A program made the translations under genes and the position numbers. Source: Nocardia sp. BSTN01 (GTDB taxonomy: Bacteria > Actinomycetota > Actinomycetes > Mycobacteriales > Mycobacteriaceae). Taken from it: DNA of 64,000 bases. Where the stretch lies: positions 1-64,000 of the forward strand of contig NZ_JADKYP010000013.1 in NCBI RefSeq assembly GCF_015354405.1, in the 5' to 3' direction. Below the pieces are notes generated by a model that was not told the origin of the DNA, ran no database searches, and was given only the letters and a program-made list of their open reading frames with translations. Each line of letters begins with the position of its first letter. Positions within the stretch are counted from its first letter, which is position 1. Shown piece by piece: positions 1 through 64,000 of the stretch.

Positions 1-83
1 AATCCCGCAACAATCGGCGAGGTTTGCACGATTTCTTCACCCGGCACGAGCATCGTCACGCACCGTGGCCGGAGAGACGACGA

Positions 84-1028
84 TCAGGGATGGGCGCGCT
101 CGCGAACCGCCACCCCCATGGTCCCCGCCACCCACCGGCGGGCCCGTGCGTGGAATTCGCGCGCGAGGCCCGCCCCCGGCGCCCAGCTGTCGAATCCGTG
201 GGGCGCGCCCGGCACGATGTCGAGCTCCACCTCCACACCCGCCGCGCGAAGACGCTCCGCATAGGCCACGTCCTCATCGTGGAACAGGTCGATGGTGCCG
301 ACGCCGATCCAGGTGGGCGGGGTGCCGGTGAGGTCGTCGCGGCGGGCGGCGACGGCGAATTCGGGCACGTTCGCGCTGCCGGGTGGGATGGCGAGGTAGC
401 TGCTCCAGCCGTAGAGGTTGTTGTCGTTGGTCCAGCCGAGATGCCGCAGATCGTCCAGGTCGCGGCGGGCGGCGGTGCGGTCGTCGAGCATCGGCGCGCT
501 CAGCCAGAGGGCGGCGGGGCGGGAGCCGCCGTCGGCGACCAGCCGCTGGCACAGGCAGGCAGCCAGGCCGCCACCGGCGCTCTGTCCGCCGAGCACCACC
601 CGGGCGGGGTCGACTCCGAATCGGGAAGCGTTGCGCTGCAACCACATCCATGCGATCCAGCAGTCCTGCAGGGGAGCCGGGAAGGGATGTTCGGGTGCGA
701 GGCGGTAGTCGACCGAGACGATCGTGACGCCGAGGTCGCGGGCGGTGATCGAGCAGAAGGTGTCGTCCTGAACCGGGCTGCCGAGGACGTAGCCGCCGCC
801 GTGAACCCACAACACCGCGACCGGCGAATGTGCACCGGTGGGGCGATAGATCCGCAGCGGTACGCGGCCGGCCGCGAGATGCTCGATGCGCACGCCCGCG
901 ATTCGCCGGGCGGGCCGGTGGGCGGCGGCCAGGCGCACCAGGCGTAATGCCCAGCGGCGGCCGATCGCCAGCGGCGGCAACCAGCGCGCGGGTCCGCGCA
1001 GTTCCGGCGCTACGAGAGACAGGTCCAT
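84..1028 (-). CDS. Alpha/beta hydrolase, hormone-sensitive-lipase-type esterase
   Basis: Predicted cytoplasmic carboxylesterase of 314 residues. The oxyanion-hole motif HGGG lies at residues 76-79, the nucleophile is Ser150 in GGQSAGG, and Asp247 and His277 (in GAPHGFD) complete the triad; this is the HSL (lipase family IV) pattern. The ATG follows a GGAGATCGCG ribosome site. The gene lies downstream of the thiolase operon in the same direction but is separated by 85 bases that hold a palindrome, so it may have its own promoter. The natural ester is unknown; in this setting it could release an alcohol or acid, or hydrolyse a lactone, for the catabolic genes. The fold is certain and the substrate is not. 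Confidence 0.9.
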   Translation of the reverse strand: MDLSLVAPELRGPARWLPPLAIGRRWALRLVRLAAAHRPARRIAGVRIEHLAAGRVPLRIYRPTGAHSPVAVLWVHGGGYVLGSPVQDDTFCSITARDLGVTIVSVDYRLAPEHPFPAPLQDCWIAWMWLQRNASRFGVDPARVVLGGQSAGGGLAACLCQRLVADGGSRPAALWLSAPMLDDRTAARRDLDDLRHLGWTNDNNLYGWSSYLAIPPGSANVPEFAVAARRDDLTGTPPTWIGVGTIDLFHDEDVAYAERLRAAGVEVELDIVPGAPHGFDSWAPGAGLAREFHARARRWVAGTMGVAVRERAHP

Positions 1029-1047
1029 CGCGATCTCCTTCTCACAC

Positions 1048-1069
1048 CCGAAACGAAACTATAGTTCGG
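1048..1069. promoter_or_regulatory. Palindromic operator-like site before the esterase
   Basis: Outer arms CCGAA and TTCGG enclose a perfect AACTATAGTT core (1057-1066). It lies 20-41 bases upstream of the esterase start, where a repressor or a promoter element would sit. No particular regulator can be assigned. Confidence 0.4.
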
Positions 1070-1113
1070 ACAGGTGTCCCACAGCGGCCGATTGCCGGGT
1101 AGCGCAGCCACAT

Positions 1114-1497
1114 TCACCCGGGGCAGACGATCCGCACCGAGGGCGGCCGGAGGAATTGCGACCGCGCGGGCACCACCGCGAGCAGGCTCTTGCGCCGCGC
1201 GAGGGCCACCGCGTGCCCGACGGCGCCGAAGGGCAGGTGCTGCCACGTCCAGTTGCAGCCGTGCGGCGACAGCAGCATCGCGGTCTGCGCGAAATCGGCA
1301 TGTTCGACCTGTTCGGCGTCGACGAACATGCCGACCATGATCGAACTCACCAGCGCCGGAGCCAGCGTCCCGTCACAGACGACATGCACGGTCCCGTCGC
1401 GGCCGACATAGCGTGCGGCCCAATCCAATACGACACGCCGCCGGGCCACCCGCCCGGTGACGAGCGCGACGACCTCGGATTCGCAGCGCGGAGACAT
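1114..1497 (-). CDS. Uncharacterised 127-aa protein, last gene of the thiolase operon
   Basis: Not recognised. The ATG begins one base after the thiolase stop codon, so the two are translated as a unit. The product is soluble-looking, without signal peptide or membrane helix. It has several Cys (positions about 5, 41 and 125), an aromatic stretch CNWTWQHLPFG near residue 80, and a basic C-terminal third. Nothing suggests an enzyme motif. Being the distal partner of a thiolase and a thiolase-like/OB-fold protein it may be an accessory subunit, but that is inference from position only. A real gene is supported by tight coupling and by codon use matching its neighbours. Confidence 0.6.
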   Translation of the reverse strand: MSPRCESEVVALVTGRVARRRVVLDWAARYVGRDGTVHVVCDGTLAPALVSSIMVGMFVDAEQVEHADFAQTAMLLSPHGCNWTWQHLPFGAVGHAVALARRKSLLAVVPARSQFLRPPSVRIVCPG

Positions 1498-1498
1498 C

Positions 1499-2659
1499 TC
1501 AGCCGTGGGGACCCTCCAGAATCGTCACCGCCGACACCGCCGTGGGGCCACCGAGGTTGTGCGCCAACCCGATTCGCGCCCCGTCGACCTGGTTGACGGC
1601 GTGGCCGCGCAACTGCTCGAACAACTCCACGCATTGCGCCACACCCGTCGCCCCCGGCGGATGGCCCTTGGATTTCAATCCGCCGCTCGGATTCACCGGC
1701 AGCGCACCGCCCACGCTGGTCGCGCCCGTGTCGACCAGTTTGCAGGCCTCGAAACGGTCGGCGAAGCCGAGGTCCTCGTAACTGATCAACTCGATGCCGG
1801 TGAAGAAGTCGTGCACCTCCGCGACATCGATATCGGCCGGGGTCAGCCCCGCCATCGCGAAGGCCTGTTTCGCGGCGCGGACCGTCGCCGGGAAGCTGGT
1901 CATATCCCGTTTGTGCTGGTGCATCACCGAATCCAGGCCCAGGCCCACTCCCCGGATCCAGACCGGCCGATCCGTGTAGCGGTCCACCACGTCGTCGGCG
2001 GCGAGGATCAGTGCGGCGGCGCCGTCGCTCTGCGGGGCGCAGTCGTACACGCCGAACGGATCCACCACCGTCGGAGCCGCGAGAACCTGCTCCAATGAGA
2101 TCTCGAAACGCAAGCGCGCCTTGGGATTCGACACGCCGTGCCGGTGGTTCTTCACCGCGATCATGCCCAGATGTTCGCGCCCGGCCGGGGATTCGTGCAG
2201 ATAGCGGGCGACGTGCAGGGCGAAGCCGGCCGGTGCGATCAGGCCCAGGGGATAGTCCCACGCCATATCGCGGGTCATCGCCTCCCACTCCCAGAGCATG
2301 TCCTTGGAGGCCGTTTCGCGGAGTTTGTCCGCGCCGATGACGAGTGCCACATCGCAGGCGCCGGAGGCGATGCCGAACAGGGCGTTGCGCACCGCGTCAT
2401 TGCCGGTGGCACACGAGTTCTCGACCCGCGTGACCGGCAGGTCCGGCACGCCGAGCACGTCGGCCAGAATGCCCGACGGGAATCCGTCCGGGGTGCCCAT
2501 CGCGCCGAACCACGCCGCCTGCAGGTCGGATTTCGCGATGCCCTTGTCCACCGACGCCGCGCAGTCGGCGAACGCCATCGGCAGCAGATCCTTGATGCCG
2601 AGCGCGAAATGCTCGGCGAACGGTGTCATCCCCGCGCCGACCAGTGCCACCCGTCTCAT
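1499..2659 (-). CDS. SCP2-type thiolase (lipid-transfer-protein/thiolase family)
   Basis: A 386-residue thiolase, predicted to cleave a 3-ketoacyl-CoA with CoA at the end of a beta-oxidation round. The nucleophilic Cys83 is seen in NSCATG, the HDFF motif is present near residue 285, and GHPPGATG carries the C-terminal catalytic His. The usual second Cys motif is replaced by HNLGG, which is typical of SCP2/SCPx thiolases rather than FadA. The ATG follows a GGAGG site and overlaps the stop of a 24-codon micro-ORF by ATGA. The upstream partner has an OB-fold DUF35 domain, and such proteins are known to pair with SCP2-type thiolases and aldolases, so the two probably form a complex. Confidence 0.9.
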   Translation of the reverse strand: MRRVALVGAGMTPFAEHFALGIKDLLPMAFADCAASVDKGIAKSDLQAAWFGAMGTPDGFPSGILADVLGVPDLPVTRVENSCATGNDAVRNALFGIASGACDVALVIGADKLRETASKDMLWEWEAMTRDMAWDYPLGLIAPAGFALHVARYLHESPAGREHLGMIAVKNHRHGVSNPKARLRFEISLEQVLAAPTVVDPFGVYDCAPQSDGAAALILAADDVVDRYTDRPVWIRGVGLGLDSVMHQHKRDMTSFPATVRAAKQAFAMAGLTPADIDVAEVHDFFTGIELISYEDLGFADRFEACKLVDTGATSVGGALPVNPSGGLKSKGHPPGATGVAQCVELFEQLRGHAVNQVDGARIGLAHNLGGPTAVSAVTILEGPHG

Positions 2660-2740
2660 GCCGCCTCCGTAATCTGCGGGAGCGCCCGCACCCCGGTCGG
2701 CGCCACGAGCGCTGCGCGATTGTGTCTCATGCCGCCTCCG
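2653..2740 (-). repeat. Duplicated ribosome-site/start module
   Basis: A 17-base direct repeat, CGGAGGCGGCATGAGAC on the minus strand, occurs at 2724-2740 and again at 2653-2669. Each copy carries the GGAGG ribosome site, four spacer bases, and an ATGA in which one reading frame stops and the next starts. The first copy starts the micro-ORF and the second starts the thiolase. Exact identity suggests a local tandem duplication of the translation-start region, or selection for identical coupling signals. Confidence 0.75.
2656..2730 (-). CDS. 24-codon micro-ORF coupled on both sides by ATGA
   Basis: The 24-residue frame begins MRHNRAALVAPTGV and ends ITEAA. Its ATG overlaps the stop of the upstream thiolase-like/OB-fold gene and its TGA overlaps the thiolase ATG. 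It has a good GGAGG site. The peptide's first residues loosely resemble the thiolase N-terminus (MRRVALVGAG), which fits an origin by duplication of the gene start. It could be a pure coupling device that carries ribosomes across, or a small subunit. Translation is likely from the signals; function is unknown. Confidence 0.5.
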   Translation of the reverse strand: MRHNRAALVAPTGVRALPQITEAA

Positions 2741-3914
2741 AATCCGGCTCGAATGCGTACCCGTAGTCCGGCACCCCCGAGCGCACCGCGACCCGGCGCA
2801 GCACCATGCGCCCGCGGTCGCCGATGCGGACCGTGCCGGGATCGGTTCCGGTGACCTTCACCAGTGCCCGCACGTCCACCTCGTCGAGTTCGACGATCAC
2901 CAGCGAATACGGCGTCCGCAACCCGGGTACCGGCACGTGGACCGTCACCTCGGTGTACACGGTTCCGGTGCGCGGCAACGGAATCAGCGTGTAGTCGGTG
3001 CTGAGCCGGCCGTCCTCGCCGAGGCTGTAGCGCGGCGGGAAATCCAGCTCGTCGCGGCCCGGGTGGCGACCGGCCTCCCAGCGCACCTTGGCCTCGAAGG
3101 CGCGCTCGTAGGCGGCCAGCGAGATCGGGATGTCGGCACCCGGCACCGCGACCGCCTCCGGTTCGGCTCGCACCGCCGGTTCCCGCCGATACACCCGCAC
3201 CGGCCCCGCAGACACCGTGACCCCCGACAGACTGGCCTGCTCGACCCCGACGAGCAGACCCGTCTGTCCCCAGTCGGCCAGTGCCGCAAGGGCGAACAGA
3301 CTCGACCCGGCCCCCGTCGTCGGCAGTCGCGGCGGATCGCCGACGCACAGGTGAGCCGCCTGCGCGTGGTCGACGCCCGATACGATCACCGGCGTATCCA
3401 CCCACGCTGCCGCCAGCGATGCCAGCAGGCCCCGCTCGTGCAGCAGCCGCGGATCGCCGTAGTCGTGGACGTCGCCGGTGGCATTGCGGGTGCGCACCGG
3501 CAGACTGCGCGCCACCCGGGCCGCGGTCCGCACCGCCAGTCCGCGCTCGGCGACCAGGGCCGCCGCCGCACCGGCCGGATCCAGGTCGACGCCGATGATC
3601 AGCGTGCGCGGGCGGGCGGAACTGAGCGCGTCGAGTGTCGCGGGCGCGCCGCCGAGTCGTTCGATCACCTCGAGTTCGGGATCCAGACCCAGCCCGGCCA
3701 GCAGCACCGCGGCATTGCTGCTCTCCAGCAGCGGTAGATCCCGGCTCACCACGACGACGCGCTCGACGTAGGCGGTGGCGCGCGGGGCGCCCGACAGGGC
3801 GGCCCGCCCGGCCTCCACCGCCAGGGTCACCGCATCCTCGTCCGCGCCGGGAACGCGGCCCCGAGGTCCACCCCAGCAGGGCAGATAGGTTCCGATCGAT
3901 GCGACACAGGGCAT
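2727..3914 (-). CDS. Thiolase-like/HMG-CoA-synthase-like protein with C-terminal DUF35 OB-fold
   Basis: A 395-residue two-part protein. Residues 1 to about 240 resemble the condensing-enzyme (HMG-CoA synthase/thiolase) fold, but I see no catalytic Cys motif. Residues about 285-385 match the DUF35 OB-fold: FPPRYSLGEDG, then GTVYTEVTVHVP, TPYSLVIVELDE and RIGDRGRMVLRR. In canonical DUF35 proteins the FPPR motif leads into a four-Cys zinc ribbon; here those Cys are missing. It is the second downstream gene of the CoA-transferase operon and runs into the thiolase through a micro-ORF. The likely role is a non-catalytic or channelling partner of that thiolase, by analogy with ChsH2/Ltp2-type complexes (inference). 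Confidence 0.75.
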   Translation of the reverse strand: MPCVASIGTYLPCWGGPRGRVPGADEDAVTLAVEAGRAALSGAPRATAYVERVVVVSRDLPLLESSNAAVLLAGLGLDPELEVIERLGGAPATLDALSSARPRTLIIGVDLDPAGAAAALVAERGLAVRTAARVARSLPVRTRNATGDVHDYGDPRLLHERGLLASLAAAWVDTPVIVSGVDHAQAAHLCVGDPPRLPTTGAGSSLFALAALADWGQTGLLVGVEQASLSGVTVSAGPVRVYRREPAVRAEPEAVAVPGADIPISLAAYERAFEAKVRWEAGRHPGRDELDFPPRYSLGEDGRLSTDYTLIPLPRTGTVYTEVTVHVPVPGLRTPYSLVIVELDEVDVRALVKVTGTDPGTVRIGDRGRMVLRRVAVRSGVPDYGYAFEPDSEAA

Positions 3915-3938
3915 GCCCTCAGCCTTCCTGTGTGGAAA

Positions 3939-5153
3939 CTACGTGATGGCGCCGGCGGTCTTGAGCGCGATGATGCGATCCCAGTCCAACCCCAGCTCCA
4001 GCAGTACTTCCTCGGTGTGCGCCGCGAATTCCGGCCCGGGTCCGGTATCGGGTGCGGTGAGATCGAATTGCACCGGATTGGCGACCATTTCGAGGCTGCC
4101 GACCTGCACCAGGTAGTCGTTGGCGCGAATCTGCGGATCGGAGCCGACCTGCAGGCTGTCCTGTACCGGCGCCCACGGCCCGGCCATGGTCGCCAGCTTC
4201 TCGGTCCATTCGGCGAGGGTGCGCTGTCCGATCGCCTCGCGCAGAATCGCCACGCCCGCTTCGGTATTGGCGGCGATCGACTCCGCGGTGGCGAAGCGCG
4301 GGTCGTCGGCCAGCTCCGGGCGATCGATATGGCGCATGACGTCGGCCCAGAACTTGGTGGGCTGCAACATGACCAGCGAGAGATAGCGGCCGTCGGCGGT
4401 TTCGTAGAGGCCCGAGAGCGGATTGGTCGGCGCCCCGTGCGAACCGGGTGCGGGCGCGATCAACGGCTGCCGCAGATGCGCCGACAGCGCGATGGTGTGG
4501 CCCATGGACCACAGGCCGCTGCCCAGCAGCGAGACGTCGACCACCGACGGTTCGCCGGTCCGTTCGCGTTTCAGCAGCGCCGCCGCGATGCCGCCGGCGA
4601 GATTCGTTCCGGAGATGGTGTCGCCGAAGGCCGGGCCGGGCGGGGAGATCAGGCCGTCCATCCCTTCCGGGGTGATGGTCGCGGCGACCGAGCCGCGGCA
4701 CCAGAAGGCGGTCATATCGAAACCGCCCTTGGTCGATTCCTCGCCGCGCGGTCCCAGCGCGCTGCCGCGCGCGTAGACGATATCCGGCTTCACCGCGCGG
4801 ATGTCGTCGACGTCGATACCGAATTTTGCGCGGGCCTGCGGCAGGAAGCTGGTGAGGAACACATCGGCCGTCTTGGCCAGCTCGTAGATCACCTCGCGCC
4901 CCTCGGGGACCGACATGTCCAGTCCGATACTGCGTTTGCCGCGATTGGCGTGCTCGATATTGGGGTTCGGATCGCCCTCGACCTTCAACCGGCCGATCTG
5001 GCGCAACCCACGTTGCGGATCACCGGTGCGGGCGTGCTCCACCTTCACCACGTCCGCACCCCATTCGGCCAGTACCGCACCGGCCGAGGGGACGAACCCG
5101 TACATCGCGACCTCGAGGACGCGGATGCCGTCCAGGGGTTTGCCGCCGCTCAT
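3939..5153 (-). CDS. CaiB/BaiF family (family III) CoA transferase
   Basis: A 404-residue family III CoA transferase, predicted to move CoA between carboxylic acids through an aspartyl-CoA thioester. The N-terminal LDGIRVLEVAMYGFVPSAG, the NRGKRSIGLD segment and the aspartate in GGFDMTAFW are family hallmarks. The start overlaps the stop of the aldehyde dehydrogenase as TGATG, so an acid made by that dehydrogenase could be activated directly to its CoA ester. Family III includes formyl-CoA, 2-methylacyl-CoA (racemase) and carnitine-type members; the sequence alone does not decide among them. Confidence 0.9.
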   Translation of the reverse strand: MSGGKPLDGIRVLEVAMYGFVPSAGAVLAEWGADVVKVEHARTGDPQRGLRQIGRLKVEGDPNPNIEHANRGKRSIGLDMSVPEGREVIYELAKTADVFLTSFLPQARAKFGIDVDDIRAVKPDIVYARGSALGPRGEESTKGGFDMTAFWCRGSVAATITPEGMDGLISPPGPAFGDTISGTNLAGGIAAALLKRERTGEPSVVDVSLLGSGLWSMGHTIALSAHLRQPLIAPAPGSHGAPTNPLSGLYETADGRYLSLVMLQPTKFWADVMRHIDRPELADDPRFATAESIAANTEAGVAILREAIGQRTLAEWTEKLATMAGPWAPVQDSLQVGSDPQIRANDYLVQVGSLEMVANPVQFDLTAPDTGPGPEFAAHTEEVLLELGLDWDRIIALKTAGAIT

Positions 5154-6631
5154 CAGGCCACCACCGCCGCGAAGGACTTCTGCTCGAGGAACTCCTCGAT
5201 GCCGGCCACTCCCATCTCCCGGCCGATGCCCGACTGCTTGTAGCCGCCGAAGGGGACATCGGGGTGAAAGTAGTTGCCGCCGTTGATACTCATCGTTCCG
5301 GTGCGGATGCGCCGCGCCACCGCCAGCGCTCGGCCCTCGTCGGCGGAGAACACGCCGCCCGACAGTCCGTAGATGGAGTTGTTGGCGATGCGAACCGCAT
5401 CCTCGTCGTCCTCGAACGGGATCAGGGCCAGCACCGGCCCGAACACCTCTTCCTGGGCGATCTCGCTGTCCGGGTCGACGCCCGCGAGCAGGGTCGGGGC
5501 GTAGAAATAGCCCGGGTCCACCTTCTCCCCGCCGTACACCAGTTTCGCCCCGGCCTCCACCGCGCGCTGCACGAGGCCGTGCACCTTGTCACGCTGGCGT
5601 TCCGAAATCAGCGGGCCCATATAGTTTTTCGGGTCGCCCGGATCGCCGTAGCTCACCTTGGACATGAATCCGGCGACCATCTCGGCCACCTCGTCGTGGC
5701 GTTCGCGTGGCACCAGCATGCGGGTGGTGATGGCGCAGCCCTGCCCGGCGTGGCTGCAGATGCTGAAGGCTCCGAACATCGCGGCGGTGCCGAAATCGGC
5801 GTCGTCGAGCACGACCATCGCGGATTTGCCGCCCAGTTCCAGGAAGACCCGTTTGAGCGAATCACCCGCCGCCGACATGATCTGGCGGCCGACCGCGGTG
5901 GATCCGGTGAAGCTGACGACGTCGACATCACGATGGGTGGTCAGCGTCCTGCCCACCTCGATATCCGATCCGGACAGCACGTTCACCACGCCCGCCGGAA
6001 TGTCGGTGTGCGCACCGATCACCTCGCCGAGCGCGAGTGTGGCCAGTGGCGTGTCGGGTGCGCCCTTGAGCACCACGGTGCAGCCGGCCGCCAGCGCCGG
6101 CGCCAGTTTCGCCAGCGCCAGCTGATGCGGATAGTTGTAGGCCGCGATGGCCGCGACCACACCGGAGGCCTCGCGCTCCACCCAGCGGCGGTGCATCCGG
6201 CCGCGGTCCTCCACCTCGCCCAGCTCCTCGGTGCGCGGGTAGGTGCGGGTGAGACCGGCGAAGTAGTTCACGATTTCGAACGGCGTCTCGAGCTGATTGG
6301 CGTGCGTCATCATCCGGGTCGCGCCGACCTCGGCGATGGTCAGCTCGCGCAGGTCCTCGACGTTGGCGCGCAGTGCCGCGTAGAACTGCTCGAGGCAGTG
6401 CGCGCGGAATTCGGTGTTCGTGGACCAGTCGGTGGTGTCGAAGGCCCGGCGCGCGGCCGCGATCGCCGCCTCGGTATCGGCGATGCTCGCCTCGGGCGCG
6501 TAACCGTAGACCTCTCCGGTAGCCGGGTTGAGTGAGGCGAAACTGCGCTCCCCCGCGACGAGTTCACCGTCGATCAGCATTCGTCTGGTGACGGCGCGCC
6601 CGTCGCCGGCCGTCGCGTTGCCCTGTGGCAT
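5153..6631 (-). CDS. NAD(P)-dependent aldehyde dehydrogenase (first copy)
   Basis: A 492-residue aldehyde dehydrogenase converting an aldehyde to the carboxylic acid. Catalytic residues are visible: Asn166 in AYNYP, Glu265 in LELGGKS and the nucleophile Cys299 in GQGCAITTR, with the cofactor motif FTGSTAVG at 241-248. It is the first gene of the minus-strand operon and is followed by a CoA transferase in TGATG overlap. It is transcribed divergently from the first 2-oxoglutarate dioxygenase. A second aldehyde dehydrogenase sits beside the second dioxygenase near 56 kb, so both dioxygenase/SDR pairs have one. The real substrate is unknown. Confidence 0.92.
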   Translation of the reverse strand: MPQGNATAGDGRAVTRRMLIDGELVAGERSFASLNPATGEVYGYAPEASIADTEAAIAAARRAFDTTDWSTNTEFRAHCLEQFYAALRANVEDLRELTIAEVGATRMMTHANQLETPFEIVNYFAGLTRTYPRTEELGEVEDRGRMHRRWVEREASGVVAAIAAYNYPHQLALAKLAPALAAGCTVVLKGAPDTPLATLALGEVIGAHTDIPAGVVNVLSGSDIEVGRTLTTHRDVDVVSFTGSTAVGRQIMSAAGDSLKRVFLELGGKSAMVVLDDADFGTAAMFGAFSICSHAGQGCAITTRMLVPRERHDEVAEMVAGFMSKVSYGDPGDPKNYMGPLISERQRDKVHGLVQRAVEAGAKLVYGGEKVDPGYFYAPTLLAGVDPDSEIAQEEVFGPVLALIPFEDDEDAVRIANNSIYGLSGGVFSADEGRALAVARRIRTGTMSINGGNYFHPDVPFGGYKQSGIGREMGVAGIEEFLEQKSFAAVVA

Positions 6632-6636
6632 CCCGT

Positions 6637-6676
6637 CTCCTCGTTCTATGGAAATTCCATTCTCAGCAATGGAGAA
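6637..6676. promoter_or_regulatory. AGAAT/ATTCT operator-like region in the divergent promoter
   Basis: The arms ATTCTC (6659-6664) and GAGAAT (6672-6677 approximately) face each other across seven bases, and CCATT/AATGG forms an overlapping inverted pair. Read on the minus strand the leader GAGAAT-N3-ATTTCCAT-N-GAA before the aldehyde dehydrogenase ribosome site closely matches the leader of the acyl-CoA dehydrogenase at 27324. One regulator could control both divergent operons here. Confidence 0.5.
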
Positions 6677-6834
6677 TAATGTATCCGAGAGAGTTCGGGC
6701 CCAGCAATGGCCGAACGCGCCGAACCGGACGGCTCGACCACCTCCCCGATCCCGGAACGAGCACGAATCCAGGGAAACCTTGCGGAGAAACCGCGAGCGA
6801 GAGTACGGTTCTCACATTCGGAAGGGAGATTCTT

Positions 6835-7641
6835 GTGGTTGAGACGACAGCGTTGAACCCCACCATCGGAGTGGAGGTCACCGGGGTCGAAGATCTGCAC
6901 GACGACACGGTGATCAGCCGGTGCCTCGAGGCCCTGAAGTGGCGCGGCGTGCTGGTGGTCCGCGGACTGCATCTCGACGACGAGGCCCAGCTGGCGTTCT
7001 GCCGGCGACTGGGCACCGTCCTCGCCCCCGGCGGTCGCGAAATCTTCACCATCACACTGAATCCCGAGAAGAACCGGGCCGCGAAATACCTCGAGGGCAC
7101 CTTCTTCTGGCATATCGACGACACCACCAACGACGTGCCGGCCAAGGCGACCGTGCTCACCGCACGGCACGTGGCGATGGAAGGCGGCGGCACCCAGTTC
7201 GCCAGCACCTACGCCGCCTACGAAGGTCTCTCGGAAGCCGAACGCAAGCGCTACGACACCCTGCGCGTAGTGCACAGCTTCGAGGCCTCCCAGCGGCTCG
7301 TGCACCCCGACCCGACCCCCGAGCAGGTCGCCGACTGGCGCCAATTGCCCACGCACGAAACATCATTGGTGTGGCAGCGCCGCGACGGCCGCCGTTCGCT
7401 GGTCATCGGCGCCACCGCCGACCACATCGTGGGCATGGACGCGGCGGAGAGCCGCGCACTGCTCGACGAACTGCTGGAGTGGTCGACCCAGCCGCGCTTC
7501 TCCTACACCCACGACTGGGCGGTGGGCGATCTGGTGGTGTGGGACAACACCGGCATCCTGCACCGCGCCCTGCATTACGACGCGAGCTCCGAACGCGAAC
7601 TGCACCGCACCACGATCGCCGGAGCCGAACCGTGGGCGTGA
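6835..7641 (+). CDS. TauD/TfdA-family 2-oxoglutarate/Fe(II) dioxygenase (first copy)
   Basis: A 268-residue non-haem iron dioxygenase that couples 2-oxoglutarate decarboxylation to hydroxylation. The iron triad is His93 and Asp95 in WHID, and His243 in GILHRAL, with Arg258 placed to bind 2-oxoglutarate. The GTG at 6835 is chosen because GGAAGGGAG lies six bases upstream; the frame is open further 5' but carries no conserved sequence there. It heads a ten-gene plus-strand string. The closest relative in the window is the dioxygenase at 56676, with the same neighbours. TfdA-like members hydroxylate next to a carboxylate or ether; the substrate here is unknown. Confidence 0.92.
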   Translation: MVETTALNPTIGVEVTGVEDLHDDTVISRCLEALKWRGVLVVRGLHLDDEAQLAFCRRLGTVLAPGGREIFTITLNPEKNRAAKYLEGTFFWHIDDTTNDVPAKATVLTARHVAMEGGGTQFASTYAAYEGLSEAERKRYDTLRVVHSFEASQRLVHPDPTPEQVADWRQLPTHETSLVWQRRDGRRSLVIGATADHIVGMDAAESRALLDELLEWSTQPRFSYTHDWAVGDLVVWDNTGILHRALHYDASSERELHRTTIAGAEPWA

Positions 7642-8342
7642 GAACAGCGGTGGTCACCGGCGGCGCGTCCGGGATCGGCCTGGCGGTGGCGAATCGGTTG
7701 CGCGCCGACGGTTTTCAGGTCGCCACCCTCGACATCAAACCCGGCGACTCCGAATTCGACCACACCGCCGACGTCACCGACCGCGCCCAGATCGACGCCG
7801 CGCTCACCGCGATCCGCGAGCGGCTGGGCCCGGTGACGGTGCTGGTGAACTCCGCCGGCGCGGAGGGCTATCGCCGGTTCGCGAATCTGAGCTTCGAACA
7901 GTGGGAGCGCACCATCGCGGTGAACCTGCACGGGGTGTTCCACACCATCCAGGCCGTCCTGCCCGATATGCGGGCCGCCCGGTGGGGCCGGATCGTCAAC
8001 ATCTCCTCCTCCAGCACCCATTCCGGGCAACCGTTCATGTCGCACTACGTCTCGGCGAAGTCGGCGGTCAACGGGCTCACGAAATCGCTGGCGCTGGAAC
8101 TGGGCCCCGAAGGTATCACCGTGAACGCGGTCCCACCCGGGTTCATCGATACCCCGATGCTGCGCAAGACCGAACAGGCGCAGCTGCTCGGCGGAACCAT
8201 CGATGACCACATCGCCCGCACTCCGGTCCGCCGGGTCGGCCGGCCCGAGGACATCGCCGCCGCCTGCGCGTTCCTCGTCTCCGAGGAAGCCGGCTACATC
8301 ACCGGCCAGATCCTCGGCGTCAACGGGGGCCGCAACACGTAA
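7632..8342 (+). CDS. SDR dehydrogenase, partner of the first dioxygenase
   Basis: A 236-residue short-chain dehydrogenase/reductase with TGGASGIG at the N-terminus, an NSAG motif and the YVSAK active site. I chose GTG 7632 because GGAG lies seven bases upstream and because it makes the N-terminus line up with the paralogue at 57491 (M-x-x-R-T-A-x-V-TGG); GTG 7638 is the alternative. It overlaps the dioxygenase end. The C-terminal half, including DIAAACAFLVSEEAGYITG, is nearly identical to the paralogue. It probably oxidises the alcohol made by the dioxygenase (inference from pairing). Confidence 0.9.
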   Translation: MGVRTAVVTGGASGIGLAVANRLRADGFQVATLDIKPGDSEFDHTADVTDRAQIDAALTAIRERLGPVTVLVNSAGAEGYRRFANLSFEQWERTIAVNLHGVFHTIQAVLPDMRAARWGRIVNISSSSTHSGQPFMSHYVSAKSAVNGLTKSLALELGPEGITVNAVPPGFIDTPMLRKTEQAQLLGGTIDDHIARTPVRRVGRPEDIAAACAFLVSEEAGYITGQILGVNGGRNT

Positions 8343-8388
8343 CCGGCGCGGAACGCGCTGAGGCACAACACAACCGAAAGGACCACCA

Positions 8389-9249
8389 GTGGGACGCGTG
8401 GAAGGCAAAGTCGCCCTCGTCACCGGTGCCGCACGAGGACAGGGCCGCAGTCATGCGGTGAAACTGGCGTCCGAGGGCGCCGACATCATCGCCGTCGACA
8501 TCTGCCGGGACATCGAGACCATCGGCTATGCGATGGCGCGGCCGGAAGACCTCGAGGAAACCGAACGACTGGTGGAGAAGACCGGCCGCCGGATCGTCGC
8601 CGTGCAGGCCGACGTCCGTGATATCGCCGCACTGCGCGACGCGGTGAAACGCGGCGTCGACGAACTGGGGCATCTGGATGTCGTGGTGGCCCAGGCCGGT
8701 ATCGCCGGCATGAAGGGCGAACCGCAGTGGCAGGCCTGGACCGACGTCATCGACACCAACCTGATCGGCGTGATCAACACCGTGCACGCCGCACTGCCGT
8801 ATCTGGACACCGGCGCCTCGATCATCGCCACCGGCTCGACCGCGGCGCTGATGGATGTGGCCAAGGTCGATCAGCCCGGTAAGGATCCCGGCGGCATCGC
8901 CTATATGGTCGCCAAGCGCGGACTGTCGATGTACATGCACGAGTTGGCGACTCATATCGCCGCGCGCAACATCCGCGCCAATGTCATCCACCCGACCAAC
9001 TGCAATACGGACATGTTGCGGAGCGAGCCGATGTATCGCTCGTTCCGGCCCGACCTCGAGAAGCCGACCCTGCAGGACGCGCAGCCCGCCTTCCACGTGC
9101 AGCAGGCGATGCCGGTGCCGTGGATCGAACCGGAGGACACCAGCAACATGGTGCTGTTCCTGGCCTCCGACGAATCCCGCTACGTCACCGGCATGCAGAT
9201 GCGGGTGGACGCCGGCGGATACCTCAAGTGGTACGACTATCACATCTAA
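8389..9249 (+). CDS. Mycofactocin-type SDR oxidoreductase
   Basis: A 286-residue SDR of the mycofactocin-coupled subfamily, recognisable from TGAARGQGRSHAV, the insert after GADIIAVDICRDIE, the YMVAK active site and a C-terminus ending YLKWYDYHI. Members of this family keep NAD tightly bound and are thought to pass electrons to mycofactocin; they include carveol-type alcohol dehydrogenases. GTG 8389 follows GAAAGGA at good spacing. It sits just before the ferredoxin and P450, so it may oxidise the alcohol that the P450 makes. No mycofactocin biosynthesis gene is in the window. Confidence 0.88.
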   Translation: MGRVEGKVALVTGAARGQGRSHAVKLASEGADIIAVDICRDIETIGYAMARPEDLEETERLVEKTGRRIVAVQADVRDIAALRDAVKRGVDELGHLDVVVAQAGIAGMKGEPQWQAWTDVIDTNLIGVINTVHAALPYLDTGASIIATGSTAALMDVAKVDQPGKDPGGIAYMVAKRGLSMYMHELATHIAARNIRANVIHPTNCNTDMLRSEPMYRSFRPDLEKPTLQDAQPAFHVQQAMPVPWIEPEDTSNMVLFLASDESRYVTGMQMRVDAGGYLKWYDYHI

Positions 9250-9259
9250 GGGGAGAACC

Positions 9260-9451
9260 GTGAAGGTGCGCGTAGATCCGGAGCGCTGCCAGGGACACAC
9301 CCTGTGCGCCATGGTCGCTCCGAAGTCGTTCGTACTCAGTGAAATCGACGGCCACTCCTCGGCGGTCAGCGAGGACGTTCCGCCCGATCAGGAGGAACAG
9401 GTCCGCGAGGCCGCCCAGTCGTGCCCGGAACGAGCGATCACCATCACCTGA
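9260..9451 (+). CDS. P450-associated 3Fe-4S type ferredoxin
   Basis: A 63-residue ferredoxin with cluster ligands Cys10, Cys16 and Cys55 (CPERAI). The first motif is CQGHTLC, where His replaces the fourth Cys, the CxxHxxC pattern seen in many actinobacterial P450 redox partners. GTG 9260 follows GGGGAG. It lies between the mycofactocin-type SDR and the P450, eleven bases before the latter, and must be that enzyme's electron donor. No ferredoxin reductase is encoded nearby, so the electrons would come from a housekeeping reductase. Confidence 0.9.
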   Translation: MKVRVDPERCQGHTLCAMVAPKSFVLSEIDGHSSAVSEDVPPDQEEQVREAAQSCPERAITIT

Positions 9452-9461
9452 GAGGAACGCC

Positions 9462-10838
9462 GTGACCGCCGAGAACATCACCGCGGCCGGACCGGCGGAC
9501 GACGAGCGGAAACAACCGCTGTACTCGTTCGACCGGTATGCCCCGGAATATCGCGACAATTTCCTGTCCATCACCCAGGACATGCAGCAGCACTGCCCGA
9601 TCGCCTGGTCGGATACCCACGGCGGTCACTGGGTCGCCGCCGGCAATCGCGAGGTCTTCGAGCTCGCCCGCTGCCCCTACGTGTCCAACGATCACGATCC
9701 CGTCGGGGAACGCCGTGGCTACCAAGGGATTTCGATTCCCAAGCCGCCACGCGCCGCCGCCATCCGGGGCGGGATCCTGGAGATGGACGAGCCCGAGCAT
9801 CGCGAATTGCGGTCGGCGCTCAATCCGTATCTGTCCCCGGCGGCGGTCAACCGCTGGATTCCGTTCATCGACGAGGTCGTGCGCGCGGCGATCGACGAGA
9901 AGATCGAATCGGGCCGCATCGATTTCGTCGACGATCTGGCCAATATCGTGCCCGCCGTTCTCACGTTGGCGATGCTCGGTATCCCGCTGAAGAAGTGGAC
10001 GGTCTACAACGAACCGGTCCACGCCGCGGTCTATACCCCGCCCGATTCGCCGGATATCGAGCGGATCACCGCGATGCACCGGGAAATGGGACTGGATCTG
10101 CTCAACAATCTGATCGAGATCAAGGAGAATCCGCGGCCCGGCATGATCGACGCGGTGGTGCGGGCCACGGTCAACGGCGCTCAGCTGCCCGACCTCGAGA
10201 TGCTCGGCATGCTGGCGCTGATCATCGGCGGCGGTTTCGACACCACGACCGCGCTGACCGCGCATTCGCTGGAATGGTTGTCGGAGCATCCGGATCAGCG
10301 CGAGATCCTCAGCACGGAACGCGAGACCCTGCTCGATTCGGCGACCGAGGAATTCCTGCGGTACTACACGCCGGCCCCGGGCGACGGCCGGACCATCGCC
10401 GAGGACTGCGAGGTGGTCGGCACGCGATTCGCCGAGGGCGATCGGCTGTGGCTGTCGTGGGCGATGGCCAACCGCGATCCGTCGATCTTCGAGGACCCCA
10501 ACGAGATCGTGCTGGACCGGCATCGCAACCGGCACTACAGCTTCGGGCTCGGCATCCACCGTTGCATCGGATCGAATCTGGCCCGCACGGTGTTCAAGCG
10601 GATGCTGCTGGCGGTGCTGGACCGGATGCCGGACTACCGCTGCGACCCCGAAACCACGGTGCACTACGACACCATCGCGGTCATCCAGGGCATGCGGCAT
10701 CTGCCGGCGACCTTCACCCCCGGCCCGCGCCTGGGCGAGGGGCTCGACGCGACGCTGGAGAAGTTGCAGGCGATCTGCGAGGAGCAACAGCTCGCGGCGC
10801 CGGTGACCGCCCGCAAGGAACAGGCCGACATCCACTGA
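9462..10838 (+). CDS. Cytochrome P450
   Basis: A 458-residue soluble bacterial P450. The haem ligand is Cys368 in FGLGIHRCIG, the oxygen-binding I-helix motif is GGGFDTTT (256-263) and the ExxR pair is Glu297/Arg300 in TEEFLRY. The GTG at 9462 follows GAGAGGAAC. It is predicted to hydroxylate a hydrophobic substrate using electrons from the ferredoxin immediately upstream. The neighbours (SDRs upstream, a DUF35/aldolase fusion downstream) resemble the logic of steroid or terpenoid side-chain degradation, in which a P450 starts the attack. Subfamily and substrate cannot be set by eye. Confidence 0.93.
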   Translation: MTAENITAAGPADDERKQPLYSFDRYAPEYRDNFLSITQDMQQHCPIAWSDTHGGHWVAAGNREVFELARCPYVSNDHDPVGERRGYQGISIPKPPRAAAIRGGILEMDEPEHRELRSALNPYLSPAAVNRWIPFIDEVVRAAIDEKIESGRIDFVDDLANIVPAVLTLAMLGIPLKKWTVYNEPVHAAVYTPPDSPDIERITAMHREMGLDLLNNLIEIKENPRPGMIDAVVRATVNGAQLPDLEMLGMLALIIGGGFDTTTALTAHSLEWLSEHPDQREILSTERETLLDSATEEFLRYYTPAPGDGRTIAEDCEVVGTRFAEGDRLWLSWAMANRDPSIFEDPNEIVLDRHRNRHYSFGLGIHRCIGSNLARTVFKRMLLAVLDRMPDYRCDPETTVHYDTIAVIQGMRHLPATFTPGPRLGEGLDATLEKLQAICEEQQLAAPVTARKEQADIH

Positions 10839-10890
10839 TCCGCGCGCACAGCCGCATTCGCAGATCGCACCGACAAGCAGGAGGCGTGAG

Positions 10891-12552
10891 GTGACCACCG
10901 CGTCCGGGCGGCCGCTACCGCAGCTCACCGCGCAGAACGAGTTCTTCTGGACCGCCGGCGCCGACGATCGGCTGCGGATTCAGCAGTGCCGGACCTGCGC
11001 CGAGCTGATTCATCCGCCGCAGCCGGTGTGCCGTCATTGCCGCGGCACCGATATGGGTGTGCGTGAGGTCTCCGGGGAGGCGACGCTCATCGGCTTCACG
11101 CACAACCAGCGGTTCGGATTGCCCGGGTTGCCGCCGCCGTACGTGGTCGGTCAGGTCGCACTGGTGGAGGATCCGCGAATTCGCCTGACCACCACAGTCA
11201 TCGGCTGCGAGGCCGCCGATCTGGTGCTGGGCATGCGGATGGAAGTCGTGTTCGAACAGCACGAGGACGTGTGGCTGCCGCTGTTCCGGCCCACGGCCGA
11301 GCAGCCGGAACCTGCGCCGCTGCCCGCCGACGACATCGACCCGGACCGCTTCGCCGAGCACGTGCGCCCCCGCGTCTGCACGGCCAAATTCGAGGACCGG
11401 GTGGCGCTCACCGGCATCGGGATGTCCGATATCGGACGGCGGCTGATGGTGCCCCCGCTGGCATTGACCGTGCAGGCGTGCGAGCGTGCCGTCGCCGATG
11501 CCGGACTCACCATGGCCGATATCGACGGGCTCTCCTCGTATCCGGGCGGCGGAAATGTGGGCGGATTCGGCGAGGGCGGGGTGACCGCGCTCGAATCAGC
11601 GCTGGGATTGCGACCGACCTGGCACAACGGCGGCATCGAAACCTTCGGGCCCGGTGGCTCGGTGATCGCGGCGATGCTGGCCGTCGCGGGCGGGCTGGCA
11701 CGGCACGTACTGTGCTTCCGGACCGTCTGGGAGGCCACCTACAACGAGCTGATCCGCACCGGCTCGACGGCACAGCTGGGCGGCGGCCGCACCACCAGCT
11801 GGCAGCTGCCGTTCGGCGCGACCTCGGCGGCGCACACCCTCGCCCAGAACGCGCAACGCCACTTCCATCGCTACGGCACGACCAAGGAGACGCTGGGCTG
11901 GATCGCGCTGAACCAGCGTGCCAATGCCGCACTGAATCCCACTGCGGTGTATCGGGATCCGCTCACGATGGACGATTACCTGTCGGCGCGGCCGGTGACG
12001 AGTCCGTTCGGCCTCTACGACTGCGACGTGCCCTGTGACGGCGCGGTGGCGGTGATCGTCTCGGCCGTGGAGACCGCCGCCGACCTTGCCGAACCACCCG
12101 TCTACGTGGAGGCCGTCGGCACACAGATCCTCGAGCGGGTGGAGTGGGATCAGAGCACCCTCACCCACGAGCCACAGGTGCTCGGTCAGTCGGCACATCT
12201 GTGGTCGCGCACCGATCTCCGGCCCGAGGACGTCGACGTCGCCGAACTCTACGACGGCTTCAGCTTCAACTGCCTGTCCTGGATCGAGGCGCTGGGATTC
12301 TGCAAGATCGGCGAGGCCAAGGACTTCCTCGACGGCGGGAAAAACATTGCGCGCGACGGCATGCTGCCGCTCAACACGCACGGCGGACAACTCTCGCACG
12401 GGCGCACCCACGGCATGGGCCTGATCCACGAGGCGGTCGCCCAGCTGCGCGGTGAATGCGGGCCGCGTCAGGTCGCCGGCGCACGGGTGGCGGTCACAAG
12501 CAGTGGTGGGCTCACGCCCAGTGGCGTGCTGTTGCTGCGGAGCGAGCGATGA
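10891..12552 (+). CDS. Fused DUF35 (zinc-ribbon/OB-fold) and Ltp2-like thiolase-fold aldolase
   Basis: A 553-residue fusion. Residues 15-135 are a DUF35 module with zinc ligands Cys33, Cys36, Cys47 and Cys50, followed by the OB-fold (GEATLIGFT, PPYVVGQVALVE). Residues 169-553 are a thiolase-fold domain lacking the nucleophilic Cys (FGPGGS at 252-257 instead) and carrying AELYDGFSFN near 452-459 and NTHGGQLSHG at 495-504, the pattern of Ltp2-type retro-aldolases, which use tyrosines. In steroid side-chain breakdown Ltp2 and the ChsH2 DUF35 domain are separate proteins that must bind each other; here they are one chain. Expected reaction: release of a ketone or aldehyde from a 3-hydroxyacyl-CoA. 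GTG 10891 follows GCAGGAGG. Confidence 0.88.
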   Translation: MTTASGRPLPQLTAQNEFFWTAGADDRLRIQQCRTCAELIHPPQPVCRHCRGTDMGVREVSGEATLIGFTHNQRFGLPGLPPPYVVGQVALVEDPRIRLTTTVIGCEAADLVLGMRMEVVFEQHEDVWLPLFRPTAEQPEPAPLPADDIDPDRFAEHVRPRVCTAKFEDRVALTGIGMSDIGRRLMVPPLALTVQACERAVADAGLTMADIDGLSSYPGGGNVGGFGEGGVTALESALGLRPTWHNGGIETFGPGGSVIAAMLAVAGGLARHVLCFRTVWEATYNELIRTGSTAQLGGGRTTSWQLPFGATSAAHTLAQNAQRHFHRYGTTKETLGWIALNQRANAALNPTAVYRDPLTMDDYLSARPVTSPFGLYDCDVPCDGAVAVIVSAVETAADLAEPPVYVEAVGTQILERVEWDQSTLTHEPQVLGQSAHLWSRTDLRPEDVDVAELYDGFSFNCLSWIEALGFCKIGEAKDFLDGGKNIARDGMLPLNTHGGQLSHGRTHGMGLIHEAVAQLRGECGPRQVAGARVAVTSSGGLTPSGVLLLRSER

Positions 12553-13562
12553 CCGTGGAAGCGCCGCGATCCGCAGCCCTCGTACCGGCGGCATCGTCCG
12601 AGCGGGGAATCGCCGGCCACCGGGCAGGCGGGCTCGAACCGCCGGGCGTCCCCGAGCAGGTGGTGGCCGAGGCGGACGGGATCGCGGTGTCGGGACTGTT
12701 GCTGCGGGCGCGCGAGCCCCGTGCGGTGCTGGTCGCGTTGCACGGGGGCGCGACGACCGCCGCCTATTTCGACTGTCCGGGCCACCCCGAGTTGTCGCTG
12801 CTGCGCGTCGCGGCGGAGCTCGGCTTCACCGTGCTGGCTCTGGACCGGCCCGGTTACGGCGCGTCGGCACCGTTCACGGACCGGCTCTGGGATCCGCAGC
12901 ATCGTGTCGACCTGATGTATTCCGCTGTCACGCAGCTGGTTCCGGATGCCGGCCGGGGCGCGGGCACCTTCGTGATCGCCCATTCCGCCGGGTGTGAACT
13001 GGCATTGCGGATGGCCGCCGACCGTCGGGGAGGCGCGTTGCTGGGTATCGAATTGGCCGGTACCGGACGGGAATTCGCTGCGGCTGCCCGGCAGGTATTG
13101 ATGGGGCCGCGGGGGCCGGTCGAGCGACCGCGCGGACTCGCCGACCTGCTGTGGCGGCCCGCTTCGCTGTATCCGCCGGATGTGGTCGGCGGTGCGGCGC
13201 TCGCCGCCGTCGGTCCGCGACTCGAGGCCGCCGCGGTCACGGATTGGGCCGATACCCAATTTCCGGCCCTGGCCACCCGGGTACGTATTCCGGTGCGCTT
13301 CACCCTCGGCGATCACGAGCGGGTGTGGCGCAACGATTCCGACGCGATGACACAGGTCGGCGCCACGTTCACCGCGGCGTCGCGAGTGGTACTCAACCGC
13401 CAGCCCGGCAGTGGCCACAACCTCAGCGTCGGACGTTCCGCTCGCGCATACCACCTGGGAGTGCTGGGTTTCGCGGAGGAATGCCTGCTGGGCGCGAGAG
13501 ACAGTTTCGACTGTCTCCCGGAACAATTCGATGGGCCCGAACCGTTCCGGCCCGGAAGGTGA
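12549..13562 (+). CDS. Alpha/beta hydrolase
   Basis: A 337-residue hydrolase with oxyanion motif ALHGGAT (63-69), nucleophile Ser146 in AHSAGC, and Asp255 and His290 (GSGHNLS) completing the triad. The ATG overlaps the aldolase stop by ATGA, so it belongs to the P450/aldolase operon. The first 35 residues are low-complexity and not conserved-looking. It could hydrolyse an ester, a lactone, a CoA thioester or a C-C bond of a ring-opened intermediate; nothing in the sequence decides this. Confidence 0.85.
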   Translation: MTVEAPRSAALVPAASSERGIAGHRAGGLEPPGVPEQVVAEADGIAVSGLLLRAREPRAVLVALHGGATTAAYFDCPGHPELSLLRVAAELGFTVLALDRPGYGASAPFTDRLWDPQHRVDLMYSAVTQLVPDAGRGAGTFVIAHSAGCELALRMAADRRGGALLGIELAGTGREFAAAARQVLMGPRGPVERPRGLADLLWRPASLYPPDVVGGAALAAVGPRLEAAAVTDWADTQFPALATRVRIPVRFTLGDHERVWRNDSDAMTQVGATFTAASRVVLNRQPGSGHNLSVGRSARAYHLGVLGFAEECLLGARDSFDCLPEQFDGPEPFRPGR

Positions 13563-13570
13563 GGTGAGGC

Positions 13571-14092
13571 GTGCACGCATCCGACACAGCGCTGTTCTTG
13601 GTGCGCCTGGTGATCGGCGCGACGATGATCGCGCACGGCTACAACCATTGGCGCGGCGGTGGCCGCATCGACGGAACCGCCCGCTGGTTCGCCGGGCTCG
13701 GGTTGCGCAACGGCATCCTGCAGGCCTGGCTGAGTGTGGTCACCGAAATCGGCGCGGGCGCATTGCTGATCGTGGGCCTGTTCACGCCGCTGGCGTGTGC
13801 GGCGATCATCTCGGTGATGCTGGTCGCGGGGCTGCTGGCGCATCGCCCGAACGGATTCTTCGTCTTCAAGGAGGGCTACGAGTACGTCCTCGTGCTCGCG
13901 GTCACCGCGTTGGCGACGGCCATGCTCGGCCCGGGACGGCTCTCGCTCGACCACGCCACCGATATCGAGGTCGTCGGCTGGGCCGGTGGTGCGATCGCGG
14001 CCGGGGTCGCGGTGATCGCGACGGCCGGGCTGCTCGCGACCTTCTGGCGTCCGGCGCCGGCTCCCGCGCACCAGCCGGAACCCACAGCGTGA
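13571..14092 (+). CDS. DoxX-family membrane protein
   Basis: A 173-residue protein with four hydrophobic helices (about residues 8-24, 50-72, 74-92 and 105-165), the HGYNHW segment in the first loop, and a Pro-rich C-terminal tail, typical of the DoxX family. It starts with GTG after GAGGTGAG and is nine bases from the hydrolase. DoxX proteins are small redox-linked membrane proteins of poorly known function. It is inside a catabolic operon, so it may serve quinone-linked electron transfer or oxidative-stress defence (inference). Confidence 0.85.
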   Translation: MHASDTALFLVRLVIGATMIAHGYNHWRGGGRIDGTARWFAGLGLRNGILQAWLSVVTEIGAGALLIVGLFTPLACAAIISVMLVAGLLAHRPNGFFVFKEGYEYVLVLAVTALATAMLGPGRLSLDHATDIEVVGWAGGAIAAGVAVIATAGLLATFWRPAPAPAHQPEPTA

Positions 14093-14121
14093 CAGCGGCA
14101 TTCGACGGAAGAGGTGCGGAC

Positions 14122-14940
14122 ATGCGAGTCGGATTCATCGGATTGGGCAGTCAGGGTGGCCCCATGGCGCGGCGAATCATCGCGGCCGGATATCCGACCA
14201 CACTGTGGGCACGGCGGGCCGCGACCCTGGAGGCGTTCGCCGATACCGGCGCGGCGACCGCCGAAACTCCGGCGGCACTGGGCGCCGACAGCGATCTGGT
14301 CTGTGTCTGCGTGGTCGGCGACGACGACGTGCGCGAGGTCCTCACCGGCGAACACGGCGTACTGGCGGGCATGTCGGCGGGCGGTGTGGTGGCCGTCCAC
14401 AGCACCGTCCATCCCGACACCTGCCGCGACGTGGCGAAAACCGCCGCCGTCCAGGGTATTTCACTGATCGACGCACCGGTCAGCGGCGGCGGACCCGCCG
14501 CGGAGGCCGGACGGCTCCTGGTGATGGCCGGTGGTGACGCCGAGGTGGTACAACGCTGCCGCCCCGTATTCGACAGCTACGCCGACCCGGTGGTGCATCT
14601 CGGCGACGTCGGCTCCGGTCAGGTCACCAAACTGCTCAACAATCTGCTGTTCACCGCCAACCTCGCGACCGCGATGAGCACCTTCGCCCTGGGCGCCGGC
14701 CTGGGTGTGGATCCGGCCCGGCTGGGCGAGGTGATCGCGCACGGCACCGCGAACAGTTTCGCACTCGGGCGCATCGTGGACGCCGGAGTGAGTCTCGACC
14801 GGCTCGCCCAGTACGCAGGGGCACTGCTGCGCAAGGACGTCTCCCTGATCGCCGGTCTGGCCGATGCGGCCGGGGCCGACGCCGGCGTCGTCCTCACCGC
14901 CGCGGACGCCACCCTGGCGCTGATGAACCAGCAGCGGTGA
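14122..14940 (+). CDS. 3-hydroxyisobutyrate dehydrogenase-like enzyme (first of tandem pair)
   Basis: A 272-residue beta-hydroxyacid dehydrogenase: N-terminal Rossmann motif GFIGLGSQGGPM, substrate motif DAPVSGG (Ser121) and catalytic Lys170 in GQVTKLLNN. ATG 14122 is favoured by GGAAGAGG seven bases upstream; GTG 14089, overlapping the DoxX stop, is an alternative that adds 11 residues. The family oxidises 3-hydroxy acids or reduces semialdehydes. It is followed in GTGA overlap by a divergent paralogue, so the two may handle different stereoisomers or form a heteromer. Confidence 0.88.
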   Translation: MRVGFIGLGSQGGPMARRIIAAGYPTTLWARRAATLEAFADTGAATAETPAALGADSDLVCVCVVGDDDVREVLTGEHGVLAGMSAGGVVAVHSTVHPDTCRDVAKTAAVQGISLIDAPVSGGGPAAEAGRLLVMAGGDAEVVQRCRPVFDSYADPVVHLGDVGSGQVTKLLNNLLFTANLATAMSTFALGAGLGVDPARLGEVIAHGTANSFALGRIVDAGVSLDRLAQYAGALLRKDVSLIAGLADAAGADAGVVLTAADATLALMNQQR

Positions 14941-15779
14941 CCCGGATGCGGATCGGATTCGTCGGCGCCGGGCGGATGGGCCTGCCGATGGTGCGGCGGC
15001 TCGCCGCGGCCGGGCACGAAGTGCGGGTCACGGTGCGACGCGACGACATTCACACTGCTGTGAGCGAGGCGGGCGCGCACCCGGTGGACACCGCCGCCGC
15101 GGCCGCCGAGGGCGCCGACGCGGTACTGGTGTGCCTGTTCTCCGACGATCAGGTGCGCGAGGTTTGTCTCGACGGTGACCTGACCGCGGCCATGGCGCCC
15201 GGAGCGATCCTCGCCCTGCACACCACCGGCGATCCGCGCACCGCGCAAGCCGTTGCCGCACAGGCGGTTCCGCATGCCGTGCGGGTGGCCGACGCGCCGG
15301 TCAGCGGCGGACCGCACGATATCGCCGCGGGTGCGCTGACGGTCTTCGTCGGCGCCGACGACGACACCGCCGCCGACCTGCGGCCGGTGCTGTCGTGCTA
15401 TGCCGATCCGATCCTGCACGTCGGCCCGCTCGGCGCGGGTCAGCGGGTGAAACTCGTCAACAACGCTCTGTTCGCGGCACAGGCGGGACTGGTCGCCGCG
15501 GCGGTGCGGCTGGCCGGCCAGTTGGGCGTCACGGAAGCGGCATTGCTCTCGGCGCTCCCGCACGCCAGTTCCTCCGGACGTGTCGTGACCAGCATGGCCG
15601 CGAAGAAATCGGTGGCCGAATTCGGCGCTGTGGTCGGCGAATTCCTGCGCAAGGACGTCGCCGTGGTCCGCGCCCTCACCACCGAACTCGGCGGCACCCT
15701 CGGCGTACTCGACGCCGCCATTTCCGCCGCCCCCTTCGGCCGCGACGACAACGCCGCCCCGCACGTCGGCACCCGCTGA
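14937..15779 (+). CDS. 3-hydroxyisobutyrate dehydrogenase-like enzyme (second of tandem pair)
   Basis: A 280-residue paralogue of the preceding gene, with GFVGAGRMGLPM, DAPVSGG (Ser123) and Lys172 in GQRVKLVNN. GTG 14937 overlaps the previous stop. Identity to the first copy is only moderate, so the pair is old or has diverged in function. It is the last gene of the plus-strand string and is followed by a strong hairpin. Possible roles: oxidation of a hydroxy acid released from a branched side chain, such as 3-hydroxyisobutyrate (inference). Confidence 0.88.
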   Translation: MTRMRIGFVGAGRMGLPMVRRLAAAGHEVRVTVRRDDIHTAVSEAGAHPVDTAAAAAEGADAVLVCLFSDDQVREVCLDGDLTAAMAPGAILALHTTGDPRTAQAVAAQAVPHAVRVADAPVSGGPHDIAAGALTVFVGADDDTAADLRPVLSCYADPILHVGPLGAGQRVKLVNNALFAAQAGLVAAAVRLAGQLGVTEAALLSALPHASSSGRVVTSMAAKKSVAEFGAVVGEFLRKDVAVVRALTTELGGTLGVLDAAISAAPFGRDDNAAPHVGTR

Positions 15780-15785
15780 CCGCGC

Positions 15786-15827
15786 CGCGCCGGCTCCGTC
15801 ACCTGTCACGCGGGCAGGAGCGGCGCG
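15786..15827. terminator. Hairpin between convergent genes
   Basis: CGCGCCGGCTCC (15786-15797) pairs with GGAGCGGCGCG (15817-15827) with one bulged base. It sits in the 101-base gap between the converging dehydrogenase and TetR genes. There is no T tract, as is common in actinobacteria. Confidence 0.55.
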
Positions 15828-15880
15828 CGGCATCCTCCCCACGGCCCGCCTGCGCCCGAAATCCGGCTCGGCGGGACCGA

Positions 15881-16435
15881 TCATGCTCGTAACCCTTGCT
15901 CGATCAGCGACCATCCGCGGGCGGCCAGCACCCGGCGCTCCTGCGCCCCGGTCCGCGTCAGCAGCGCGGCCAGCATCGCCAGCGCGAGCATGAGGTCTTG
16001 ACACGTCAGATCGGCGCGGACCCGGCCGCGCGCCCGAGCGGTGTCGAGATGATCGCCCAGCAGTGCCGCCACCCGGCTGCTCATCCGCGCCAGCCGCCCG
16101 TCGGTGAGCGACGGGTCGATCAATTCGATGAACGCGATCGAGGTCACCACCTGGTCCACGATGCGTTCCAGGAGCTGGTCCAGTCCGGTATCCGGCTGTG
16201 CCGCATAGGCTTCCAGCCCCACCACATTGTCCTCGAAGACCGCCAGCGCGAGCGATTCCCGGTCGGCGAAGTGCCGGTACAGACTGCCCTGCCCGACGCC
16301 CGCGCGCCGGGCGATCAGATTCAGCGGAGCCTCGAAACCCGATTCGGCGAACACCTCGCGGGCGGCGGCGATCAGAGCCGCTCGATTGGCGGCGGCCGCA
16401 CCGGGTCCACGATTCCCTCGACGCTGCTCGGTCAC
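15881..16435 (-). CDS. TetR-family transcriptional regulator
   Basis: A 184-residue repressor-type regulator. The helix-turn-helix spans about residues 18-62 (APLNLIARRAGVGQGSLYRH), and the rest is an all-helical ligand domain. It is divergent from an SDR gene, and the 94 bases between them hold a perfect inverted repeat 15 bases before its own start, so it most likely represses itself and the SDR. The inducer is unknown. Confidence 0.9.
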   Translation of the reverse strand: MTEQRRGNRGPGAAAANRAALIAAAREVFAESGFEAPLNLIARRAGVGQGSLYRHFADRESLALAVFEDNVVGLEAYAAQPDTGLDQLLERIVDQVVTSIAFIELIDPSLTDGRLARMSSRVAALLGDHLDTARARGRVRADLTCQDLMLALAMLAALLTRTGAQERRVLAARGWSLIEQGLRA

Positions 16436-16449
16436 CGGCCTACACTACC

Positions 16450-16471
16450 AACCGGACAGTGATGTCCGGTT
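16450..16471. promoter_or_regulatory. Perfect inverted repeat, TetR operator
   Basis: AACCGGACA and TGTCCGGTT, nine-base perfect arms around GTGA, lie between the divergent TetR and SDR genes. Size and symmetry fit a TetR dimer site. Confidence 0.75.
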
Positions 16472-16529
16472 GAAACGGCGACGTCGACACGTGCCGGCGG
16501 GCCCGCAGCGCACCGAGGAGGGAACACCG

Positions 16530-17288
16530 TTGAGCACCAGCAATTTTCACAACCGGGTGGCCATCGTCACGGGCGCCGGCTCCGGGATCGGGCGGGCCAT
16601 GGCCATCGCATTCGCCAAATGCGGCGCCATGGTCGTGGCGGCCGATATCAGTTCCGACGGCGCCCAGGGTACCGCCGCGGAGATCGGCGCGGCCGCGATT
16701 CCGGTAGTCATCGACATCTCCGACGAAATCGACGTCGCCCGCGCCACCCGCACCGCGATGGACACCTTCGGCCGTATCGACGTGCTGTGCAACAACGCCG
16801 GGATCATGGACAAGATGGCACTACCGGCCGACACCCCGGTGACCACCTGGGAACGCACGGTCGCGGTCAACCTCACCGGCACCTTTCTCATGACCCGGGC
16901 GGTGCTGCCCCATATGCTCGACCAGGGCATCGGTTCGATCGTCAACACCGCCTCGGAGGCCGGAATCCGCGGCGGCGCAGCGGGAATCGCCTACACCGCC
17001 GCCAAACACGGAGTGGTGGGGCTGACCCGCAATGTGGCCTGGATCCATGCCGGGGACGGCATCCGATGTAATGCGATCCTGCCCGGCCCGACGATGACCG
17101 GCATCGCCGGGCCCACCCCGGAATGGGATCTCGACGGGGTGACCCGGCTGCAGCCGGTGATGTCGCTGATGCGCGGTATCGCCGAACCCGAGCAGATGGC
17201 CGAGGTGGCCGTCTTCCTCGCCTCCGACGCCGCCTCGTTCATCAACGGCGCGGTGGTCCCGGTGGACGGCGGCTGGTCGGCCGGTTGA
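16530..17288 (+). CDS. SDR oxidoreductase
   Basis: A 252-residue short-chain dehydrogenase with TGAGSGIG near residue 14, NNAG, a YTAAK active site and a C-terminus VPVDGGW. The TTG at 16530 is chosen because GAGGAGGGAA lies at proper distance and because upstream sequence holds the operator. It stands alone, controlled by the adjacent TetR gene. The long PGPTMTGIAGPTPEW loop after the active site suggests a bulky substrate. Its role relative to the catabolic operons is not known. Confidence 0.88.
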   Translation: MSTSNFHNRVAIVTGAGSGIGRAMAIAFAKCGAMVVAADISSDGAQGTAAEIGAAAIPVVIDISDEIDVARATRTAMDTFGRIDVLCNNAGIMDKMALPADTPVTTWERTVAVNLTGTFLMTRAVLPHMLDQGIGSIVNTASEAGIRGGAAGIAYTAAKHGVVGLTRNVAWIHAGDGIRCNAILPGPTMTGIAGPTPEWDLDGVTRLQPVMSLMRGIAEPEQMAEVAVFLASDAASFINGAVVPVDGGWSAG

Positions 17289-17301
17289 CCCGGCCGACCA
17301 G
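17273..17301. terminator. Strong bidirectional hairpin
   Basis: CTGGTCGGCCGG and CCGGCCGACCAG, a perfect 12-base stem with a five-base loop, overlap the SDR stop codon and end just before the converging MFS gene stop. It can end transcription in both directions. Confidence 0.75.
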
Positions 17302-17305
17302 CGTC

Positions 17306-18745
17306 TCAGGCCCGTGTCGCGACCGGTTCGGCGACCTCGGTGGCGGTGGCGGGCGCGTTCGGGCGCCGCATCGGGATGAGCGACGCCAGTGCCGCGGCCA
17401 GCACCGCGACCCCGCAACCGATGAACAGACCGGTCCGGAAACCACCCTCCGTCGGCACACTGTGGCCGTGGAAGTCCATACTCATCTGGGCCAGCACCAC
17501 ACCGATCACCGCGGCCGACACCGAGGTACCGATCGATCGCATGAGGGTGTTGAAACTGTTGGCGGATGCGGTTTCCGACAGCGGCACCGACGACATGATC
17601 AGCGCGGGCATCGCACCGTAGGCCAGCCCGACGCCGCCGTTGATCACGCAGATCGCCACCAGCAGACCCCAGGTCGAACCCATCAGGGCCGTGGTGAGGC
17701 CGTATCCGGCCGCGATCACCAGCGCACCGGCGGTGAGCGTGACCTTGGGCCCGCGGGCCGCCGAGAGCCGGGCGCCCAACGGCGAGATCGCCATCATCAT
17801 CAGGCCGGAGGGGGCCATCCACAGACCCATCGCCATCATGGATTGTCCGAGCCCGTACCCGGTTTCGGTCGGCAACTGCAGCAGCTGCGGCACGATCAGC
17901 GACGACGAGTACATCGCGATACCGATCACCACCGAGGCGGCGTTGGTGAGCAGCACCGGCGGCCGGGCGGTGACCCGCAGGTCGACCAGCGGATCGTTGA
18001 TTCGCAATTCCCACCAGCCCCAGATCAGCAACACCACCGCCGCGGCCACGAACAGTCCCACGGTGGTGGCACTCCCCCAGCCCCAGGTCCCGCCCTTGGA
18101 CACCGCGAGCAGTAACGCCACGAGACCGGCGCCGAGTCCGACCGCTCCGGCGTAGTCGAACCCACCGCTGCCACGCACCGCGGACTCCGGCACCGCCACC
18201 CACACCGCGGCGGCGATCAGCGCGCTCAGCACCGCGGCGCCCCAGAACAGCACCCGCCAGTTCGAATGTTCGGCGACCGCAGCCGACAGCGGAAGGCCCA
18301 GGGCGCCACCGATTCCCAGCGAGGCACTCAGCAACGCGACCGCCGAGCCCAGCTTCTCGGCGGGCAGCACGTCGCGCATCACGCTGATTCCGAGCGGAAT
18401 GATGCCCACGCCCATACCCTGCAGGCCGCGCCCGATGATCATCGGCAGCACCGAGGCCGACAGCGCACACACGATCGAACCGGCGATCAGCGGAATCGTG
18501 GACAGCAACAGGATGCGGCGCTTGCCGTAGAGATCGCCGAGGCGGCCGGCCACCGGGGTGGTCACCGCCGCGACCAGCAGCGTCGAGGTCACGATCCACG
18601 AGGCATTCGACGGTGTCGTATGCAGCAACTGCGGGAACTGCGCGATCAACGGAATCACGAGGGTCTGCATGACCGAGGCGATGATTCCGGCGAATGCCAG
18701 CACCCCGACGATCGAGCTCGACCGGTCGGCGTCCGGCTTGGTCAT
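17306..18745 (-). CDS. MFS multidrug-type transporter (DHA2-like, about 14 helices)
   Basis: A 479-residue major facilitator with the motif GRLGDLYGKRR after the second helix and about 14 hydrophobic segments, as in the DHA2 drug:proton antiporters. ATG 18745 (MTKPDADRSSS) is preferred to an upstream in-frame start because AAGGGAG lies eight bases before it and the upstream part would overlap the operator repeats. It is divergent from a MarR gene, the usual arrangement for an inducible efflux pump. It may export toxic substrate or intermediates. Confidence 0.9.
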   Translation of the reverse strand: MTKPDADRSSSIVGVLAFAGIIASVMQTLVIPLIAQFPQLLHTTPSNASWIVTSTLLVAAVTTPVAGRLGDLYGKRRILLLSTIPLIAGSIVCALSASVLPMIIGRGLQGMGVGIIPLGISVMRDVLPAEKLGSAVALLSASLGIGGALGLPLSAAVAEHSNWRVLFWGAAVLSALIAAAVWVAVPESAVRGSGGFDYAGAVGLGAGLVALLLAVSKGGTWGWGSATTVGLFVAAAVVLLIWGWWELRINDPLVDLRVTARPPVLLTNAASVVIGIAMYSSSLIVPQLLQLPTETGYGLGQSMMAMGLWMAPSGLMMMAISPLGARLSAARGPKVTLTAGALVIAAGYGLTTALMGSTWGLLVAICVINGGVGLAYGAMPALIMSSVPLSETASANSFNTLMRSIGTSVSAAVIGVVLAQMSMDFHGHSVPTEGGFRTGLFIGCGVAVLAAALASLIPMRRPNAPATATEVAEPVATRA

Positions 18746-18775
18746 GTCCACATCTCCCTTTTCCACCTCTGCGAT

Positions 18776-18807
18776 ATGTATTATGCACACACAATGTATC
18801 ATGCACA
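18776..18807. promoter_or_regulatory. Tandem MarR-type operator repeats
   Basis: Two 14-base copies, ATGTATTATGCACA (18776-18789) and ATGTATCATGCACA (18794-18807), differ at one base and start 18 bases apart, on nearly the same helix face when two turns are counted. Each is a partial palindrome (ATGT...ACAT). They lie between the divergent MFS and MarR genes. Confidence 0.7.
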
Positions 18808-18872
18808 TTCAGGAGCCGGTCACCCGCGCGGCCTGTGATGCCGGTCTCGGTCGCGCACGAGAGGAGGGCGAT

Positions 18873-19316
18873 ATGGAACGACCCGTCGCCGCAGTCGAAT
18901 TCGAAACCATGCTGCTCAGCCGCTATCAGATGATCCGGCGCGATCGGTGCGGTCTCGAGCGCAGCGCCTACGTCCTGCTGAGCCGGCTGACGATGCAGGG
19001 GCCGATGTCGATCGGACAGCTCAGCGCCGCCTTCGGCCTCGACACATCCACCCTCAACCGGCAGACGGCGGCGTTGGTGCGCGCCGGGCTGGTGGACCGC
19101 ATCGCCGATCCGGACGGCGGTCTGGCTCGCAAGTTCCGGGTCACCGAGGCCGGCGCCCGCCGGCTGGAAGAGACCGTGTCCGCGACGGTCGCGAGCCTGG
19201 ACCGCGTGCTGCACACCTGGCCCGCCGCCGATGTCGCGGAATTCGCGATCTATCTGCGCCGGCTCAACACCGATATCGAGCGTCTCGACGGCCGGCCGTG
19301 GCCGCGCCCGGACTGA
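18873..19316 (+). CDS. MarR-family transcriptional regulator
   Basis: A 147-residue winged-helix regulator. The recognition region reads MSIGQLSAAFGLDTSTLNRQ and the wing DPDGGLARKFRVT. ATG 18873 follows GAGGAGGG; longer in-frame starts would run through the operator. It most likely represses the divergent MFS pump and itself through the tandem repeats upstream. Its 3' end overlaps by about 50 bases the decayed oxidoreductase on the other strand. Confidence 0.9.
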   Translation: MERPVAAVEFETMLLSRYQMIRRDRCGLERSAYVLLSRLTMQGPMSIGQLSAAFGLDTSTLNRQTAALVRAGLVDRIADPDGGLARKFRVTEAGARRLEETVSATVASLDRVLHTWPAADVAEFAIYLRRLNTDIERLDGRPWPRPD

Positions 19317-20090
19317 TCCGGACATCGGCACAGGCCTGCCGGATTCGCCGGACCAGATCGGCCATCTCGTCGTCCGGCATATCGCGCGGCGGTGCGAACG
19401 ACAGTCGCGTGAGCAGGCCACCGAAGCGGTCCGCCGGCCGGCGCGGCAGCTCGTGCACCGCGGCGACGACAGCGAAGGCGTCGACCATATCGTCGGTGAT
19501 CGACTCCGCCATCCGATCCCAGCGTCCGGCTTTCGACAGTGCGGTCAGTTCCGCGTTCACCGCGCCCCACCCGTGCAGATCGAACAGCGCACGGTAGGCC
19601 GGCGTGGAGGCGTAGAAGGCCAGCCGGCGCCGCAGCGTCGCGATACCGCGTTCGATCCGCTCGTCGGTGCCCGTGACGACGAAAGGTGTGGCGACGACCT
19701 CGAGTCCCGTGTCGCGGCGGCGCCGAGCGCGGGCAACGTGCGTTCTCGGATCCAGCGGGCGGTGGTGAAACCGTGACAGAGGAATCCGTCGGCGACCTCG
19801 GCCGCGACCCGAGTCATGGCCGGGCCGACACCCGCGAGCAGAATCGGCGGCGGGCCGAATTCGTGTGCGGGCGGTACGAAGTCGCGCGGCATCAGGGTAT
19901 GGCGGGTGAATTCACCCTCGAATGCCAGCTCCGCTCCCTCGTGCCAGTGCGCCCAGACCGCCCGCAGGGCGTGGACGTATTCACGCATCCGCGCGGCCGG
20001 ACGATCGGCCGGCATCACGAAGCGGCGCTCGATATGCGCGCGCGCCTGCGAACCGAGGCCCAGGTGCAGGCGTCCGCCGGAGAAGCGTGG
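19264..20090 (-). pseudogene. Decayed luciferase-like F420-type oxidoreductase, N-terminus lost and frameshifted
   Basis: Homology to luciferase-like monooxygenases begins abruptly at RFSGGRLHLGLGSQ (near 20087) and continues through HIERRF, RMREYVHALRAVWAHW and ILLAGVGPAMTRVAAEVADG in one frame to about 19720. It then resumes in another frame with GLEVVATPFVVTGTDERI and runs to a stop at 19264. About 90 N-terminal residues that carry the first part of the barrel are missing. With a 5' truncation and a frameshift it cannot make an active enzyme. Confidence 0.8.
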
Positions 20091-20130
20091 GTCCGAGTCC
20101 GGCCGCTCCCCCGGATCGGGCCCCGGGCGC

Positions 20131-20337
20131 GGACCCGACGGCCTGTTCCGATTCCTGCCGGTGGTCGACATTCCGGTCATCGGCGCGATCAACGGCGCAC
20201 GTGTCGCGGGCGGGCTGGAACTGGCGCTGCAGTGCACCTTTCTCGTCGCCTGGTCGCCCGGCACCACCCGCATGGCCGAGTACGGGGCGCGGGTGATCGA
20301 ACGAGGCCGCGAGCAGATGCGCGGACGGCTCAGATGA
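20131..20337 (+). pseudogene. Enoyl-CoA hydratase fragment
   Basis: About 60 codons read LPVVDIPVIGAINGARVAGG then LELALQCTFLVA, the middle of a crotonase including the second oxyanion-hole region, and then jump to AEYGARVIERGREQM, which resembles a crotonase C-terminus. The N-terminus and about 100 central residues are absent. It abuts the truncated end of the oxidoreductase remnant on the other strand and its stop overlaps the ligase end. Confidence 0.7.
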
Positions 20338-21886
20338 CCCGGCTTTCGTGGCCGGCCCAATAGCGTTGCCGCAGTAGTCGTTTGTACAGTTTGCCGTTCG
20401 GGTCCCGGGGCAGCTCGGTGGTGAAGTCCACGCTCCGCGGGCACTTGTACCCGGCGAGTTCGGCGTGGCACCGGGCGATCAGCTCGGCAGCCAGCGCCGG
20501 GCCCGCGGAGGCCGAATCCACCGGCTGCACCACGGCTTTCACCGCCTCTCCCATCTCCGGGTCGGGTACGCCGATCACGGCGACGTCGAGCACCGCGGGG
20601 TGGGCGGCGAGCACGTTCTCGGCCTCCTGCGGGTAGATGTTCACGCCGCCGGAGACGATCATGTGTGAGAGCCGGTCGGTCAGATACAGGAAGCCGTCCT
20701 CGTCGAGACGGCCGATATCACCGAGGGTGCGCCATCCGTTCGGTCCGGTCGCGGCGGCCGTGCGCTCGGGATCGTTGTGATAGTCGAACGGCCGCCCGCC
20801 CTCGAAATACACGACCCCGGTCTCACCCACCGCCACCGGTTGCCCGTCCGCCCCGACGATATGACAGGGCTGCGCCGGGCGGCCGACCGATCCCGGATGA
20901 GTCAGCCAATCCTGCGCGCCGATGTAGGTATTGCCGATGTCCTCGGTGCCCGAGTAGTACTCGTTGACGATCGGGCCCAGCCAGTCGATCATCTGCCGCT
21001 TGACCGGCACGGGGCAGGGTGCCGCGGAATGCACCACATCGACCAGGCTCGACATGTCGTACCGCCGCCGTTCGGCCTCGGGTAGCCGCAGCATCCGCAC
21101 GAACATCGTCGGCACCATCTGGGTGTGGGTGACTCGGTGGCGTTCGATCAGTTCCAGGCAGCGGCGCGGATCGAACCGTTCCATCACCACCACGGTGGCG
21201 CCGAGGCGCTGCCACGACATCGCGAACACCAGCGGTGCGGCGTGATACAGCGGGGCGGGCGAGAGGTAGACCGCGTCCTGGCGAGCGCCCGCGGCGAGCA
21301 GACCGCGCGCGATCTGCACGGGCGGAGCCTGCGGATCGCCCAGCGGCGTCGCGGGCAGCGGTTTGCGCACTCCCTTCGGGCGTCCGGTGGTGCCGCCGGA
21401 ATACAGCATCTCCCGGCCCTCGCATTCGTCCGGCAGCCGGTCACCGGATTCGGCGGCGAGCAGGTCGTCGTAGCGTTCGAAACCGTCCAGATCGCCTGCG
21501 GCGCAAATCTTCACCGCGATCCGGCGCAGATCCAGCCCGGCCACCACCTCGGCCTGCGCCGCCGTGGTCACCAGTGCGATCGCGCCGCAGTCGTCGAGGA
21601 TGTGCTGCACCTCGCCCGCGCGCAGATGCCGGTTGATCGCCGTGTAATACAGCCCGCAACGCTGTGCGGCCCAAGCGATTTCGAGAAATGAGCGGGTATT
21701 CTCGGCCAGAATCGCGAGATGGCCGCCGACCGCGAGACCGCGGCGGCGCAGGGCCTGCGCACCGGCGCGCGACCGCTGTTCCAGCTGTGCGTAGGTCACC
21801 GTCTCGCCGCTGTCGCCCATCACGATAGCGGGCCGATCGGGGCAGCGTTCGGCGTACCGGCCCGGAGTCATCGGTGCGGCATTCAT
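20330..21886 (-). CDS. Acyl-CoA synthetase (AMP-binding, FadD-like)
   Basis: A 518-residue ligase that activates a carboxylic acid to its CoA ester through an acyl-adenylate. Motifs are intact: MLYSGGTTGRPKGVRK (P-loop), EYYSGTEDIG, TLGDIGRLDEDGFLYLTDR and the C-terminal DPNGKLYKR with the catalytic Lys. The start at 21886 is preceded by GGGAGACTGCCG. Unlike the genes on both sides, which are broken remnants, this one is full length. An operator-like repeat shared with the acyl-CoA dehydrogenase operon at 27.3 kb lies about 55 bases upstream. Substrate unknown. Confidence 0.92.
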   Translation of the reverse strand: MNAAPMTPGRYAERCPDRPAIVMGDSGETVTYAQLEQRSRAGAQALRRRGLAVGGHLAILAENTRSFLEIAWAAQRCGLYYTAINRHLRAGEVQHILDDCGAIALVTTAAQAEVVAGLDLRRIAVKICAAGDLDGFERYDDLLAAESGDRLPDECEGREMLYSGGTTGRPKGVRKPLPATPLGDPQAPPVQIARGLLAAGARQDAVYLSPAPLYHAAPLVFAMSWQRLGATVVVMERFDPRRCLELIERHRVTHTQMVPTMFVRMLRLPEAERRRYDMSSLVDVVHSAAPCPVPVKRQMIDWLGPIVNEYYSGTEDIGNTYIGAQDWLTHPGSVGRPAQPCHIVGADGQPVAVGETGVVYFEGGRPFDYHNDPERTAAATGPNGWRTLGDIGRLDEDGFLYLTDRLSHMIVSGGVNIYPQEAENVLAAHPAVLDVAVIGVPDPEMGEAVKAVVQPVDSASAGPALAAELIARCHAELAGYKCPRSVDFTTELPRDPNGKLYKRLLRQRYWAGHESRVI

Positions 21887-21937
21887 CGGCAGTCTCCCGT
21901 ACCGTCCACAGCATGCGAAGAATTGAATTCACGCTTT

Positions 21938-21954
21938 GCGAGAATGCTACTCGC
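21938..21954. promoter_or_regulatory. Inverted repeat with the AGAATGCTAyTC core
   Basis: GCGAG and CTCGC frame AATGCTA upstream of the acyl-CoA synthetase. The core AGAATGCTACTC differs by one base from the palindrome at 27268-27282 before the acyl-CoA dehydrogenase operon. Confidence 0.5.
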
Positions 21955-21965
21955 GAGAGGTTAGC

Positions 21966-22081
21966 CTGCGTTTCATCTTCCACTATCCGGACCGGCGGAC
22001 CCGACGGCGACGTCCTCGACGCCGGCCCGCTGCGCGAGGTCGCGATCACCGCCGAGCGGTGCGGATTCCACGGCGCGGTGG
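21966..22081 (+). pseudogene. N-terminal fragment of a luciferase-like oxidoreductase
   Basis: LRFIFHYPD in one frame is followed one frame over by GPDGDVLDAGPLREVAITAE and RCGFHGAV. Together these match the first 37 or so residues of a family of luciferase-like F420-type enzymes that begin MRFxFHYP. Homology stops at 22081, exactly where an SDR fragment starts. The family differs from the one decayed at 19264-20090, so these are not two halves of one gene. Confidence 0.65.
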
Positions 22082-22684
22082 GGCCGGCTCGACATTCTGG
22101 TCAACGTCGTCGGGGGCACCTTCCGCGCCGCGTTCACCGACACCCGGCCCAAGGGCTGGGACGCACTGCTGCGCGGCAATCTCACTCATGTGCTGCACGC
22201 GTGCGCGCTGGCCGTCCCGCGAATCCGGGCGGGTGGCCGCGGCGGCAGCATCGTCAACCTCACCACGATCGAGGCACACCGGGCGGCACCGGGTTTCGCG
22301 GTGTACTCGGCGGCGAAGGCCGCGGTCGAACAGTTCGCCCGCACGCTCGCGGTCGAGCTCGTCCCCGACGGCATTCGCGTCAACAATGTGGCGCCGGACT
22401 ATGTGCCGACCCCGAATCCGCGCCGGATGCCGCACGGGGATGCGGCGATGACCGATCCACGCGGGCGGCGGGTCGCCATTCCGCTGGGCCGGCCCGGTGA
22501 GGTCGGCGACGTCTCGGGGTGCGTGGTGTTCCTCGCCTCGGCGTTGTCGGCCTATCTGACGGGAACGACCCTGCATCCCGACGGTGGGACCGGCGCCTCG
22601 GCGGGCTGGTTCAACTGGCCGGAGACCGGCTGGGCGAACTACGCGCCGATGCGCTATCTGGCCGCCGATACGGACGATCAGTAG
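22082..22684 (+). pseudogene. SDR dehydrogenase lacking its nucleotide-binding N-terminus
   Basis: From GRLDILVNVVGG onward the frame is a normal SDR: NLTTIEAH, the YSAAK active site, VNNVAPDYVPTPN and a C-terminus ending MRYLAADTDDQ. The first 80 or so residues with the TGxxxGxG motif are missing and replaced by an oxidoreductase fragment. An in-frame ATG at 22190 could still give a 164-residue product, but it could not bind NAD. I call it a remnant. Confidence 0.75.
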
Positions 22685-22824
22685 GCGAGGAAGAGGATTT
22701 CGTCGCGCGAGTAGTCGTGGCCGGGGTGGTTCTCGGCCAGATGCTTCTGCGTCTTCTCGACGAGGTCGTCTTCGTCGATGCCGACGATCTGTTCACCGCA
22801 GGGGCAGCCCAGTCTGGTCTTCAA
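22678..22824 (-). CDS. 48-aa zinc-binding-type small protein (DUF1059-like)
   Basis: The product begins MKTRLGCPCGEQIVGIDEDD and ends DEILFLAY. CPC near the N-terminus with paired His later (KHLAENHPGHDY) suggests one bound metal ion, as in the DUF1059 family of very small proteins. The start is TTG, with GGAGA six to seven bases upstream; an ATG nearby is in the wrong frame. It converges on, and overlaps by seven bases, the SDR remnant. The function of the family is not known. The conserved pattern and the ribosome site make a real gene likely in spite of its size. Confidence 0.75.
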   Translation of the reverse strand: MKTRLGCPCGEQIVGIDEDDLVEKTQKHLAENHPGHDYSRDEILFLAY

Positions 22825-22891
22825 CGTGGTTCTCCATCGGTCGGGCTGGAATGTCGTTCCCCGTCACCTTAGGCACATTCTGTGCCGCTCG

Positions 22892-23497
22892 TCACCCCGG
22901 GTCACCCGCCCGTTCCCCGTCCGGGACCACCCCTCCGGCGCTGACGGCGGCCCTGAGCTCGGCGTATACCTCGGCTGTAACGTGTGACAATTCGCGCGTG
23001 GAGGAACCGTCGAGCCACCGGTCGAAGGCGATGCCGAAGACGGTCACCGCGACCCGGGCGCACAGGGTCGCGACGGCCTCCGAAGCGCCTGCGGTCCGCA
23101 GCGCGTCGGCGAGTTCACCACCCAGGACGGCCATTTTCCGGAGTTCACGCTCCTGGAGTCCGGGATTGGCCGCGATCACCGCCCGCCGCTGCCGCTGCCA
23201 CGCCGGCAGAGCGGGGATCTGCGCACCGGCCGCCTGGATCGCCGCGATCGCCGTCGCCATCGGGTCCGCATCGGCTGGCGCGGCGGCCACCGCTTCGGTG
23301 ATCGCGCTGCTCAGCAGGTCCTGCCCGCCGAAGAGCACCTCCCGCTTATCGGCGAAATGCCGGAAGAAGGTGCGTTCGGTGAGGCCCGCCCGTTCCGCGA
23401 TCTCGGCCACCGTGGTCTCGTCGAACCCACGCTCGGTGTACAGCTCGAGGGCCGCCTCCGACAGCCGGCCGCGCGCATTGGGTTCCCATCGGCTCAT
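22892..23497 (-). CDS. TetR-family transcriptional regulator
   Basis: A 201-residue regulator. The helix-turn-helix is seen in TTVAEIAERAGLTERTFFRHF (about residues 27-48), and the C-terminal domain is helical with a Trp-rich middle (LPAWQRQRR). It is divergent from a thioesterase gene, with 133 bases between them. A perfect KstR-pattern site lies in that gap, nearer the thioesterase; whether this protein or a KstR encoded elsewhere reads it is unknown, since the protein does not look like KstR itself. Confidence 0.9.
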   Translation of the reverse strand: MSRWEPNARGRLSEAALELYTERGFDETTVAEIAERAGLTERTFFRHFADKREVLFGGQDLLSSAITEAVAAAPADADPMATAIAAIQAAGAQIPALPAWQRQRRAVIAANPGLQERELRKMAVLGGELADALRTAGASEAVATLCARVAVTVFGIAFDRWLDGSSTRELSHVTAEVYAELRAAVSAGGVVPDGERAGDPG

Positions 23498-23582
23498 GAT
23501 CCGATCCTAGGTGACGACAGTTGCTGACATTCGGCTGCCGGCGGCAACGCGCGAACCGGTGGACACCCTCCGGATACTGTCC

Positions 23583-23596
23583 TATAACGTGTTCTA
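23583..23596. promoter_or_regulatory. KstR-type operator (TNNAACNNGTTNNA)
   Basis: TATAACGTGTTCTA matches every fixed position of the published KstR consensus, the repressor of cholesterol catabolism in Mycobacteriales. It lies 35-48 bases before the thioesterase start, overlapping where the promoter should be. The match is seen directly; binding by KstR is inference. Confidence 0.65.
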
Positions 23597-23630
23597 ATTC
23601 GGGTGGGCCGGGAACGGAAGGGCCGAGGCG

Positions 23631-24425
23631 ATGATGGCATTCTTCAGCCGCGACGAACGGGGATTCGTCGCGGGCGACTTCGCGGTGAGCAAATGGTCGC
23701 CCGATCACGTAGCCGGACCCGCGATCTGCGGTCTGCTGGCGCGAGAATTGGAAACCCATTGCCCAGGATCGGGTTTCGTTCCCGCCCGCCTCACCGCCGA
23801 TCTGTTCCGCCCGGTGCGGAACGAACCGATCACGGTGCACAGTGCGGTGGTGCGGTCCGGCACCCGGGTGCGGGTCGCCGATGCGTGGATCACCCAGAAC
23901 GACGAGGTGCGGGTGCGGGCGTCGGTGATGTATCTGGCCGTCGCGCGGCAACCTCCGGGCCGGATCTGGCAGGCCGAGCAGACTTTGCCGGTGCCCGACC
24001 GGCGGCTGGACGCGCCCACCGGTCAGCCACCGGTGTTCAAATGCGGTGACGGCGACTGGTCCGGTGACTTCGCCGCCGCGCAGAACGGCGAACGCAAGTC
24101 GGTCTGGCAGAATCTGCCGCCGCTGGTCGAGGGCGAGCCGATCACGCCGTTCCAGCGCGCGGCGTTCCTGGCCGACACCACCAACCTGATCTGCCACTGG
24201 GGCACCGAGGGCGTCGGCTACATCAACAGCGACGTGACCCTCACCCTGGCCAGGCTCCCCGAGGGGCGGGAGCTGGGATTGCATGCCCAGGACCACATGT
24301 CGGCCGACGGCATCGCGGTCGGCACCGCCACCCTCTACGACCGGGCCGGCCGGATCGGCACCTGCGTCGTCACCGCACTGGCCAACGCCGCCCGCCAGGT
24401 GGATATGGCCGAGACGAGGGTCTGA
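23631..24425 (+). CDS. Acyl-CoA thioesterase-like double-hotdog protein
   Basis: A 264-residue protein of the TesB-like two-hotdog type: an N-terminal hotdog with GPAICGLLARELE and ARLTADLFRPV, and a C-terminal hotdog with NSDVTLTLARLPEG, QDHMSADGIAVGTATLYD and DRAGRIGTCVV. Such enzymes hydrolyse acyl-CoA to free acid and CoA. It is the first gene after the KstR-type site and is followed 30 bases later by an ATP-grasp gene. It might recycle CoA from dead-end thioesters during steroid or lipid breakdown (inference). Confidence 0.85.
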   Translation: MMAFFSRDERGFVAGDFAVSKWSPDHVAGPAICGLLARELETHCPGSGFVPARLTADLFRPVRNEPITVHSAVVRSGTRVRVADAWITQNDEVRVRASVMYLAVARQPPGRIWQAEQTLPVPDRRLDAPTGQPPVFKCGDGDWSGDFAAAQNGERKSVWQNLPPLVEGEPITPFQRAAFLADTTNLICHWGTEGVGYINSDVTLTLARLPEGRELGLHAQDHMSADGIAVGTATLYDRAGRIGTCVVTALANAARQVDMAETRV

Positions 24426-24455
24426 GAGCGTGTGCTCTCATGCGAGGATGACCCG

Positions 24456-25334
24456 ATGATCGTGTTGGTTCCCGCAGACGTTCTGCGCTCCGGCAGCGCC
24501 GACGCCCACTTCGCCGCCGATGCCGAGGCCGCGCGGGCGAGTGGAATGCAGGTGGAACTGGTCGATCACGACGCCCTCATTCGCGACGATGCAGCTGCGG
24601 CGGTGCGGCGGGTGCGCGGCGATGGGCCCGCGATCTACCGGGGCTGGATGATGCGCAGCGAACAGTACGCCGCCTTCGAGGACGCACTGCGCGCGCGAGG
24701 CGTCACATTGTGCACCGATGCCCGGCACTACCGGCGAGCTCACGAATTTCCCGGCTGGTACGACGTCTTCGCCCGGCACACTCCCGAATCGACCTGGACC
24801 CGCGGTGTCAGCCGCGACGAATTCGACCTTGCGCGAAGCCATCTGGGATCCGGCCCCGCCGTCGTGCGCGACTACACCAAATCGATGAAGCACCACTGGC
24901 ACGAGGCGATGTACATCCCGGACCTCGCCGACACCGAGGCGGCCTGGCGGGTCGCACAGCGTCTGTGCGAGCTCCGCGGGCCCGACCTGACCGGCGGCTT
25001 CGTACTGCGCCGCTGCGAGGATCTCGCCGCCGAGGAGGTGCGCACCTGGTGGGTCGACGGCAGCTGCCGACTGGCCGGCCCGCATCCCGACACCCCGGAC
25101 CGGGTGCCGGCACCCGAACTCGATCTCGGTCCAATCGAACCGCTGGTCCGCGACATCGGATGCCGTTTCGTCACAGTCGATTTCGCACTGCGATCCGACG
25201 GTGCGTGGCGGGTCCTGGAGATCGGTGACGGGCAGGTCAGCGATCGACCGGGCACCCTCGCACCACACCGGTTACTGGCCGCGCTCGCGCATCTCAGCGG
25301 CCCGGCCGCGCCGCGCGAAGACAGAACTCGGTAA
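24456..25334 (+). CDS. ATP-grasp domain protein (R2K-type clade)
   Basis: A 292-residue protein recognisable as a compact ATP-grasp enzyme. Supporting segments are AIYRGWMMRSEQY near residue 60, the nucleotide-binding VVRDYTKSMKHHWHEA near 135-150, EVRTWWVDG and the acidic magnesium site in FVTVDFAL plus RVLEIGDGQ near the end. The R2K group joins a carboxylate to an amine or peptide end in still obscure settings, often in mobile or conflict-linked loci. ATG 24456 follows CGAGGATG. It has no obvious partner except the thioesterase just upstream. Its end overlaps the converging TetR gene by 41 bases. Confidence 0.75.
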   Translation: MIVLVPADVLRSGSADAHFAADAEAARASGMQVELVDHDALIRDDAAAAVRRVRGDGPAIYRGWMMRSEQYAAFEDALRARGVTLCTDARHYRRAHEFPGWYDVFARHTPESTWTRGVSRDEFDLARSHLGSGPAVVRDYTKSMKHHWHEAMYIPDLADTEAAWRVAQRLCELRGPDLTGGFVLRRCEDLAAEEVRTWWVDGSCRLAGPHPDTPDRVPAPELDLGPIEPLVRDIGCRFVTVDFALRSDGAWRVLEIGDGQVSDRPGTLAPHRLLAALAHLSGPAAPREDRTR

Positions 25335-25914
25335 CCCGCCGCATGTCCGCCGCGGTCGGTTCGGCTCGCCGCCACAGCAGTTCGGCGAGGCGGCCGACCA
25401 CCGCGTGCGCGGCCAGCGCCGCGCCGACATCCGGTTGTTCGCAGCCCAATTCGGCGAACGGCGCGCGCAGCAGCTCGGCGAGCCGGGTACTGGCCTCCGG
25501 CGGTCCGGTCACCAATCCCTGCGCCAGACCGCCGGCATTCCACATCACCGCCCGGGTGGTCGCGGCGACCTCACCGGCACCCTGGGACAGCACGCCGTCC
25601 ACCCATTCGCGCACCGCCTCCCCGGGTGTGGACCGCTTGCCCATCCGATGCTCCAGATAGTCCAGCAGCCGGGCGGTTCCGTCCTCGAGGAGGGCGGCGA
25701 CGAGCGCGTCCTTGGAGGCGAAATGCCGGTAGAAGGCATCGTTGGACAGCCCGGCGACGGCGACGATATCGGCGACGCGCGGACGTGACTCGGTTCCGCA
25801 GCGCCGCATCACCACCAGCCCGGCATTCAGCAACCGCCGGACCTCCGCGGTGTAGGCGGCGCCGCGTTCGGCCAGGGCCCGCTGCGCGATCCGGGCCGCG
25901 ACGTCGTCGTTCAT
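25294..25914 (-). CDS. TetR-family transcriptional regulator
   Basis: A 206-residue regulator with helix-turn-helix RVADIVAVAGLSNDAFYRHF (about residues 46-65). ATG 25914 overlaps the stop of the upstream SDR as ATGA, so it is the last gene of a VOC-SDR-TetR operon. That operon is divergent from the acyl-CoA dehydrogenase operon, and a perfect 15-base palindrome lies between the two. This regulator is the best candidate to bind that palindrome and its relatives at 6.65 and 21.94 kb (inference). Confidence 0.9.
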   Translation of the reverse strand: MNDDVAARIAQRALAERGAAYTAEVRRLLNAGLVVMRRCGTESRPRVADIVAVAGLSNDAFYRHFASKDALVAALLEDGTARLLDYLEHRMGKRSTPGEAVREWVDGVLSQGAGEVAATTRAVMWNAGGLAQGLVTGPPEASTRLAELLRAPFAELGCEQPDVGAALAAHAVVGRLAELLWRRAEPTAADMRRVTEFCLRAARPGR

Positions 25915-26744
25915 CGTCGGCTGTCCGGCCCGGCCCGCAGCGCCGCCGTCACGCCGCCGTCGACGACGAGATCGGTGCCGTTGAGGAAGCTCGCCGCATC
26001 GGAGAGCGCGAACGCCACCACGGCCGCGACCTCTTCCGGACGTCCTTCGCGGCGCAGCGGCGTGCGCTCGACCAGCTGCCGCATGGTGGCGTGTTCGGCC
26101 GCTTCCTGGCGGCCCTGCGGAGTGTCGATGATGCCGGGCGAGACCGAGCAGATCCGCGCTCCCGCGGGCCCCAGCCGCACCGCCTCCCGCCAGACCAGCC
26201 GCTGCACACCGCGTTTGGCCCACCCGTAGGCGATGCCCGGATGCTCCAGCGCCGGGCCCACGGCGTCGCGGATGCGGTCGAGGAAATCCTCGTGCAGCGG
26301 ATCGTCGAGCACGGCGAGGGCGGCGGGATCCGGTGGATTCGGGTCCAGCAGCGGCGCCATCGACGCGAACACCACCGCCGCGGTGCCCGGGACGGCCAGT
26401 GGCCGCACCGCGTCGAGCAGATGAGCGGTGCCGATCAGGTCGACGACGAAGATGCGCCGCCAGTCCGCCATCGTGGGCGAAATCCCCGCCGCATGAGCCA
26501 CCGCCCGCACTTCGCCGCGTTCGGCGAGGTATGTCGCCAGTTCCGAGACTCGTTCGCGATCGGCGACGTCGACCACGAAGGCCTCGGCCCGGGCGCCATC
26601 GGATGTCAGCTGCTCCGCGGCCGCGGTCGCACCCGCCTCGTCGCGATCGGCGAGCACCAGCACATCGACCCGATCCGCCAGGGCGCGGGCGCATTCGGAT
26701 CCCATCCCACGTCCCGCACCGGTCACCAGCCCAACCGTGGTCAT
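25911..26744 (-). CDS. SDR oxidoreductase
   Basis: A 277-residue SDR with TGAGRGMGSE, AHAAG and a YGWAK active site; a 40-residue insert (PNPPDPAALAVLDDPLHEDF) lies before the active site, as in SDRs for larger substrates. It overlaps the VOC gene upstream and the TetR gene downstream, each by ATGA. Likely oxidation or reduction of a hydroxy- or ketoacyl intermediate; substrate not known. Confidence 0.88.
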   Translation of the reverse strand: MTTVGLVTGAGRGMGSECARALADRVDVLVLADRDEAGATAAAEQLTSDGARAEAFVVDVADRERVSELATYLAERGEVRAVAHAAGISPTMADWRRIFVVDLIGTAHLLDAVRPLAVPGTAAVVFASMAPLLDPNPPDPAALAVLDDPLHEDFLDRIRDAVGPALEHPGIAYGWAKRGVQRLVWREAVRLGPAGARICSVSPGIIDTPQGRQEAAEHATMRQLVERTPLRREGRPEEVAAVVAFALSDAASFLNGTDLVVDGGVTAALRAGPDSRR

Positions 26745-27217
26745 CCGCGATCACCTTCGTTCCGTCGTTCGTGGCCCGGTGCCCAGCAGCGGGCGAGGGC
26801 GGATTCGGCTGCGCGACTCAGCAATTCGATGCGGAATCCCGTCGGCCCGGTCAAGAAGGCGAACAGCGGGACACCGCCGGGGCCCGGCCGCACCGCCTCC
26901 ACCGTGTACCCGGTGTCCTCGAGTTCCGCGATATCGGCGGGCACGTCGTCGGACCAGTAGCCGAGATGGTGAATGCCGCTGCCGGACACCGGCTCCCACA
27001 GCGTGCCCGCCACCGCCCGGATCACCTCCACCCGCGGGACGGTCGTGGAGTAGACGCAGCGGATGTCGACGGCCTGCTCGCCGGACGGCGACACCACAGT
27101 GAGCGGTCCGCCCGTCTCGATTCCCCACTCGTAGCCCAGCACCCGCGACAGCGCCGCGGTCGTGGCCGCCATATCCGCGGCGACGATACCGATGTGGAAC
27201 TGGTCGCCGGCCCTCAT
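26741..27217 (-). CDS. Glyoxalase/VOC-superfamily protein
   Basis: A 158-residue VOC protein. Candidate metal ligands are His8 (QFHIGIVA), His84 or so in GSGIHHLGYW, and the Glu in FRIELLSRA, the usual His/His/Glu layout of glyoxalases, epimerases and lyases of this fold. It is the first gene of the VOC-SDR-TetR operon. A methylmalonyl-CoA epimerase-like or isomerase role would fit breakdown of branched acyl-CoA, but this is a guess. Confidence 0.8.
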   Translation of the reverse strand: MRAGDQFHIGIVAADMAATTAALSRVLGYEWGIETGGPLTVVSPSGEQAVDIRCVYSTTVPRVEVIRAVAGTLWEPVSGSGIHHLGYWSDDVPADIAELEDTGYTVEAVRPGPGGVPLFAFLTGPTGFRIELLSRAAESALARCWAPGHERRNEGDRG

Positions 27218-27230
27218 ACGCCGCGCCTCT

Positions 27231-27258
27231 GCGGAATCCCGTCGGCCAGAATCCCGTC
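27231..27258. repeat. Partial copy of the VOC gene 3' coding sequence
   Basis: GCGGAATCCCGTCGGCC at 27231-27247 is identical to 26831-26847 inside the VOC gene, 400 bases away. A second, diverged copy of the next part (GAATCCCGTCAGCTCG, from 27249) continues toward AAGAATGC. The promoter region therefore contains a remnant of VOC coding sequence, perhaps left by a second, deleted VOC gene. Confidence 0.55.
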
Positions 27259-27267
27259 AGCTCGATC

Positions 27268-27318
27268 AAGAATGCTATTCTTCGTCACGAGAATTATATT
27301 TCCATCGAATGGGAGGAG
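27268..27318. promoter_or_regulatory. Perfect AAGAAT-GCT-ATTCTT palindrome and conserved leader
   Basis: The palindrome occupies 27268-27282. It is followed by GAGAATTATATTTCCATCGAATG and a GGAGGAGG ribosome site (27289-27318), which closely match the leader of the aldehyde dehydrogenase at 6.64 kb on the minus strand. The site lies between the divergent VOC and acyl-CoA dehydrogenase operons. Confidence 0.65.
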
Positions 27319-27323
27319 GCGCA

Positions 27324-28625
27324 ATGGCGTGGGATTTCGAGACCGATCCGCAGTTCCAGCAGAAGCTGGACTGGGCCGATGCGTTCGTCCGCGAGGAGGT
27401 CGAACCGCTCGACCTGATCTGGCCGCACGAGCAGTTCGTGCCACCGGACCCGGCCCGCCGCGCCGTGCTCGATCCGCTCAAACAGCAGGTGCGCGACCAA
27501 GGGTTGTGGGCCACCCATCTGGGGCCCGAACTGGGCGGACAGGGCTACGGGCAGCTGAAACTGGCGCTGCTGAACGAGATCCTGGGCCGATCGTCGTGGG
27601 CGCCGGTGATCTTCGGATGCCAGGCTCCCGATACCGGCAACGCCGAGATCATCGCGCATTTCGGCACCGAGGAGCAGAAACGGCGCTATCTGCGACCGCT
27701 GCTCGAGGGTGAGCTGTTCTCCAGCTATTCGATGACCGAACCGCAGGCCGGCGCCGACCCGACCCGGTTCACCACCTCCGCGGTGCGCGACGGTGACGAC
27801 TGGATCATCGACGGCCGGAAATTCTTCTCCTCCAACGCGGCCACCGCGGCCTTCCTCATCGTCATGGTGGTGACCGATCCGAATGTCAGTGCCTATCAAG
27901 GCATGTCGATGTTCCTGGTACCGACCGACACCCCCGGCGTGCGCATCGAACGCAATGTCGGACTCTACGGTGAACCGCTCGACGGCGGCGCGCACGCGCT
28001 GATCCACTACGACAAGGTGCGCGTTCCGGATTCGGCACTGCTCGGCGGCGCCGGCCAGGCGTTCGCCATCGCACAGACCCGGCTCGGCGGCGGGCGCATC
28101 CATCACGCCATGCGCACCATCGGACTGGCTCGCAGCGCCTTGGACATGATGTGCGAGCGGGCGCTGAGCCGCGAAACCGCGGGCAGCCGGTTGTCGGACA
28201 AGCAGTTCGTGCAGGGCTATATCGCCGATTCCTACGCCCAGCTGCAGCAATTCCGGCTGTTCGTGCTCTACACCGCCTGGGAGATCGACAAATACAACGA
28301 CTACCGCAAGGTGCGCAAGGACATCGCCGCGGTGAAGGTCGTGATGCCGACCGTGCTGCACGACATCGCCTGGCGCGCGATGCAGGTGCACGGTGCGCTC
28401 GGGGTCACCAACGAGATGCCCTTCTTCACGATGATCCACGGCGCCGGCGTGCTGGGCCTGGCCGACGGGCCGACCGAGGTGCACAAGGGCACCGTCGCCA
28501 AACAGGTCCTGCGCGACTACCGGCCGAGCGAGGATCTGTGGCCCAGCCAGTGGATCCCGAAGAAGCTCGACGCCGCCCGCGCGAAATTCGCCGACCATCT
28601 CGAACACGAAGTAGGTAACCTGTGA
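27324..28625 (+). CDS. Acyl-CoA dehydrogenase (ACAD10/11-like)
   Basis: A 433-residue flavoprotein that introduces a 2,3-double bond into an acyl-CoA. SYSMTEPQAGADP and DGRKFFSSNA are the FAD/substrate motifs, and LADGPTEVHKGTVAKQVL near the C-terminus is typical of the ACAD10/11 branch, where an Asp in this motif takes the base role. ATG 27324 follows GGAGGAGG. The next gene, in GTGA overlap, is a phosphotransferase: in animals the same two domains are fused in ACAD10/11, which remove 4-hydroxyacyl-CoA after phosphorylation. The pair may therefore deal with hydroxylated acyl-CoA (inference). Confidence 0.92.
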   Translation: MAWDFETDPQFQQKLDWADAFVREEVEPLDLIWPHEQFVPPDPARRAVLDPLKQQVRDQGLWATHLGPELGGQGYGQLKLALLNEILGRSSWAPVIFGCQAPDTGNAEIIAHFGTEEQKRRYLRPLLEGELFSSYSMTEPQAGADPTRFTTSAVRDGDDWIIDGRKFFSSNAATAAFLIVMVVTDPNVSAYQGMSMFLVPTDTPGVRIERNVGLYGEPLDGGAHALIHYDKVRVPDSALLGGAGQAFAIAQTRLGGGRIHHAMRTIGLARSALDMMCERALSRETAGSRLSDKQFVQGYIADSYAQLQQFRLFVLYTAWEIDKYNDYRKVRKDIAAVKVVMPTVLHDIAWRAMQVHGALGVTNEMPFFTMIHGAGVLGLADGPTEVHKGTVAKQVLRDYRPSEDLWPSQWIPKKLDAARAKFADHLEHEVGNL

Positions 28626-29638
28626 TCGACACCGCCCGCCTCGCGGAGTGGATGGACGCCCGCGACCTGCCCGGCCGTGGCGAACCGGCACAGGCCCGGT
28701 TCCTCTCCGGCGGCACCCAGAACGAGATCTACCTGATCAGCCGCGGCGAATACCGTTGCGTCCTGCGTATCCCGCCCGCCGGCGCACCTCCCGAACGCGA
28801 CGCCGGGATCGCGCGGGAGTGGCGGATCACCGCCGCTCTCGAGGGCACCGACGTCCCGCACACGCGCGCCGTCGCGGTCTGCACCGACCATTCCGTCCTG
28901 GGCCGCACCTTCTATCTGATGGGCTATGTGGACGGCTGGTCGCCGATGGACAGCAAACGCTGGCCCGCGCCGTTCGATACCGATCTCGAGGCCCGGGCCG
29001 GCCTGGCCTACCAGCTCGCCGAAGGTATCGCGCTGCTGTCGCGAGTCGACTGGCGCGCCAAGGGATTACAGGATCTGGGCCGGCCCGACGGATTCCACGA
29101 ACGGCAGGTCCAGCGCTGGACCGACTTCTTCGCCCGCCACCGCGGCCGCGACCTCGACGGGATGGCCGAGGCCACCGCATGGCTGCGCGCACACCGGCCC
29201 CTCGACTACATCCCGGGCCTCATGCACGGTGACTACCAGTTCGCCAACGTCATGTTCGAACACGGCGCGCCCGCTCGGCTGGCGGCACTGGTCGACTGGG
29301 AGATGGGAACGGTCGGTGACCCGAAACTGGATCTCGCCTGGATGGTGCAGAGCTGGCCGGACGACACTTCCTCCCCGGAGGCCGCCGGGGTGAGCTATGT
29401 GGATCTGCGCGGCATGCCGTCGCGAGACCAGCTGGTCGCGCACTACGCGGACGTGTCCGGCCGGCAGGTCGACGACCTGGACTACTATCTGATCCTGGCG
29501 AAATGGAAGCTGGCCATCGTGCTGGAACGCGGATTCCAGCGCGCCGGAGACGATGTCAAGTTGCAGTCCTTCGGCCCGATCGTGCCGAAGTTGATGCGCG
29601 AGGCGGCCGACCTCGCCGAGAGCACGGAGTACCGATGA
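28622..29638 (+). CDS. Aminoglycoside-phosphotransferase-fold kinase (ACAD10/11 kinase-like)
   Basis: A 338-residue kinase-fold protein: SGGTQNEIYLI as the glycine loop, catalytic HGDYQFANVM and the magnesium motif DWEMGTVGDPKLDLAW. In this genomic pairing such proteins are not drug-resistance enzymes but phosphorylate a hydroxyl on an acyl-CoA so that the adjacent dehydrogenase-like enzyme can eliminate it, as shown for ACAD10/11. GTG 28622 overlaps the dehydrogenase stop and ATGA couples it to the hydratase. Confidence 0.88.
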   Translation: MIDTARLAEWMDARDLPGRGEPAQARFLSGGTQNEIYLISRGEYRCVLRIPPAGAPPERDAGIAREWRITAALEGTDVPHTRAVAVCTDHSVLGRTFYLMGYVDGWSPMDSKRWPAPFDTDLEARAGLAYQLAEGIALLSRVDWRAKGLQDLGRPDGFHERQVQRWTDFFARHRGRDLDGMAEATAWLRAHRPLDYIPGLMHGDYQFANVMFEHGAPARLAALVDWEMGTVGDPKLDLAWMVQSWPDDTSSPEAAGVSYVDLRGMPSRDQLVAHYADVSGRQVDDLDYYLILAKWKLAIVLERGFQRAGDDVKLQSFGPIVPKLMREAADLAESTEYR

Positions 29639-30432
29639 GCACCACCGAATCCACCGACCAGGTCGTCGTCGAGCGCCGCGATGCGGTGCTGATCGCCCGG
29701 ATCAACCGCCCGGATGCGCGAAACGCGCTCAACGGCACCGTTTTACGCGGTATCGGCGCGGCGGTGCTGACCGCCGAAACCGATCCGGAGATCCGCGCAC
29801 TGGTGCTCACCGGCACCGGCGACCGCGCGTTCTGTGCCGGGATGGATCTGCGCGAATTCTCCGACGGCTCCGGGAAACACGCGGAGTCACCCGAGGAGCG
29901 CAGCGCTCTCGAGGCCTACGCCCGCATGGCCTCGGGCCGCACGCCGGTTCCGGTCATCGGCGCCGCCAATGCCACCGCGGTGGGCGGTGGCCTGGAACTG
30001 CTCATGGGCTGTGACATGATCGTGGCCTCCTCGGCGGCGAAGTTCGGACTCCCCGAGGTGAAGCGCGGACTCTTCGCCGCGGCCGGTGGCACCGGTATCG
30101 GCACCCGCGTTCCCCTCGGCATCGCCCTCGAATTGCTGCTGACCGGACAGCTCATCGATGCCGAGCGCGCCGAGCGGATCGGTCTGGTGAACGCGGTGGC
30201 CGCACCGGCGGACGTTCTCGACACCGCGGTTGCCCTGGCGACCACCGTCGCCGCCAATGCCCCGCTCGGCTTGGCGGCCTCCAAGGAACTCGCCCGCATG
30301 GCGGTTACCGACGACGCCGCGGCCACCGAACGCCTGAAGCATTGGCAGCACGCGGTTTTCACCAGCGCCGACGCCGCCGAGGGCGCCCGCGCATTCCTGG
30401 AACGGCGCACACCCCGCTGGCAGGGCAAGTGA
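29635..30432 (+). CDS. Enoyl-CoA hydratase/isomerase
   Basis: A 265-residue crotonase with the two oxyanion-hole segments FCAGMDLREF and ATAVGGGLELLMGCD and a normal C-terminal tail (FLERRTPRWQGK). The position of one catalytic acid is filled in GLPEVKRGL. ATG 29635 overlaps the kinase stop. It would hydrate the enoyl-CoA made by the two upstream enzymes. Confidence 0.9.
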   Translation: MSTTESTDQVVVERRDAVLIARINRPDARNALNGTVLRGIGAAVLTAETDPEIRALVLTGTGDRAFCAGMDLREFSDGSGKHAESPEERSALEAYARMASGRTPVPVIGAANATAVGGGLELLMGCDMIVASSAAKFGLPEVKRGLFAAAGGTGIGTRVPLGIALELLLTGQLIDAERAERIGLVNAVAAPADVLDTAVALATTVAANAPLGLAASKELARMAVTDDAAATERLKHWQHAVFTSADAAEGARAFLERRTPRWQGK

Positions 30433-31415
30433 GCCGGATGCGGGCAGCGGTGTGCCCGGAGTACGGGCCACCGGAGGTGGTGCGCATCGACAAGCGGCCG
30501 GTGCCCGAACCGGGCACCGGTGCGGTCCGGGTGCGGGTGCACGCCGCGGCGGTCAACTATCCCGATGTGCTGCTCGTCGCGAACGAATATCAGATCAGCG
30601 TGCCCCCACCGTTCGTGCCCGGGAGCGAATTCGCCGGCGAGGTCGTCGCGCTCGGGCCCGGATGCGCAGAGGTCGCGATCGGCGACCGGGTTCGCGGCAC
30701 CGGCCTGTACGGCGCGTTCGCCGAACAGGTCGTGGTCCCCGCCACCAAGCTCGCACCGATTCCGGACGGTGTCGACGCGGCCGCCGCGGCGGCCTTCGGT
30801 GTCACGTATCGCACTGCCTACCACTGCATTCGGTCGGTGGCGCGGGTGTCGGCGGGCGCGGAGCTGATCGTGCTCGGTGCCGGGGGCGGTGTCGGGTCGG
30901 CGGCGGTGGCAGTCGGTGCGCGGCTCGGGCTGTCGGTGACCGCGGTGGCCTCCTCTCCCGCCAAACTCGAGGTCGCGGCCTCCCTGGGGGCCACGCGTCT
31001 CATCGACCACCGCGACGGCGAGTTGCGCCACGCACTGCGTGCCGCGCTACCCGACGGAGCCGACGCGGTCGTCGACCCGGTCGGCGGGGCGCTCAGCGAA
31101 CCTGCGCTGCGGTCGGTGCGCCGCGGCGGGCGTTTCGTCACGGTCGGCTACGCCTCGGGCACGGTTCCCCACATCCCCTTGAATCTGGTGCTGGTCAAGG
31201 GGATTCACGTACTGGGATTCCAGTTCAAGGATATCGACCGGGCCGAATTCGACCGCAACGAGCGCGAACTCGGGCGGCTGCTGACCGACGGCCTGCGCCC
31301 GCATATCGGCGCCCGCTTCCCGCTGTCCGACTCCGCCGCGGCCCTCCGGCTGGTCGCCGACGGGCACGCGGTCGGAAAGGTCGTCATCGATATGGACGAC
31401 GGGGCGGGCGGTTAA
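30429..31415 (+). CDS. Quinone-reductase-type medium-chain dehydrogenase/reductase
   Basis: A 328-residue NADPH:quinone-oxidoreductase-like MDR protein. NYPDVL, GSEFAGEV and the cofactor loop GAGGGVGSAAV are seen; the Cys and His ligands of the catalytic zinc are absent, as in the quinone-reductase branch, which includes acyl-CoA and enoyl reductases. GTG 30429 overlaps the hydratase stop; ATG 30438 is the alternative. It is the last gene of this four-gene operon. Confidence 0.88.
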   Translation: MSRMRAAVCPEYGPPEVVRIDKRPVPEPGTGAVRVRVHAAAVNYPDVLLVANEYQISVPPPFVPGSEFAGEVVALGPGCAEVAIGDRVRGTGLYGAFAEQVVVPATKLAPIPDGVDAAAAAAFGVTYRTAYHCIRSVARVSAGAELIVLGAGGGVGSAAVAVGARLGLSVTAVASSPAKLEVAASLGATRLIDHRDGELRHALRAALPDGADAVVDPVGGALSEPALRSVRRGGRFVTVGYASGTVPHIPLNLVLVKGIHVLGFQFKDIDRAEFDRNERELGRLLTDGLRPHIGARFPLSDSAAALRLVADGHAVGKVVIDMDDGAGG

Positions 31416-31918
31416 CCGGCCACCGGCACCAGATCCACCGGCGGCGCCCACACCGGCGCTCCGCTGCGGAACGTCTCCAGCGGAGCCACCGCGGTGGCCG
31501 GTATCCCCGCGGCGGCGAGGGCCTGACGCTTGAAAGCCCGTGCGGCGACACTCAATCGGTGCTGCACCGTATCCACCCGGCAGTCGAGTTCACTGGGACA
31601 GAACTCGCCGAGCAGCGTGACCTCGGACAGTCCACGGTCGAGTGTGTCGAGGACGCCGCAGCGGATGCGGTGATCGGTTTCGAACAACTCACCGGCCAGT
31701 GCCACCGCATGCGGATGCGGGCCGTGGACGGGCGAGGACAGTGAATCCTCCATATCGAGTACGACGGCGCCGAGAATCTCGAGCGCGCGGGCGTGGGTGG
31801 GATCGCCGACGATGACGGTGACCTCCCAGCCCGCCATCCCACGATCGAACAGCCAGCCGCCGGCGCAGCGCACCACTTCGGTCACCGTCGGCGCCACCAC
31901 ACCCAGCCGGTACCTCAA
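31412..31918 (-). CDS. Uncharacterised 168-aa protein coupled to a TetR gene
   Basis: Not recognised. The product begins MRYRLGVVAPTVTEVV and is soluble-looking, with a GGWLFDRGMAGWEVTVIV segment and a Pro-rich end. TTG 31918 overlaps the TetR stop as TTGA, so it is translated with that regulator and may help it or share its ligand. Its end overlaps the converging reductase by four bases. No known domain was apparent. Confidence 0.65.
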   Translation of the reverse strand: MRYRLGVVAPTVTEVVRCAGGWLFDRGMAGWEVTVIVGDPTHARALEILGAVVLDMEDSLSSPVHGPHPHAVALAGELFETDHRIRCGVLDTLDRGLSEVTLLGEFCPSELDCRVDTVQHRLSVAARAFKRQALAAAGIPATAVAPLETFRSGAPVWAPPVDLVPVAG

Positions 31919-32538
31919 TGGACGTCGCTGCGCGTCAGCTCGCGTTCGAGCGACCGAGCGTACTCCTGGAACACCTTGGTCAGTGGAATCGAGGGATCGA
32001 GCAGCCATGACGTTTCCATTCCATTGAGAAAAGCGACTATCTCCACAGCCTTGACGGCAGGGTCCACATCGGCGCTGTAGCGCCCGCAGCGCTGTCCGCG
32101 CCGGATACTCTCGGCGACCTGATCGGTTGCCGCGCGGTAGCGATCGAGCAGGCGATCGTGCAGCGGCGCATCGGGTTCCAGATTCTCGATCAGCAGCACC
32201 GCGTACATGCCGATCAGATCGGGTGCGCGGTGGAAACGATCGGCGACTCCAGAGATCTGTTCGGGCAGTTCGCCTTCCAGATCCGCGTGCATTTCGTCGT
32301 CGGTGTCGCGGGCCTCCAGGACCGCGTGCAGCAGTTGATCCTTCGATTCGAAGTGGTGCAGCAACCCGGCCGGGGTGACTCCGGCTTCCCGGGCGATCTG
32401 CGCGAGCGTGGTCGACCGCCACCCGTTGCGGGCGAGCATCCGCTGTGCCACGGCGAGGATGCGCAGTTTGCGCTCCTCCCCCTTGGCGAGCAGCGTGTCG
32501 TAGGCCCGAACGTTGGCTGGCCGTCGCTGACCGGACAC
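31915..32538 (-). CDS. TetR-family transcriptional regulator
   Basis: A 207-residue regulator with helix-turn-helix TTLAQIAREAGVTPAGLLHH (about residues 35-54). GTG 32538 is chosen because AAAGGAG lies at good spacing; a longer frame to 32610 would pass through the operator. The perfect repeat 23-42 bases upstream is likely its own operator. It is transcribed with the unknown 168-aa protein. Confidence 0.9.
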   Translation of the reverse strand: MSGQRRPANVRAYDTLLAKGEERKLRILAVAQRMLARNGWRSTTLAQIAREAGVTPAGLLHHFESKDQLLHAVLEARDTDDEMHADLEGELPEQISGVADRFHRAPDLIGMYAVLLIENLEPDAPLHDRLLDRYRAATDQVAESIRRGQRCGRYSADVDPAVKAVEIVAFLNGMETSWLLDPSIPLTKVFQEYARSLERELTRSDVH

Positions 32539-32560
32539 CGAACTCCTTTGGTCGAAGCAA

Positions 32561-32580
32561 CCTACTGAACACACAGTAGG
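32561..32580. promoter_or_regulatory. Inverted repeat before the TetR gene
   Basis: CCTACTG and CAGTAGG, seven-base perfect arms around AACACA, lie just upstream of the TetR start. Autoregulation is the likely use. Confidence 0.65.
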
Positions 32581-32677
32581 TCGGTTTGCCCCATGTGACA
32601 AGGGTCTCATTTGTGCCGACTTTTGCCTCAGATCAGATCCGACACAGCGGACGTATCACGAGCGCGGCCGGCACCGG

Positions 32678-33475
32678 TCAACGCCCCTTCCACACCGGTG
32701 AGCGACGTGCGGCGAACGCCGCCGGCCCCTCCTGCGCATCCTCGCTCCGATAACAGTGTTCACTGGCCGCGCGGGCCGCCCGCAGGGCCGCCGCACGGCC
32801 CATCTCGGTGGCGAGCATAACCGTCTCGCGCGCGGCGCGGACCGAAAGTGGTGCGCCGCTGAGGATTTCGCCGGCCAGCTCGATCGCGGTGTCCAGCAGT
32901 CGCTCGGGTTCGGCGAGGCGATTGACCAGACCGATCTCGTAGGCTCGCCGCGCGTCGATGGGGGCGCCGGTCAGCAGCAGTTCCATCATGATGCGCTGCG
33001 GGATCATGTGGATCAGCGGCGCCGCCCACGGGGAGCTGCGGCCGACCTTCACCTCGGTCACCGCGAAACGCGCGGTCGTCGCGGCGACACACAGATCGCA
33101 GGCCTGCGCGATCATCCATCCGCCGGCGAACGCGGCGCCGTTCACCGCGGCGATGGTCGGCTTCGACAACTCGACGGTGTCGTAGGGCAGCGGGTACATC
33201 TCCCGCGGCGGCACCCGCATCCCGGTCGCGACCATCTCCTTCAGATCGCCCCCGGCGCAGAAGGCCTTGTCGCCCGCGCCGGTGAGGATCGCGATCCGCA
33301 GCGCCGCATCGTGTTCGAAGCGGTCCCAGGCGGCGAACAGACCCGCGCGGATCTCGGCGTCCAGGCAGTTGCGCGTGGCGGGCCGGTTCAGCGTGATGAC
33401 GGCGATGCCGTCGGCGCGGGCGTCGAACAGCACCGCCCCGGTGCCGGGTGAATCGGTCGCGGGTGTGCCGGCCAT
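32678..33475 (-). CDS. Enoyl-CoA hydratase/isomerase
   Basis: A 265-residue crotonase with FCAGGDLKEM and AAFAGGWMIAQACD as the oxyanion-hole segments. It follows the CoA transferase with no gap between the stop and the ATG, and is the last of a three-gene operon (CaiB-type transferase, acetyl-CoA-hydrolase-type transferase, hydratase). The APLIHMIPQRIMMEL helix lies where the hydratase active-site lid is expected. Hydration or isomerisation of an enoyl-CoA; substrate unknown. Confidence 0.9.
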   Translation of the reverse strand: MAGTPATDSPGTGAVLFDARADGIAVITLNRPATRNCLDAEIRAGLFAAWDRFEHDAALRIAILTGAGDKAFCAGGDLKEMVATGMRVPPREMYPLPYDTVELSKPTIAAVNGAAFAGGWMIAQACDLCVAATTARFAVTEVKVGRSSPWAAPLIHMIPQRIMMELLLTGAPIDARRAYEIGLVNRLAEPERLLDTAIELAGEILSGAPLSVRAARETVMLATEMGRAAALRAARAASEHCYRSEDAQEGPAAFAARRSPVWKGR

Positions 33476-34747
33476 TCAGAATCCTCGCTTCGTGATCTCG
33501 GCCGCGGCCCGTTCCAGGTCCTCGCGGAAATCGGGATGCGCGATGGCGGTCAACCGGCGCGCCCGCTCGGCGAGGGTGCGCCCCGCCAGCTCGGCCGCGC
33601 CGAATTCGGTGACGACGATGTCGGTTTCGCTGCGCGCGGTGGTGACCGGGCCCGACAGCGCGGCGCTGATCCGGCTCACAGTGCCGCCCTTGGCGGTGGC
33701 GGGTAGCGCGATGATGGCGTGCCCGCCGCGAGCGCGCGCCGCCCCGCGCACGAAATCGACCTGTCCGCCGGTGCCGCCGAGATAGGCCGTTCCGTGCTGT
33801 TCGGCGTTGACCTGTCCGGTGAGGTCGACCTCCACCGCGGAATTGATCGACACCAGATCGTCGAGCCGGGCGAGCACGGCGGCGTCATGGGTGTAGGTGG
33901 CCGGGCACATGCGAATCGCGGGGTTGCGGTCGGCGAAGTCGTAGAGCCGGCGGGTGCCGATCAGCGCGCCGGTCACCGAGACGCCGGTGTCGATGCGCTT
34001 GCGAGCGTTGGTGATCGCGCCCGCCTCGACGAGGTCGACCAGGCCGTCGCCGATCATTCCGGAGTGCACACCGAGATCCACCCGGTCGCCCAGCATCCGC
34101 AACAGCGCGTCGGGCACCGCGCCGATCCCGGTCTGCACCACGGCACCGTCGCCGATGAAGGCGGCCGCGTGGCGTGCGATCGCCTCGTCGACGGGTCCGA
34201 TCCGCGGCGGGGCGACGGTGACCGGCGGTCGCGATACCTCGACCGCGTAGTCGATCGCGCTGCCGGGAATCGATTCGCCGTAGGTCCACGGCACCTGCTC
34301 GTTGATCTCGGCCACCACCACCCGCGCGGCGCGTACCGCCGCGGCGACATGGTCGCTCACCAGCCCGAGGCTGTGGTTGCCGTGCCGGTCGGCGGGCGCG
34401 ACCTGAACGAAGGCGCAATCGCACCGCAGCGCGCCGGATTCGAGCATCGGCCCGATCTGCCCGACGTGGCAGGCGATCACCTCGAGCGCGTGCGAGGCGG
34501 TCAGGCCACGCAGCGCGCCGATCGCGCCCATACTGCGCATCCGCAGGCCGGCCGTGGCGGCCGGGGTGAACGATCCGGAGAAACTGGTAGCGATGAAAAC
34601 GGTCAGCCCGCCGATCCCCGCGCCTTGCCGCAACAGGATTTCGACCAGGGTCGGCGGTTCGCCGCAGGCCTGCCCGATCACGAGATGATCGCCGGTTCGC
34701 AGGAATTCGCTCAGATCCAGGTCCGCCGGATCGCGCACCACCGTCAT
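33476..34747 (-). CDS. Acetyl-CoA hydrolase/4-hydroxybutyrate CoA-transferase family protein
   Basis: A 423-residue family I CoA transferase. Evidence: VQTGIGAVPDALL, the catalytic Glu in NSAVEVDLTGQVNAE, and the CoA-loop motif YLGGTGGQVDFVRGA. Such enzymes transfer CoA from acetyl-CoA or another thioester to a free acid. It overlaps the family III transferase upstream by ATGA, so two unrelated CoA transferases are co-expressed. They probably act on different acids of the same pathway. Confidence 0.9.
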   Translation of the reverse strand: MTVVRDPADLDLSEFLRTGDHLVIGQACGEPPTLVEILLRQGAGIGGLTVFIATSFSGSFTPAATAGLRMRSMGAIGALRGLTASHALEVIACHVGQIGPMLESGALRCDCAFVQVAPADRHGNHSLGLVSDHVAAAVRAARVVVAEINEQVPWTYGESIPGSAIDYAVEVSRPPVTVAPPRIGPVDEAIARHAAAFIGDGAVVQTGIGAVPDALLRMLGDRVDLGVHSGMIGDGLVDLVEAGAITNARKRIDTGVSVTGALIGTRRLYDFADRNPAIRMCPATYTHDAAVLARLDDLVSINSAVEVDLTGQVNAEQHGTAYLGGTGGQVDFVRGAARARGGHAIIALPATAKGGTVSRISAALSGPVTTARSETDIVVTEFGAAELAGRTLAERARRLTAIAHPDFREDLERAAAEITKRGF

Positions 34748-35931
34748 GCGGCGCCTCCGCCGTCACCGGCACGCGCCAGACCGCTGTCCCGATCGCCGAC
34801 GAGTTCGGCGGTGTGGGCGCCCAGCCGCGGCGCCGGTCCGGCCACGCGGCCGGGAGTCCGGGAGAACCACGCAGGCGGCCCTGGGAAGCGCACCGGACCG
34901 TTCGGCGTGTCGACGGTTTCGAAGAAGCCCACCGCCTCGAGATGCGGATTGTGGAACAGCGCGTCCAGGGAGTTCACCGGCGCCGCCGGGATCTCGAGTG
35001 CCCCGAGCAGGTCCAGCCACTGCTGTGTCGTGCGCTCCCGGAACGTGTCGGCCAGCAGGGCGTAGACCTCCTCGATCCGCGCGGCCCGCTGGGCGAGGGT
35101 GGCGAATTCGTCTGTGGCCCAGGGCGGACGCACGGCGTCGACGAACGCGATCCACTGTTTGTCGTTGTAGACCAGTGCCGCGAGGTATCCGTCGGCGGTG
35201 CGGTAGGGCTTGCGGTCGGGGGTGAGCGCACGCGGATATCCCGGCGGCGCGAGCGCCGGTTCGAACAGAGCGCCGGCGGCGTGCTCCACGAGCATGAACG
35301 CCGCCATCGTCTCGAACATGGCGACCTCCACCTCCTGGCCCTCGCCGGTCCGTTCCCGATGGAACAGCGCCATCACCGTCGCGTACAGGGCGGTCAGGCC
35401 GGCGATCTTGTCGGCCATGATGGTGCCGACGTAGGCGGTGTTGCCGGTCAGGCGTTGTTGCACATAGGGCAGTCCGCATTCGGCCTGGACCGTGTCGTCG
35501 TAGGCGGTGCGATCGGCGGCCGGGCCGCGGCGGCCGTAGCCGTAGCAGTTGGTGTAGACGATCGCCGGATTCACCGCCGCCACCGCCGGATAGTCGAAAC
35601 CCAGAGCCGCGATCGCCCGTCCGCGCATCGAATGGATGAACACATCGCCGGTGCGGATCACTGCGCGCAGTGCCGCCTTGCCGGACTCGGTGCGCAGATC
35701 CAGCACCACGCTGCGTTTGCCGCGGTTGACGTTGACGAACACCCCGCCCATTCCGGGTTCCGGTCCGGCGGAGATGTAGCGAGTGTTGTCCCCGGCGGGC
35801 GGCTCGATCTTGATCACCTCCGCGCCCATATCGGCCATGATCTGGGTGCAGTACGGGCCCATGACCATCGCGGTCAGGTCGACGACCCGCACCCCCGCCA
35901 GCGGACCGGCGGCGGTGTTCGGCGGCTGCAT
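34744..35931 (-). CDS. CaiB/BaiF family (family III) CoA transferase
   Basis: A 395-residue family III transferase with the N-terminal LAGVRVVDLTAMVMGPYC, NRGKRSVVLDLR and the aspartate nucleophile in AYDDTVQA. I start at ATG 35931 because GAGGAGG precedes it; a GTG eight codons upstream would place that site inside the gene. It is the first gene of the minus-strand operon, divergent from an acyl-CoA synthetase, and the promoter region between them contains the AATC-type motif shared with the GntR locus. Confidence 0.9.
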   Translation of the reverse strand: MQPPNTAAGPLAGVRVVDLTAMVMGPYCTQIMADMGAEVIKIEPPAGDNTRYISAGPEPGMGGVFVNVNRGKRSVVLDLRTESGKAALRAVIRTGDVFIHSMRGRAIAALGFDYPAVAAVNPAIVYTNCYGYGRRGPAADRTAYDDTVQAECGLPYVQQRLTGNTAYVGTIMADKIAGLTALYATVMALFHRERTGEGQEVEVAMFETMAAFMLVEHAAGALFEPALAPPGYPRALTPDRKPYRTADGYLAALVYNDKQWIAFVDAVRPPWATDEFATLAQRAARIEEVYALLADTFRERTTQQWLDLLGALEIPAAPVNSLDALFHNPHLEAVGFFETVDTPNGPVRFPGPPAWFSRTPGRVAGPAPRLGAHTAELVGDRDSGLARAGDGGGAA

Positions 35932-36078
35932 GATCGGTGCCTCCTCGTTCGACACTTCCGCGCGACGACCGGCTCCGGACGGGCGTGACCACGGCGTCCG
36001 GGCACGTGGAATCGAAGCCCACCGGCGGCGCGGAGTCGCGAACCGCCCTCGGGGGCAACATCTTCAGGCTATCTGATG

Positions 36079-36107
36079 AATCTTTACAAGGATAGTGATA
36101 TCAAGGT
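36079..36107. promoter_or_regulatory. AATCyT...CAAGGATA motif, copy 1
   Basis: AATCTTTACAAGGATAGTGA begins 36079 and the match runs on to TATCAAG. It resembles the motifs at 43796 and 46675. It lies four to 32 bases before the acyl-CoA synthetase start and in the shared promoter of the divergent CoA-transferase operon. Confidence 0.55.
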
Positions 36108-36110
36108 TCG

Positions 36111-37646
36111 GTGGGCAGTGACAACAACGGCGTGCGGATTCCCGCTTCGGTCGCCGCGATCCTCGATCCGATGCTGGCCACCCGGCCCGACGCCACCGCG
36201 ATCGAAGCGGTGTCGGGCGCGTGGACGTATGCCGAACTCGACGAGGCGGCGGGGCGGGCGGCGGGTGCGCTGTGGCGACTCGGGGTGCGCCCGGGCGATC
36301 GGGTCGCGGCGTGCCTGCCCAACGATCTGCCCATCGTGGCGGCCTTCCACGGCGCCCAGCGGATCGGCGCGGTGTGGGCCGGAATCGGCGAGGCGGCCGC
36401 AGCCTCCGAACAACAGCTGCTGTGCGATCTGGTGGAGCCGTCGGTCGTGCTGGCGGGACCGCGATTCGAACCGCGAGTTTCGCACGCTGTCGATCCCGAC
36501 CGATGGGCCGGGCTGCTCCGCGCGGCCGACCCCGCGCCGCGCGTGGAGCTCAATCCCGAGGCACCGGCCGGAATCGCGTTCACCAGCGGCACCTCCGGGG
36601 TTCCCCAGGCCGTCGTGCATTCCCAGCGCGGCATGCTGCTGCCGGGCGCGGTCACGGTGGCGACCCGCGGCTGGGGTCCGGATCTGCGCCGCGGCGACAG
36701 TTTCGCGCTGACCATTCTCAACATGATGATCCTGTCCACCCTCACCACCGCCCAGGCCGGCGGCACCGCGGTGATCATGAACCGGCGCGACGCCGACGGC
36801 GTGGCGGAATGGATTGCCGCACATCGAGTTACGGTGTGGAACGGCGCACCCGCCCAGCTCTACGATCTGGCCCGCCGCACTGTCGATTCGAGCTCGCTCC
36901 GTGAGGTGTGGAGCGGTGGCAGCGACACCTCCGACGCGGTGCGCGACGCCTTCGCCGAGGCTCACGGCCTGGTTCCGCGCGTCACCTACGGGCTCACCGA
37001 GGCGCCGACCGTGGTGTCGATCGACCCGCCCGGTTCGGCGTGGCGGCCGGGCACGAGCGGCCGGGTGACGCCGCAATTCGATGTAGCCGCCTACGACGAC
37101 GATGGGCACCGCCTGCCTGCCGGTGAGCCGGGTGAATTGCGGCTGTCCCCCGCATCGGCCGGGCCGTGGGCGAATCGATGGACACCGATGCTGGGTTACT
37201 GGGCCGATGGCCGCGTGCGCCCGGGCGAGCAGCTGCCGCTACCGACCGGCGATATCGGCACCGTCGACGAGGGGGGCTGGCTGCGGGTGATCGACCGCAA
37301 GAAGCTGGTGATCATCCGTGGCGGCGCGAACGTCTATCCGCTCGAGGTGGAGCGCGTCATCACCGGATATCCGCAGGTCGCCGCCGCCGCGGTCTGCGCG
37401 ATACCCGACGAACGGCTCGGCCAGCGCGTCGCCGCCGTGGTCGAGAGTTCGGGTCCGGCACTGGATTTCGATGCGCTGACGGCGTGGTGCCGGCGCGAAC
37501 TCGCGAGCTACAAGGTGCCCGAGCGCTGGGTTCAGGTGCCGGCGCTGCCGGTGAATGCGATGGGCAAGATCCAGCGCACCGAACTCGCGGCGCTGGTGGC
37601 CGCACGGCCCGGCGAACCGCCGTCACCGCCCGGCGCACCCTCATGA
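36111..37646 (+). CDS. Acyl-CoA synthetase (AMP-binding)
   Basis: A 511-residue acyl-adenylate-forming enzyme. Motifs: FTSGTSGVPQAVVHS (P-loop), YGLTEAP, TGDIGTVDEGGWLRVIDRKK and the C-terminal NAMGKIQRTEL carrying the catalytic Lys. In the P-loop the usual PKG is PQA, so the phosphate-contacting Lys is Gln. GTG 36111 is used. It is divergent from the CoA transferase operon and followed 28 bases later by an SDR. It should activate a carboxylic acid, possibly more slowly or with altered ATP use because of the changed loop (inference). Confidence 0.88.
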   Translation: MGSDNNGVRIPASVAAILDPMLATRPDATAIEAVSGAWTYAELDEAAGRAAGALWRLGVRPGDRVAACLPNDLPIVAAFHGAQRIGAVWAGIGEAAAASEQQLLCDLVEPSVVLAGPRFEPRVSHAVDPDRWAGLLRAADPAPRVELNPEAPAGIAFTSGTSGVPQAVVHSQRGMLLPGAVTVATRGWGPDLRRGDSFALTILNMMILSTLTTAQAGGTAVIMNRRDADGVAEWIAAHRVTVWNGAPAQLYDLARRTVDSSSLREVWSGGSDTSDAVRDAFAEAHGLVPRVTYGLTEAPTVVSIDPPGSAWRPGTSGRVTPQFDVAAYDDDGHRLPAGEPGELRLSPASAGPWANRWTPMLGYWADGRVRPGEQLPLPTGDIGTVDEGGWLRVIDRKKLVIIRGGANVYPLEVERVITGYPQVAAAAVCAIPDERLGQRVAAVVESSGPALDFDALTAWCRRELASYKVPERWVQVPALPVNAMGKIQRTELAALVAARPGEPPSPPGAPS

Positions 37647-37674
37647 AACCCGCTGCGAGGAAAGGAAGTACGCG

Positions 37675-38454
37675 GTGACCGGACAGCACAGCTCCGGCGG
37701 GGCGGACGTCTTCGACCTGAAGGGCCGGGTCGCGATCGTGACCGGGGCGTCATCGGGCCTCGGAGCAGCCGTGGTCCGCACCCTTGCCGGACTCGGCGCC
37801 CGGGTAGCGGTGGTGGCGCGCCGGCGCGAGCGGCTGGACGAGCTGGCCGCGGAGATCGACGGCCTCGCCGTCACCGCCGACCTGTCGGAACTCGACCGGA
37901 TCGGCGCCATCGCCGAGGCCACGGCCGCCGCGCTCGGTCCGCCGGAAATCCTGGTCAACGCGGCGGGCACCATGTTCACCGAGGAACGCGCGGAATCCGA
38001 ACCGCTGTCGGCCATCCGGTCCACCCTGGAGCTGAATCTGGCCGCACCGCTGCTGCTGTCGCAGGCGGTGTTCGAGCATATGCGCACGGTCGGCCGCGGC
38101 AGTATCGTCAACATCTCCTCGATCAGTGGCCGGGTGGGCATCCCCGGCATCCCGCAGGCGTCCTACGCCGCCAGCAAGGCGGGATTGTCCGGTCTGACAG
38201 CCGAATTGGCGGTCCAGTGGGCCCGCCACTCCATCCGGGTGAACACGGTGGCCCCGGGCTTCTTCCGCAGCGAGATCACCGCCCCGCTCTACGACAACGA
38301 GCGCCCCCGCGATTATCTGCGCCGCAACACTCCCCTGCCCCGCCACGGCACACCGGAGGACGTGGTGGGCGCGGTCGCCTGGCTGGCGGGTGATGCCGCG
38401 GGCTATGTCACGGGTCAGACGATCGTCGTCGACGGCGGGTGGACCGCCCGCTGA
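37675..38454 (+). CDS. SDR oxidoreductase
   Basis: A 259-residue SDR: TGASSGLG near residue 22, NAAG, and the YAASK active site, ending VVDGGWTAR. GTG 37675 follows GGAAAGGAAG. It is probably co-transcribed with the acyl-CoA synthetase. A hydroxyacyl-CoA dehydrogenase role in the same pathway would fit, but is not shown by the sequence. Confidence 0.88.
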   Translation: MTGQHSSGGADVFDLKGRVAIVTGASSGLGAAVVRTLAGLGARVAVVARRRERLDELAAEIDGLAVTADLSELDRIGAIAEATAAALGPPEILVNAAGTMFTEERAESEPLSAIRSTLELNLAAPLLLSQAVFEHMRTVGRGSIVNISSISGRVGIPGIPQASYAASKAGLSGLTAELAVQWARHSIRVNTVAPGFFRSEITAPLYDNERPRDYLRRNTPLPRHGTPEDVVGAVAWLAGDAAGYVTGQTIVVDGGWTAR

Positions 38455-38521
38455 CCCCTACCGAACTCGCAAGCTCGGATGCGCATGGCGTCCGGTCCGG
38501 CATTCGATGTCGAGGAAACCC

Positions 38522-39646
38522 TCAGGGTGTGAAGGCCGGATCCCGGTAGCGGCGGGCGAGGTGTGCTCTGTGTTCGGCCGGGGAGCCGAACAGTGCGCGG
38601 TTGAAGGTGGCGCGTTCCAGGTAGCGGTGGATGCCGGTCTCCCAGGTGTATCCCATTCCGCCGTGCAGTTGCATGGCCTTTCCGGCGATGTCGACCGCGA
38701 CGGCGCAGGCGTGGGACTTGGCCCGGGCGACCGCGATCCACGCATCCGCGCCGCCGCGGACGTGCGCGGCGACGGCGGCGTCGACGAGCCGGCTCGCGAC
38801 ACGCAGTGCGACGAGAATATCCGCGCACGCGTGTTTCACCGCTTGAAAGGACCCGACCGGCCGGCCGAACTGTTCGCGGGTGCGCACGTGGGCGACGGTG
38901 GCTTCCAGGGCCGCCTCGGCGAGTCCGACGCTGTCGATCGCGGTGGCCAGCGCGGCTCGCTCGAACAACACGCGCAGCGGGTCGGCCCCTGTCCAGGGCC
39001 ACACCGACTCCGCCTGGACGCGGGCGTGCTCGGCGTGCACCGCGCCGACGGTGCGGGTCGCGTCGAGAATCGGCTGCCCGGTGACCGCGAGACCGGGCGA
39101 GCCGGGTGACACCGCCACCAGAACCGCCGATCCGCCCGGTTCCCTCGCCGGAATCAACAGCGTGGTCGCGGCGGTGACATCGGCGGCGAATTCCGCTGTG
39201 CCGGACAGGTATACGGCGTCATCGCGGCGCTCGATCCGGAACGGGACGAATCCAGCGGACCCGCTCCACGGTGGCGCGGCGTCCCCGCCCGCCACCACGA
39301 TCGGCACATCCGCGCCACCGGCCGTCGCGCGCAACAACCGGTCCCGGGCGGCGTTCGGCGCCACCGCGGCGAGCGCGGGCAGCGTCAGCGCCGTCACCGA
39401 GGCGTAAGGGCTGTGGATGAGGGCGCGGCCCATCTCCCGCAGCACCACCGCGACTTCGGCGAATGTGGCTCCCGCGCCGTCGAATTCGGCGGCCACCTCG
39501 AGACCCGGCCACCCCGATGCCGCGATCGGCGTCCAGTCCTGCGGCTCCCCCGGCGCGGTCGCCCCGAGGACGCGCCGCGCCACCGCGCGCAACTCGTCGT
39601 GCACCTCCGCGAAATCGGTCACCGGCTCCGACAGCTGCCCGGTCAT
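38522..39646 (-). CDS. Acyl-CoA dehydrogenase, second subunit of a tandem pair
   Basis: A 374-residue acyl-CoA dehydrogenase-like protein. The N-terminal half is diverged and Ala-rich, but the C-terminal helical domain is clear: TREQFGRPVGSFQAVKHACA and AMQLHGGMGYTWETGIHRYL. ATG 39646 overlaps the stop of the preceding dehydrogenase by ATGA. In steroid-degrading actinobacteria such pairs form alpha2beta2 enzymes with FAD bound at the interface; this would be the partner of the 394-residue subunit. Confidence 0.9.
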   Translation of the reverse strand: MTGQLSEPVTDFAEVHDELRAVARRVLGATAPGEPQDWTPIAASGWPGLEVAAEFDGAGATFAEVAVVLREMGRALIHSPYASVTALTLPALAAVAPNAARDRLLRATAGGADVPIVVAGGDAAPPWSGSAGFVPFRIERRDDAVYLSGTAEFAADVTAATTLLIPAREPGGSAVLVAVSPGSPGLAVTGQPILDATRTVGAVHAEHARVQAESVWPWTGADPLRVLFERAALATAIDSVGLAEAALEATVAHVRTREQFGRPVGSFQAVKHACADILVALRVASRLVDAAVAAHVRGGADAWIAVARAKSHACAVAVDIAGKAMQLHGGMGYTWETGIHRYLERATFNRALFGSPAEHRAHLARRYRDPAFTP

Positions 39647-40827
39647 CGCGGCACCACCGGTTCCCGCGGCAGGCCGAGTCCGCGTTCTCCGATGATGGTG
39701 CGCTGGATCTCGCTGGTGCCGCCGGGAATGGTCCACTCCCACGAGCCGAGGAAGTCGAGCATCCAGGCCCCCGACTCCCATCCGCTGGACCGCGGTTTGC
39801 GCAGCACCGTATGGGCGCTCACCCCCGCCACTTCCGTTCCGAAGTCCGTCATCCGCTGCAGCAGTTCGCTGTAGTACAACTTCACGATCGAGGCATCGGC
39901 CGGGCCGGGCCGCTCGGCCGCGACCAGATCCGCGCACAAACCCCGCAGGCCGGCCAGTTCGGTTTCCAGCCGCGCCAGCCGGTCCGCGACCGGTGGATCG
40001 TCCAGCGCACATCCGCCACCGGGACGTGGCCGCGCGCACAGCGAGACCAGTCGCCGGAAACCGCCGTGCGCCAGCCGTTCCGCCAGTTCGAGCATCGTCA
40101 GCCCGCGTTCGGCGCCGAGTGTCCGCTGCGCCACCTGCCAGCCCTGATGTTCGGGACCGATGAGATTCGCCGCGGGTATCTCGACCTCGTCGAGGAAGAT
40201 TTCGCAGAAATGCCACTCCCCGGTGGCCTGCCGGATCGGCCGCACCTCCACCCCGGATGAACGCATATCGAGCAGGAAGTATGAAATCCCGTGCCGTTGC
40301 GGGGCTTTCGAATCGGTGCGGGCCAGCAGCAGGCACCAGTCGGCGAACGCCGCGCCGCTGGCCCAGAGTTTGCGGCCGTTGACCACGTAGGTGTCGCCGT
40401 GGCGGCGCGCGGAGGTGCGCAAGGCCGCCATATCCGATCCGGCGTCGGGTTCGGAGAAACCCTGGCACCAGATCTCGCCGTCCAGAATCGCGGGCAGATG
40501 CCGCTCGCGTTGCGCGGCGGTCCCCGCGGCCAGCAGCGTCGAGGCCGCGTGATGAATCGAGACGAACGCCAGCACCAGCCGCGGGGCGTCGTGCGCGGCG
40601 AGTTCGGAATACAGCACCGCCTGCTGCGCGACCGGCATACCGCCGCCCCACTCCCGCGGCCAGTGCGGCACCGCGAAGCCGCCCGCCCGCAGGCGTTGAA
40701 ACCATTCCTGTTGGAAGTCCACGAATTCCGCATCCGTGGCGCCGGTCTGCCGCGCCCGCCACGCGGGCGGAATATTCGCCGCGCACCACTGCCGCACCTG
40801 CTCCCGGAATTCGGCCAGGGCATCCAT
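39643..40827 (-). CDS. Acyl-CoA dehydrogenase, first subunit of a tandem pair
   Basis: A 394-residue acyl-CoA dehydrogenase with IWCQGFSEPDAGSDMAALRT and VVNGRKLWASGAAFADW (FAD and substrate motifs) and a C-terminal WEWTIPGGTSEIQRTIIGER. The IWCQGFSEPxAGSDxAxLRT motif is shared with the other pair's 42625-43779 subunit, so the two pairs arose by duplication. It lies directly downstream of the hydratase and is coupled to the next dehydrogenase. Confidence 0.92.
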   Translation of the reverse strand: MDALAEFREQVRQWCAANIPPAWRARQTGATDAEFVDFQQEWFQRLRAGGFAVPHWPREWGGGMPVAQQAVLYSELAAHDAPRLVLAFVSIHHAASTLLAAGTAAQRERHLPAILDGEIWCQGFSEPDAGSDMAALRTSARRHGDTYVVNGRKLWASGAAFADWCLLLARTDSKAPQRHGISYFLLDMRSSGVEVRPIRQATGEWHFCEIFLDEVEIPAANLIGPEHQGWQVAQRTLGAERGLTMLELAERLAHGGFRRLVSLCARPRPGGGCALDDPPVADRLARLETELAGLRGLCADLVAAERPGPADASIVKLYYSELLQRMTDFGTEVAGVSAHTVLRKPRSSGWESGAWMLDFLGSWEWTIPGGTSEIQRTIIGERGLGLPREPVVPR

Positions 40828-40830
40828 CGG

Positions 40831-41634
40831 CTACCTCCGGGCCGCCGAGCGCCGCAGCGCCAGCAGCCGTTCACGATGTTCGGGTGAGCACATGGTGACC
40901 GATTCGGCGGCGAATCCCGCCTGCATCGCACCGCTGAGAGCCTGTGACAGATACATGTTCGCCACGCGCTTGGTGGCCCGCAGCGCCGGCGCCGGTTGCG
41001 CGGCGAGCCGTCGCGCCAGCCGCAGGGCGTCGTCGAGCAGATCCTCCGGTTCGGATACCGCGGTGGCCAGCCCCAAGTCGACGGCGGTCGGGGCGTCGAT
41101 GCGGTCACCGGTGTAGAGGTAGACGCGCGAGCGCAGCAGCGGAGTGAGCAGCGGCCAGAAGGCCGCGCCCCCGTCACCGGCGACCAGCCCCACGCTCACA
41201 TGCGGATCGGCCAGATACGCGCTGCGCGACATCAACACCACATCCGACAGGACGGCAACGCTCGCGCCCAGACCCATGGCGGGACCGTTCACCGCGGCGA
41301 TCACCGGCAGCGGGAAACGCAACATCTCCTCGATGATCTGCGCGCCTTCGCGCAGACTCTCCTCCCGCGCCACCGGATCGTCGAGGAAGGAGGTGATCCA
41401 GTCCAGGTCACCGCCCGCGCTGAAGGCCCGGCCGGCGCCGGTCACGACGACCACCTTCGCCGCGGTGTCGGCCGCGAGCTGCCGCCACACATGGGCGAGC
41501 GCCCAGTGCAGCGGTTCGTTCACGGCGTTCAATTCACCGGGCCGGTTGATGGTCACCGTTCGCACCGGCCCGCTCCCCGTCACGGTCAGCACATCGGGCA
41601 GGTCGTAGGTCGGAATATCGTCCGTCACAGGCAC
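40831..41634 (-). CDS. Enoyl-CoA hydratase/isomerase
   Basis: A 267-residue crotonase with FSAGGDLDWITSF and NGPAMGLGASVAVLSDVV as oxyanion-hole segments. The start is GTG 41634 or GTG 41628. It is flanked on both sides by pairs of acyl-CoA dehydrogenases on the same strand; a GTGCA palindrome just before it suggests separate control. It would hydrate the product of either dehydrogenase pair. Confidence 0.9.
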   Translation of the reverse strand: MPVTDDIPTYDLPDVLTVTGSGPVRTVTINRPGELNAVNEPLHWALAHVWRQLAADTAAKVVVVTGAGRAFSAGGDLDWITSFLDDPVAREESLREGAQIIEEMLRFPLPVIAAVNGPAMGLGASVAVLSDVVLMSRSAYLADPHVSVGLVAGDGGAAFWPLLTPLLRSRVYLYTGDRIDAPTAVDLGLATAVSEPEDLLDDALRLARRLAAQPAPALRATKRVANMYLSQALSGAMQAGFAAESVTMCSPEHRERLLALRRSAARR

Positions 41635-41654
41635 TTACCGCACTTTCGCATTCG

Positions 41655-41668
41655 GTGCATATGTGCAC
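41655..41668. promoter_or_regulatory. GTGCA-TATG-TGCAC palindrome
   Basis: GTGCATATGTGCAC, near-perfect, fills the gap between the upstream dehydrogenase stop and the hydratase start. It could be a repressor site giving the hydratase and the next two genes their own promoter. Confidence 0.4.
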
Positions 41669-42628
41669 TCACTGCCATGTCGCATCGACTGCCTCCCCGC
41701 CGTCGAACGGCCCGGGCAGGCCCCGTGTGCCGAGATGGCGGGTCAGCCGATCGCGCGTCCCGGAACTCGCCCACGGCAGCCGGCGCAGCGGCAGGCTGTA
41801 GCGCGACAACCACGACAGCGGCGATTCGTCGCAGAAGCCGATGGCCCCGTGCAACTGGTGGGCGACCCGGAAGACGATTTCGGCGGCATCGAGCGCGGCG
41901 ACCCGCGCCGCGAGCGCGTCGCCGAGAGCATCTTCCCCGCCGCACCGGACGCTCCACAAGGCGTATTTCGCGAGGACATCCAGTCCGCTGCGTTCGACTT
42001 CGGCATCGGTGAGCTGAAATTGAACGCCCTGGAATTTCGCCAGCGGCTGTCCGAACTGGGTGCGCATCAGGACATGGGAGCGGGTGAGGTCCAGGGCGCG
42101 GTCCAGCATGCCCAGCAGCGTCCAGCAGTTGAGCGTCAGCGCGAGTGCCGCGTCCGTGCTCCCGGCCGCCCCGACCGAGGTCAGTGCCAGCGGCGTCACG
42201 AAGGCGGAGGTCCGCGGCGACGCACCGTCGGGCAGCGGCCGCGCCTGAAAGAGCTTGCCCTCCACGGTGACTGCCGCCCACCGCAAGTCCAGATCGGCGA
42301 CCGCACCCCGAGGGCGGGATTCGGTGACCACCACCAGACCGTCGGCCTCCGCGTCGAGCGGCCGCGAGAGCCGTTCGGCCAGCGGATACGGCAGCGCCCG
42401 GTAGCCGGCACTGCGGCACAAGGCCGCCGCCGCTTCCAGATCGTCGCCGTCGCGACGCGGATCCAGCTCCCACGCGCCGAGCCCGGCCAGGACGGGCGCG
42501 ACGATGTCGGCGCGACGGGACGGATCGGCCTCGGCGTCCTGGATCAGCCGGTCCCCGCCCGCGGCCGCGAAGGCCCGGCTCGCCTCGCGGCCGTAGTCGG
42601 TGGCCTCCCTGCTCAGGTCGATGTTCAC
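41669..42628 (-). CDS. Acyl-CoA dehydrogenase, short second subunit of a tandem pair
   Basis: A 319-residue dehydrogenase-like protein, shorter than normal (about 380). GTG 42628 overlaps the preceding dehydrogenase stop (GTGA). The C-terminal domain is clear (MRTQFGQPLAKFQGVQFQL; VAHQLHGAIGFCDESPLSWL), while the N-terminal part is diverged and lacks a recognisable FAD motif. This fits the degenerate subunit of an alpha2beta2 acyl-CoA dehydrogenase, as in the FadE26/27- and FadE28/29-type steroid enzymes (family knowledge; assignment inferred). Confidence 0.85.
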   Translation of the reverse strand: MNIDLSREATDYGREASRAFAAAGGDRLIQDAEADPSRRADIVAPVLAGLGAWELDPRRDGDDLEAAAALCRSAGYRALPYPLAERLSRPLDAEADGLVVVTESRPRGAVADLDLRWAAVTVEGKLFQARPLPDGASPRTSAFVTPLALTSVGAAGSTDAALALTLNCWTLLGMLDRALDLTRSHVLMRTQFGQPLAKFQGVQFQLTDAEVERSGLDVLAKYALWSVRCGGEDALGDALAARVAALDAAEIVFRVAHQLHGAIGFCDESPLSWLSRYSLPLRRLPWASSGTRDRLTRHLGTRGLPGPFDGGEAVDATWQ

Positions 42629-43779
42629 GACGCCCCCAGCAAGGCCCGCGACAACAGCAGTCGCTGCATTTCGATACTTCCCGAAGCGATGGTCGCGGCC
42701 TGCGAGTACCGCCAATGGTCGGCGACCGCGCGGCGAAACCAGCTCTCCCGCTGCGTATCCGGTGCGGTGTCGAGCTGGTCTGCCAGTTCGGCGAGTACTT
42801 CGGCACTGTCCTGATCGAGCCGGGTCACGGCGATCCGATAGGCAGCGGCATCCGCGGGCGCCACCCGGTCCCCGTTCTGCATCGCGATCACCCGATAGGC
42901 CAGCAACCGTGCCCGGCGGCAATGCACCAGCATGCGCGCCCAGCGCCCGCGCAATTCGGCCGGCACCTCCGCCCAGCGATCGCCCAGGACCTGCGGCGCC
43001 GCACGCAGCAGTCGTTCACATCGGGCGTAGCGAGCGATGCCGACGCGTTCGAAGGCCAGCACCTCCTGCACGACCGCCCAGCCTTCGCCGACCGTGCCGA
43101 GCACATCGTCCTCGGTCACCCGCAACTCGTCGAAGAACACCTCGTTCAGATGGTGCGGGCCCATCATGGCCCGGATCGGCCGCACCTGGACCCCCGGCGA
43201 GGACATCGGCACCAGGAAGATGGTCAGCCCGTGGTGTTTGCGGGCGCCGGTGGCCGTGCGCGCCAGCAGGAAACACCACTGCGCCATGGTGGCGTAGGAG
43301 GTCCAGATCTTCTGCCCGCTGATCAGCCAGCCGTCGCCGTCGCGGCGGGCCGTGGTGCGCAGCGACGCCAGATCCGAGCCCGCCTCGGGTTCGCTGAATC
43401 CCTGGCACCAGATCACCTCACCGCGCGCGATCGGCGGCAGATGGGTGCGTTGCTGCCGCGGGGTGCCGTGCCGCATGAGCGCCGGGCCGACCCAGTTGAC
43501 CCCCATGTACTGGGCGCCGCGCGGCTCGTGGTGGGCCCACATCTCCTCGCGGACCACCGTCTGCTCCCACACCGATCCGCCGCGCCCGCCGAACTCGCGG
43601 GGCCAGGCCGCGCACAGCAGTCCGCGCTCGGCCAGGACCCCGCAGAACTGCTGCGCTACGGCGAGATCGGCCGGATCGTCGGTGAAGGCGCCCAGGAAAT
43701 CGGCGGGGACATGCTGGGACACCAAGCGCCGCAAGTCATCTCGCAGCGCGTCGGCGGCCTCCCCCATCGTGAAGTCCAT
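42625..43779 (-). CDS. Acyl-CoA dehydrogenase, first subunit of a tandem pair
   Basis: A 384-residue dehydrogenase with VIWCQGFSEPEAGSDLASLRT (written here in family form IWCQGFSEPxAGSD), ISGQKIWTSYATMAQWCF and a C-terminus WRYSQAATIASGSIEMQRLL. I start at ATG 43779 since the longer TTG frame would run into the motif at 43796; GTG 43782 is equally possible. It is the first gene of the five-gene minus-strand block and is divergent from the GntR regulator, which probably controls it. Confidence 0.9.
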   Translation of the reverse strand: MDFTMGEAADALRDDLRRLVSQHVPADFLGAFTDDPADLAVAQQFCGVLAERGLLCAAWPREFGGRGGSVWEQTVVREEMWAHHEPRGAQYMGVNWVGPALMRHGTPRQQRTHLPPIARGEVIWCQGFSEPEAGSDLASLRTTARRDGDGWLISGQKIWTSYATMAQWCFLLARTATGARKHHGLTIFLVPMSSPGVQVRPIRAMMGPHHLNEVFFDELRVTEDDVLGTVGEGWAVVQEVLAFERVGIARYARCERLLRAAPQVLGDRWAEVPAELRGRWARMLVHCRRARLLAYRVIAMQNGDRVAPADAAAYRIAVTRLDQDSAEVLAELADQLDTAPDTQRESWFRRAVADHWRYSQAATIASGSIEMQRLLLSRALLGAS

Positions 43780-43795
43780 CACCCGACGGTACGTC

Positions 43796-43825
43796 AATCC
43801 TCACAAGGATAGCAATATTTGAATG
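43796..43825. promoter_or_regulatory. AATCCT...CAAGGATA motif, copy 2 (GntR/dehydrogenase promoter)
   Basis: AATCCTCACAAGGATAGCAA begins at 43796, then TATTTGAATG to 43825. ATCCT/AGGAT form an inverted pair around CACA. With the preceding TACGTC it matches the copy at 46675 at about 30 of 36 positions. It lies between the GntR gene and the divergent dehydrogenase operon. Confidence 0.7.
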
Positions 43826-43873
43826 GTCAGCACGGCCTGGTTAGAATCCGTGCATGGACCAAAGGCAGCCCGC

Positions 43874-44680
43874 GTGACCACCGCGCGTCGCGGGCGGATT
43901 CCGCAGCGCCGCATCGCCGAAACGGTCGCCTCCGAGCTGCGTACCCGCATCCTCTCCGGCGACGACGACTATCGCCTGCCCACTCAGGACCAGCTGGTGA
44001 AGGAATTCGGCGTCAGCTATCCCTCGATCCGGGAATCGCTGCGCATCCTCGAGACCGAGGGACTGGTCACCGTGCGGCGCGGCAATGTCGGCGGCGCGGA
44101 GGTCCACCGGCCCGACGAAACCTCCGCCGCCTACCACCTGGGTCTGGCACTCCAGGGGGCGCGAGTCACCCTCGGCGATCTGGCGGCCGCGCTGCAGATG
44201 CTCGAACCGCTGTGCGCCGCCGAATGCGCGCGCCGTCCCGACCGCGCCGAGGTCGTGGTCCCTGCACTCGAGGCCAATATCCACGCCTGCGAGGAAGTGG
44301 TCGGCGACGGTGTGGCCTTCACCCGCACCGCGCGCGAATTCCACGACCTGGTGGTCGCTTTCACCCCGAACGCGACGGTGCGCTGCGTGGTGTCCAGCCT
44401 GGTCACCCTGTGGTCGGCACAGGAGCAGGCGTGGGCCGAGACACTCACCCGGCGCGGGGAATACCCGTCGAAACCACAGGCCCACGACGCGGCCCGGGTG
44501 CACGCCCGGCTGGTCACCGCGATCGCCGACGGCGACGACGCCGAGGCCGAACGCCTGGCCCGCGCCCACCTGCGCGCGACCCAGTCCGTCGTGCTCGAAC
44601 GCTACGACTCCGGTGTGGTCAACGCTTCCTCGGATCTGGCACGTCAGGCCATCGCCGCGGGTCCGCGCGCGAGACTGTAG
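43874..44680 (+). CDS. GntR-family regulator, FadR-like (FCD) subfamily
   Basis: A 268-residue regulator. The N-terminal winged helix reads LPTQDQLVKEFGVSYPSIRE then LRILETEGLVTVRRG (about residues 35-75). The C-terminal FCD domain (about 95-250) shows the usual metal/ligand residues in LGDLAAALQMLE, REFHDLVV and HDAARVHARL. GTG 43874 follows AAAGG; other starts upstream are weaker. FCD regulators usually sense acyl-CoA or small acids. The shared motif upstream and at two other operons is its probable target. Confidence 0.9.
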   Translation: MTTARRGRIPQRRIAETVASELRTRILSGDDDYRLPTQDQLVKEFGVSYPSIRESLRILETEGLVTVRRGNVGGAEVHRPDETSAAYHLGLALQGARVTLGDLAAALQMLEPLCAAECARRPDRAEVVVPALEANIHACEEVVGDGVAFTRTAREFHDLVVAFTPNATVRCVVSSLVTLWSAQEQAWAETLTRRGEYPSKPQAHDAARVHARLVTAIADGDDAEAERLARAHLRATQSVVLERYDSGVVNASSDLARQAIAAGPRARL

Positions 44681-44745
44681 GTACCGATCGAAAAGCTCAA
44701 GGGCACAGCGCGTTCGGATCGGCTGCGCGCCCCATTCGCACTTGC

Positions 44746-44781
44746 GGGCAGCGCCGTGAGTATGCCGTCACGACACTGCCC
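44746..44781. terminator. Nested hairpin between convergent genes
   Basis: GGGCAG pairs with CTGCCC, with an inner CGTGA/TCACG stem, in the 110-base gap between the converging GntR and luciferase-like genes. Both directions could be ended here. Confidence 0.5.
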
Positions 44782-44790
44782 AGCAACACC

Positions 44791-45612
44791 TCAGTCGCGG
44801 TAGCGCTCGGCGACGGCGGCGAATTCGTCGAGAGCGCGCAGCGATTCCGATTCCGGCAGGGTCGGCAACGACAGCGTCACCCGCTCGACGCCGGCCTCCG
44901 CATAGGCATCCAGCAGTGCGGGCTCGGGCGCGACCGGCGTGATCGCGATCGGAATGTCGCTGTCGCCGACGGCGGCCAGTTGCGCCGGCACCTCCGAAGG
45001 ATCGGCCACGCCGTTGGGCACCCACCCGATACCGAGGCGCACCGCACGCCGCGCCGCGACCTCCCCGCCCCCGACGAAGATCGGCGGATGCGGTCGCTGC
45101 ACCGGCTTGGGCCAGGCGAAGATCGGGTCGAAATCGACGAAGCGGCCGTGGTATTCGGCCAGATCCTGGGTCCAGATCGCCCGGATCGCGGCCAGTTGCT
45201 CGTCCAGCAGGGCGCCGCGTGTCCGCGGGTCGGTGCCGTGGTCGGCCATCTCCTCACGGTTCCAGCCGACACCGACACCGAAGACCACCCGCCCGCCGGA
45301 AAGGTGGTCGAGGGTGGCCACCTCCTTGGCGGTGTGGATCGGGTCGCGCTGGATCAGCAGCGTGACACCGGTACCGAGCACCAGGCGTTCGGTCACGATC
45401 GCCACCGCGGCGAGCGCTACGAACGGATCGAAGGTGCGGTAGTACACACGCGGGAGCTCGCCGCCGCCCGGGTACGGCGTTTCCCGGCTCGCCGGAATGT
45501 GGGAATGTTCGGCGAGGAACAGCGATTCGAATCCGCGCTCCTCGAGTGCCGGTCCGAGAACCCGGGGACCGATGCCCTCATCGGTCAGGAAGGTGTTGAC
45601 TCCGATCTTCAT
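44791..45612 (-). CDS. Luciferase-like (F420-type) oxidoreductase
   Basis: A 273-residue TIM-barrel oxidoreductase: MKIGVNTFLTDEG, LFLAEHSHIP, GTGVTLLIQRDPI, TLDHLSGGRVVFGVGVGWNREEM. This set is typical of the actinobacterial branch that uses F420 rather than FMN. ATG 45612 is clear from the conserved N-terminus. It stands alone, converging on the GntR gene. Intact, unlike the two remnants near 20-22 kb, which belong to different subgroups. Confidence 0.9.
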   Translation of the reverse strand: MKIGVNTFLTDEGIGPRVLGPALEERGFESLFLAEHSHIPASRETPYPGGGELPRVYYRTFDPFVALAAVAIVTERLVLGTGVTLLIQRDPIHTAKEVATLDHLSGGRVVFGVGVGWNREEMADHGTDPRTRGALLDEQLAAIRAIWTQDLAEYHGRFVDFDPIFAWPKPVQRPHPPIFVGGGEVAARRAVRLGIGWVPNGVADPSEVPAQLAAVGDSDIPIAITPVAPEPALLDAYAEAGVERVTLSLPTLPESESLRALDEFAAVAERYRD

Positions 45613-45780
45613 ACGAGGCCGAACCTCGCCATCGCATCCGCGTATTCCCCGCCTCGGCGGATGTCTCGCGGGGGGTGACGCGCACCGGCCCGAATTGCCC
45701 CTGCGCGCAGCGTGAATGCGAAACAATCGTGCATATCCGACGCGGCTCGGTTGGGCCGCGACCGCCGAGAGGAGCGTGAC

Positions 45781-46482
45781 ATGCAACCCGAGGCATCTCC
45801 CTACCCGGTCCGCGTGCGCGGCGATCTGGACCCCGCGCTGTCGCGCTGGCAGTGGATCGTCAAATGGATTCTGGCGATACCGCATTACATCGTGCTGTTC
45901 TTCCTACATATCGCCTATGCGGTGGTGACGGTCATCGCGTTCTTCGCCATCCTGATCACCGGCCGCTATCCTCGTGGGCTGTTCGATTTCAACGTCGGCG
46001 TCCTGCGCTGGTCGTGGCGCGTGCGGTTCTACGCGCTCTCGGCACTCGGCACCGATCGATATCCCCCGTTCAGTCTCCGGTCCGACGAGAGCTATCCGGC
46101 CGATCTCGACGTCGACTATCCCGAGCGGCTGCACCGGGGTCTGGTCCTCATCAAATGGTGGTTGCTGGCGATCCCGCAGTATCTGGTCGTCTGGGCGTTC
46201 GTCGGCAGCTCGCGGTACTGGGGCGGAGACGACGACGGGACCGCCGTCATCTGGATTCCGCTGCTCGGCATCCTCGTCTTCATCGCGGCGATCGCACTAC
46301 TGTTCACCGGCCGGTACCCGCACGGGCTGTTCGCCTTCGTACTCGGCATGAACCGATGGACGCTGCGAGTCCGGGCCTACGTGTCGCTGATGCGCGACGA
46401 GTACCCGCCGTTCCGGCTGGACCAAGGACCGCGTGAACCCGAAAATGACTCGCGCCCACCGGAATCCGGCTATACCGTCTGA
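45781..46482 (+). CDS. DUF4389 membrane protein with internal duplication
   Basis: A 233-residue membrane protein made of two similar halves. Each has KW-I/L-LAIP(H/Q)Y, one or two hydrophobic helices, TGRYP(R/H)GLF and a W-x-x-RV-x-x-Y segment followed by D-x-YPPF. ATG 45781 follows GAGAGGAGCG. DUF4389 proteins are common in actinobacteria and of unknown function. It ends with a strong hairpin and is not part of the catabolic operons. Confidence 0.88.
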   Translation: MQPEASPYPVRVRGDLDPALSRWQWIVKWILAIPHYIVLFFLHIAYAVVTVIAFFAILITGRYPRGLFDFNVGVLRWSWRVRFYALSALGTDRYPPFSLRSDESYPADLDVDYPERLHRGLVLIKWWLLAIPQYLVVWAFVGSSRYWGGDDDGTAVIWIPLLGILVFIAAIALLFTGRYPHGLFAFVLGMNRWTLRVRAYVSLMRDEYPPFRLDQGPREPENDSRPPESGYTV

Positions 46483-46497
46483 TCACTCCCCCGTATG

Positions 46498-46538
46498 GTC
46501 CGGCCGCGGGCGCGGCAACTCCGCGCCCGCGGCCGGAC
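46498..46538. terminator. 18-base perfect hairpin
   Basis: GTCCGGCCGCGGGCGCGG and CCGCGCCCGCGGCCGGAC pair perfectly around CAACT, 16 bases after the DUF4389 stop. This is the strongest stem in the window. Confidence 0.8.
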
Positions 46539-46832
46539 TCACGTTCACCCACGGCCGGCGCGAATGCCGGACGGCGCAGCTGTTTTCACACACCGACAGC
46601 TCCACGACCGAGACGAACGTGTCGCCCCACGGGCCGCGGACAGAAGCGGAAACCCGACTGAGCCATGCTACGTCAATCCTGTCAATGATAACAACACTTG
46701 AATGATAGGAAGTGGAGAACTACGCTCTCCACAAACGAGAAGGTGTCATACATCACCATCGTCTCGCGGGAGACGGGCGGCCGGCACCGAATCGGGTGAT
46801 CCCTCGTCCCACAGCACTACGGAGGCTTCGCG
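46539..46832 (+). promoter_or_regulatory. Promoter and leader of the SMP-30/Rieske operon
   Basis: No gene is seen in this 294-base stretch. It contains the shared motif (46675-46704), a TGGAGA/TCTCCA inverted repeat (46713-46731) and, close to the GTG, the ribosome site GGAGG (46821-46825). The distance from motif to start codon implies a leader of about 100 bases. Confidence 0.5.
46675..46704. promoter_or_regulatory. AATCCT...CAATGATA motif, copy 3
   Basis: AATCCTGTCAATGATAACAA then CACTTGAATG. Like copy 2 it is preceded by TACGTC. It lies about 130 bases before the SMP-30 gene that heads the Rieske/monooxygenase/ThDP operon, and so links that operon to the GntR locus. Confidence 0.65.
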
Positions 46833-48428
46833 GTGACTACACCGGCGCGCTACCTCACCTCGACTGCGGCGAGCGTCGCCGACGGGTGGACCCTCGACCG
46901 CATCACCGCACCGAGCAGGTTGTTCGGCGCCAACGGCATTCGCACCGGCGCCGACGGCCGGATCTATGTCGCACAGGTGGCGGGCAGCCAGATCAGCGCC
47001 CTGGACCCGGATTCCGGCGATCTGGAGACGATCAGCGCGATGGGCAGCGATATCGTCGCGCCCGACGACATCGCCTTCGCACCCGACGGCGAGCTCTACA
47101 TCACCGAGTACTACGACGGCCGCGTCAGCATTCGCGACGGCAAGGGCGAAACCCGGGTGCTACGTGACGATCTCCCCGGCGCCAACGGCATCACATTTCA
47201 TCAGGGCCGGCTGTTCGTCGACGAGTGCCGCCCGGGCGGGCGGCTGATGGAATTGGATCCGGCCGGCGGCGCGCCGCGGATCCTGCTGGACGGCCTGCCG
47301 ATGCCGAACGCCCTCGAGGTCGGGCCCGACGGCAAGCTCTATTATCCGCTGCTGGGCAGCAACGAGATCTGGCGCATCGACCCCGACGGTGGTGAACCCG
47401 AGCGGGTCGCGGCCGATCTGGGCGGACCGGATGCGGTCAAATTCGATGCCGCCGGCCGCATCGTCTCCACCCAGGTCGCGACCGGCGAGGTGGTGCGCAT
47501 CGATCCGCGCAGCGGCGAGCGAACCGTGCTCGCCACCGTCGGCCCCGGCCTGGACAACCTGACCTTCGTCGGCGAGCGGCTGTTCGTCTCCAGTTTCACC
47601 GGCAAGATCACCGAAATCCTCGCCGGCGGGGCCACCCGCACCGCCCTCGCCGACGGACTGACCTGGCCTCTCGATCTGACCGTCGGTCCCGACGGCACCC
47701 TCTACATCGCGGACGGCACCTTCCTGCTCGCCATCCCACCGGGCGGCGAATTGTCCACCGCCGGAATGCTTTTCAGCCCCGGTTATCCCGGCTACATCCG
47801 CGGCCTCACCGCGACGGGCGACGGGGACCTCATCGTCACCGGCAACGGGTCGGTCTCGCGCTATCGCCCGGCCGCCAGCCAGAGTGAGGTGCTCGTCGAG
47901 GGGCTGGACCAGCTCTACGGTGTGGCGGTCGCCCCCGACGGCACCGTCGCGGTCGCCGACCGGGGCACCGGCACGGTGCACGCCGTGCGCGACGGGCGCA
48001 CCGAACCGCTGGCGAGCGGACTGCGCGATCCGATGGGCGTGGCGTTCACCGCGGGCGGCACCTGCCTGGTCGCCGAAGCGGGCGCGGGCCGGGTGGTCGC
48101 GATCGACGGCTCGAAGGCCGATACCGTGGCCGACGGGCTCGGATGTCCGCACGGGCTGGTGGTCCACGACGACCTGGTGTACATCGTCGATGTCGAGGCC
48201 AAAGAACTGATCGGCCTGGATCCGAAAACCGAAGCGCGCCAGGCGATCGCGCGGAATCTGCCGGTGGGCGCGCCGCCGGGGGTGACACCCAAACCGTTGC
48301 GGGGCCTGCTGCCGTTCTCCGGGCCGCAGGGACCGTTCAGCGGCATCGCCGCCGGTCCCGACGGCACACTCTACCTTTCCGGCGACGCCGAGGGCAGCGT
48401 CCTCGCGATCCGGCGCGACGGCCGGTGA
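46833..48428 (+). CDS. Long SMP-30/gluconolactonase-like beta-propeller protein
   Basis: A 531-residue propeller. Repeats of the form (A/G)PDG-x-LY/IYIA are seen about every 40 residues (GADGRIYVAQ, APDGELYITE, GPDGKLYYPL, GPDGTLYIAD, APDGTVAVAD, GPDGTLYLSG). Acidic and Asn metal-site candidates are ANGI, PNALEVG and NLTF. Known SMP-30/gluconolactonases have one six-bladed propeller (about 300 residues); this length suggests two, or a larger ring. GTG 46833 follows GGAGG. As it starts the operon with a Baeyer-Villiger enzyme, lactone hydrolysis is a reasonable guess. Confidence 0.82.
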   Translation: MTTPARYLTSTAASVADGWTLDRITAPSRLFGANGIRTGADGRIYVAQVAGSQISALDPDSGDLETISAMGSDIVAPDDIAFAPDGELYITEYYDGRVSIRDGKGETRVLRDDLPGANGITFHQGRLFVDECRPGGRLMELDPAGGAPRILLDGLPMPNALEVGPDGKLYYPLLGSNEIWRIDPDGGEPERVAADLGGPDAVKFDAAGRIVSTQVATGEVVRIDPRSGERTVLATVGPGLDNLTFVGERLFVSSFTGKITEILAGGATRTALADGLTWPLDLTVGPDGTLYIADGTFLLAIPPGGELSTAGMLFSPGYPGYIRGLTATGDGDLIVTGNGSVSRYRPAASQSEVLVEGLDQLYGVAVAPDGTVAVADRGTGTVHAVRDGRTEPLASGLRDPMGVAFTAGGTCLVAEAGAGRVVAIDGSKADTVADGLGCPHGLVVHDDLVYIVDVEAKELIGLDPKTEARQAIARNLPVGAPPGVTPKPLRGLLPFSGPQGPFSGIAAGPDGTLYLSGDAEGSVLAIRRDGR

Positions 48429-49282
48429 GCGCGGTGACGGTCAACGACTTCTTCGGGCTCGACGGCCGCGTCGTCATCGTCTCCGGGGCGAGTGGCGGTG
48501 GCATCGGCACGGCGGTCACCCGGCGCATCGCCGAGGCGGGCGCCTCGGTGATCGCGGTGGGCCGCTCCCGCGACAAACTCGCCGCCGATATCGCACCCCT
48601 TGCGGCACAGGGACTTCCGATCGTTACGGTGGCCGCCGACGCCGCCACCGACGAGGGCATCGCGACGGTGCTCGACCACGCGCGCGCGGCCGACGGCGAG
48701 CTGTACGGCCTGGTCAATATCGCCGGCGGCGCGGCACCGGCGACGTGGATGCCGGCCACCCGGGTCACCCGCGCGGATTGGCGGGCACTACTGGAATGGA
48801 ATCTGGAGACGATGTTCTTCTTCAGCCAGGCGGTCGCCGCCGAACTGAAAGCACACCGCCTGCCGGGTTCGATCGTGTCGCTGTCGTCGATCAGCGGGAT
48901 GAACGCCGCCCCCTTCCACATCGCCTACGGCACCGCGAAGGCCGCACTCGTGGCGGCGACCCGGACCCTGGCCGCCGAACTGGCCCTCGACGGCATCCGG
49001 GTCAACGCGGTCGCCCCGGGCGTCACCGCGACCCCGGCCTCGGGCACCTACGTGGGCGCCGACCCCGAGCGCGATCGCCGCGCCATCGCCATGGGCCGGC
49101 GCGCCCGGCCGGAGGAACAGGCCGGGCCGATCCTGTTCCTGCTGTCGGACCTGTCGAGCTACGTCACCGGGCAGACCCTGCTGGTGGACGGCGGGCTGAA
49201 CCTGAAATGGACCCATCTGGGCGCGGACAACACCTCGCTGTTCCTCGAGGACGACGGGTTCCGCGCCGCCATCACACGCTGA
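48425..49282 (+). CDS. SDR oxidoreductase
   Basis: A 285-residue SDR with VIVSGASGGGIGTAV at the N-terminus (an extra Gly compared with the usual TGxxxGxG), NIAGG, and the YGTAK active site, ending GLNLKWTHLGADN plus a 15-residue tail. GTG 48425 overlaps the propeller gene stop. It lies just before the Rieske oxygenase and may oxidise the diol or alcohol made there. Confidence 0.88.
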   Translation: MSAVTVNDFFGLDGRVVIVSGASGGGIGTAVTRRIAEAGASVIAVGRSRDKLAADIAPLAAQGLPIVTVAADAATDEGIATVLDHARAADGELYGLVNIAGGAAPATWMPATRVTRADWRALLEWNLETMFFFSQAVAAELKAHRLPGSIVSLSSISGMNAAPFHIAYGTAKAALVAATRTLAAELALDGIRVNAVAPGVTATPASGTYVGADPERDRRAIAMGRRARPEEQAGPILFLLSDLSSYVTGQTLLVDGGLNLKWTHLGADNTSLFLEDDGFRAAITR

Positions 49283-49301
49283 GACGCCGTCAGGAGAAGT
49301 C

Positions 49302-50687
49302 ATGACCGAAACTGCCGACAGCATCACCGAAACGACTGCGGCGCAACCCTTGTCGACGCCGATGACGATCGGCGTCGACGCCTACGTCAGCGCCGAGTAC
49401 GCCCGCGCCGAGGGCGACAAGCTGTGGGCGAAGGTGTGGCAGCAGGTGTGCCGTGTCGAGGAGCTGCCCCGCGTCGGCGATTTCCTCACCTACGACATCC
49501 TCGACGACTCGATCATCGTCGTGCGCACGGCGCCGGATACCCTGCGCGCCTACCACAACGTGTGCGCGCATCGCGGCCGCCGGCTGGTCGACACCCCGCC
49601 CGGGGCCCACGACGCGCACGGGCAGCGCAAACAGTTCGTCTGCGGATTCCACGGCTGGCGCTACGACCTCGAGGGCCGCAACACGTTCGTACCCGAACGC
49701 GGCGACTGGACGTGCGGGCTGACCGAACGCAACGACGGTTTGCCGCCCGTGCGTATCGATACCTGGGGCGGCTGGGTGTGGATCAATCTCGATTCCTCCT
49801 GCGAACCGCTGCGCGATTATCTGGAACCGGCTGCCTCCCTGCTGGATCCGTTCCACCTGGAGAACATGCGGTACCGCTGGCGGCGCTGGCTGACCTTCGA
49901 CTGCAACTGGAAGGTCGCCTTCGAGGCGTTCATGGAGACCTATCACGTTCCCTACACCCATCCGGAATTCATGAATTTCGGAAATTTCCTCGGCTGGGGC
50001 CGCGCCCAGGGCAGGCACAGCAATATCGGCTACGACGCGCCGAAGGGGATGGAGGAGAACCAGGGGAAACTGCGGATCGGCGCCGGTCCCGACGCCCGGA
50101 TCTCGACCGCGCAACTGCAGAACTTCACCTGGGAGAACGCCAACACCAACACCACCGAGACGATGGTGGAGGTCGCGAATCGGCTCGCCGACGAACTTCC
50201 CGCCGACACTCCCCCTGATCAGGTGATGCGCTACTGGCTCGATACCTGCCGCAGGGAGGATGCTGAACGCGGCGTGGTGTGGCCGACCGTGGATCCGGAC
50301 ATCGTCGCGAAAAGCGGTACCGCCTGGCAGATCTTCCCCAATTTCCAGATCGGGCACGCGCTGAACAACATGCTGTGCTACCGATTCCGGCCCTACGGAT
50401 ACGACCCGGACAAGTGCATCTTCGAGGCCGCGGTCTTCGAATTGTTCCCGCCCGGTGCGGAACCGGAGACCGAATGGATCTACACCCCGGTCGGCGACCC
50501 GGGCTGGCGGACCGTGCTGCCGCAGGATTTCGACAATATGGCCGCCGTCCAGCAGGGCATGAAATCGCACGGCTTCTCCGGCCCGAAACCCAACCCGTAC
50601 CGCGAGCGCACGATCGTCAATCTGCACCACAACCTCGCGAAGTACATGGGCACCGGCGCGCCGACCGACCTGGAACGACCCGAATAG
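49302..50687 (+). CDS. Rieske non-haem iron oxygenase, large subunit
   Basis: A 461-residue ring-hydroxylating-type oxygenase. Rieske ligands are Cys88/His90 (CAHRG) and Cys114/His117 (CGFHGW); the spacer is 23 residues, longer than the usual 17 or so. The mononuclear iron site is His215 and His220 in ETYHVPYTHPE, preceded by NWK. ATG 49302 follows CAGGAG. No small subunit, ferredoxin or reductase is next to it, so it resembles the alpha-only (KshA-, carnitine-, or choline-type) oxygenases. It likely hydroxylates or demethylates an alicyclic or terpenoid substrate. Confidence 0.92.
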   Translation: MTETADSITETTAAQPLSTPMTIGVDAYVSAEYARAEGDKLWAKVWQQVCRVEELPRVGDFLTYDILDDSIIVVRTAPDTLRAYHNVCAHRGRRLVDTPPGAHDAHGQRKQFVCGFHGWRYDLEGRNTFVPERGDWTCGLTERNDGLPPVRIDTWGGWVWINLDSSCEPLRDYLEPAASLLDPFHLENMRYRWRRWLTFDCNWKVAFEAFMETYHVPYTHPEFMNFGNFLGWGRAQGRHSNIGYDAPKGMEENQGKLRIGAGPDARISTAQLQNFTWENANTNTTETMVEVANRLADELPADTPPDQVMRYWLDTCRREDAERGVVWPTVDPDIVAKSGTAWQIFPNFQIGHALNNMLCYRFRPYGYDPDKCIFEAAVFELFPPGAEPETEWIYTPVGDPGWRTVLPQDFDNMAAVQQGMKSHGFSGPKPNPYRERTIVNLHHNLAKYMGTGAPTDLERPE

Positions 50688-50714
50688 AATACTCACCCTC
50701 CCAAGGATTTTCCG

Positions 50715-52541
50715 ATGAAACCCTGCGCCCCTACTCGGACCCCCGAGGTCGACAGAGAGGCCCTGCGGCAGAAATATCTGGCCGAACGCGACAAGCGGCT
50801 ACGTCCGGAGGGACAGCAGCAGTACCTCGAGGCGGCCGGCGAATTCGCGGACTTCTACGAGGCCGACCCGCACCTGCCGGTCGTCCCGCGCGCGCCGATC
50901 GACGCCGATATCGAGGTCGTCATCCTCGGCGGAGGTTTCGCCGGGCTGATCACCGCCCACCGGCTGCAGCAGGCCGGCGTCACCGACTTCCGGATCGTGG
51001 AACTCGGCGGCGATTTCGGCGGTGTCTGGTACTGGAACCGGTATCCGGGCATCCAGGTCGACTCCGACGCCTACTGCTATCTGCCGTTGCTCGAGGAAAC
51101 CGGATTCGTTCCGAAGGAGAAATTCTCCCACGGCGACGAATGCTACGAGCAGGCCCAGCGCATCGGTAAACATTTCGGACTCTACGACAAGGCGATCTTC
51201 CACACGCTGGTGCGCGCACTGGAATGGGACGAGCAGATCGCGCGCTGGCGAATCGCCACCAACCGCGGCGACGAGATCCGCGCCCACTTCCTGATCATGT
51301 GCCAGGGCCCCTACAACCGGCCGAAACTGCCCGGCATTCCCGGGATCACCGACTTCGAGGGCCATACCTTCCACACCGCGCGCTGGGATTACGACTACAC
51401 CGGCGGTGACCTGCACGGCGGCCTGGATCGTCTCGGCGACAAGAAGATCGCGGTCATCGGCACCGGCGCCAGCGGGGTGCAGGTGATTCCGCATCTGGCG
51501 CGCGGTGCGAAGCATGTGACGGTTTTCCAGCGCACGCCGTCCTATATCTTCGAGCGCGACAATCACCCGACCGATCCGGAATGGGTGGCCTCGCTGCAAC
51601 CGGGGTGGCGCACCGAACGTCAGCGCAATTTCCACAACGCCGCCTTCGCCTTCTACTCCCCCGGCGAACCGGATCTGATCTGCGACGGCTGGACCGAGGT
51701 CGCCCGCAATCTGGCCGCGACATTGAACGAGACCGACGGCTGGGCCGCGCTGGCCGATCCGGCGACCTTCCTCGAGCTCAAGGAAATCGAGGACTACCGC
51801 GCCATGGAGCGATTGCGGCGACGCGTGGAACAGATCGTCGAGGATCCCGAGACCGCGGAGAAGTTGAAGCCGTATTACCGCAACATGTGTAAGCGGCCGG
51901 TGTTCAACGACGACTACCTGCCGACGTTCAACCGGCCCGATGTGACGCTGGTCGACGTCTCCGACACCAAGGGCGTCGAGCGGATCACGCGCAAGGGCAT
52001 CGTCGCGCACGGCGTCGAATACGAGGTCGACTGCATCGTCTTCGCCAGCGGTTTCGAGATCACCACCGCGCTGGATCGCCAGTTCGACATCGCACCCTTC
52101 GCGGGACGCGGCGGGAAATCGCTGTACGAGCACTGGGGCAAGGGTTTTCGCACGCTGCACGGGATCATGGCGCACGGATTCCCGAACCATTTCGCGACCG
52201 GATTCATCCAGGGCGGGGTCACGGCGGCCACCACCCTGATGTACGAGCAGCAGGCCGACCATATCGCCTACATCATCGCGCAGGCGCAGTCGCGTGGCGC
52301 GACCCGCGTGGAGCCGACGGCGGCGGCCGAAGAGGCATGGGTGCAGACGATCCGGGCCAACACCGTCGACAACAGCACCTTCGTCACGGAATGCACCCCC
52401 GGCTACTACAACAGCGAGGGTGAACCGAACGGCCGCTCGTTCCTCGGCGACCCGTTCTGGGGTGGCTTCTACGTGCTCGAGGACCTGCTGCGGGCCTGGC
52501 GCGACGCCGGCGATCTGGACGGCCTGACGCTGAGCAGTTAG
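50715..52541 (+). CDS. Type I Baeyer-Villiger monooxygenase
   Basis: A 608-residue flavin monooxygenase. FAD motif GGGFAGL at 72-78, the Baeyer-Villiger fingerprint FxGxxxHxxxW(D) at 214-225 exactly (F214, G216, H220, W224, D225) and the NADPH motif GTGASG at 249-254. The segment GGDFGGVWYWNRYPG is typical of the cyclohexanone/phenylacetone/steroid group. It inserts oxygen beside a ketone to give an ester or lactone. ATG 50715 follows CCAAGGA. SDRs on either side of the Rieske and monooxygenase genes could supply the ketone. Confidence 0.95.
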   Translation: MKPCAPTRTPEVDREALRQKYLAERDKRLRPEGQQQYLEAAGEFADFYEADPHLPVVPRAPIDADIEVVILGGGFAGLITAHRLQQAGVTDFRIVELGGDFGGVWYWNRYPGIQVDSDAYCYLPLLEETGFVPKEKFSHGDECYEQAQRIGKHFGLYDKAIFHTLVRALEWDEQIARWRIATNRGDEIRAHFLIMCQGPYNRPKLPGIPGITDFEGHTFHTARWDYDYTGGDLHGGLDRLGDKKIAVIGTGASGVQVIPHLARGAKHVTVFQRTPSYIFERDNHPTDPEWVASLQPGWRTERQRNFHNAAFAFYSPGEPDLICDGWTEVARNLAATLNETDGWAALADPATFLELKEIEDYRAMERLRRRVEQIVEDPETAEKLKPYYRNMCKRPVFNDDYLPTFNRPDVTLVDVSDTKGVERITRKGIVAHGVEYEVDCIVFASGFEITTALDRQFDIAPFAGRGGKSLYEHWGKGFRTLHGIMAHGFPNHFATGFIQGGVTAATTLMYEQQADHIAYIIAQAQSRGATRVEPTAAAEEAWVQTIRANTVDNSTFVTECTPGYYNSEGEPNGRSFLGDPFWGGFYVLEDLLRAWRDAGDLDGLTLSS

Positions 52542-52567
52542 GCCCGGAACACGATGCGCGAGAGGAT

Positions 52568-53491
52568 ATGCCGTTGTCCGAACTGAGATTCGACGATCGC
52601 GTCGCGGTGGTCACCGGCGCCGGGCGCGGTCTGGGCCGGGCCTATGCCCTGCTGCTGGCCGAACGCGGCGCGCGCGTGGTGGTCGACGATCCCGGCGGCA
52701 GTATGCGCGGTGAGGACCCCGACGCCGGAGTCGCCGCCGAGGTGGTCGCCGAGATCGCCGCCGCGGGCGGCACGGCGGTGGCGTGCACCGCGTCGGTCGC
52801 CACCCCGGAGGGCGGGCGGGCGATCGTGGACACGGCGCTCGACCGGTTCGGACGCCTCGACATCCTGATTCACAATGCCGGCACCGTGCGCTACGGATCG
52901 CTGACCGAACTGAGTTACGAGGATTTCGAGGCCGTGCTGGATGTGCATCTGCGCGGCGCCTTCCACACCGTGCGCGCGGCCTTCCCGGTCATGAACGAGG
53001 CCGGCTACGGCCGGGTGGTGCTGACCTCCTCGATCGGCGGCCTCTACGGCAATCGGTCGGTCGCCAATTACGCGGTGTCGAAGGCGGGCATGATCGGGCT
53101 GTCGAATGTGGTCGCCCTCGAGGGCGCCGAGGCGGGAGTGCGCTGCAACATCATCGTGCCCTCGGCGGTGACCCGGATGGCCGACGGTATCGACACCTCC
53201 GCCTATCCGGATATGCGCCCGGAACTGGTGGCCCCGGCGGTCGCGTATCTGGCGCACGAATCCTGTTCTCTCACCGGCGAATTGCTGGTCGCGATCGCGG
53301 GCCGGGTGGCGCGCGCCTATATCGCCGAGACGCCGGGTGTGTATCAGCCGTCCTGGACCGTCGACGAGGTCGCCGCGCGCATCGACGACATCCGCAACAC
53401 CGACAACTCGTGGATCCTGCCGCCGCTGAGCGCGCACGCCGATCACATCGGCCGCAGCTTCGCGATGGCGACCGAAGGGAAACAGCAGTGA
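52568..53491 (+). CDS. SDR of the multifunctional-enzyme type (17beta-HSD4-like)
   Basis: A 307-residue SDR: TGAGRGLGRAY, the early DDPGG loop with a long GEDPDAG insert, HNAG, and YAVSK. The layout with the C-terminal extension after LAHESCSLTGELL (about 70 residues, ending MATEGKQQ) matches the dehydrogenase domain of peroxisomal multifunctional enzyme 2 and bacterial hydroxyacyl-CoA dehydrogenases of steroid pathways. It overlaps the ThDP gene by GTGA. A (3R)-hydroxyacyl-CoA or 2-hydroxyacid dehydrogenase role is possible. Confidence 0.9.
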   Translation: MPLSELRFDDRVAVVTGAGRGLGRAYALLLAERGARVVVDDPGGSMRGEDPDAGVAAEVVAEIAAAGGTAVACTASVATPEGGRAIVDTALDRFGRLDILIHNAGTVRYGSLTELSYEDFEAVLDVHLRGAFHTVRAAFPVMNEAGYGRVVLTSSIGGLYGNRSVANYAVSKAGMIGLSNVVALEGAEAGVRCNIIVPSAVTRMADGIDTSAYPDMRPELVAPAVAYLAHESCSLTGELLVAIAGRVARAYIAETPGVYQPSWTVDEVAARIDDIRNTDNSWILPPLSAHADHIGRSFAMATEGKQQ

Positions 53492-55188
53492 AGGTTTACG
53501 AACGGATTCTCGAACTCTTCGAGGCCGAGGGTATCGACACCATCTTCGGCATTCCGGACCCCAACTTCGTCCACCTGTTCCACCGCGCCGAGGAGCGCGG
53601 CTGGAAGGTAGTGGCGCCGCATCACGAGGAATCGGCCGGAATGATGGCCGAGGGCGTCTCGCGGATGACCGGGAAGGCCGCGGTGTGCATCGGCACCCTG
53701 GGCCCCGGTATCGCGAATCTGTCCGGCGCCATCATGTGCGCGAAGGTGGAGAATTCGCCGATCATCTTCCTGGGCGGGCAGCGGGCCCGGATCACCGAGC
53801 AGCGGGTGCGGCGCGGCCGGATCCAGTTCGTGCAGCAGGCCGGTCTGGTCGAGAATTCCGTGAAGTACAGCGCCAGTATCGAATACGCGGATCAGACCGA
53901 CGAGATCATCCGTGAGGGCCTGCGCAAGGCGCTGTCGGGCACACCGGGACCGGTGTACATCGAATATCCCTCGCACGTCATCGAGGCGGAACTCGATCTG
54001 CCGCCGGCACTGCCACCGCAGCGGTATCGCCTCGTCGGCCAGACCGCGGGCGCCGATCGCATCGCCGAGGCGGCCGAGCACATCCGGGCCGCGCGGCAGC
54101 CGATCCTGCTGATCGGGCACGGCGTCCACACCGCGCGGGCGGCGGAATCGGTACGGCAACTGGCCGATCTCATGGCCGCCCCGGTGATCCAGACCTCCGG
54201 TGGCACCTCCTATATTCCCGGCCTCGAGGATCGCACCTTTCCCTACGGCTTCTCCCCCTCGGCGGTGGAGGCGGTCGTGCAGTCGGACCTGTGCCTGGCC
54301 ATCGGCACCGAACTCGGCGAACCCGTGCACTACGGCCGCGGCCGGCACTGGCTCGCGGGCGAGGCGGAGCGGAAATGGATTCTGGTGGAACAGGATCCGG
54401 CCGCCATCGGGGTGAACCGTCCCATCGACGTGCCGCTGGTCGGCGATCTGCGGGCGGTGGTCCCACAGCTGGCCGAGGCGCTGCGTGACACTCCACGCAC
54501 GCCGTCACCGGAGCTGGCGGGCTGGATCGAGCGGGATGCCGCCCGGCTGGCCGAACTGGCCGAATCGGCGCCCAGCGGGAGGAGCCCGGTCCATCCGGCA
54601 CGCCTGATCGTGGAGGCGACGAAGGCCTTTCCCGCCGACGGCATCATGGCCCGGGACGGCGGCGCCACCACGATCTTCGGCTGGACGTACTCGCAGGCGA
54701 AACCGCACGACGTGATGTGGAACCAGAACTTCGGACATCTGGGCACCGGGCTGCCCTACGCCATCGGCGCCTCGGTGGCCGACGGCGGCACCCGGCCGGT
54801 CATGCTGATCACCGGCGATTCCTCGTTCCAGTTCCAGATCGCCGAACTCGAAACGGCCGCCCGCCTGAATCTGCCGCTGGTCTGCGTGGTCGGCGTCGAC
54901 TACGCGTGGGGTCTCGAGGTCGGCGTGTACAAACGCACCTTCGGGCAGGGCTCGCTCGAAACGGGTGTGCACTGGAGTACCGGTGTCCGTCTGGACAAGG
55001 TGGCCGAGGGTTTCGGGTGTCACGGCGAATACGTCGAACGCGACGAGGACATCGCACCGGCGATCAAACGTGCCTATGCCAGCGGTAAGCCGGGGGTCGT
55101 GCACGTCGCCGTCGATCCGAAGGCCAATTCGGAGGAGATGCCCAGTTACGACGAATTCCGCACCTGGTACGCGGAAGGAATGCAGTAG
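53488..55188 (+). CDS. Thiamine-diphosphate enzyme (2-hydroxyacyl-CoA lyase / 2-oxoacid decarboxylase-like)
   Basis: A 566-residue ThDP enzyme with the three standard domains: N-terminal Pyr domain with the activating Glu47 in HHEESA, central domain and C-terminal PP domain. The magnesium motif is GDS (443-445) and, 24 residues on, Val-Asp (470-471) where the family has Asn-Asn. GDSSFQFQIAELETAARLNL resembles the GDSxFxFxxxExETxxRxNLP pattern of 2-hydroxyacyl-CoA lyase and oxalyl-CoA decarboxylase, yet GTLGPGIANLSGA fits decarboxylases and acetolactate synthases generally. GTG 53488 overlaps the SDR. With aldehyde dehydrogenase, dioxygenase and SDR following, one-carbon shortening (alpha-oxidation) is the attractive reading. 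Confidence 0.85.
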   Translation: MKVYERILELFEAEGIDTIFGIPDPNFVHLFHRAEERGWKVVAPHHEESAGMMAEGVSRMTGKAAVCIGTLGPGIANLSGAIMCAKVENSPIIFLGGQRARITEQRVRRGRIQFVQQAGLVENSVKYSASIEYADQTDEIIREGLRKALSGTPGPVYIEYPSHVIEAELDLPPALPPQRYRLVGQTAGADRIAEAAEHIRAARQPILLIGHGVHTARAAESVRQLADLMAAPVIQTSGGTSYIPGLEDRTFPYGFSPSAVEAVVQSDLCLAIGTELGEPVHYGRGRHWLAGEAERKWILVEQDPAAIGVNRPIDVPLVGDLRAVVPQLAEALRDTPRTPSPELAGWIERDAARLAELAESAPSGRSPVHPARLIVEATKAFPADGIMARDGGATTIFGWTYSQAKPHDVMWNQNFGHLGTGLPYAIGASVADGGTRPVMLITGDSSFQFQIAELETAARLNLPLVCVVGVDYAWGLEVGVYKRTFGQGSLETGVHWSTGVRLDKVAEGFGCHGEYVERDEDIAPAIKRAYASGKPGVVHVAVDPKANSEEMPSYDEFRTWYAEGMQ

Positions 55189-55245
55189 CCGTGTACACGA
55201 CAACCTCTGCCCCACAGCGCATCCGGAGAGAAGGACTGGCGGCTC

Positions 55246-56679
55246 ATGCGTGAATATCCGACGTTCTACATCGGCGGGCAATGGGTCGAACCCGCGTCCG
55301 CGCAGACCATCGAGGTGATCAACCCGGCGACCGAGCAGATCTGCGGCAGGGTCGCCGCCGGATCGGCCGAGGATGTGGATCGGGCCGTCGCCGCGGCGCG
55401 GACCGCGTTCGGGACCTGGTCGGCGACCACCGTCGCCGATCGGCTCGCGGTGTTGCGGGCCGTCGCGGCCGAATATCAGCGCCGCCGTGCGGATCTGGCG
55501 GCGGCGCTCACCGAGGAGATGGGCGCACCGGCCGCGCTCGCGGGCGGTTTCCAGGTCGATCTGGGCGCCGGGCATCTCGACACCGCGATCGCCGCACTCG
55601 CCGACTACCGCTTCGAGCATCGGCAGGGCGCCTCGCTGGTGGTCAAGGAACCGATCGGCGTGTGCGGACTGATCACACCGTGGAACTGGCCGCTGAATCA
55701 GATTGCGGTCAAGGTCTTTCCGGCTCTGGCCACCGGATGCACCGTGATCCTGAAGCCGTCGGAGCAGTCGCCGTTCAACGCGCAGATCTTCGCCGAGATC
55801 CTCGACGCGGCCGGTGTGCCCGCCGGAGTGTTCAACCTGGTTCAGGGCGACGGACCGGGCGTGGGGGTGCCGCTGTCGGGCCATCCCGATATCGACATGA
55901 TCTCGTTCACCGGTTCCACCCGGGCCGGTATCGATATCGCCCGCAACGCCGCGCCCACGGTCAAGCGGGTCACCCAGGAGCTCGGCGGCAAGAGCCCGAA
56001 CATCGTGCTCGACGACACCGATTTCGCCGCCAACGTCGCCAAGGGCGTGGTGACGATGATGAACAATTCCGGGCAGACGTGCAGCGCCGGATCTCGCATG
56101 CTGGTACCCGCCGCGCGCATGGACGAGGCGAAGGAGGCCGCCCGCGAGGCCGCGGGCACCGTGACCGTCGGCGATCCGACCGGTGAGGTCGCGATGGGCC
56201 CGGTGGTGTCGGGCGCGCAGTTCGACAAGATCCAGGCGCTGATCCGGAAGGGCATCGAGGAGGGCGCCACCCTGGTCACCGGCGGCACGGGCCGACCGGA
56301 TGGCCTGGACGTCGGATTCTACGTCCAGCCAACGGTTTTCGCCGACGTCACCAACGATATGACGATCGCGCGCGAGGAGATCTTCGGGCCGGTGCTGACC
56401 ATCCTCGGTTACGACTCCCTGGATCACGCGATCGAGATCGCCAACGACACCGATTACGGGCTGGCCGGCTTCGTGGCGGGTGCCGACCTGGAGCAGGCCC
56501 GCGCGGTGGCCCGCCGCATCCGCGCGGGCTCGGTGGCGATCAACGACGGCTTCGACTTCGCCTGCCCGTTCGGCGGCTACCGCAAGAGCGGCAACGGACG
56601 CGAATGGGGCGCATACGGATTCGAGGAGTACCTCGAGACCAAGGCGATTCTCGGATACGCACCGGAGGAGGGGGCGTGA
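55246..56679 (+). CDS. Aldehyde dehydrogenase (second copy)
   Basis: A 477-residue aldehyde dehydrogenase: Asn147 in PWNWP, Glu245 in QELGGKS, nucleophile Cys279 in SGQTCSAG, cofactor motif FTGSTRAG (221-228). ATG 55246 follows GGAGAGAAGGA. It lies 57 bases after the ThDP enzyme, whose aldehyde product it could oxidise, and overlaps the dioxygenase by GTGA. It is not a recent copy of the one at 5153-6631 (different active-site surroundings). Confidence 0.93.
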   Translation: MREYPTFYIGGQWVEPASAQTIEVINPATEQICGRVAAGSAEDVDRAVAAARTAFGTWSATTVADRLAVLRAVAAEYQRRRADLAAALTEEMGAPAALAGGFQVDLGAGHLDTAIAALADYRFEHRQGASLVVKEPIGVCGLITPWNWPLNQIAVKVFPALATGCTVILKPSEQSPFNAQIFAEILDAAGVPAGVFNLVQGDGPGVGVPLSGHPDIDMISFTGSTRAGIDIARNAAPTVKRVTQELGGKSPNIVLDDTDFAANVAKGVVTMMNNSGQTCSAGSRMLVPAARMDEAKEAAREAAGTVTVGDPTGEVAMGPVVSGAQFDKIQALIRKGIEEGATLVTGGTGRPDGLDVGFYVQPTVFADVTNDMTIAREEIFGPVLTILGYDSLDHAIEIANDTDYGLAGFVAGADLEQARAVARRIRAGSVAINDGFDFACPFGGYRKSGNGREWGAYGFEEYLETKAILGYAPEEGA

Positions 56680-57494
56680 AAACCACGAAACTCAGCGACA
56701 CGGTCGGCGTGCGGGTCGAGGATGTCGACCTCGATCGTCTCCGCAGCGACGACGACCTGCCGCACGAATGTCTGAACGCGCTCGAAGAACACGGTGTGCT
56801 GCTGTTCCCGCGCTTGCACGCCGATGACGAGACGCAGGCCGCGTTCTGCCGCAAACTCGGTGAGCTGGTGCAGTTTCCGCTGTACCCGAATCCGGACGTG
56901 ATGGAGATCAGTTTCGACCCGGACAACCCCAATGTGGAGTATTTCGCCAGCAACGACTACTGGCATCTGGACGGTTTCATGGACGAGGTGCCGGCCAAGG
57001 CGTCCATCATGAGCGCCCACGTGGTAACCGAGACGGGTGGTGAAACCGCGTTCGCCAGCACCTACGTCGCCTACGACGAACTGTCCGAGGAGGAGAAGCG
57101 GCGGTTCGAGGGCCTGCGGGTGTGGCACAGTTTCGAGGCCATTCAACGGCTGACATATGCCGATCCGACGCCGGATCAGCTCGACGAGTGGGCACGCCGT
57201 GGCGGACGGGAACATCCGCTGGTGTGGACGCACGAATCCGGCCGCCGCTCACTGGTTTTCGGGGCCTCGGCCGATCACGTGGTGGGCATGGACCCGGACG
57301 AGGGCCGGGCGCTGCTCGACGATCTGCTGGCGCGGGCGACCGCCCCGGACCGGGTGCTGTCCCATCGGTGGACGGTGGGCGACATGGTGATCTGGGACAA
57401 CACCGGCCTGGTGCATCGAGCCTGTCCGTTCGATCGGTCGCACCCGCGGCGCATGCACCGGTCCACCCTGGTCGGGCAGGAGTCGATCAAATGA
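56676..57494 (+). CDS. TauD/TfdA-family 2-oxoglutarate/Fe(II) dioxygenase (second copy)
   Basis: A 272-residue dioxygenase with iron ligands His97 and Asp99 (WHLD) and His247 (GLVHRAC), and Arg262 for 2-oxoglutarate. GTG 56676 overlaps the aldehyde dehydrogenase stop. It is clearly paralogous to the gene at 6835 (shared VPAKA, FASTYxAYxxLSE, HSFEAxQRL, GRRSLVxGAxADHxVGMD), with differences concentrated in the loop after residue 60, near the substrate. It is coupled by ATGA to an SDR, as is the first copy. Confidence 0.93.
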   Translation: MKTTKLSDTVGVRVEDVDLDRLRSDDDLPHECLNALEEHGVLLFPRLHADDETQAAFCRKLGELVQFPLYPNPDVMEISFDPDNPNVEYFASNDYWHLDGFMDEVPAKASIMSAHVVTETGGETAFASTYVAYDELSEEEKRRFEGLRVWHSFEAIQRLTYADPTPDQLDEWARRGGREHPLVWTHESGRRSLVFGASADHVVGMDPDEGRALLDDLLARATAPDRVLSHRWTVGDMVIWDNTGLVHRACPFDRSHPRRMHRSTLVGQESIK

Positions 57495-58234
57495 GCGGCC
57501 GCACAGCGATCGTGACGGGCGGCGCGTCCGGGATCGGTGGCGCGATCGCGCGGCGTCTGGCCGCCGACGGCTCGCCGGTGGCGGTGTTCGACCTGGACGG
57601 CGCGGCGGCCGATCGCGCGGCGCGGGAGATCGGCGAATCCGGCGGTAAGGCGATCGGGGTGGCGGTGGACGTGTCCGACCGCGGCGCCATCGATACCGGC
57701 GTGCGGCAAGTGCGCGACGAGCTGGGCCGGCCGTCGATTCTGGTCAACAGTGCCGGAATCACCACGTCCGGTCCGTTTCTCGACATCACCGCGCAGCAGT
57801 GGGCGCGGGTGCTGGCGGTCAACCTCACCGGCACGTTCGACTGCTGCCAGGCCGTGCTGCCCGATATGGTCGAGCAGGGCTGGGGGCGGATCGTGAACAT
57901 CTCCTCGTCGAGTATTCACAGCGGCGCGGCGGGGATGGCCGCCTATGTGTCCTCGAAGTCCGGGGTGCTGGGGTTGACGAAGGTGCTCGCGCTGGAGTTC
58001 GCGCGAAAAGGTGTCACCGTCAACACGATTCCGCCGGGGTTCATCGATACGCCCATGATGCGAGCGACCGCCGACCGTGGCTTCATCGATGTGGACAAGC
58101 AGATCGACGCTACTCCCGTCGGGCGGATCGGGTTGCCGGAGGATATCGCGGCCGCCTGCGCATTCCTGGTGAGCGAGGAGGCCGGCTATATCACCGGGCA
58201 GGTGATCGGCGTGAACGGCGGCCGCAACACCTGA
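57491..58234 (+). CDS. SDR dehydrogenase, partner of the second dioxygenase
   Basis: A 247-residue SDR with TGGASGIGG, NSAG, SSSSIHSG and the YVSSK active site. ATG 57491 overlaps the dioxygenase stop. It is the paralogue of the SDR at 7632; the tails PEDIAAACAFLVSEEAGYIT are identical and both end VNGGRNT. It is the last gene of the operon, before a strong hairpin. Likely role: oxidation of the new hydroxyl to a ketone. Confidence 0.92.
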   Translation: MSGRTAIVTGGASGIGGAIARRLAADGSPVAVFDLDGAAADRAAREIGESGGKAIGVAVDVSDRGAIDTGVRQVRDELGRPSILVNSAGITTSGPFLDITAQQWARVLAVNLTGTFDCCQAVLPDMVEQGWGRIVNISSSSIHSGAAGMAAYVSSKSGVLGLTKVLALEFARKGVTVNTIPPGFIDTPMMRATADRGFIDVDKQIDATPVGRIGLPEDIAAACAFLVSEEAGYITGQVIGVNGGRNT

Positions 58235-58244
58235 GGCGGGTTGT

Positions 58245-58275
58245 GTGGAGGCCGGAGCGGGTGTCCGGCCTCCAC
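58245..58275. terminator. 11-base perfect hairpin
   Basis: GTGGAGGCCGG and CCGGCCTCCAC pair perfectly around a nine-base loop, ten bases after the SDR stop and before the converging CMD gene. A bidirectional terminator. Confidence 0.8.
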
Positions 58276-58322
58276 GGCACCGACTCCGGCCCGGCACCCG
58301 CAGGTTCCGGCAGGACGCGCGG

Positions 58323-58904
58323 TTACCGATGCCGCGGCAGATAGGGCTGCAGATCGTCGTCGGGTTCCACGCCGAAGGATCGCAGAGCCATGGCCAGCAT
58401 ATCGTAGGTGCCGACGGTGAAAACGATATCCATGAGTTGATTCTGCTCGAATTCGGCGGCGAGGACCTCCCAGGTTCGGGCGCCGACCGCACCGTCGGAC
58501 AGTAATTCGTCGGTGGCGATCAGCAACGCTCTGTCGGCAACCACCCATTCGTCGTCCGGCACCGCCGCCGCGACTCGTTCGATTTCCGCCTTCGACATTC
58601 CGGCTATTTCGGCGAGAATGGCGTGCTGGGCCCATTCATAATCACACTGCCGGACGGCGGCGACACGCAGTATCAGCAGTTCGCGCTGCCGATCGCCGAG
58701 TGTGGATCCGTACAGCAGATGGCCGTTGAAGCTCAGGAATGCCTTGGCCAGCGCGGGATATCGGGCGAGCGTGCCGAGCAGGTTGGCACCGGCGGGGTGC
58801 GTGTCGGCCGGGGTGTCACCGAGCACGGAGGAGCGGAATTCCCCGATGAGTCCGATCAGATCCGGCGACCACTCCGACTTTTCCGCAGGCGTTATTCGAG
58901 CCAC
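58323..58904 (-). CDS. Carboxymuconolactone-decarboxylase/AhpD-family protein
   Basis: A 193-residue all-helical protein. RQRELLILRVAAVRQCDYEW followed by AQHAILA is the CMD/AhpD signature; the second Cys of the AhpD CxxC is absent, so it is closer to the CMD-like branch than to peroxidases. GTG 58904 is chosen for the AAGGAG site. It may be a decarboxylase, an isomerase or a redox helper; no partner gene is seen. Confidence 0.85.
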   Translation of the reverse strand: MARITPAEKSEWSPDLIGLIGEFRSSVLGDTPADTHPAGANLLGTLARYPALAKAFLSFNGHLLYGSTLGDRQRELLILRVAAVRQCDYEWAQHAILAEIAGMSKAEIERVAAAVPDDEWVVADRALLIATDELLSDGAVGARTWEVLAAEFEQNQLMDIVFTVGTYDMLAMALRSFGVEPDDDLQPYLPRHR

Positions 58905-59134
58905 GACCGACTCCTTCCGGCCGATGCGCAGACCCACCCGGCCATGAATTTCCGGGCCGCATCCCGCCGCCCCGAATCCGCATTTCCGGCGAATACCGGC
59001 TTCGGAAATGCTATCAAAACGGCCATTGTTTCGCGATGGTGTTCCGCGCGATGTCCCGCCGCCACGGTCTACACTTCGGTACCGAATTCCGCCGCCCGGC
59101 GCGGCGGCCGTCCCGATCGCAGCTTGGAGCGAAT

Positions 59135-59890
59135 GTGCTGGGAGACGAGCCCATCTCGGACGCGTACGCGGCCAACGCCGAGTTCTGGATTCGCATCGTG
59201 CGCGACGACCTCGACCCGTACCGCAGCGGCCTCACCGACCCGGCGCTGCTCGCGCTCATCGGCGACTGCACCGGCCTGCACATCCTGGACGCCGGATGCG
59301 GTGAAGGCTGTCTGACACGCGAATTGACCACGCGCGGAGCGGGTTTCGTCCACGGCGTCGACACCTGCGCCGAATTCGTCGCGGCCGCCGCGAGCCATCC
59401 GGCACACGATCCTGCCCGCGCACGATTCCGGCAGGCCGACGTGGCCGCACTGCCGTTGCCCGACGACAGCGTCGACCTGGTGGTGGCCAACCGCCTGCCG
59501 CACGGGCTGTCCGATCCCGGGCGGCGATTCGTCGAATTCGCCCGCGTCGTGCGCCCCGCCGGGCGGCTGGTGATGATGACGATGCATCCCTGCTTCTACG
59601 TCGCCCGCGGCGAACGCAGCTGCGCTGGAACGGGTTTCACGATCGGCGACTATTTCGCGGGGCGTGCGGTGCAGCAGCGCTTCGAGGTCGCGGGGACGCG
59701 CTCCCCCGCCGCCTCCGTGCAAGCGTTGTATTCACTGGAAACGACGATCGGGATGCTCACCACCGCCGGATTCGCGATCACCGCCGTGCGCGAACCCCGG
59801 CCCACCGACCGGCAGCGCCGCGACAACCCCTGGTGGGACGAACATTTCACCCGCCCACTGTTCCTGCTGCTGGAATGCGTCCCGCTATAG
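59135..59890 (+). CDS. SAM-dependent methyltransferase (class I)
   Basis: A 251-residue methyltransferase. ILDAGCGEG (50-58) binds SAM, and RQADVAALPLPDDSVDLVV and FARVVRPAGRLVMMTMHP are motifs II and III. GTG 59135 is preferred, with TTGGAG upstream; longer frames from 59036 add an unlikely Arg-rich leader. The substrate is unknown. It converges with the PAS-ANTAR gene 17 bases later. Confidence 0.88.
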   Translation: MLGDEPISDAYAANAEFWIRIVRDDLDPYRSGLTDPALLALIGDCTGLHILDAGCGEGCLTRELTTRGAGFVHGVDTCAEFVAAAASHPAHDPARARFRQADVAALPLPDDSVDLVVANRLPHGLSDPGRRFVEFARVVRPAGRLVMMTMHPCFYVARGERSCAGTGFTIGDYFAGRAVQQRFEVAGTRSPAASVQALYSLETTIGMLTTAGFAITAVREPRPTDRQRRDNPWWDEHFTRPLFLLLECVPL

Positions 59891-59907
59891 AAAGGACCGA
59901 TGATGTG

Positions 59908-60579
59908 CTACTCCTCGTCCGTATCCGGTTGGCGGAGCGTCAGCAGGAGATGGTCGAGACGGGTCCGCGTCGGCGCGGGCACCGCGGGCATGGTGTCCAG
60001 ACCCCCGACGAGCTGCGCGGCCAATTCCTGCAGCTTGACGTTGGTTTCCTGAGATCGCCACGCCAGCACCCGGAACGCCTGCTCCGCCGAGATCCGGTAG
60101 ACGAACATCAGGATTCCCTTGGCCTGTTCGATCGCCGCGCGGCGCTCGATCACGGCGGGCAGTTCCTCGTCGAGCAGCGCCCGGCGCTGCCGGTCGACCG
60201 AGTCGGTGAGATCGACGTAGTAGCCCTGTGTGCCGATCACCTCGCCCGACGCGTCGAGCATCGGCTCCGAGACCACCAGCACATCGCGGACCGTGCCATC
60301 GGTGTCGACGATGCGGTGTCTGCTGGAGAACGGTGCGTGGTCTTCGACCGAGGTGACGAGGGTGGCCTCGACCCGATCGCGGTCGTCGGGATGTTTGTGC
60401 TCGAGCAGCAGTTCGGTCGTCGGTTCGATCTGCCCCGGTGCGTAACCGTGCATCCTGGCGACCTCGTCCGACCACTCCCATCGCCCTTCGGCGAACCAGA
60501 ATCGGAACCGGCCGACGCCCTGCGGGTCACCGGCGCCCACCACCCGTTCGACGCCGTCATCATCCCCGCTGGCGACCAT
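59908..60579 (-). CDS. PAS-ANTAR regulator
   Basis: A 223-residue protein: a PAS domain (about 25-130, with WEWSDEVARMHGYAPG and HPDDRDRV) and a C-terminal ANTAR domain (about 145-200, RRAAIEQAKGILMFVYRISAEQAF). ANTAR domains bind paired hexaloop RNA hairpins and prevent termination; PAS-ANTAR proteins are common in Mycobacteriales. The RNA targets are not visible here. It is divergent from the sigma factor. Confidence 0.9.
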   Translation of the reverse strand: MVASGDDDGVERVVGAGDPQGVGRFRFWFAEGRWEWSDEVARMHGYAPGQIEPTTELLLEHKHPDDRDRVEATLVTSVEDHAPFSSRHRIVDTDGTVRDVLVVSEPMLDASGEVIGTQGYYVDLTDSVDRQRRALLDEELPAVIERRAAIEQAKGILMFVYRISAEQAFRVLAWRSQETNVKLQELAAQLVGGLDTMPAVPAPTRTRLDHLLLTLRQPDTDEE

Positions 60580-60958
60580 GATCGCAGCCTACTCCCCAGC
60601 CTCGACGTGCCCCTCACCTGCGCCGATGCCCTGCCGAGGGCGGGCGGTGACGCCACGATGCGCGTCGGCATCCGTTCCGTGGCCCAACCGATACCGGATC
60701 CTGTCCGGTTCTCGACCGACGGAACCGGACGGTCCGTAGGATCGGTCCGGTACGCGAACGGCGCGCATCCGCCCGCCTCCCAGCGTGCGATTGTGCACCA
60801 GGTAGATGGGTTGCGCGCCAACCAGTTTCGAAACTCCGGCGCAGGCCGAGGCGAACGGTAGACGAATGCGAACATCCGTACGCAGGCGCACCGATGAGCT
60901 TGCGTGATCGAGGTGCTCGCTCCATGTCGTCGCATACGACGGAAACGGAGTGGCCCGA
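60580..60958. other. Intergenic region between PAS-ANTAR and sigma-factor genes
   Basis: No coding frame is convincing in these 379 bases. The 12-base perfect palindrome AGTTTCGAAACT lies at 60824-60835. ACGGAG before the sigma-factor ATG is its ribosome site. I saw no clear sigma-dependent promoter or hairpin pair. Confidence 0.5.
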
Positions 60959-61795
60959 ATGACACACCCCGCACGAACCCACCGGACCGGAGGCGCCCGG
61001 TCGCGTAGCGACAGCTACGACAACATCGAACCGTGGTTCGACAAACTCGCCGACCTCGACGCCACCGACCCGCACCGGCGGGCACTGCGCGAACACATCA
61101 TCGAACTGTGCCTGCCGTTGGCCGAGCACATCGCACGCCGCTACCTCAACCGTGGCGAGGCCTACGACGACCTGCTGCAGACCGCCCGTATGGGCCTGGT
61201 ACTCGCCGTCGACCGCTTCGATCCGGGCCGCGGCGCGCCGTTCCTCGGGTTCGCCGTCCCCACCATCATGGGCGAGGTGCGCAAACATTTCCGCGACCAC
61301 ACCTGGGCGGCCCGCGTACCGCGCCGCTACAAGGAACTGCGCCACCGGATCGTGAAGGCCGGCGATCCGCTCACCCAGCGCCTGGGCCGCGCGCCCAATG
61401 CCCGGGAACTGGCCGCCGAGCTGGACGTCGACATCGTCGACATCACCCAGGCACTCGTCGCCGCCAATGTCTACCAGTGCGATTCCCTCGACGCCGCCCG
61501 CACCGAACGCGACGACACACCGTCCACGGCGGCCGCCGCGCTGGGCGTCGACGAACCCTGCTACGAACTGCTCGAGCAGGCCGCCGCGGTCCGGCCGCTC
61601 ATCGCCGATCTGCCGCAGCGCGACCGCGACATCCTCGTCCTGCGATTCTTCGAATCGAAAACGCAATCGGAGATCGCCGAGCACTTCGGGGTGTCCCAGA
61701 TGCATGTGTCACGACTGCTGACCCGCATCCTGGACACCCTGCGCGACGGGGTGTGGAGCACCCCGGAGGACTCGATCGCGCAGATGCAGCCGTAA
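60959..61795 (+). CDS. SigB/SigF/SigG-type sigma factor
   Basis: A 278-residue alternative sigma-70 factor. Region 2 contains YDDLLQTARMGLVLAVDRFD and PFLGFAVPTIMGEVRKHF, regions 3 and 4 RVPRRYKELRHRI and SEIAEHFGVSQMHVSRLL. This is the stress/SigF branch. ATG 60959 follows ACGGAG by eight bases; GTG 60950 is possible. No anti-sigma gene (RsbW/UsfX type) is adjacent, unlike in mycobacterial sigF. The nearby DoxX and SPW genes may belong to its regulon. Confidence 0.92.
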   Translation: MTHPARTHRTGGARSRSDSYDNIEPWFDKLADLDATDPHRRALREHIIELCLPLAEHIARRYLNRGEAYDDLLQTARMGLVLAVDRFDPGRGAPFLGFAVPTIMGEVRKHFRDHTWAARVPRRYKELRHRIVKAGDPLTQRLGRAPNARELAAELDVDIVDITQALVAANVYQCDSLDAARTERDDTPSTAAAALGVDEPCYELLEQAAAVRPLIADLPQRDRDILVLRFFESKTQSEIAEHFGVSQMHVSRLLTRILDTLRDGVWSTPEDSIAQMQP

Positions 61796-61810
61796 CCGCG
61801 GCGGCCTCGG

Positions 61811-62215
61811 TCAACCGCCCCGCTTCTCCGAGGCGACGAACAGCAGCCCGCCGATCATCGCCATGTTCTTGTGGAACTGCACCTGTTGCGGCTTCCGCGC
61901 GCCGGGGTCGTCGATCGCCCAGAACGCATGTCCCGCAATGGTTGTCGGCACCATCGAGGCGACCAGAGCCAGCGCCGACAGGCGGGGCAGTTTGCCCAGT
62001 GCCAGCAATACGCCACCGGCCACCTGGACACCCGCATTGACCTGCACCAGCAGCTTGTCGTCCTCGGGCAGCGGCACGACCGAGCGCACCGCGGCGAGGG
62101 TCGGCGCCGCCGCCTCCGGCCGAGGTCCGGGCTCGCGCAACGCGTCCGCGCCGAGCACCGCGTAGGTGGAACCCATCAGCACGCGCGCCGCCGCACGCAT
62201 CGGATCGAAGCGCAT
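61811..62215 (-). CDS. DoxX-family membrane protein
   Basis: A 134-residue membrane protein with helices near residues 8-22, 60-75, 78-95 and 115-130, and FHKNMAMIGGLLFVA near the end, a conserved DoxX piece. It ends 16 bases from the converging sigma factor and is probably a stress gene. The segment upstream holds a GGGTAG that could be a SigF-type -10. Confidence 0.85.
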   Translation of the reverse strand: MRFDPMRAAARVLMGSTYAVLGADALREPGPRPEAAAPTLAAVRSVVPLPEDDKLLVQVNAGVQVAGGVLLALGKLPRLSALALVASMVPTTIAGHAFWAIDDPGARKPQQVQFHKNMAMIGGLLFVASEKRGG

Positions 62216-62344
62216 ATCAACTCCATTCCAGCGACGATGCGGGACAGTTGCCGTCGTGGCGGCGACTACCCCGCTCGCCGGTCTCCATACGCGCGCCGTG
62301 CCGACGGACGCGGTTCACGCTCGGTGACCCGGCGCTGGGGCGAC

Positions 62345-62797
62345 TCAATGCTGAGCCGCCGCGGCATGCGGTCGCCGGTCGGTGACGGCCGTGGTCACCA
62401 GCAACCCGGCTGCCGCCAGACCCAGAACGGTGACGATCGCACCCATCACCACATTGGTCCACAGCACGCCCGTGGGGCGTTCGCCGACGACCCAGGGGCT
62501 GATGATCTGCCAGACACCGATCGGGATCAGGACCCAGCTCAGGCCGTAGCCGTGCGTCGGCATCGCGGTGATCACCAGGCCGATCACCGCCACGGCGAGA
62601 CCGAGGATCAGGTTCTGGATGACCAATTTCGGGGCGACGGAGAAATCGTTGATCACCCACGGCGTGATGGCCGTGAACAGTCCCGCCAGCAGGACCAATC
62701 CGTCGATCGTCACAACCGACGCACCACCCGGGCCGCCATGGCGAGCCTCCCGCCCGGTGGGCCGGTCCACTGCGGTGCTCTGTGGATAGCTGACCAT
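62345..62797 (-). CDS. SPW-repeat membrane protein
   Basis: A 150-residue protein of four transmembrane helices with the repeat signatures AITPWVINDF and IISPWVVGE that name the SPW family. ATG 62797 follows GAAGGAGACTCGAG. A candidate SigF-type promoter lies 58-81 bases upstream. The family is common in stress loci; function unknown. Confidence 0.88.
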   Translation of the reverse strand: MVSYPQSTAVDRPTGREARHGGPGGASVVTIDGLVLLAGLFTAITPWVINDFSVAPKLVIQNLILGLAVAVIGLVITAMPTHGYGLSWVLIPIGVWQIISPWVVGERPTGVLWTNVVMGAIVTVLGLAAAGLLVTTAVTDRRPHAAAAQH

Positions 62798-62854
62798 CTC
62801 GAGTCTCCTTCCCAACTGTCGTTCGGTACCGTCCGATCGGCCGGCACTGTCGGG

Positions 62855-62878
62855 CTACCCGGTGTCGCCGCGATGAAC
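62855..62878 (-). promoter_or_regulatory. Candidate SigF-type promoter
   Basis: On the minus strand GTTC and GGGTAG are separated by 14 bases, close to the GTTT-N15-GGGTAT form used by SigF in mycobacteria. It lies upstream of the SPW-repeat gene, near a SigF-type sigma gene. One mismatch in each box and one base of spacing make it only a candidate. Confidence 0.4.
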
Positions 62879-62894
62879 CCGGGCGCGCACGGGA

Positions 62895-63938
62895 TCAGGA
62901 GGTGCGGTCGGGGCGATCGGTTCGGATCGCGGCCGAGGCAGCGGCGCGGGAACGTACACCGAGCTTGGTGCGCGCGTTCGCGACGTGCCGGTGCACGGTA
63001 TGGGGACTCAAGGTCAGCCGCTCGCCGATCTGCGCGTCGGTCAGCCCCTCGGACACGAGGCGCAGAATCTCGCGCTCGCGATCGGTCACCGCTTCGGGGC
63101 CCGGCGGCGACGGCTGGGACCGCACCGGATATCCCAGCCCCCGCAGGATCGCCTCGGCGACCCCGGTCGCGTCACCGCGCCACGGGAAATGGTCCTCGCC
63201 GTACAGTTCGACGAAGGTCGCGCGGCGTACGCGGCGGGCGACGTCGACACCGAGGGCGAAGGGCACCGCGCGATCGTCCTTGCGGTGCAGCACGGTGGTC
63301 GGGACGGTCACGGCCGCCAGGTACTCGGTGGCGTCGAGTTCGTAAGTGGCGGACAATGATTGCGCGGCCTGCTCGGCCGTCGCGGACAGCCGCTGGAAGC
63401 GGGCGAACCGTTCGCGTTCGGCGCTGTCGGCGCCGGGGACGAACACATCGGCCAGCAATCGGGACCCCAGGCCCCAGTGCGCGGAAATCGCATCCACCAG
63501 CGCGCGGCGCGCTCCCTCCGGCGCGATGTCCGCGCCGCGGGCGAATGATCCGTAGAGGACGAGCCGGTGGACCCGGCGGGGCAGCCGGGCTGCGAGTCCG
63601 GCGGCGACCGCCGAGCCCGACGACGCGCCCAGCACGGCGACGCGCTCGAACCCCAGCGCATCGACGATATCCGCGGTCACGGCGATTTCGCCGTCCGGAT
63701 CGACCGGCGCCGCGGTGGCGGACATGCCGCGCCCGGGCTGGTCGTATCGGATGACGGTGAACCGAGTCGCCAGCCGGGACATGAAGGCCCGGAACAGCGG
63801 ATCCTTCCAGTTGAGGATCAGGTGGCTGCACCACCACCCGCCGATCAACAGCGCGGGACCGCCGCCGACCACCGAACACGCGACCTCGCCGCCGACGGTC
63901 CGCACCCGGTGGATCACCTGCTCCTCGGCGCGCACCAT
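62895..63938 (-). CDS. Alpha/beta hydrolase fused to a LuxR-type DNA-binding domain
   Basis: A 347-residue fusion. Residues 1-270 are an alpha/beta hydrolase with nucleophile Ser107 (GASSGS), acid Asp221/222 (HRKDD) and His250 (GEDHFPW). Residues about 283-338 form a LuxR/GerE helix-turn-helix (TDREREILRLVSEGLTDAQI and TLSPHTVHRHVANARTKLGV). The triad is complete, so the protein may hydrolyse or bind its ligand to control transcription, like a strigolactone- or gibberellin-type hydrolase receptor in principle. ATG 63938 follows GAGGTGGC. Confidence 0.88.
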   Translation of the reverse strand: MVRAEEQVIHRVRTVGGEVACSVVGGGPALLIGGWWCSHLILNWKDPLFRAFMSRLATRFTVIRYDQPGRGMSATAAPVDPDGEIAVTADIVDALGFERVAVLGASSGSAVAAGLAARLPRRVHRLVLYGSFARGADIAPEGARRALVDAISAHWGLGSRLLADVFVPGADSAERERFARFQRLSATAEQAAQSLSATYELDATEYLAAVTVPTTVLHRKDDRAVPFALGVDVARRVRRATFVELYGEDHFPWRGDATGVAEAILRGLGYPVRSQPSPPGPEAVTDREREILRLVSEGLTDAQIGERLTLSPHTVHRHVANARTKLGVRSRAAASAAIRTDRPDRTS

Positions 63939-64000
63939 GCTGCCACCTCTCGTGCGGCGGCCGTCGAGGCCGGCGCATCATCCGGCATCGATTATGGCCC

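Follow-up and report, generated by a model that had tools for sequence, protein, structure and literature searches.

Results

The window, a 64,000-nucleotide stretch of DNA from Nocardia sp. BSTN01, carries a co-directional run of nine forward-strand genes that starts at 46833. The first (46833-48428) encodes a 531-aa NHL/SMP-30-like beta-propeller, a putative lactone or ester hydrolase (Pfam SGL 1.2e-17, NHL, and Vgb_lyase). Its counterpart in Rhodococcus USK13 is annotated as SMP-30/gluconolactonase; SMP-30-like propellers are not hydrolases in every case. SDR1 (48425-49282, start codon approximate; adh_short_C2 2.7e-53) comes next, and then the alpha subunit of a Rieske non-heme iron oxygenase (49302-50687; Rieske 1.5e-15, Ring_hydroxyl_A 2.2e-20), which has a CxH...CxxH motif at residue 88. 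Among the annotated genes of the run, none encodes a ferredoxin or reductase to serve the Rieske oxygenase. The fourth gene (50715-52541) encodes a Type I Baeyer-Villiger monooxygenase (BVMO) of the PtlE/PockeMO group. This protein has the fingerprint FEGHTFHTARWD at residue 214, matching FxGxxxHxxxW[P/D], and two Rossmann GxGxxG motifs; it scores 654 bits against the NCBIfam PtlE model (cut-off 1100), and its best PDB match is 5mq6 (401 bits).

SDR2 (52568-53491) precedes the ThDP gene (53488-55188), whose 566-aa product (Pfam TPP_enzyme_N/M/C) is a probable C-C lyase or decarboxylase. Downstream lie an NAD(P)-dependent aldehyde dehydrogenase (ALDH; 55246-56679, 477 aa; Aldedh 2e-157) with ELGGK and GQTC motifs, a TauD/TfdA Fe(II)/2-oxoglutarate dioxygenase (56676-57494, 272 aa; TauD 1.6e-57), and the FabG-like SDR3 (57491-58234, 247 aa; adh_short). 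The initial annotation had read the last four genes as a unit coupled by GTGA/ATGA overlaps. All four are present where it placed them, with families confirmed by Pfam and catalytic motifs intact, and the ALDH-TauD (GTGA at 56676) and TauD-SDR3 (ATGA at 57491) overlaps hold; the ThDP and ALDH genes, however, do not overlap, with 57 bp from stop to start. The GTGA at 53488 instead couples the ThDP gene to the upstream SDR2, a gene absent from that annotation. Since the run begins at 46833 and has nine genes, these four are its 3' end and not a natural unit.

A seven-gene core is shared across related loci. We compared 80 loci, mainly from Actinomycetota, which are the best 80 of 312 ThDP relatives found in genome contigs with ThDP peptide patterns. 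We show that the core comprises the propeller, SDR1, the Rieske oxygenase, the BVMO, SDR2, the ThDP enzyme, and ALDH. Among these best 80 of 312, the BVMO accompanies the ThDP gene in every locus (80/80), and the others are found as follows: SDR2 in 79, the Rieske oxygenase and ALDH in 77 each, SDR1 in 74, and the SMP-30-like protein in 73. ALDH is directly downstream of the ThDP gene in 76/80, so this pairing is more than chance. Exceptions are M. branderi, with no NHL or SDR1 match in the 37.7 kb read, and locus L063, with no Rieske, SDR2, or ALDH match.

Nocardia, Rhodococcus, Actinomadura, Frankia-type, and mycobacterial genomes carry the core, as do two Sphingobium plasmids, in which the stretches read hold neither TauD nor SDR3. 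Plasmids of Sphingobium, Rhodococcus, and mycobacteria carry the cluster. Within Nocardia, the BVMO and the ThDP enzyme occupy an identical set of genomes (55/149), a co-occurrence that, being counted within one genus, partly reflects common descent. A literature search aimed at the gene set listed no paper on this bacterial cluster, which is widely shared and apparently unstudied.

In some genomes the core sits within a larger cluster of CoA-ester enzymes. In the window and in nine Nocardia genomes, chosen for having the ThDP gene and CaiB near each other on one contig, the core lies inside a 16-gene cluster of ~24 kb; 15 of the extended-cluster genes occur in 9/9 chosen regions and SDR1 in 8/9. 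Upstream of the run in the window, three of these genes are on the forward strand: a GntR/FCD regulator (43823-44680; GntR 1.4e-12, FCD 2.2e-14), a further SDR (37555-38454, start probably 3' to that of the ORF), and an AMP-forming acyl-CoA ligase (36111-37646). On the reverse strand are two acyl-CoA dehydrogenases, ACAD2 (42625-43797) and ACAD1 (39643-40827), two enoyl-CoA hydratases/crotonases, ECH2 (40831-41634) and ECH1 (32678-33475), the family III CoA-transferase CaiB, of CaiB/Frc type (34744-35955; CoA_transf_3 2.2e-111), and an acetyl-CoA hydrolase/transferase family protein (33476-34747). Among the best 80 of 312 loci, the regulator is found in 47, ACAD2 in 33, CaiB in 27, the acetyl-CoA hydrolase/transferase in 14, and ECH1 in 9; the shorter flanks of these loci hold the ligase in 11, ACAD1 in 3, and ECH2 in 2. 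No terpene or polyketide synthase is present among the annotated cluster genes.

CaiB follows the ThDP enzyme through Nocardia, being present in 54/55 ThDP-positive and 1/94 ThDP-negative genomes. In the 54 genomes with both, the two genes are no more than 30 kb apart in 32, 49-81 kb apart in 8, and on separate contigs in 14, so not every genome has the 24 kb block. CaiB lies directly before the ThDP gene in nine of the best 80 of 312 loci, all within the 14 mycobacterial ones.

The ThDP family forms its own clade outside acetolactate synthase. In a single tree, with long-branch rows kept in despite warnings, the family makes up one whole side of a 100/100 branch, and the three HACL/OXC references lie across a further split (100/99). 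The initial annotation had named grouping with acetolactate synthase or sulfoacetaldehyde acetyltransferase (Xsc), together with a lack of lyase activity, as evidence against its reading. In this tree the family does not group with acetolactate synthase; Xsc was compared by score only (TIGR03457, 218.7 bits against a cut-off of 676.4), and it has the same Glu/Gln pair as the ThDP enzyme (PMC13327070).

That pair is invariant in the family: E47, Q113, D444, D471, and E477 are kept in 84/84 aligned ThDP sequences. Against a published residue table, Glu477 aligns with AcHACL E493 and Gln113 with AcHACL Q128, and a pair of this type is listed for AcHACL, a putative mycobacterial HACL, and SAAT (Table 1, PMC13327070). 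Because of this match, E477 and Q113 predict a lyase that releases an aldehyde. The column of Q113 is not diagnostic by itself, as the NCBIfam-HACL rows L122/L123 carry Glu there. The residues support a reaction type in which the carbanion is protonated and the product released, unlike that of acetolactate synthase. Pyruvate/indolepyruvate decarboxylase was rejected, with Q113 standing where ZmPDC has His (H114). In the AlphaFold model (mean pLDDT 71.7) the active-site loops are weak, with residues 392-400, 402-404, and 477-495 below pLDDT 50.

Predicted aldehyde release is consistent with the adjoining ALDH, and a hand-off from the ThDP enzyme to ALDH is plausible, since the residues predict the aldehyde and the ALDH gene is adjacent. 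One variant, which we consider unlikely, likens the enzyme to cyclohexane-1,2-dione hydrolase or benzaldehyde lyase: acting as a lyase or hydrolase on an acyloin or a cyclic 1,2-dione, it would open a ring, and ALDH would oxidize the resulting aldehyde acid.

Similarity scores alone would suggest a carboligase of acetolactate-synthase type in a biosynthetic cluster. The highest scores in NCBIfam (269 bits, cut-off 509), the best PDB matches (205 bits by sequence, 226 by profile), and the first Foldseek row are all acetolactate synthases, and the BVMO resembles PtlE of pentalenolactone biosynthesis. We nevertheless rejected acetolactate synthase: the score is under the cut-off, Glu stands in 84/84 sequences where AHAS has Val, and the clade is separate. 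A biosynthetic carboligase is very improbable also because ALDH is adjacent, the cluster encodes a ligase, acyl-CoA dehydrogenases, and crotonases, and its annotated genes include neither a terpene nor a polyketide synthase.

A CoA-dependent route within the larger cluster would make the ThDP enzyme a 2-hydroxyacyl-CoA lyase that yields an aldehyde and formyl-CoA, with CaiB recycling CoA as Frc does with OXC. The AcHACL-type residue pair, the distribution and mycobacterial position of CaiB, and the presence of formyl-CoA transferase models among its NCBIfam matches fit such a route. However, the ThDP enzyme scores 178 bits against the HACL model NF058623 (NCBIfam), far under the cut-off of 600, is under the OXC cut-off, and falls outside HACL/OXC in the tree. 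Against the formyl-CoA transferase models CaiB itself reaches 169 bits (cut-off 442), less than the 197 bits it obtains with other CoA-transferases, and its role may be confined to activating the final acid. We thus regard this route as unlikely.

TauD and SDR3 form an accessory module. Among the best 80 of 312 loci, TauD occurs in 34 and SDR3 in 33, neither being found in the 14 mycobacterial loci; L088 has a TauD relative at 43% identity. TauD is directly after ALDH in 16/80, and SDR3 adjoins TauD in 31 of the 34 TauD-bearing loci. A carboxymuconolactone decarboxylase/AhpD-like gene (CMD; 58323-58937 on the reverse strand of the window; 5.2e-13) is found no more than 1.5 kb from TauD in 29 of those 34. 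The dioxygenase has the TauD domain with the HxD...H and Arg residues of the TauD/TfdA family: among aligned TauD sequences of at least 40% identity, H247 and R262 are kept in 39/39, and H97 and D99 in 38/39, with one gap. Only TauD (PF02668) was matched in Pfam at E<=0.001, and the phytanoyl-CoA hydroxylase (PhyH) domain was not. Taurine dioxygenase proper (NF007104) was rejected by score (136.5 bits, cut-off 313). Of the positions that we take to bind taurine, Y73 and N95 are kept in the window TauD, Phe replaces H70, and S158 aligns with Ile.

In the scheme of the initial annotation, a self-contained alpha-oxidation, hydroxylation beside a carboxylate falls to TauD, oxidation to the 2-oxo acid to SDR3, decarboxylation to the ThDP enzyme, and formation of the shortened acid to ALDH. 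The gene families fit, and ALDH, TauD, and SDR3 overlap in the window. In Nocardia, TauD relatives (E<=1e-60) are found in 48/55 ThDP-positive against 6/94 ThDP-negative genomes, with none at this threshold in the other 7/55, and the ThDP enzyme is present in all 29 genomes whose TauD reaches at least 61% identity. TauD-SDR3 also lies directly 3' of the ThDP gene in L063. The L063 order and the genome counts speak for some link of TauD to the ThDP enzyme. Against a stand-alone unit, TauD and SDR3 are missing from more than half of the best 80 of 312 loci and from the Sphingobium stretches read, Q113 takes the place of the PDC His, the dioxygenase lacks a PhyH match, and the constant partners (the Rieske oxygenase, BVMO, SDR1, SDR2, NHL protein, and, within Nocardia, CaiB) would have no role. 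A stand-alone unit is thus quite improbable. What survives of the proposed enzyme order is the ThDP-ALDH pair and the lyase residues; TauD and SDR3 are optional.

Discussion

We propose a conserved catabolic cluster in which the ThDP enzyme would cleave a C-C bond to give an aldehyde, with the four genes as its 3' end, and give this reading a probability of about 0.5. The cluster appears to degrade a compound that is cyclic or branched, and the substrate class that we favor is an alicyclic ketone, perhaps terpenoid-like. We infer the order of steps from the gene families alone. The Rieske oxygenase and SDR1 would furnish an alicyclic or branched skeleton with a carbonyl, beside which the BVMO would insert oxygen. 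The lactone or ester may then be hydrolyzed by the propeller protein, and SDR2 may oxidize an alcohol, whether freed or newly made. The ThDP enzyme would cleave the C-C bond beside the carbonyl from the SDR2 step, E477 protonating the ThDP-bound carbanion as the aldehyde leaves, and ALDH would convert the aldehyde to an acid. The acid could be activated by a ligase or CoA-transferase, and the dehydrogenases and crotonases would act on its CoA ester. In the strains that have it, TauD-SDR3(-CMD) would form an accessory module for hydroxylation and oxidation and would not drive the pathway.

A bolder proposal, which we think distinctly unlikely, is that the new ThDP clade, with its Asp Mg ligand, Arg-rich substrate loop, and Glu/Gln pair, cuts a 2-hydroxyacyl-CoA or acyloin to an aldehyde, that CaiB recycles formyl-CoA, and that the optional TauD-SDR pair supplies the route by hydroxylating beside a carboxylate. 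If true, the cluster would encode an undescribed pathway of oxidative ring or branch cleavage, in which a bacterial alpha-oxidation with CoA recycling forms part of a BVMO route.

The spread of the cluster over many soil actinobacteria and several plasmids suggests a natural substrate that is common, for whose breakdown we found no description. The ThDP clade, whose active site is unusual and whose partnership with the BVMO is strict, helps to annotate proteins that score best as 'acetolactate synthase', and the enzyme might be usable in biocatalysis as a C-C lyase. The locus also urges caution: reasoning from family order across four neighboring genes can cut through the true functional unit.

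The ThDP enzyme resembles known systems in part. It shares with HACL/AcHACL the POX-family ThDP fold, the cofactor Glu, Gln at the Q128 position, and Glu at that of AcHACL E493, whereas HACL1 is without the helix bearing this residue (PMC13327070). It differs from HACL in its clade and model score, in having Asp rather than Asn as the second Mg ligand, and in an Arg-rich loop (99-111). Cyclohexane-1,2-dione hydrolase and benzaldehyde lyase have the same fold, Gln at the Q128 position, and an aldehyde product (predicted for the window enzyme), but Asn/Thr where the window enzyme has E477; identity to benzaldehyde lyases is 22-23% in structural alignment.

Mammals carry out phytanic acid alpha-oxidation with PHYH, HACL1, and an ALDH. 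Some strains likewise have a 2-oxoglutarate dioxygenase, a ThDP enzyme, and ALDH side by side, but the dioxygenase here is TauD/TfdA, not PhyH, and optional, and the constant partners are the Rieske oxygenase and the BVMO. The lumichrome/riboflavin degradation genes also combine a ThDP enzyme (LumKL) with a Rieske oxygenase in one actinobacterial catabolic cluster; LumK and LumL, however, act as a heterodimer, and the available text of that paper names Baeyer-Villiger only as a general flavoenzyme reaction (PMC12752717). As in oxalate Frc-OXC systems, CaiB adjoins a POX-family ThDP enzyme in the nine mycobacterial loci (best 80 of 312), but here both window proteins are under the respective cut-offs and ALDH follows. 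The pentalenolactone cluster shares a BVMO of the broad PtlE group and a TauD-type dioxygenase (cf. PtlD), but the scores are 654 of 1100 bits for PtlE and 78 of 550 for PtlD, and the genes here look catabolic, with a ThDP enzyme among them.

A core gene set around the ThDP-dependent enzyme

The initial annotation had treated four coupled genes at 53488..58234 as an alpha-oxidation-like cassette. All four are present and intact with their expected Pfam domains: a ThDP-dependent enzyme of 566 amino acids (ThDP, 53488-55188), an aldehyde dehydrogenase (ALDH, 55246-56679), a TauD/TfdA 2-oxoglutarate dioxygenase (TauD, 56676-57494) and a short-chain dehydrogenase (SDR3, 57491-58234). The ALDH/TauD and TauD/SDR3 pairs overlap as first noted; however, ThDP and ALDH lie 57 bp apart without overlap. 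The GTGA at 53488 is the junction of ThDP with another SDR gene, SDR2. The first gene of the co-directional run, at 46833, encodes an NHL/SMP-30-like protein (NHL); SDR1, a Rieske oxygenase whose motif was found, and a flavin monooxygenase bearing a Baeyer-Villiger fingerprint (BVMO) come next. Between the GntR/FCD regulator gene (GntR) and NHL lies a putatively DUF4389-like gene (45712-46482); it also occurs in one of nine extended Nocardia regions (G541) and in the closely related loci L018, L020, L021 and L030.

A scan of genome contigs returned 312 ThDP relatives, and we counted neighbors within 10 kb flanks for the best 80 of these (L018-L097; 68 of 80 full length), which are 75-99% identical throughout. 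BVMO was found at all 80 loci, SDR2 at 79, ALDH and Rieske at 77 each, SDR1 at 74 and NHL at 73. Less constant were GntR (47), TauD (34), SDR3 (33), an acyl-CoA dehydrogenase (ACAD2, 33), a carboxymuconolactone decarboxylase/AhpD-like gene (CMD, 32) and a family III CoA-transferase (CaiB, 27). Counts were low for the acetyl-CoA transferase-like gene (14), AMP-forming acyl-CoA ligase (11), the crotonases ECH1 (9) and ECH2 (2) and a further dehydrogenase, ACAD1 (3), the rarest lying mostly beyond the 10 kb flanks. ALDH directly follows ThDP in 76/80 loci, TauD directly follows ALDH in 16, and TauD adjoins SDR3 in 31 of the 34 loci that bear TauD. At the 14 mycobacterial loci, neither TauD nor SDR3 was found above thresholds, and CaiB directly precedes ThDP in nine. 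In the rearranged locus L063 (Frankia AgB1.9), the order is BVMO-ThDP-TauD-SDR3-CMD, with TauD-SDR3 right behind ThDP. L082 is the second of two loci supplied by a Williamsia faeni record that carries an UNVERIFIED_CONTAM flag; its order is SDR1-ThDP-SDR3-CMD-Rieske-BVMO-SDR2, with SDR3 right behind ThDP and no TauD seen. Although gene order varies, the core set is kept across lineages, which argues for a shared function.

Distribution and plasmid copies

ThDP is present in 8 of 40 genomes searched: the window's own and seven at 82-99% identity, the next-best match being at ~30%. Of 396 genomes of the phylum, 27 have a match at E<=1e-80; identity is 73-100% in nine of them and 33-36% in the remaining 18. 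Hosts of the best 80 of 312 relatives comprise Nocardia, Rhodococcus, Williamsia, Actinomadura, Frankia-type, Amycolatopsis, Streptacidiphilus, mycobacterial and other actinobacterial taxa, and one locus (L085) is in a record labeled as a Gammaproteobacteria MAG.

ThDP is also carried on four plasmids: one of Rhodococcus USK13 (80%), one of Mycobacterium branderi (78%) and two of Sphingobium (70-71%). The two Sphingobium plasmids carry SDR1 (71-72%), ThDP (71%), SDR2 (63-66%), ALDH (63-65%), BVMO and NHL (both 53-55%) and Rieske (49%), and the 38-42 kb read gave no match to TauD and none above 37% to SDR3. In Sphingobium RAC03 (L156, 21.9-23.3 kb), the match to the ALDH after ThDP is split into two segments that lie in different frames, and the gene is absent from the plasmid gene table; in Sphingobium V4 the match is a single piece. 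The M. branderi plasmid has ThDP, ALDH, Rieske, BVMO, SDR2, CaiB and an SDR3 relative at 57%, with no match for NHL or SDR1 in the 37.7 kb read. Its TauD-family gene, ~1.3 kb upstream of ThDP, is nearest to the window's other TauD (42%).

An extended cluster in Nocardia

ThDP (E<=1e-150) and BVMO (E<=1e-190) occur in the identical 55 of 149 Nocardia genomes, and CaiB (E<=1e-130) in 54 of these 55 plus one other, which is 78% complete; these genomes are related, so Fisher values overstate independence, and thresholds are gene-specific. A TauD relative (E<=1e-60) was found in 48/55 genomes with ThDP versus 6/94 without, and all 29 genomes with TauD at 61% identity or more carry ThDP. Two CaiB relatives (G549:C54 and G509:C105, from two Nocardia genomes) each have one in-frame stop.

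We compared 40 kb in nine ThDP-bearing Nocardia genomes, picked for ThDP-CaiB proximity on one contig. Sixteen window genes (32678-56679) recur there at >=45% identity, 15 of them in 9/9 regions and SDR1 in 8/9: ECH1, the acetyl-CoA transferase-like gene, CaiB, the AMP ligase, an SDR, ACAD1, ECH2, ACAD2, GntR, NHL, SDR1, Rieske, BVMO, SDR2, ThDP and ALDH. TauD is in seven regions (five locus-type at 70-88%, two at 52-53%), SDR3 in six and CMD in five. Before 32.6 kb, three window genes recur at >=45% (in 2/9, 1/9 and 1/9). The extended block is not universal in Nocardia: in the 54 genomes with both genes, ThDP and CaiB are <=30 kb apart in 32, 49-81 kb apart in eight and on separate contigs in 14. 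Elsewhere in the window, an R2K-clade ATP-grasp protein (24432-25334; PF14243, 3.8e-44) adjoins an acyl-CoA thioesterase.

The dioxygenase

TauD is a TauD/TfdA protein with intact iron and 2-oxoglutarate ligands; a Pfam search gave no match to the PhyH family. Its taurine dioxygenase score, 136.5 bits, is below the cut-off of 313. At the positions that we take to bind taurine in E. coli TauD (H70, Y73, N95 and S158), the window protein keeps Y73 and N95, has Phe for H70 and aligns Ile with S158. A second TauD/TfdA dioxygenase in the window (6838-7641) is 49% identical to it and neighbors ALDH, CaiB, thiolase, ChsH2-like OB-fold and P450 genes; that part of the window was not found in the nine extended regions, save one ALDH relative (49%) in one.

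The ThDP-dependent enzyme

The best scores of ThDP are to acetolactate synthases, at 269 bits in NCBIfam (cut-off 509); Xsc (219), oxalyl-CoA decarboxylase (OXC, 198) and 2-hydroxyacyl-CoA lyase (HACL, 178 bits) also fall far below their own cut-offs. In the PDB, acetolactate synthases again lead, scoring 205 bits in the sequence search and 226 in the profile search, where a bacterial HACL/synthase reached 212. In one 27-row tree, which carries long-branch warnings, the ThDP family forms a separate clade, split at 100/99 from the side with HACL/OXC, ALS, GCL and POX; its neighbors are uncharacterized proteins at 33-35% identity.

E47, Q113, D444, D471, E477 and six arginines at 99-111 are kept in 84/84 ThDP sequences, Asp471 standing where Asn is usual. 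Residue 443, before the Mg-binding Asp, is Gly in 66/84 and Ser in 18/84 (SDS or SDA-type versus GDS). The E477 column holds Ile in E. coli GCL and Val in ilvI, and the position is listed as I479 in GCL, V483 in AHAS, E473 in PDC and E493 in AcHACL (PMC13327070, Table 1). Among the rows of that table considered here, Glu is combined with Gln at Q128 solely in AcHACL, a putative mycobacterial HACL and SAAT, and PDC-type decarboxylases pair Glu with His (PMC13327070). Because the E477/Q113 pair matches these rows, the enzyme is predicted from its residues to protonate its own carbanion and let the aldehyde go. Two NCBIfam-HACL reference rows have Glu in the Q113 column, which is thus not fully diagnostic, and the AlphaFold model is too weak near the active site to add support.

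A revised reading of the cluster

The ThDP enzyme probably passes an aldehyde to ALDH, as first proposed; however, the four-gene cassette was probably the wrong functional unit, and its main chemistry therefore probably wrong as well. Candidate ThDP substrates are a 2-oxo acid, a 2-hydroxyacyl-CoA, an acyloin or a dione. Literature searches found no published account of this gene set. The oxygenases that constantly accompany ThDP could functionalize and cleave a ketone-bearing skeleton. The nearest relatives of the BVMO are PtlE and PockeMO (5mq6, 401 bits), which act on polycyclic ketones. By analogy with these enzymes, we favor an alicyclic, perhaps terpenoid-like, substrate for the cluster.
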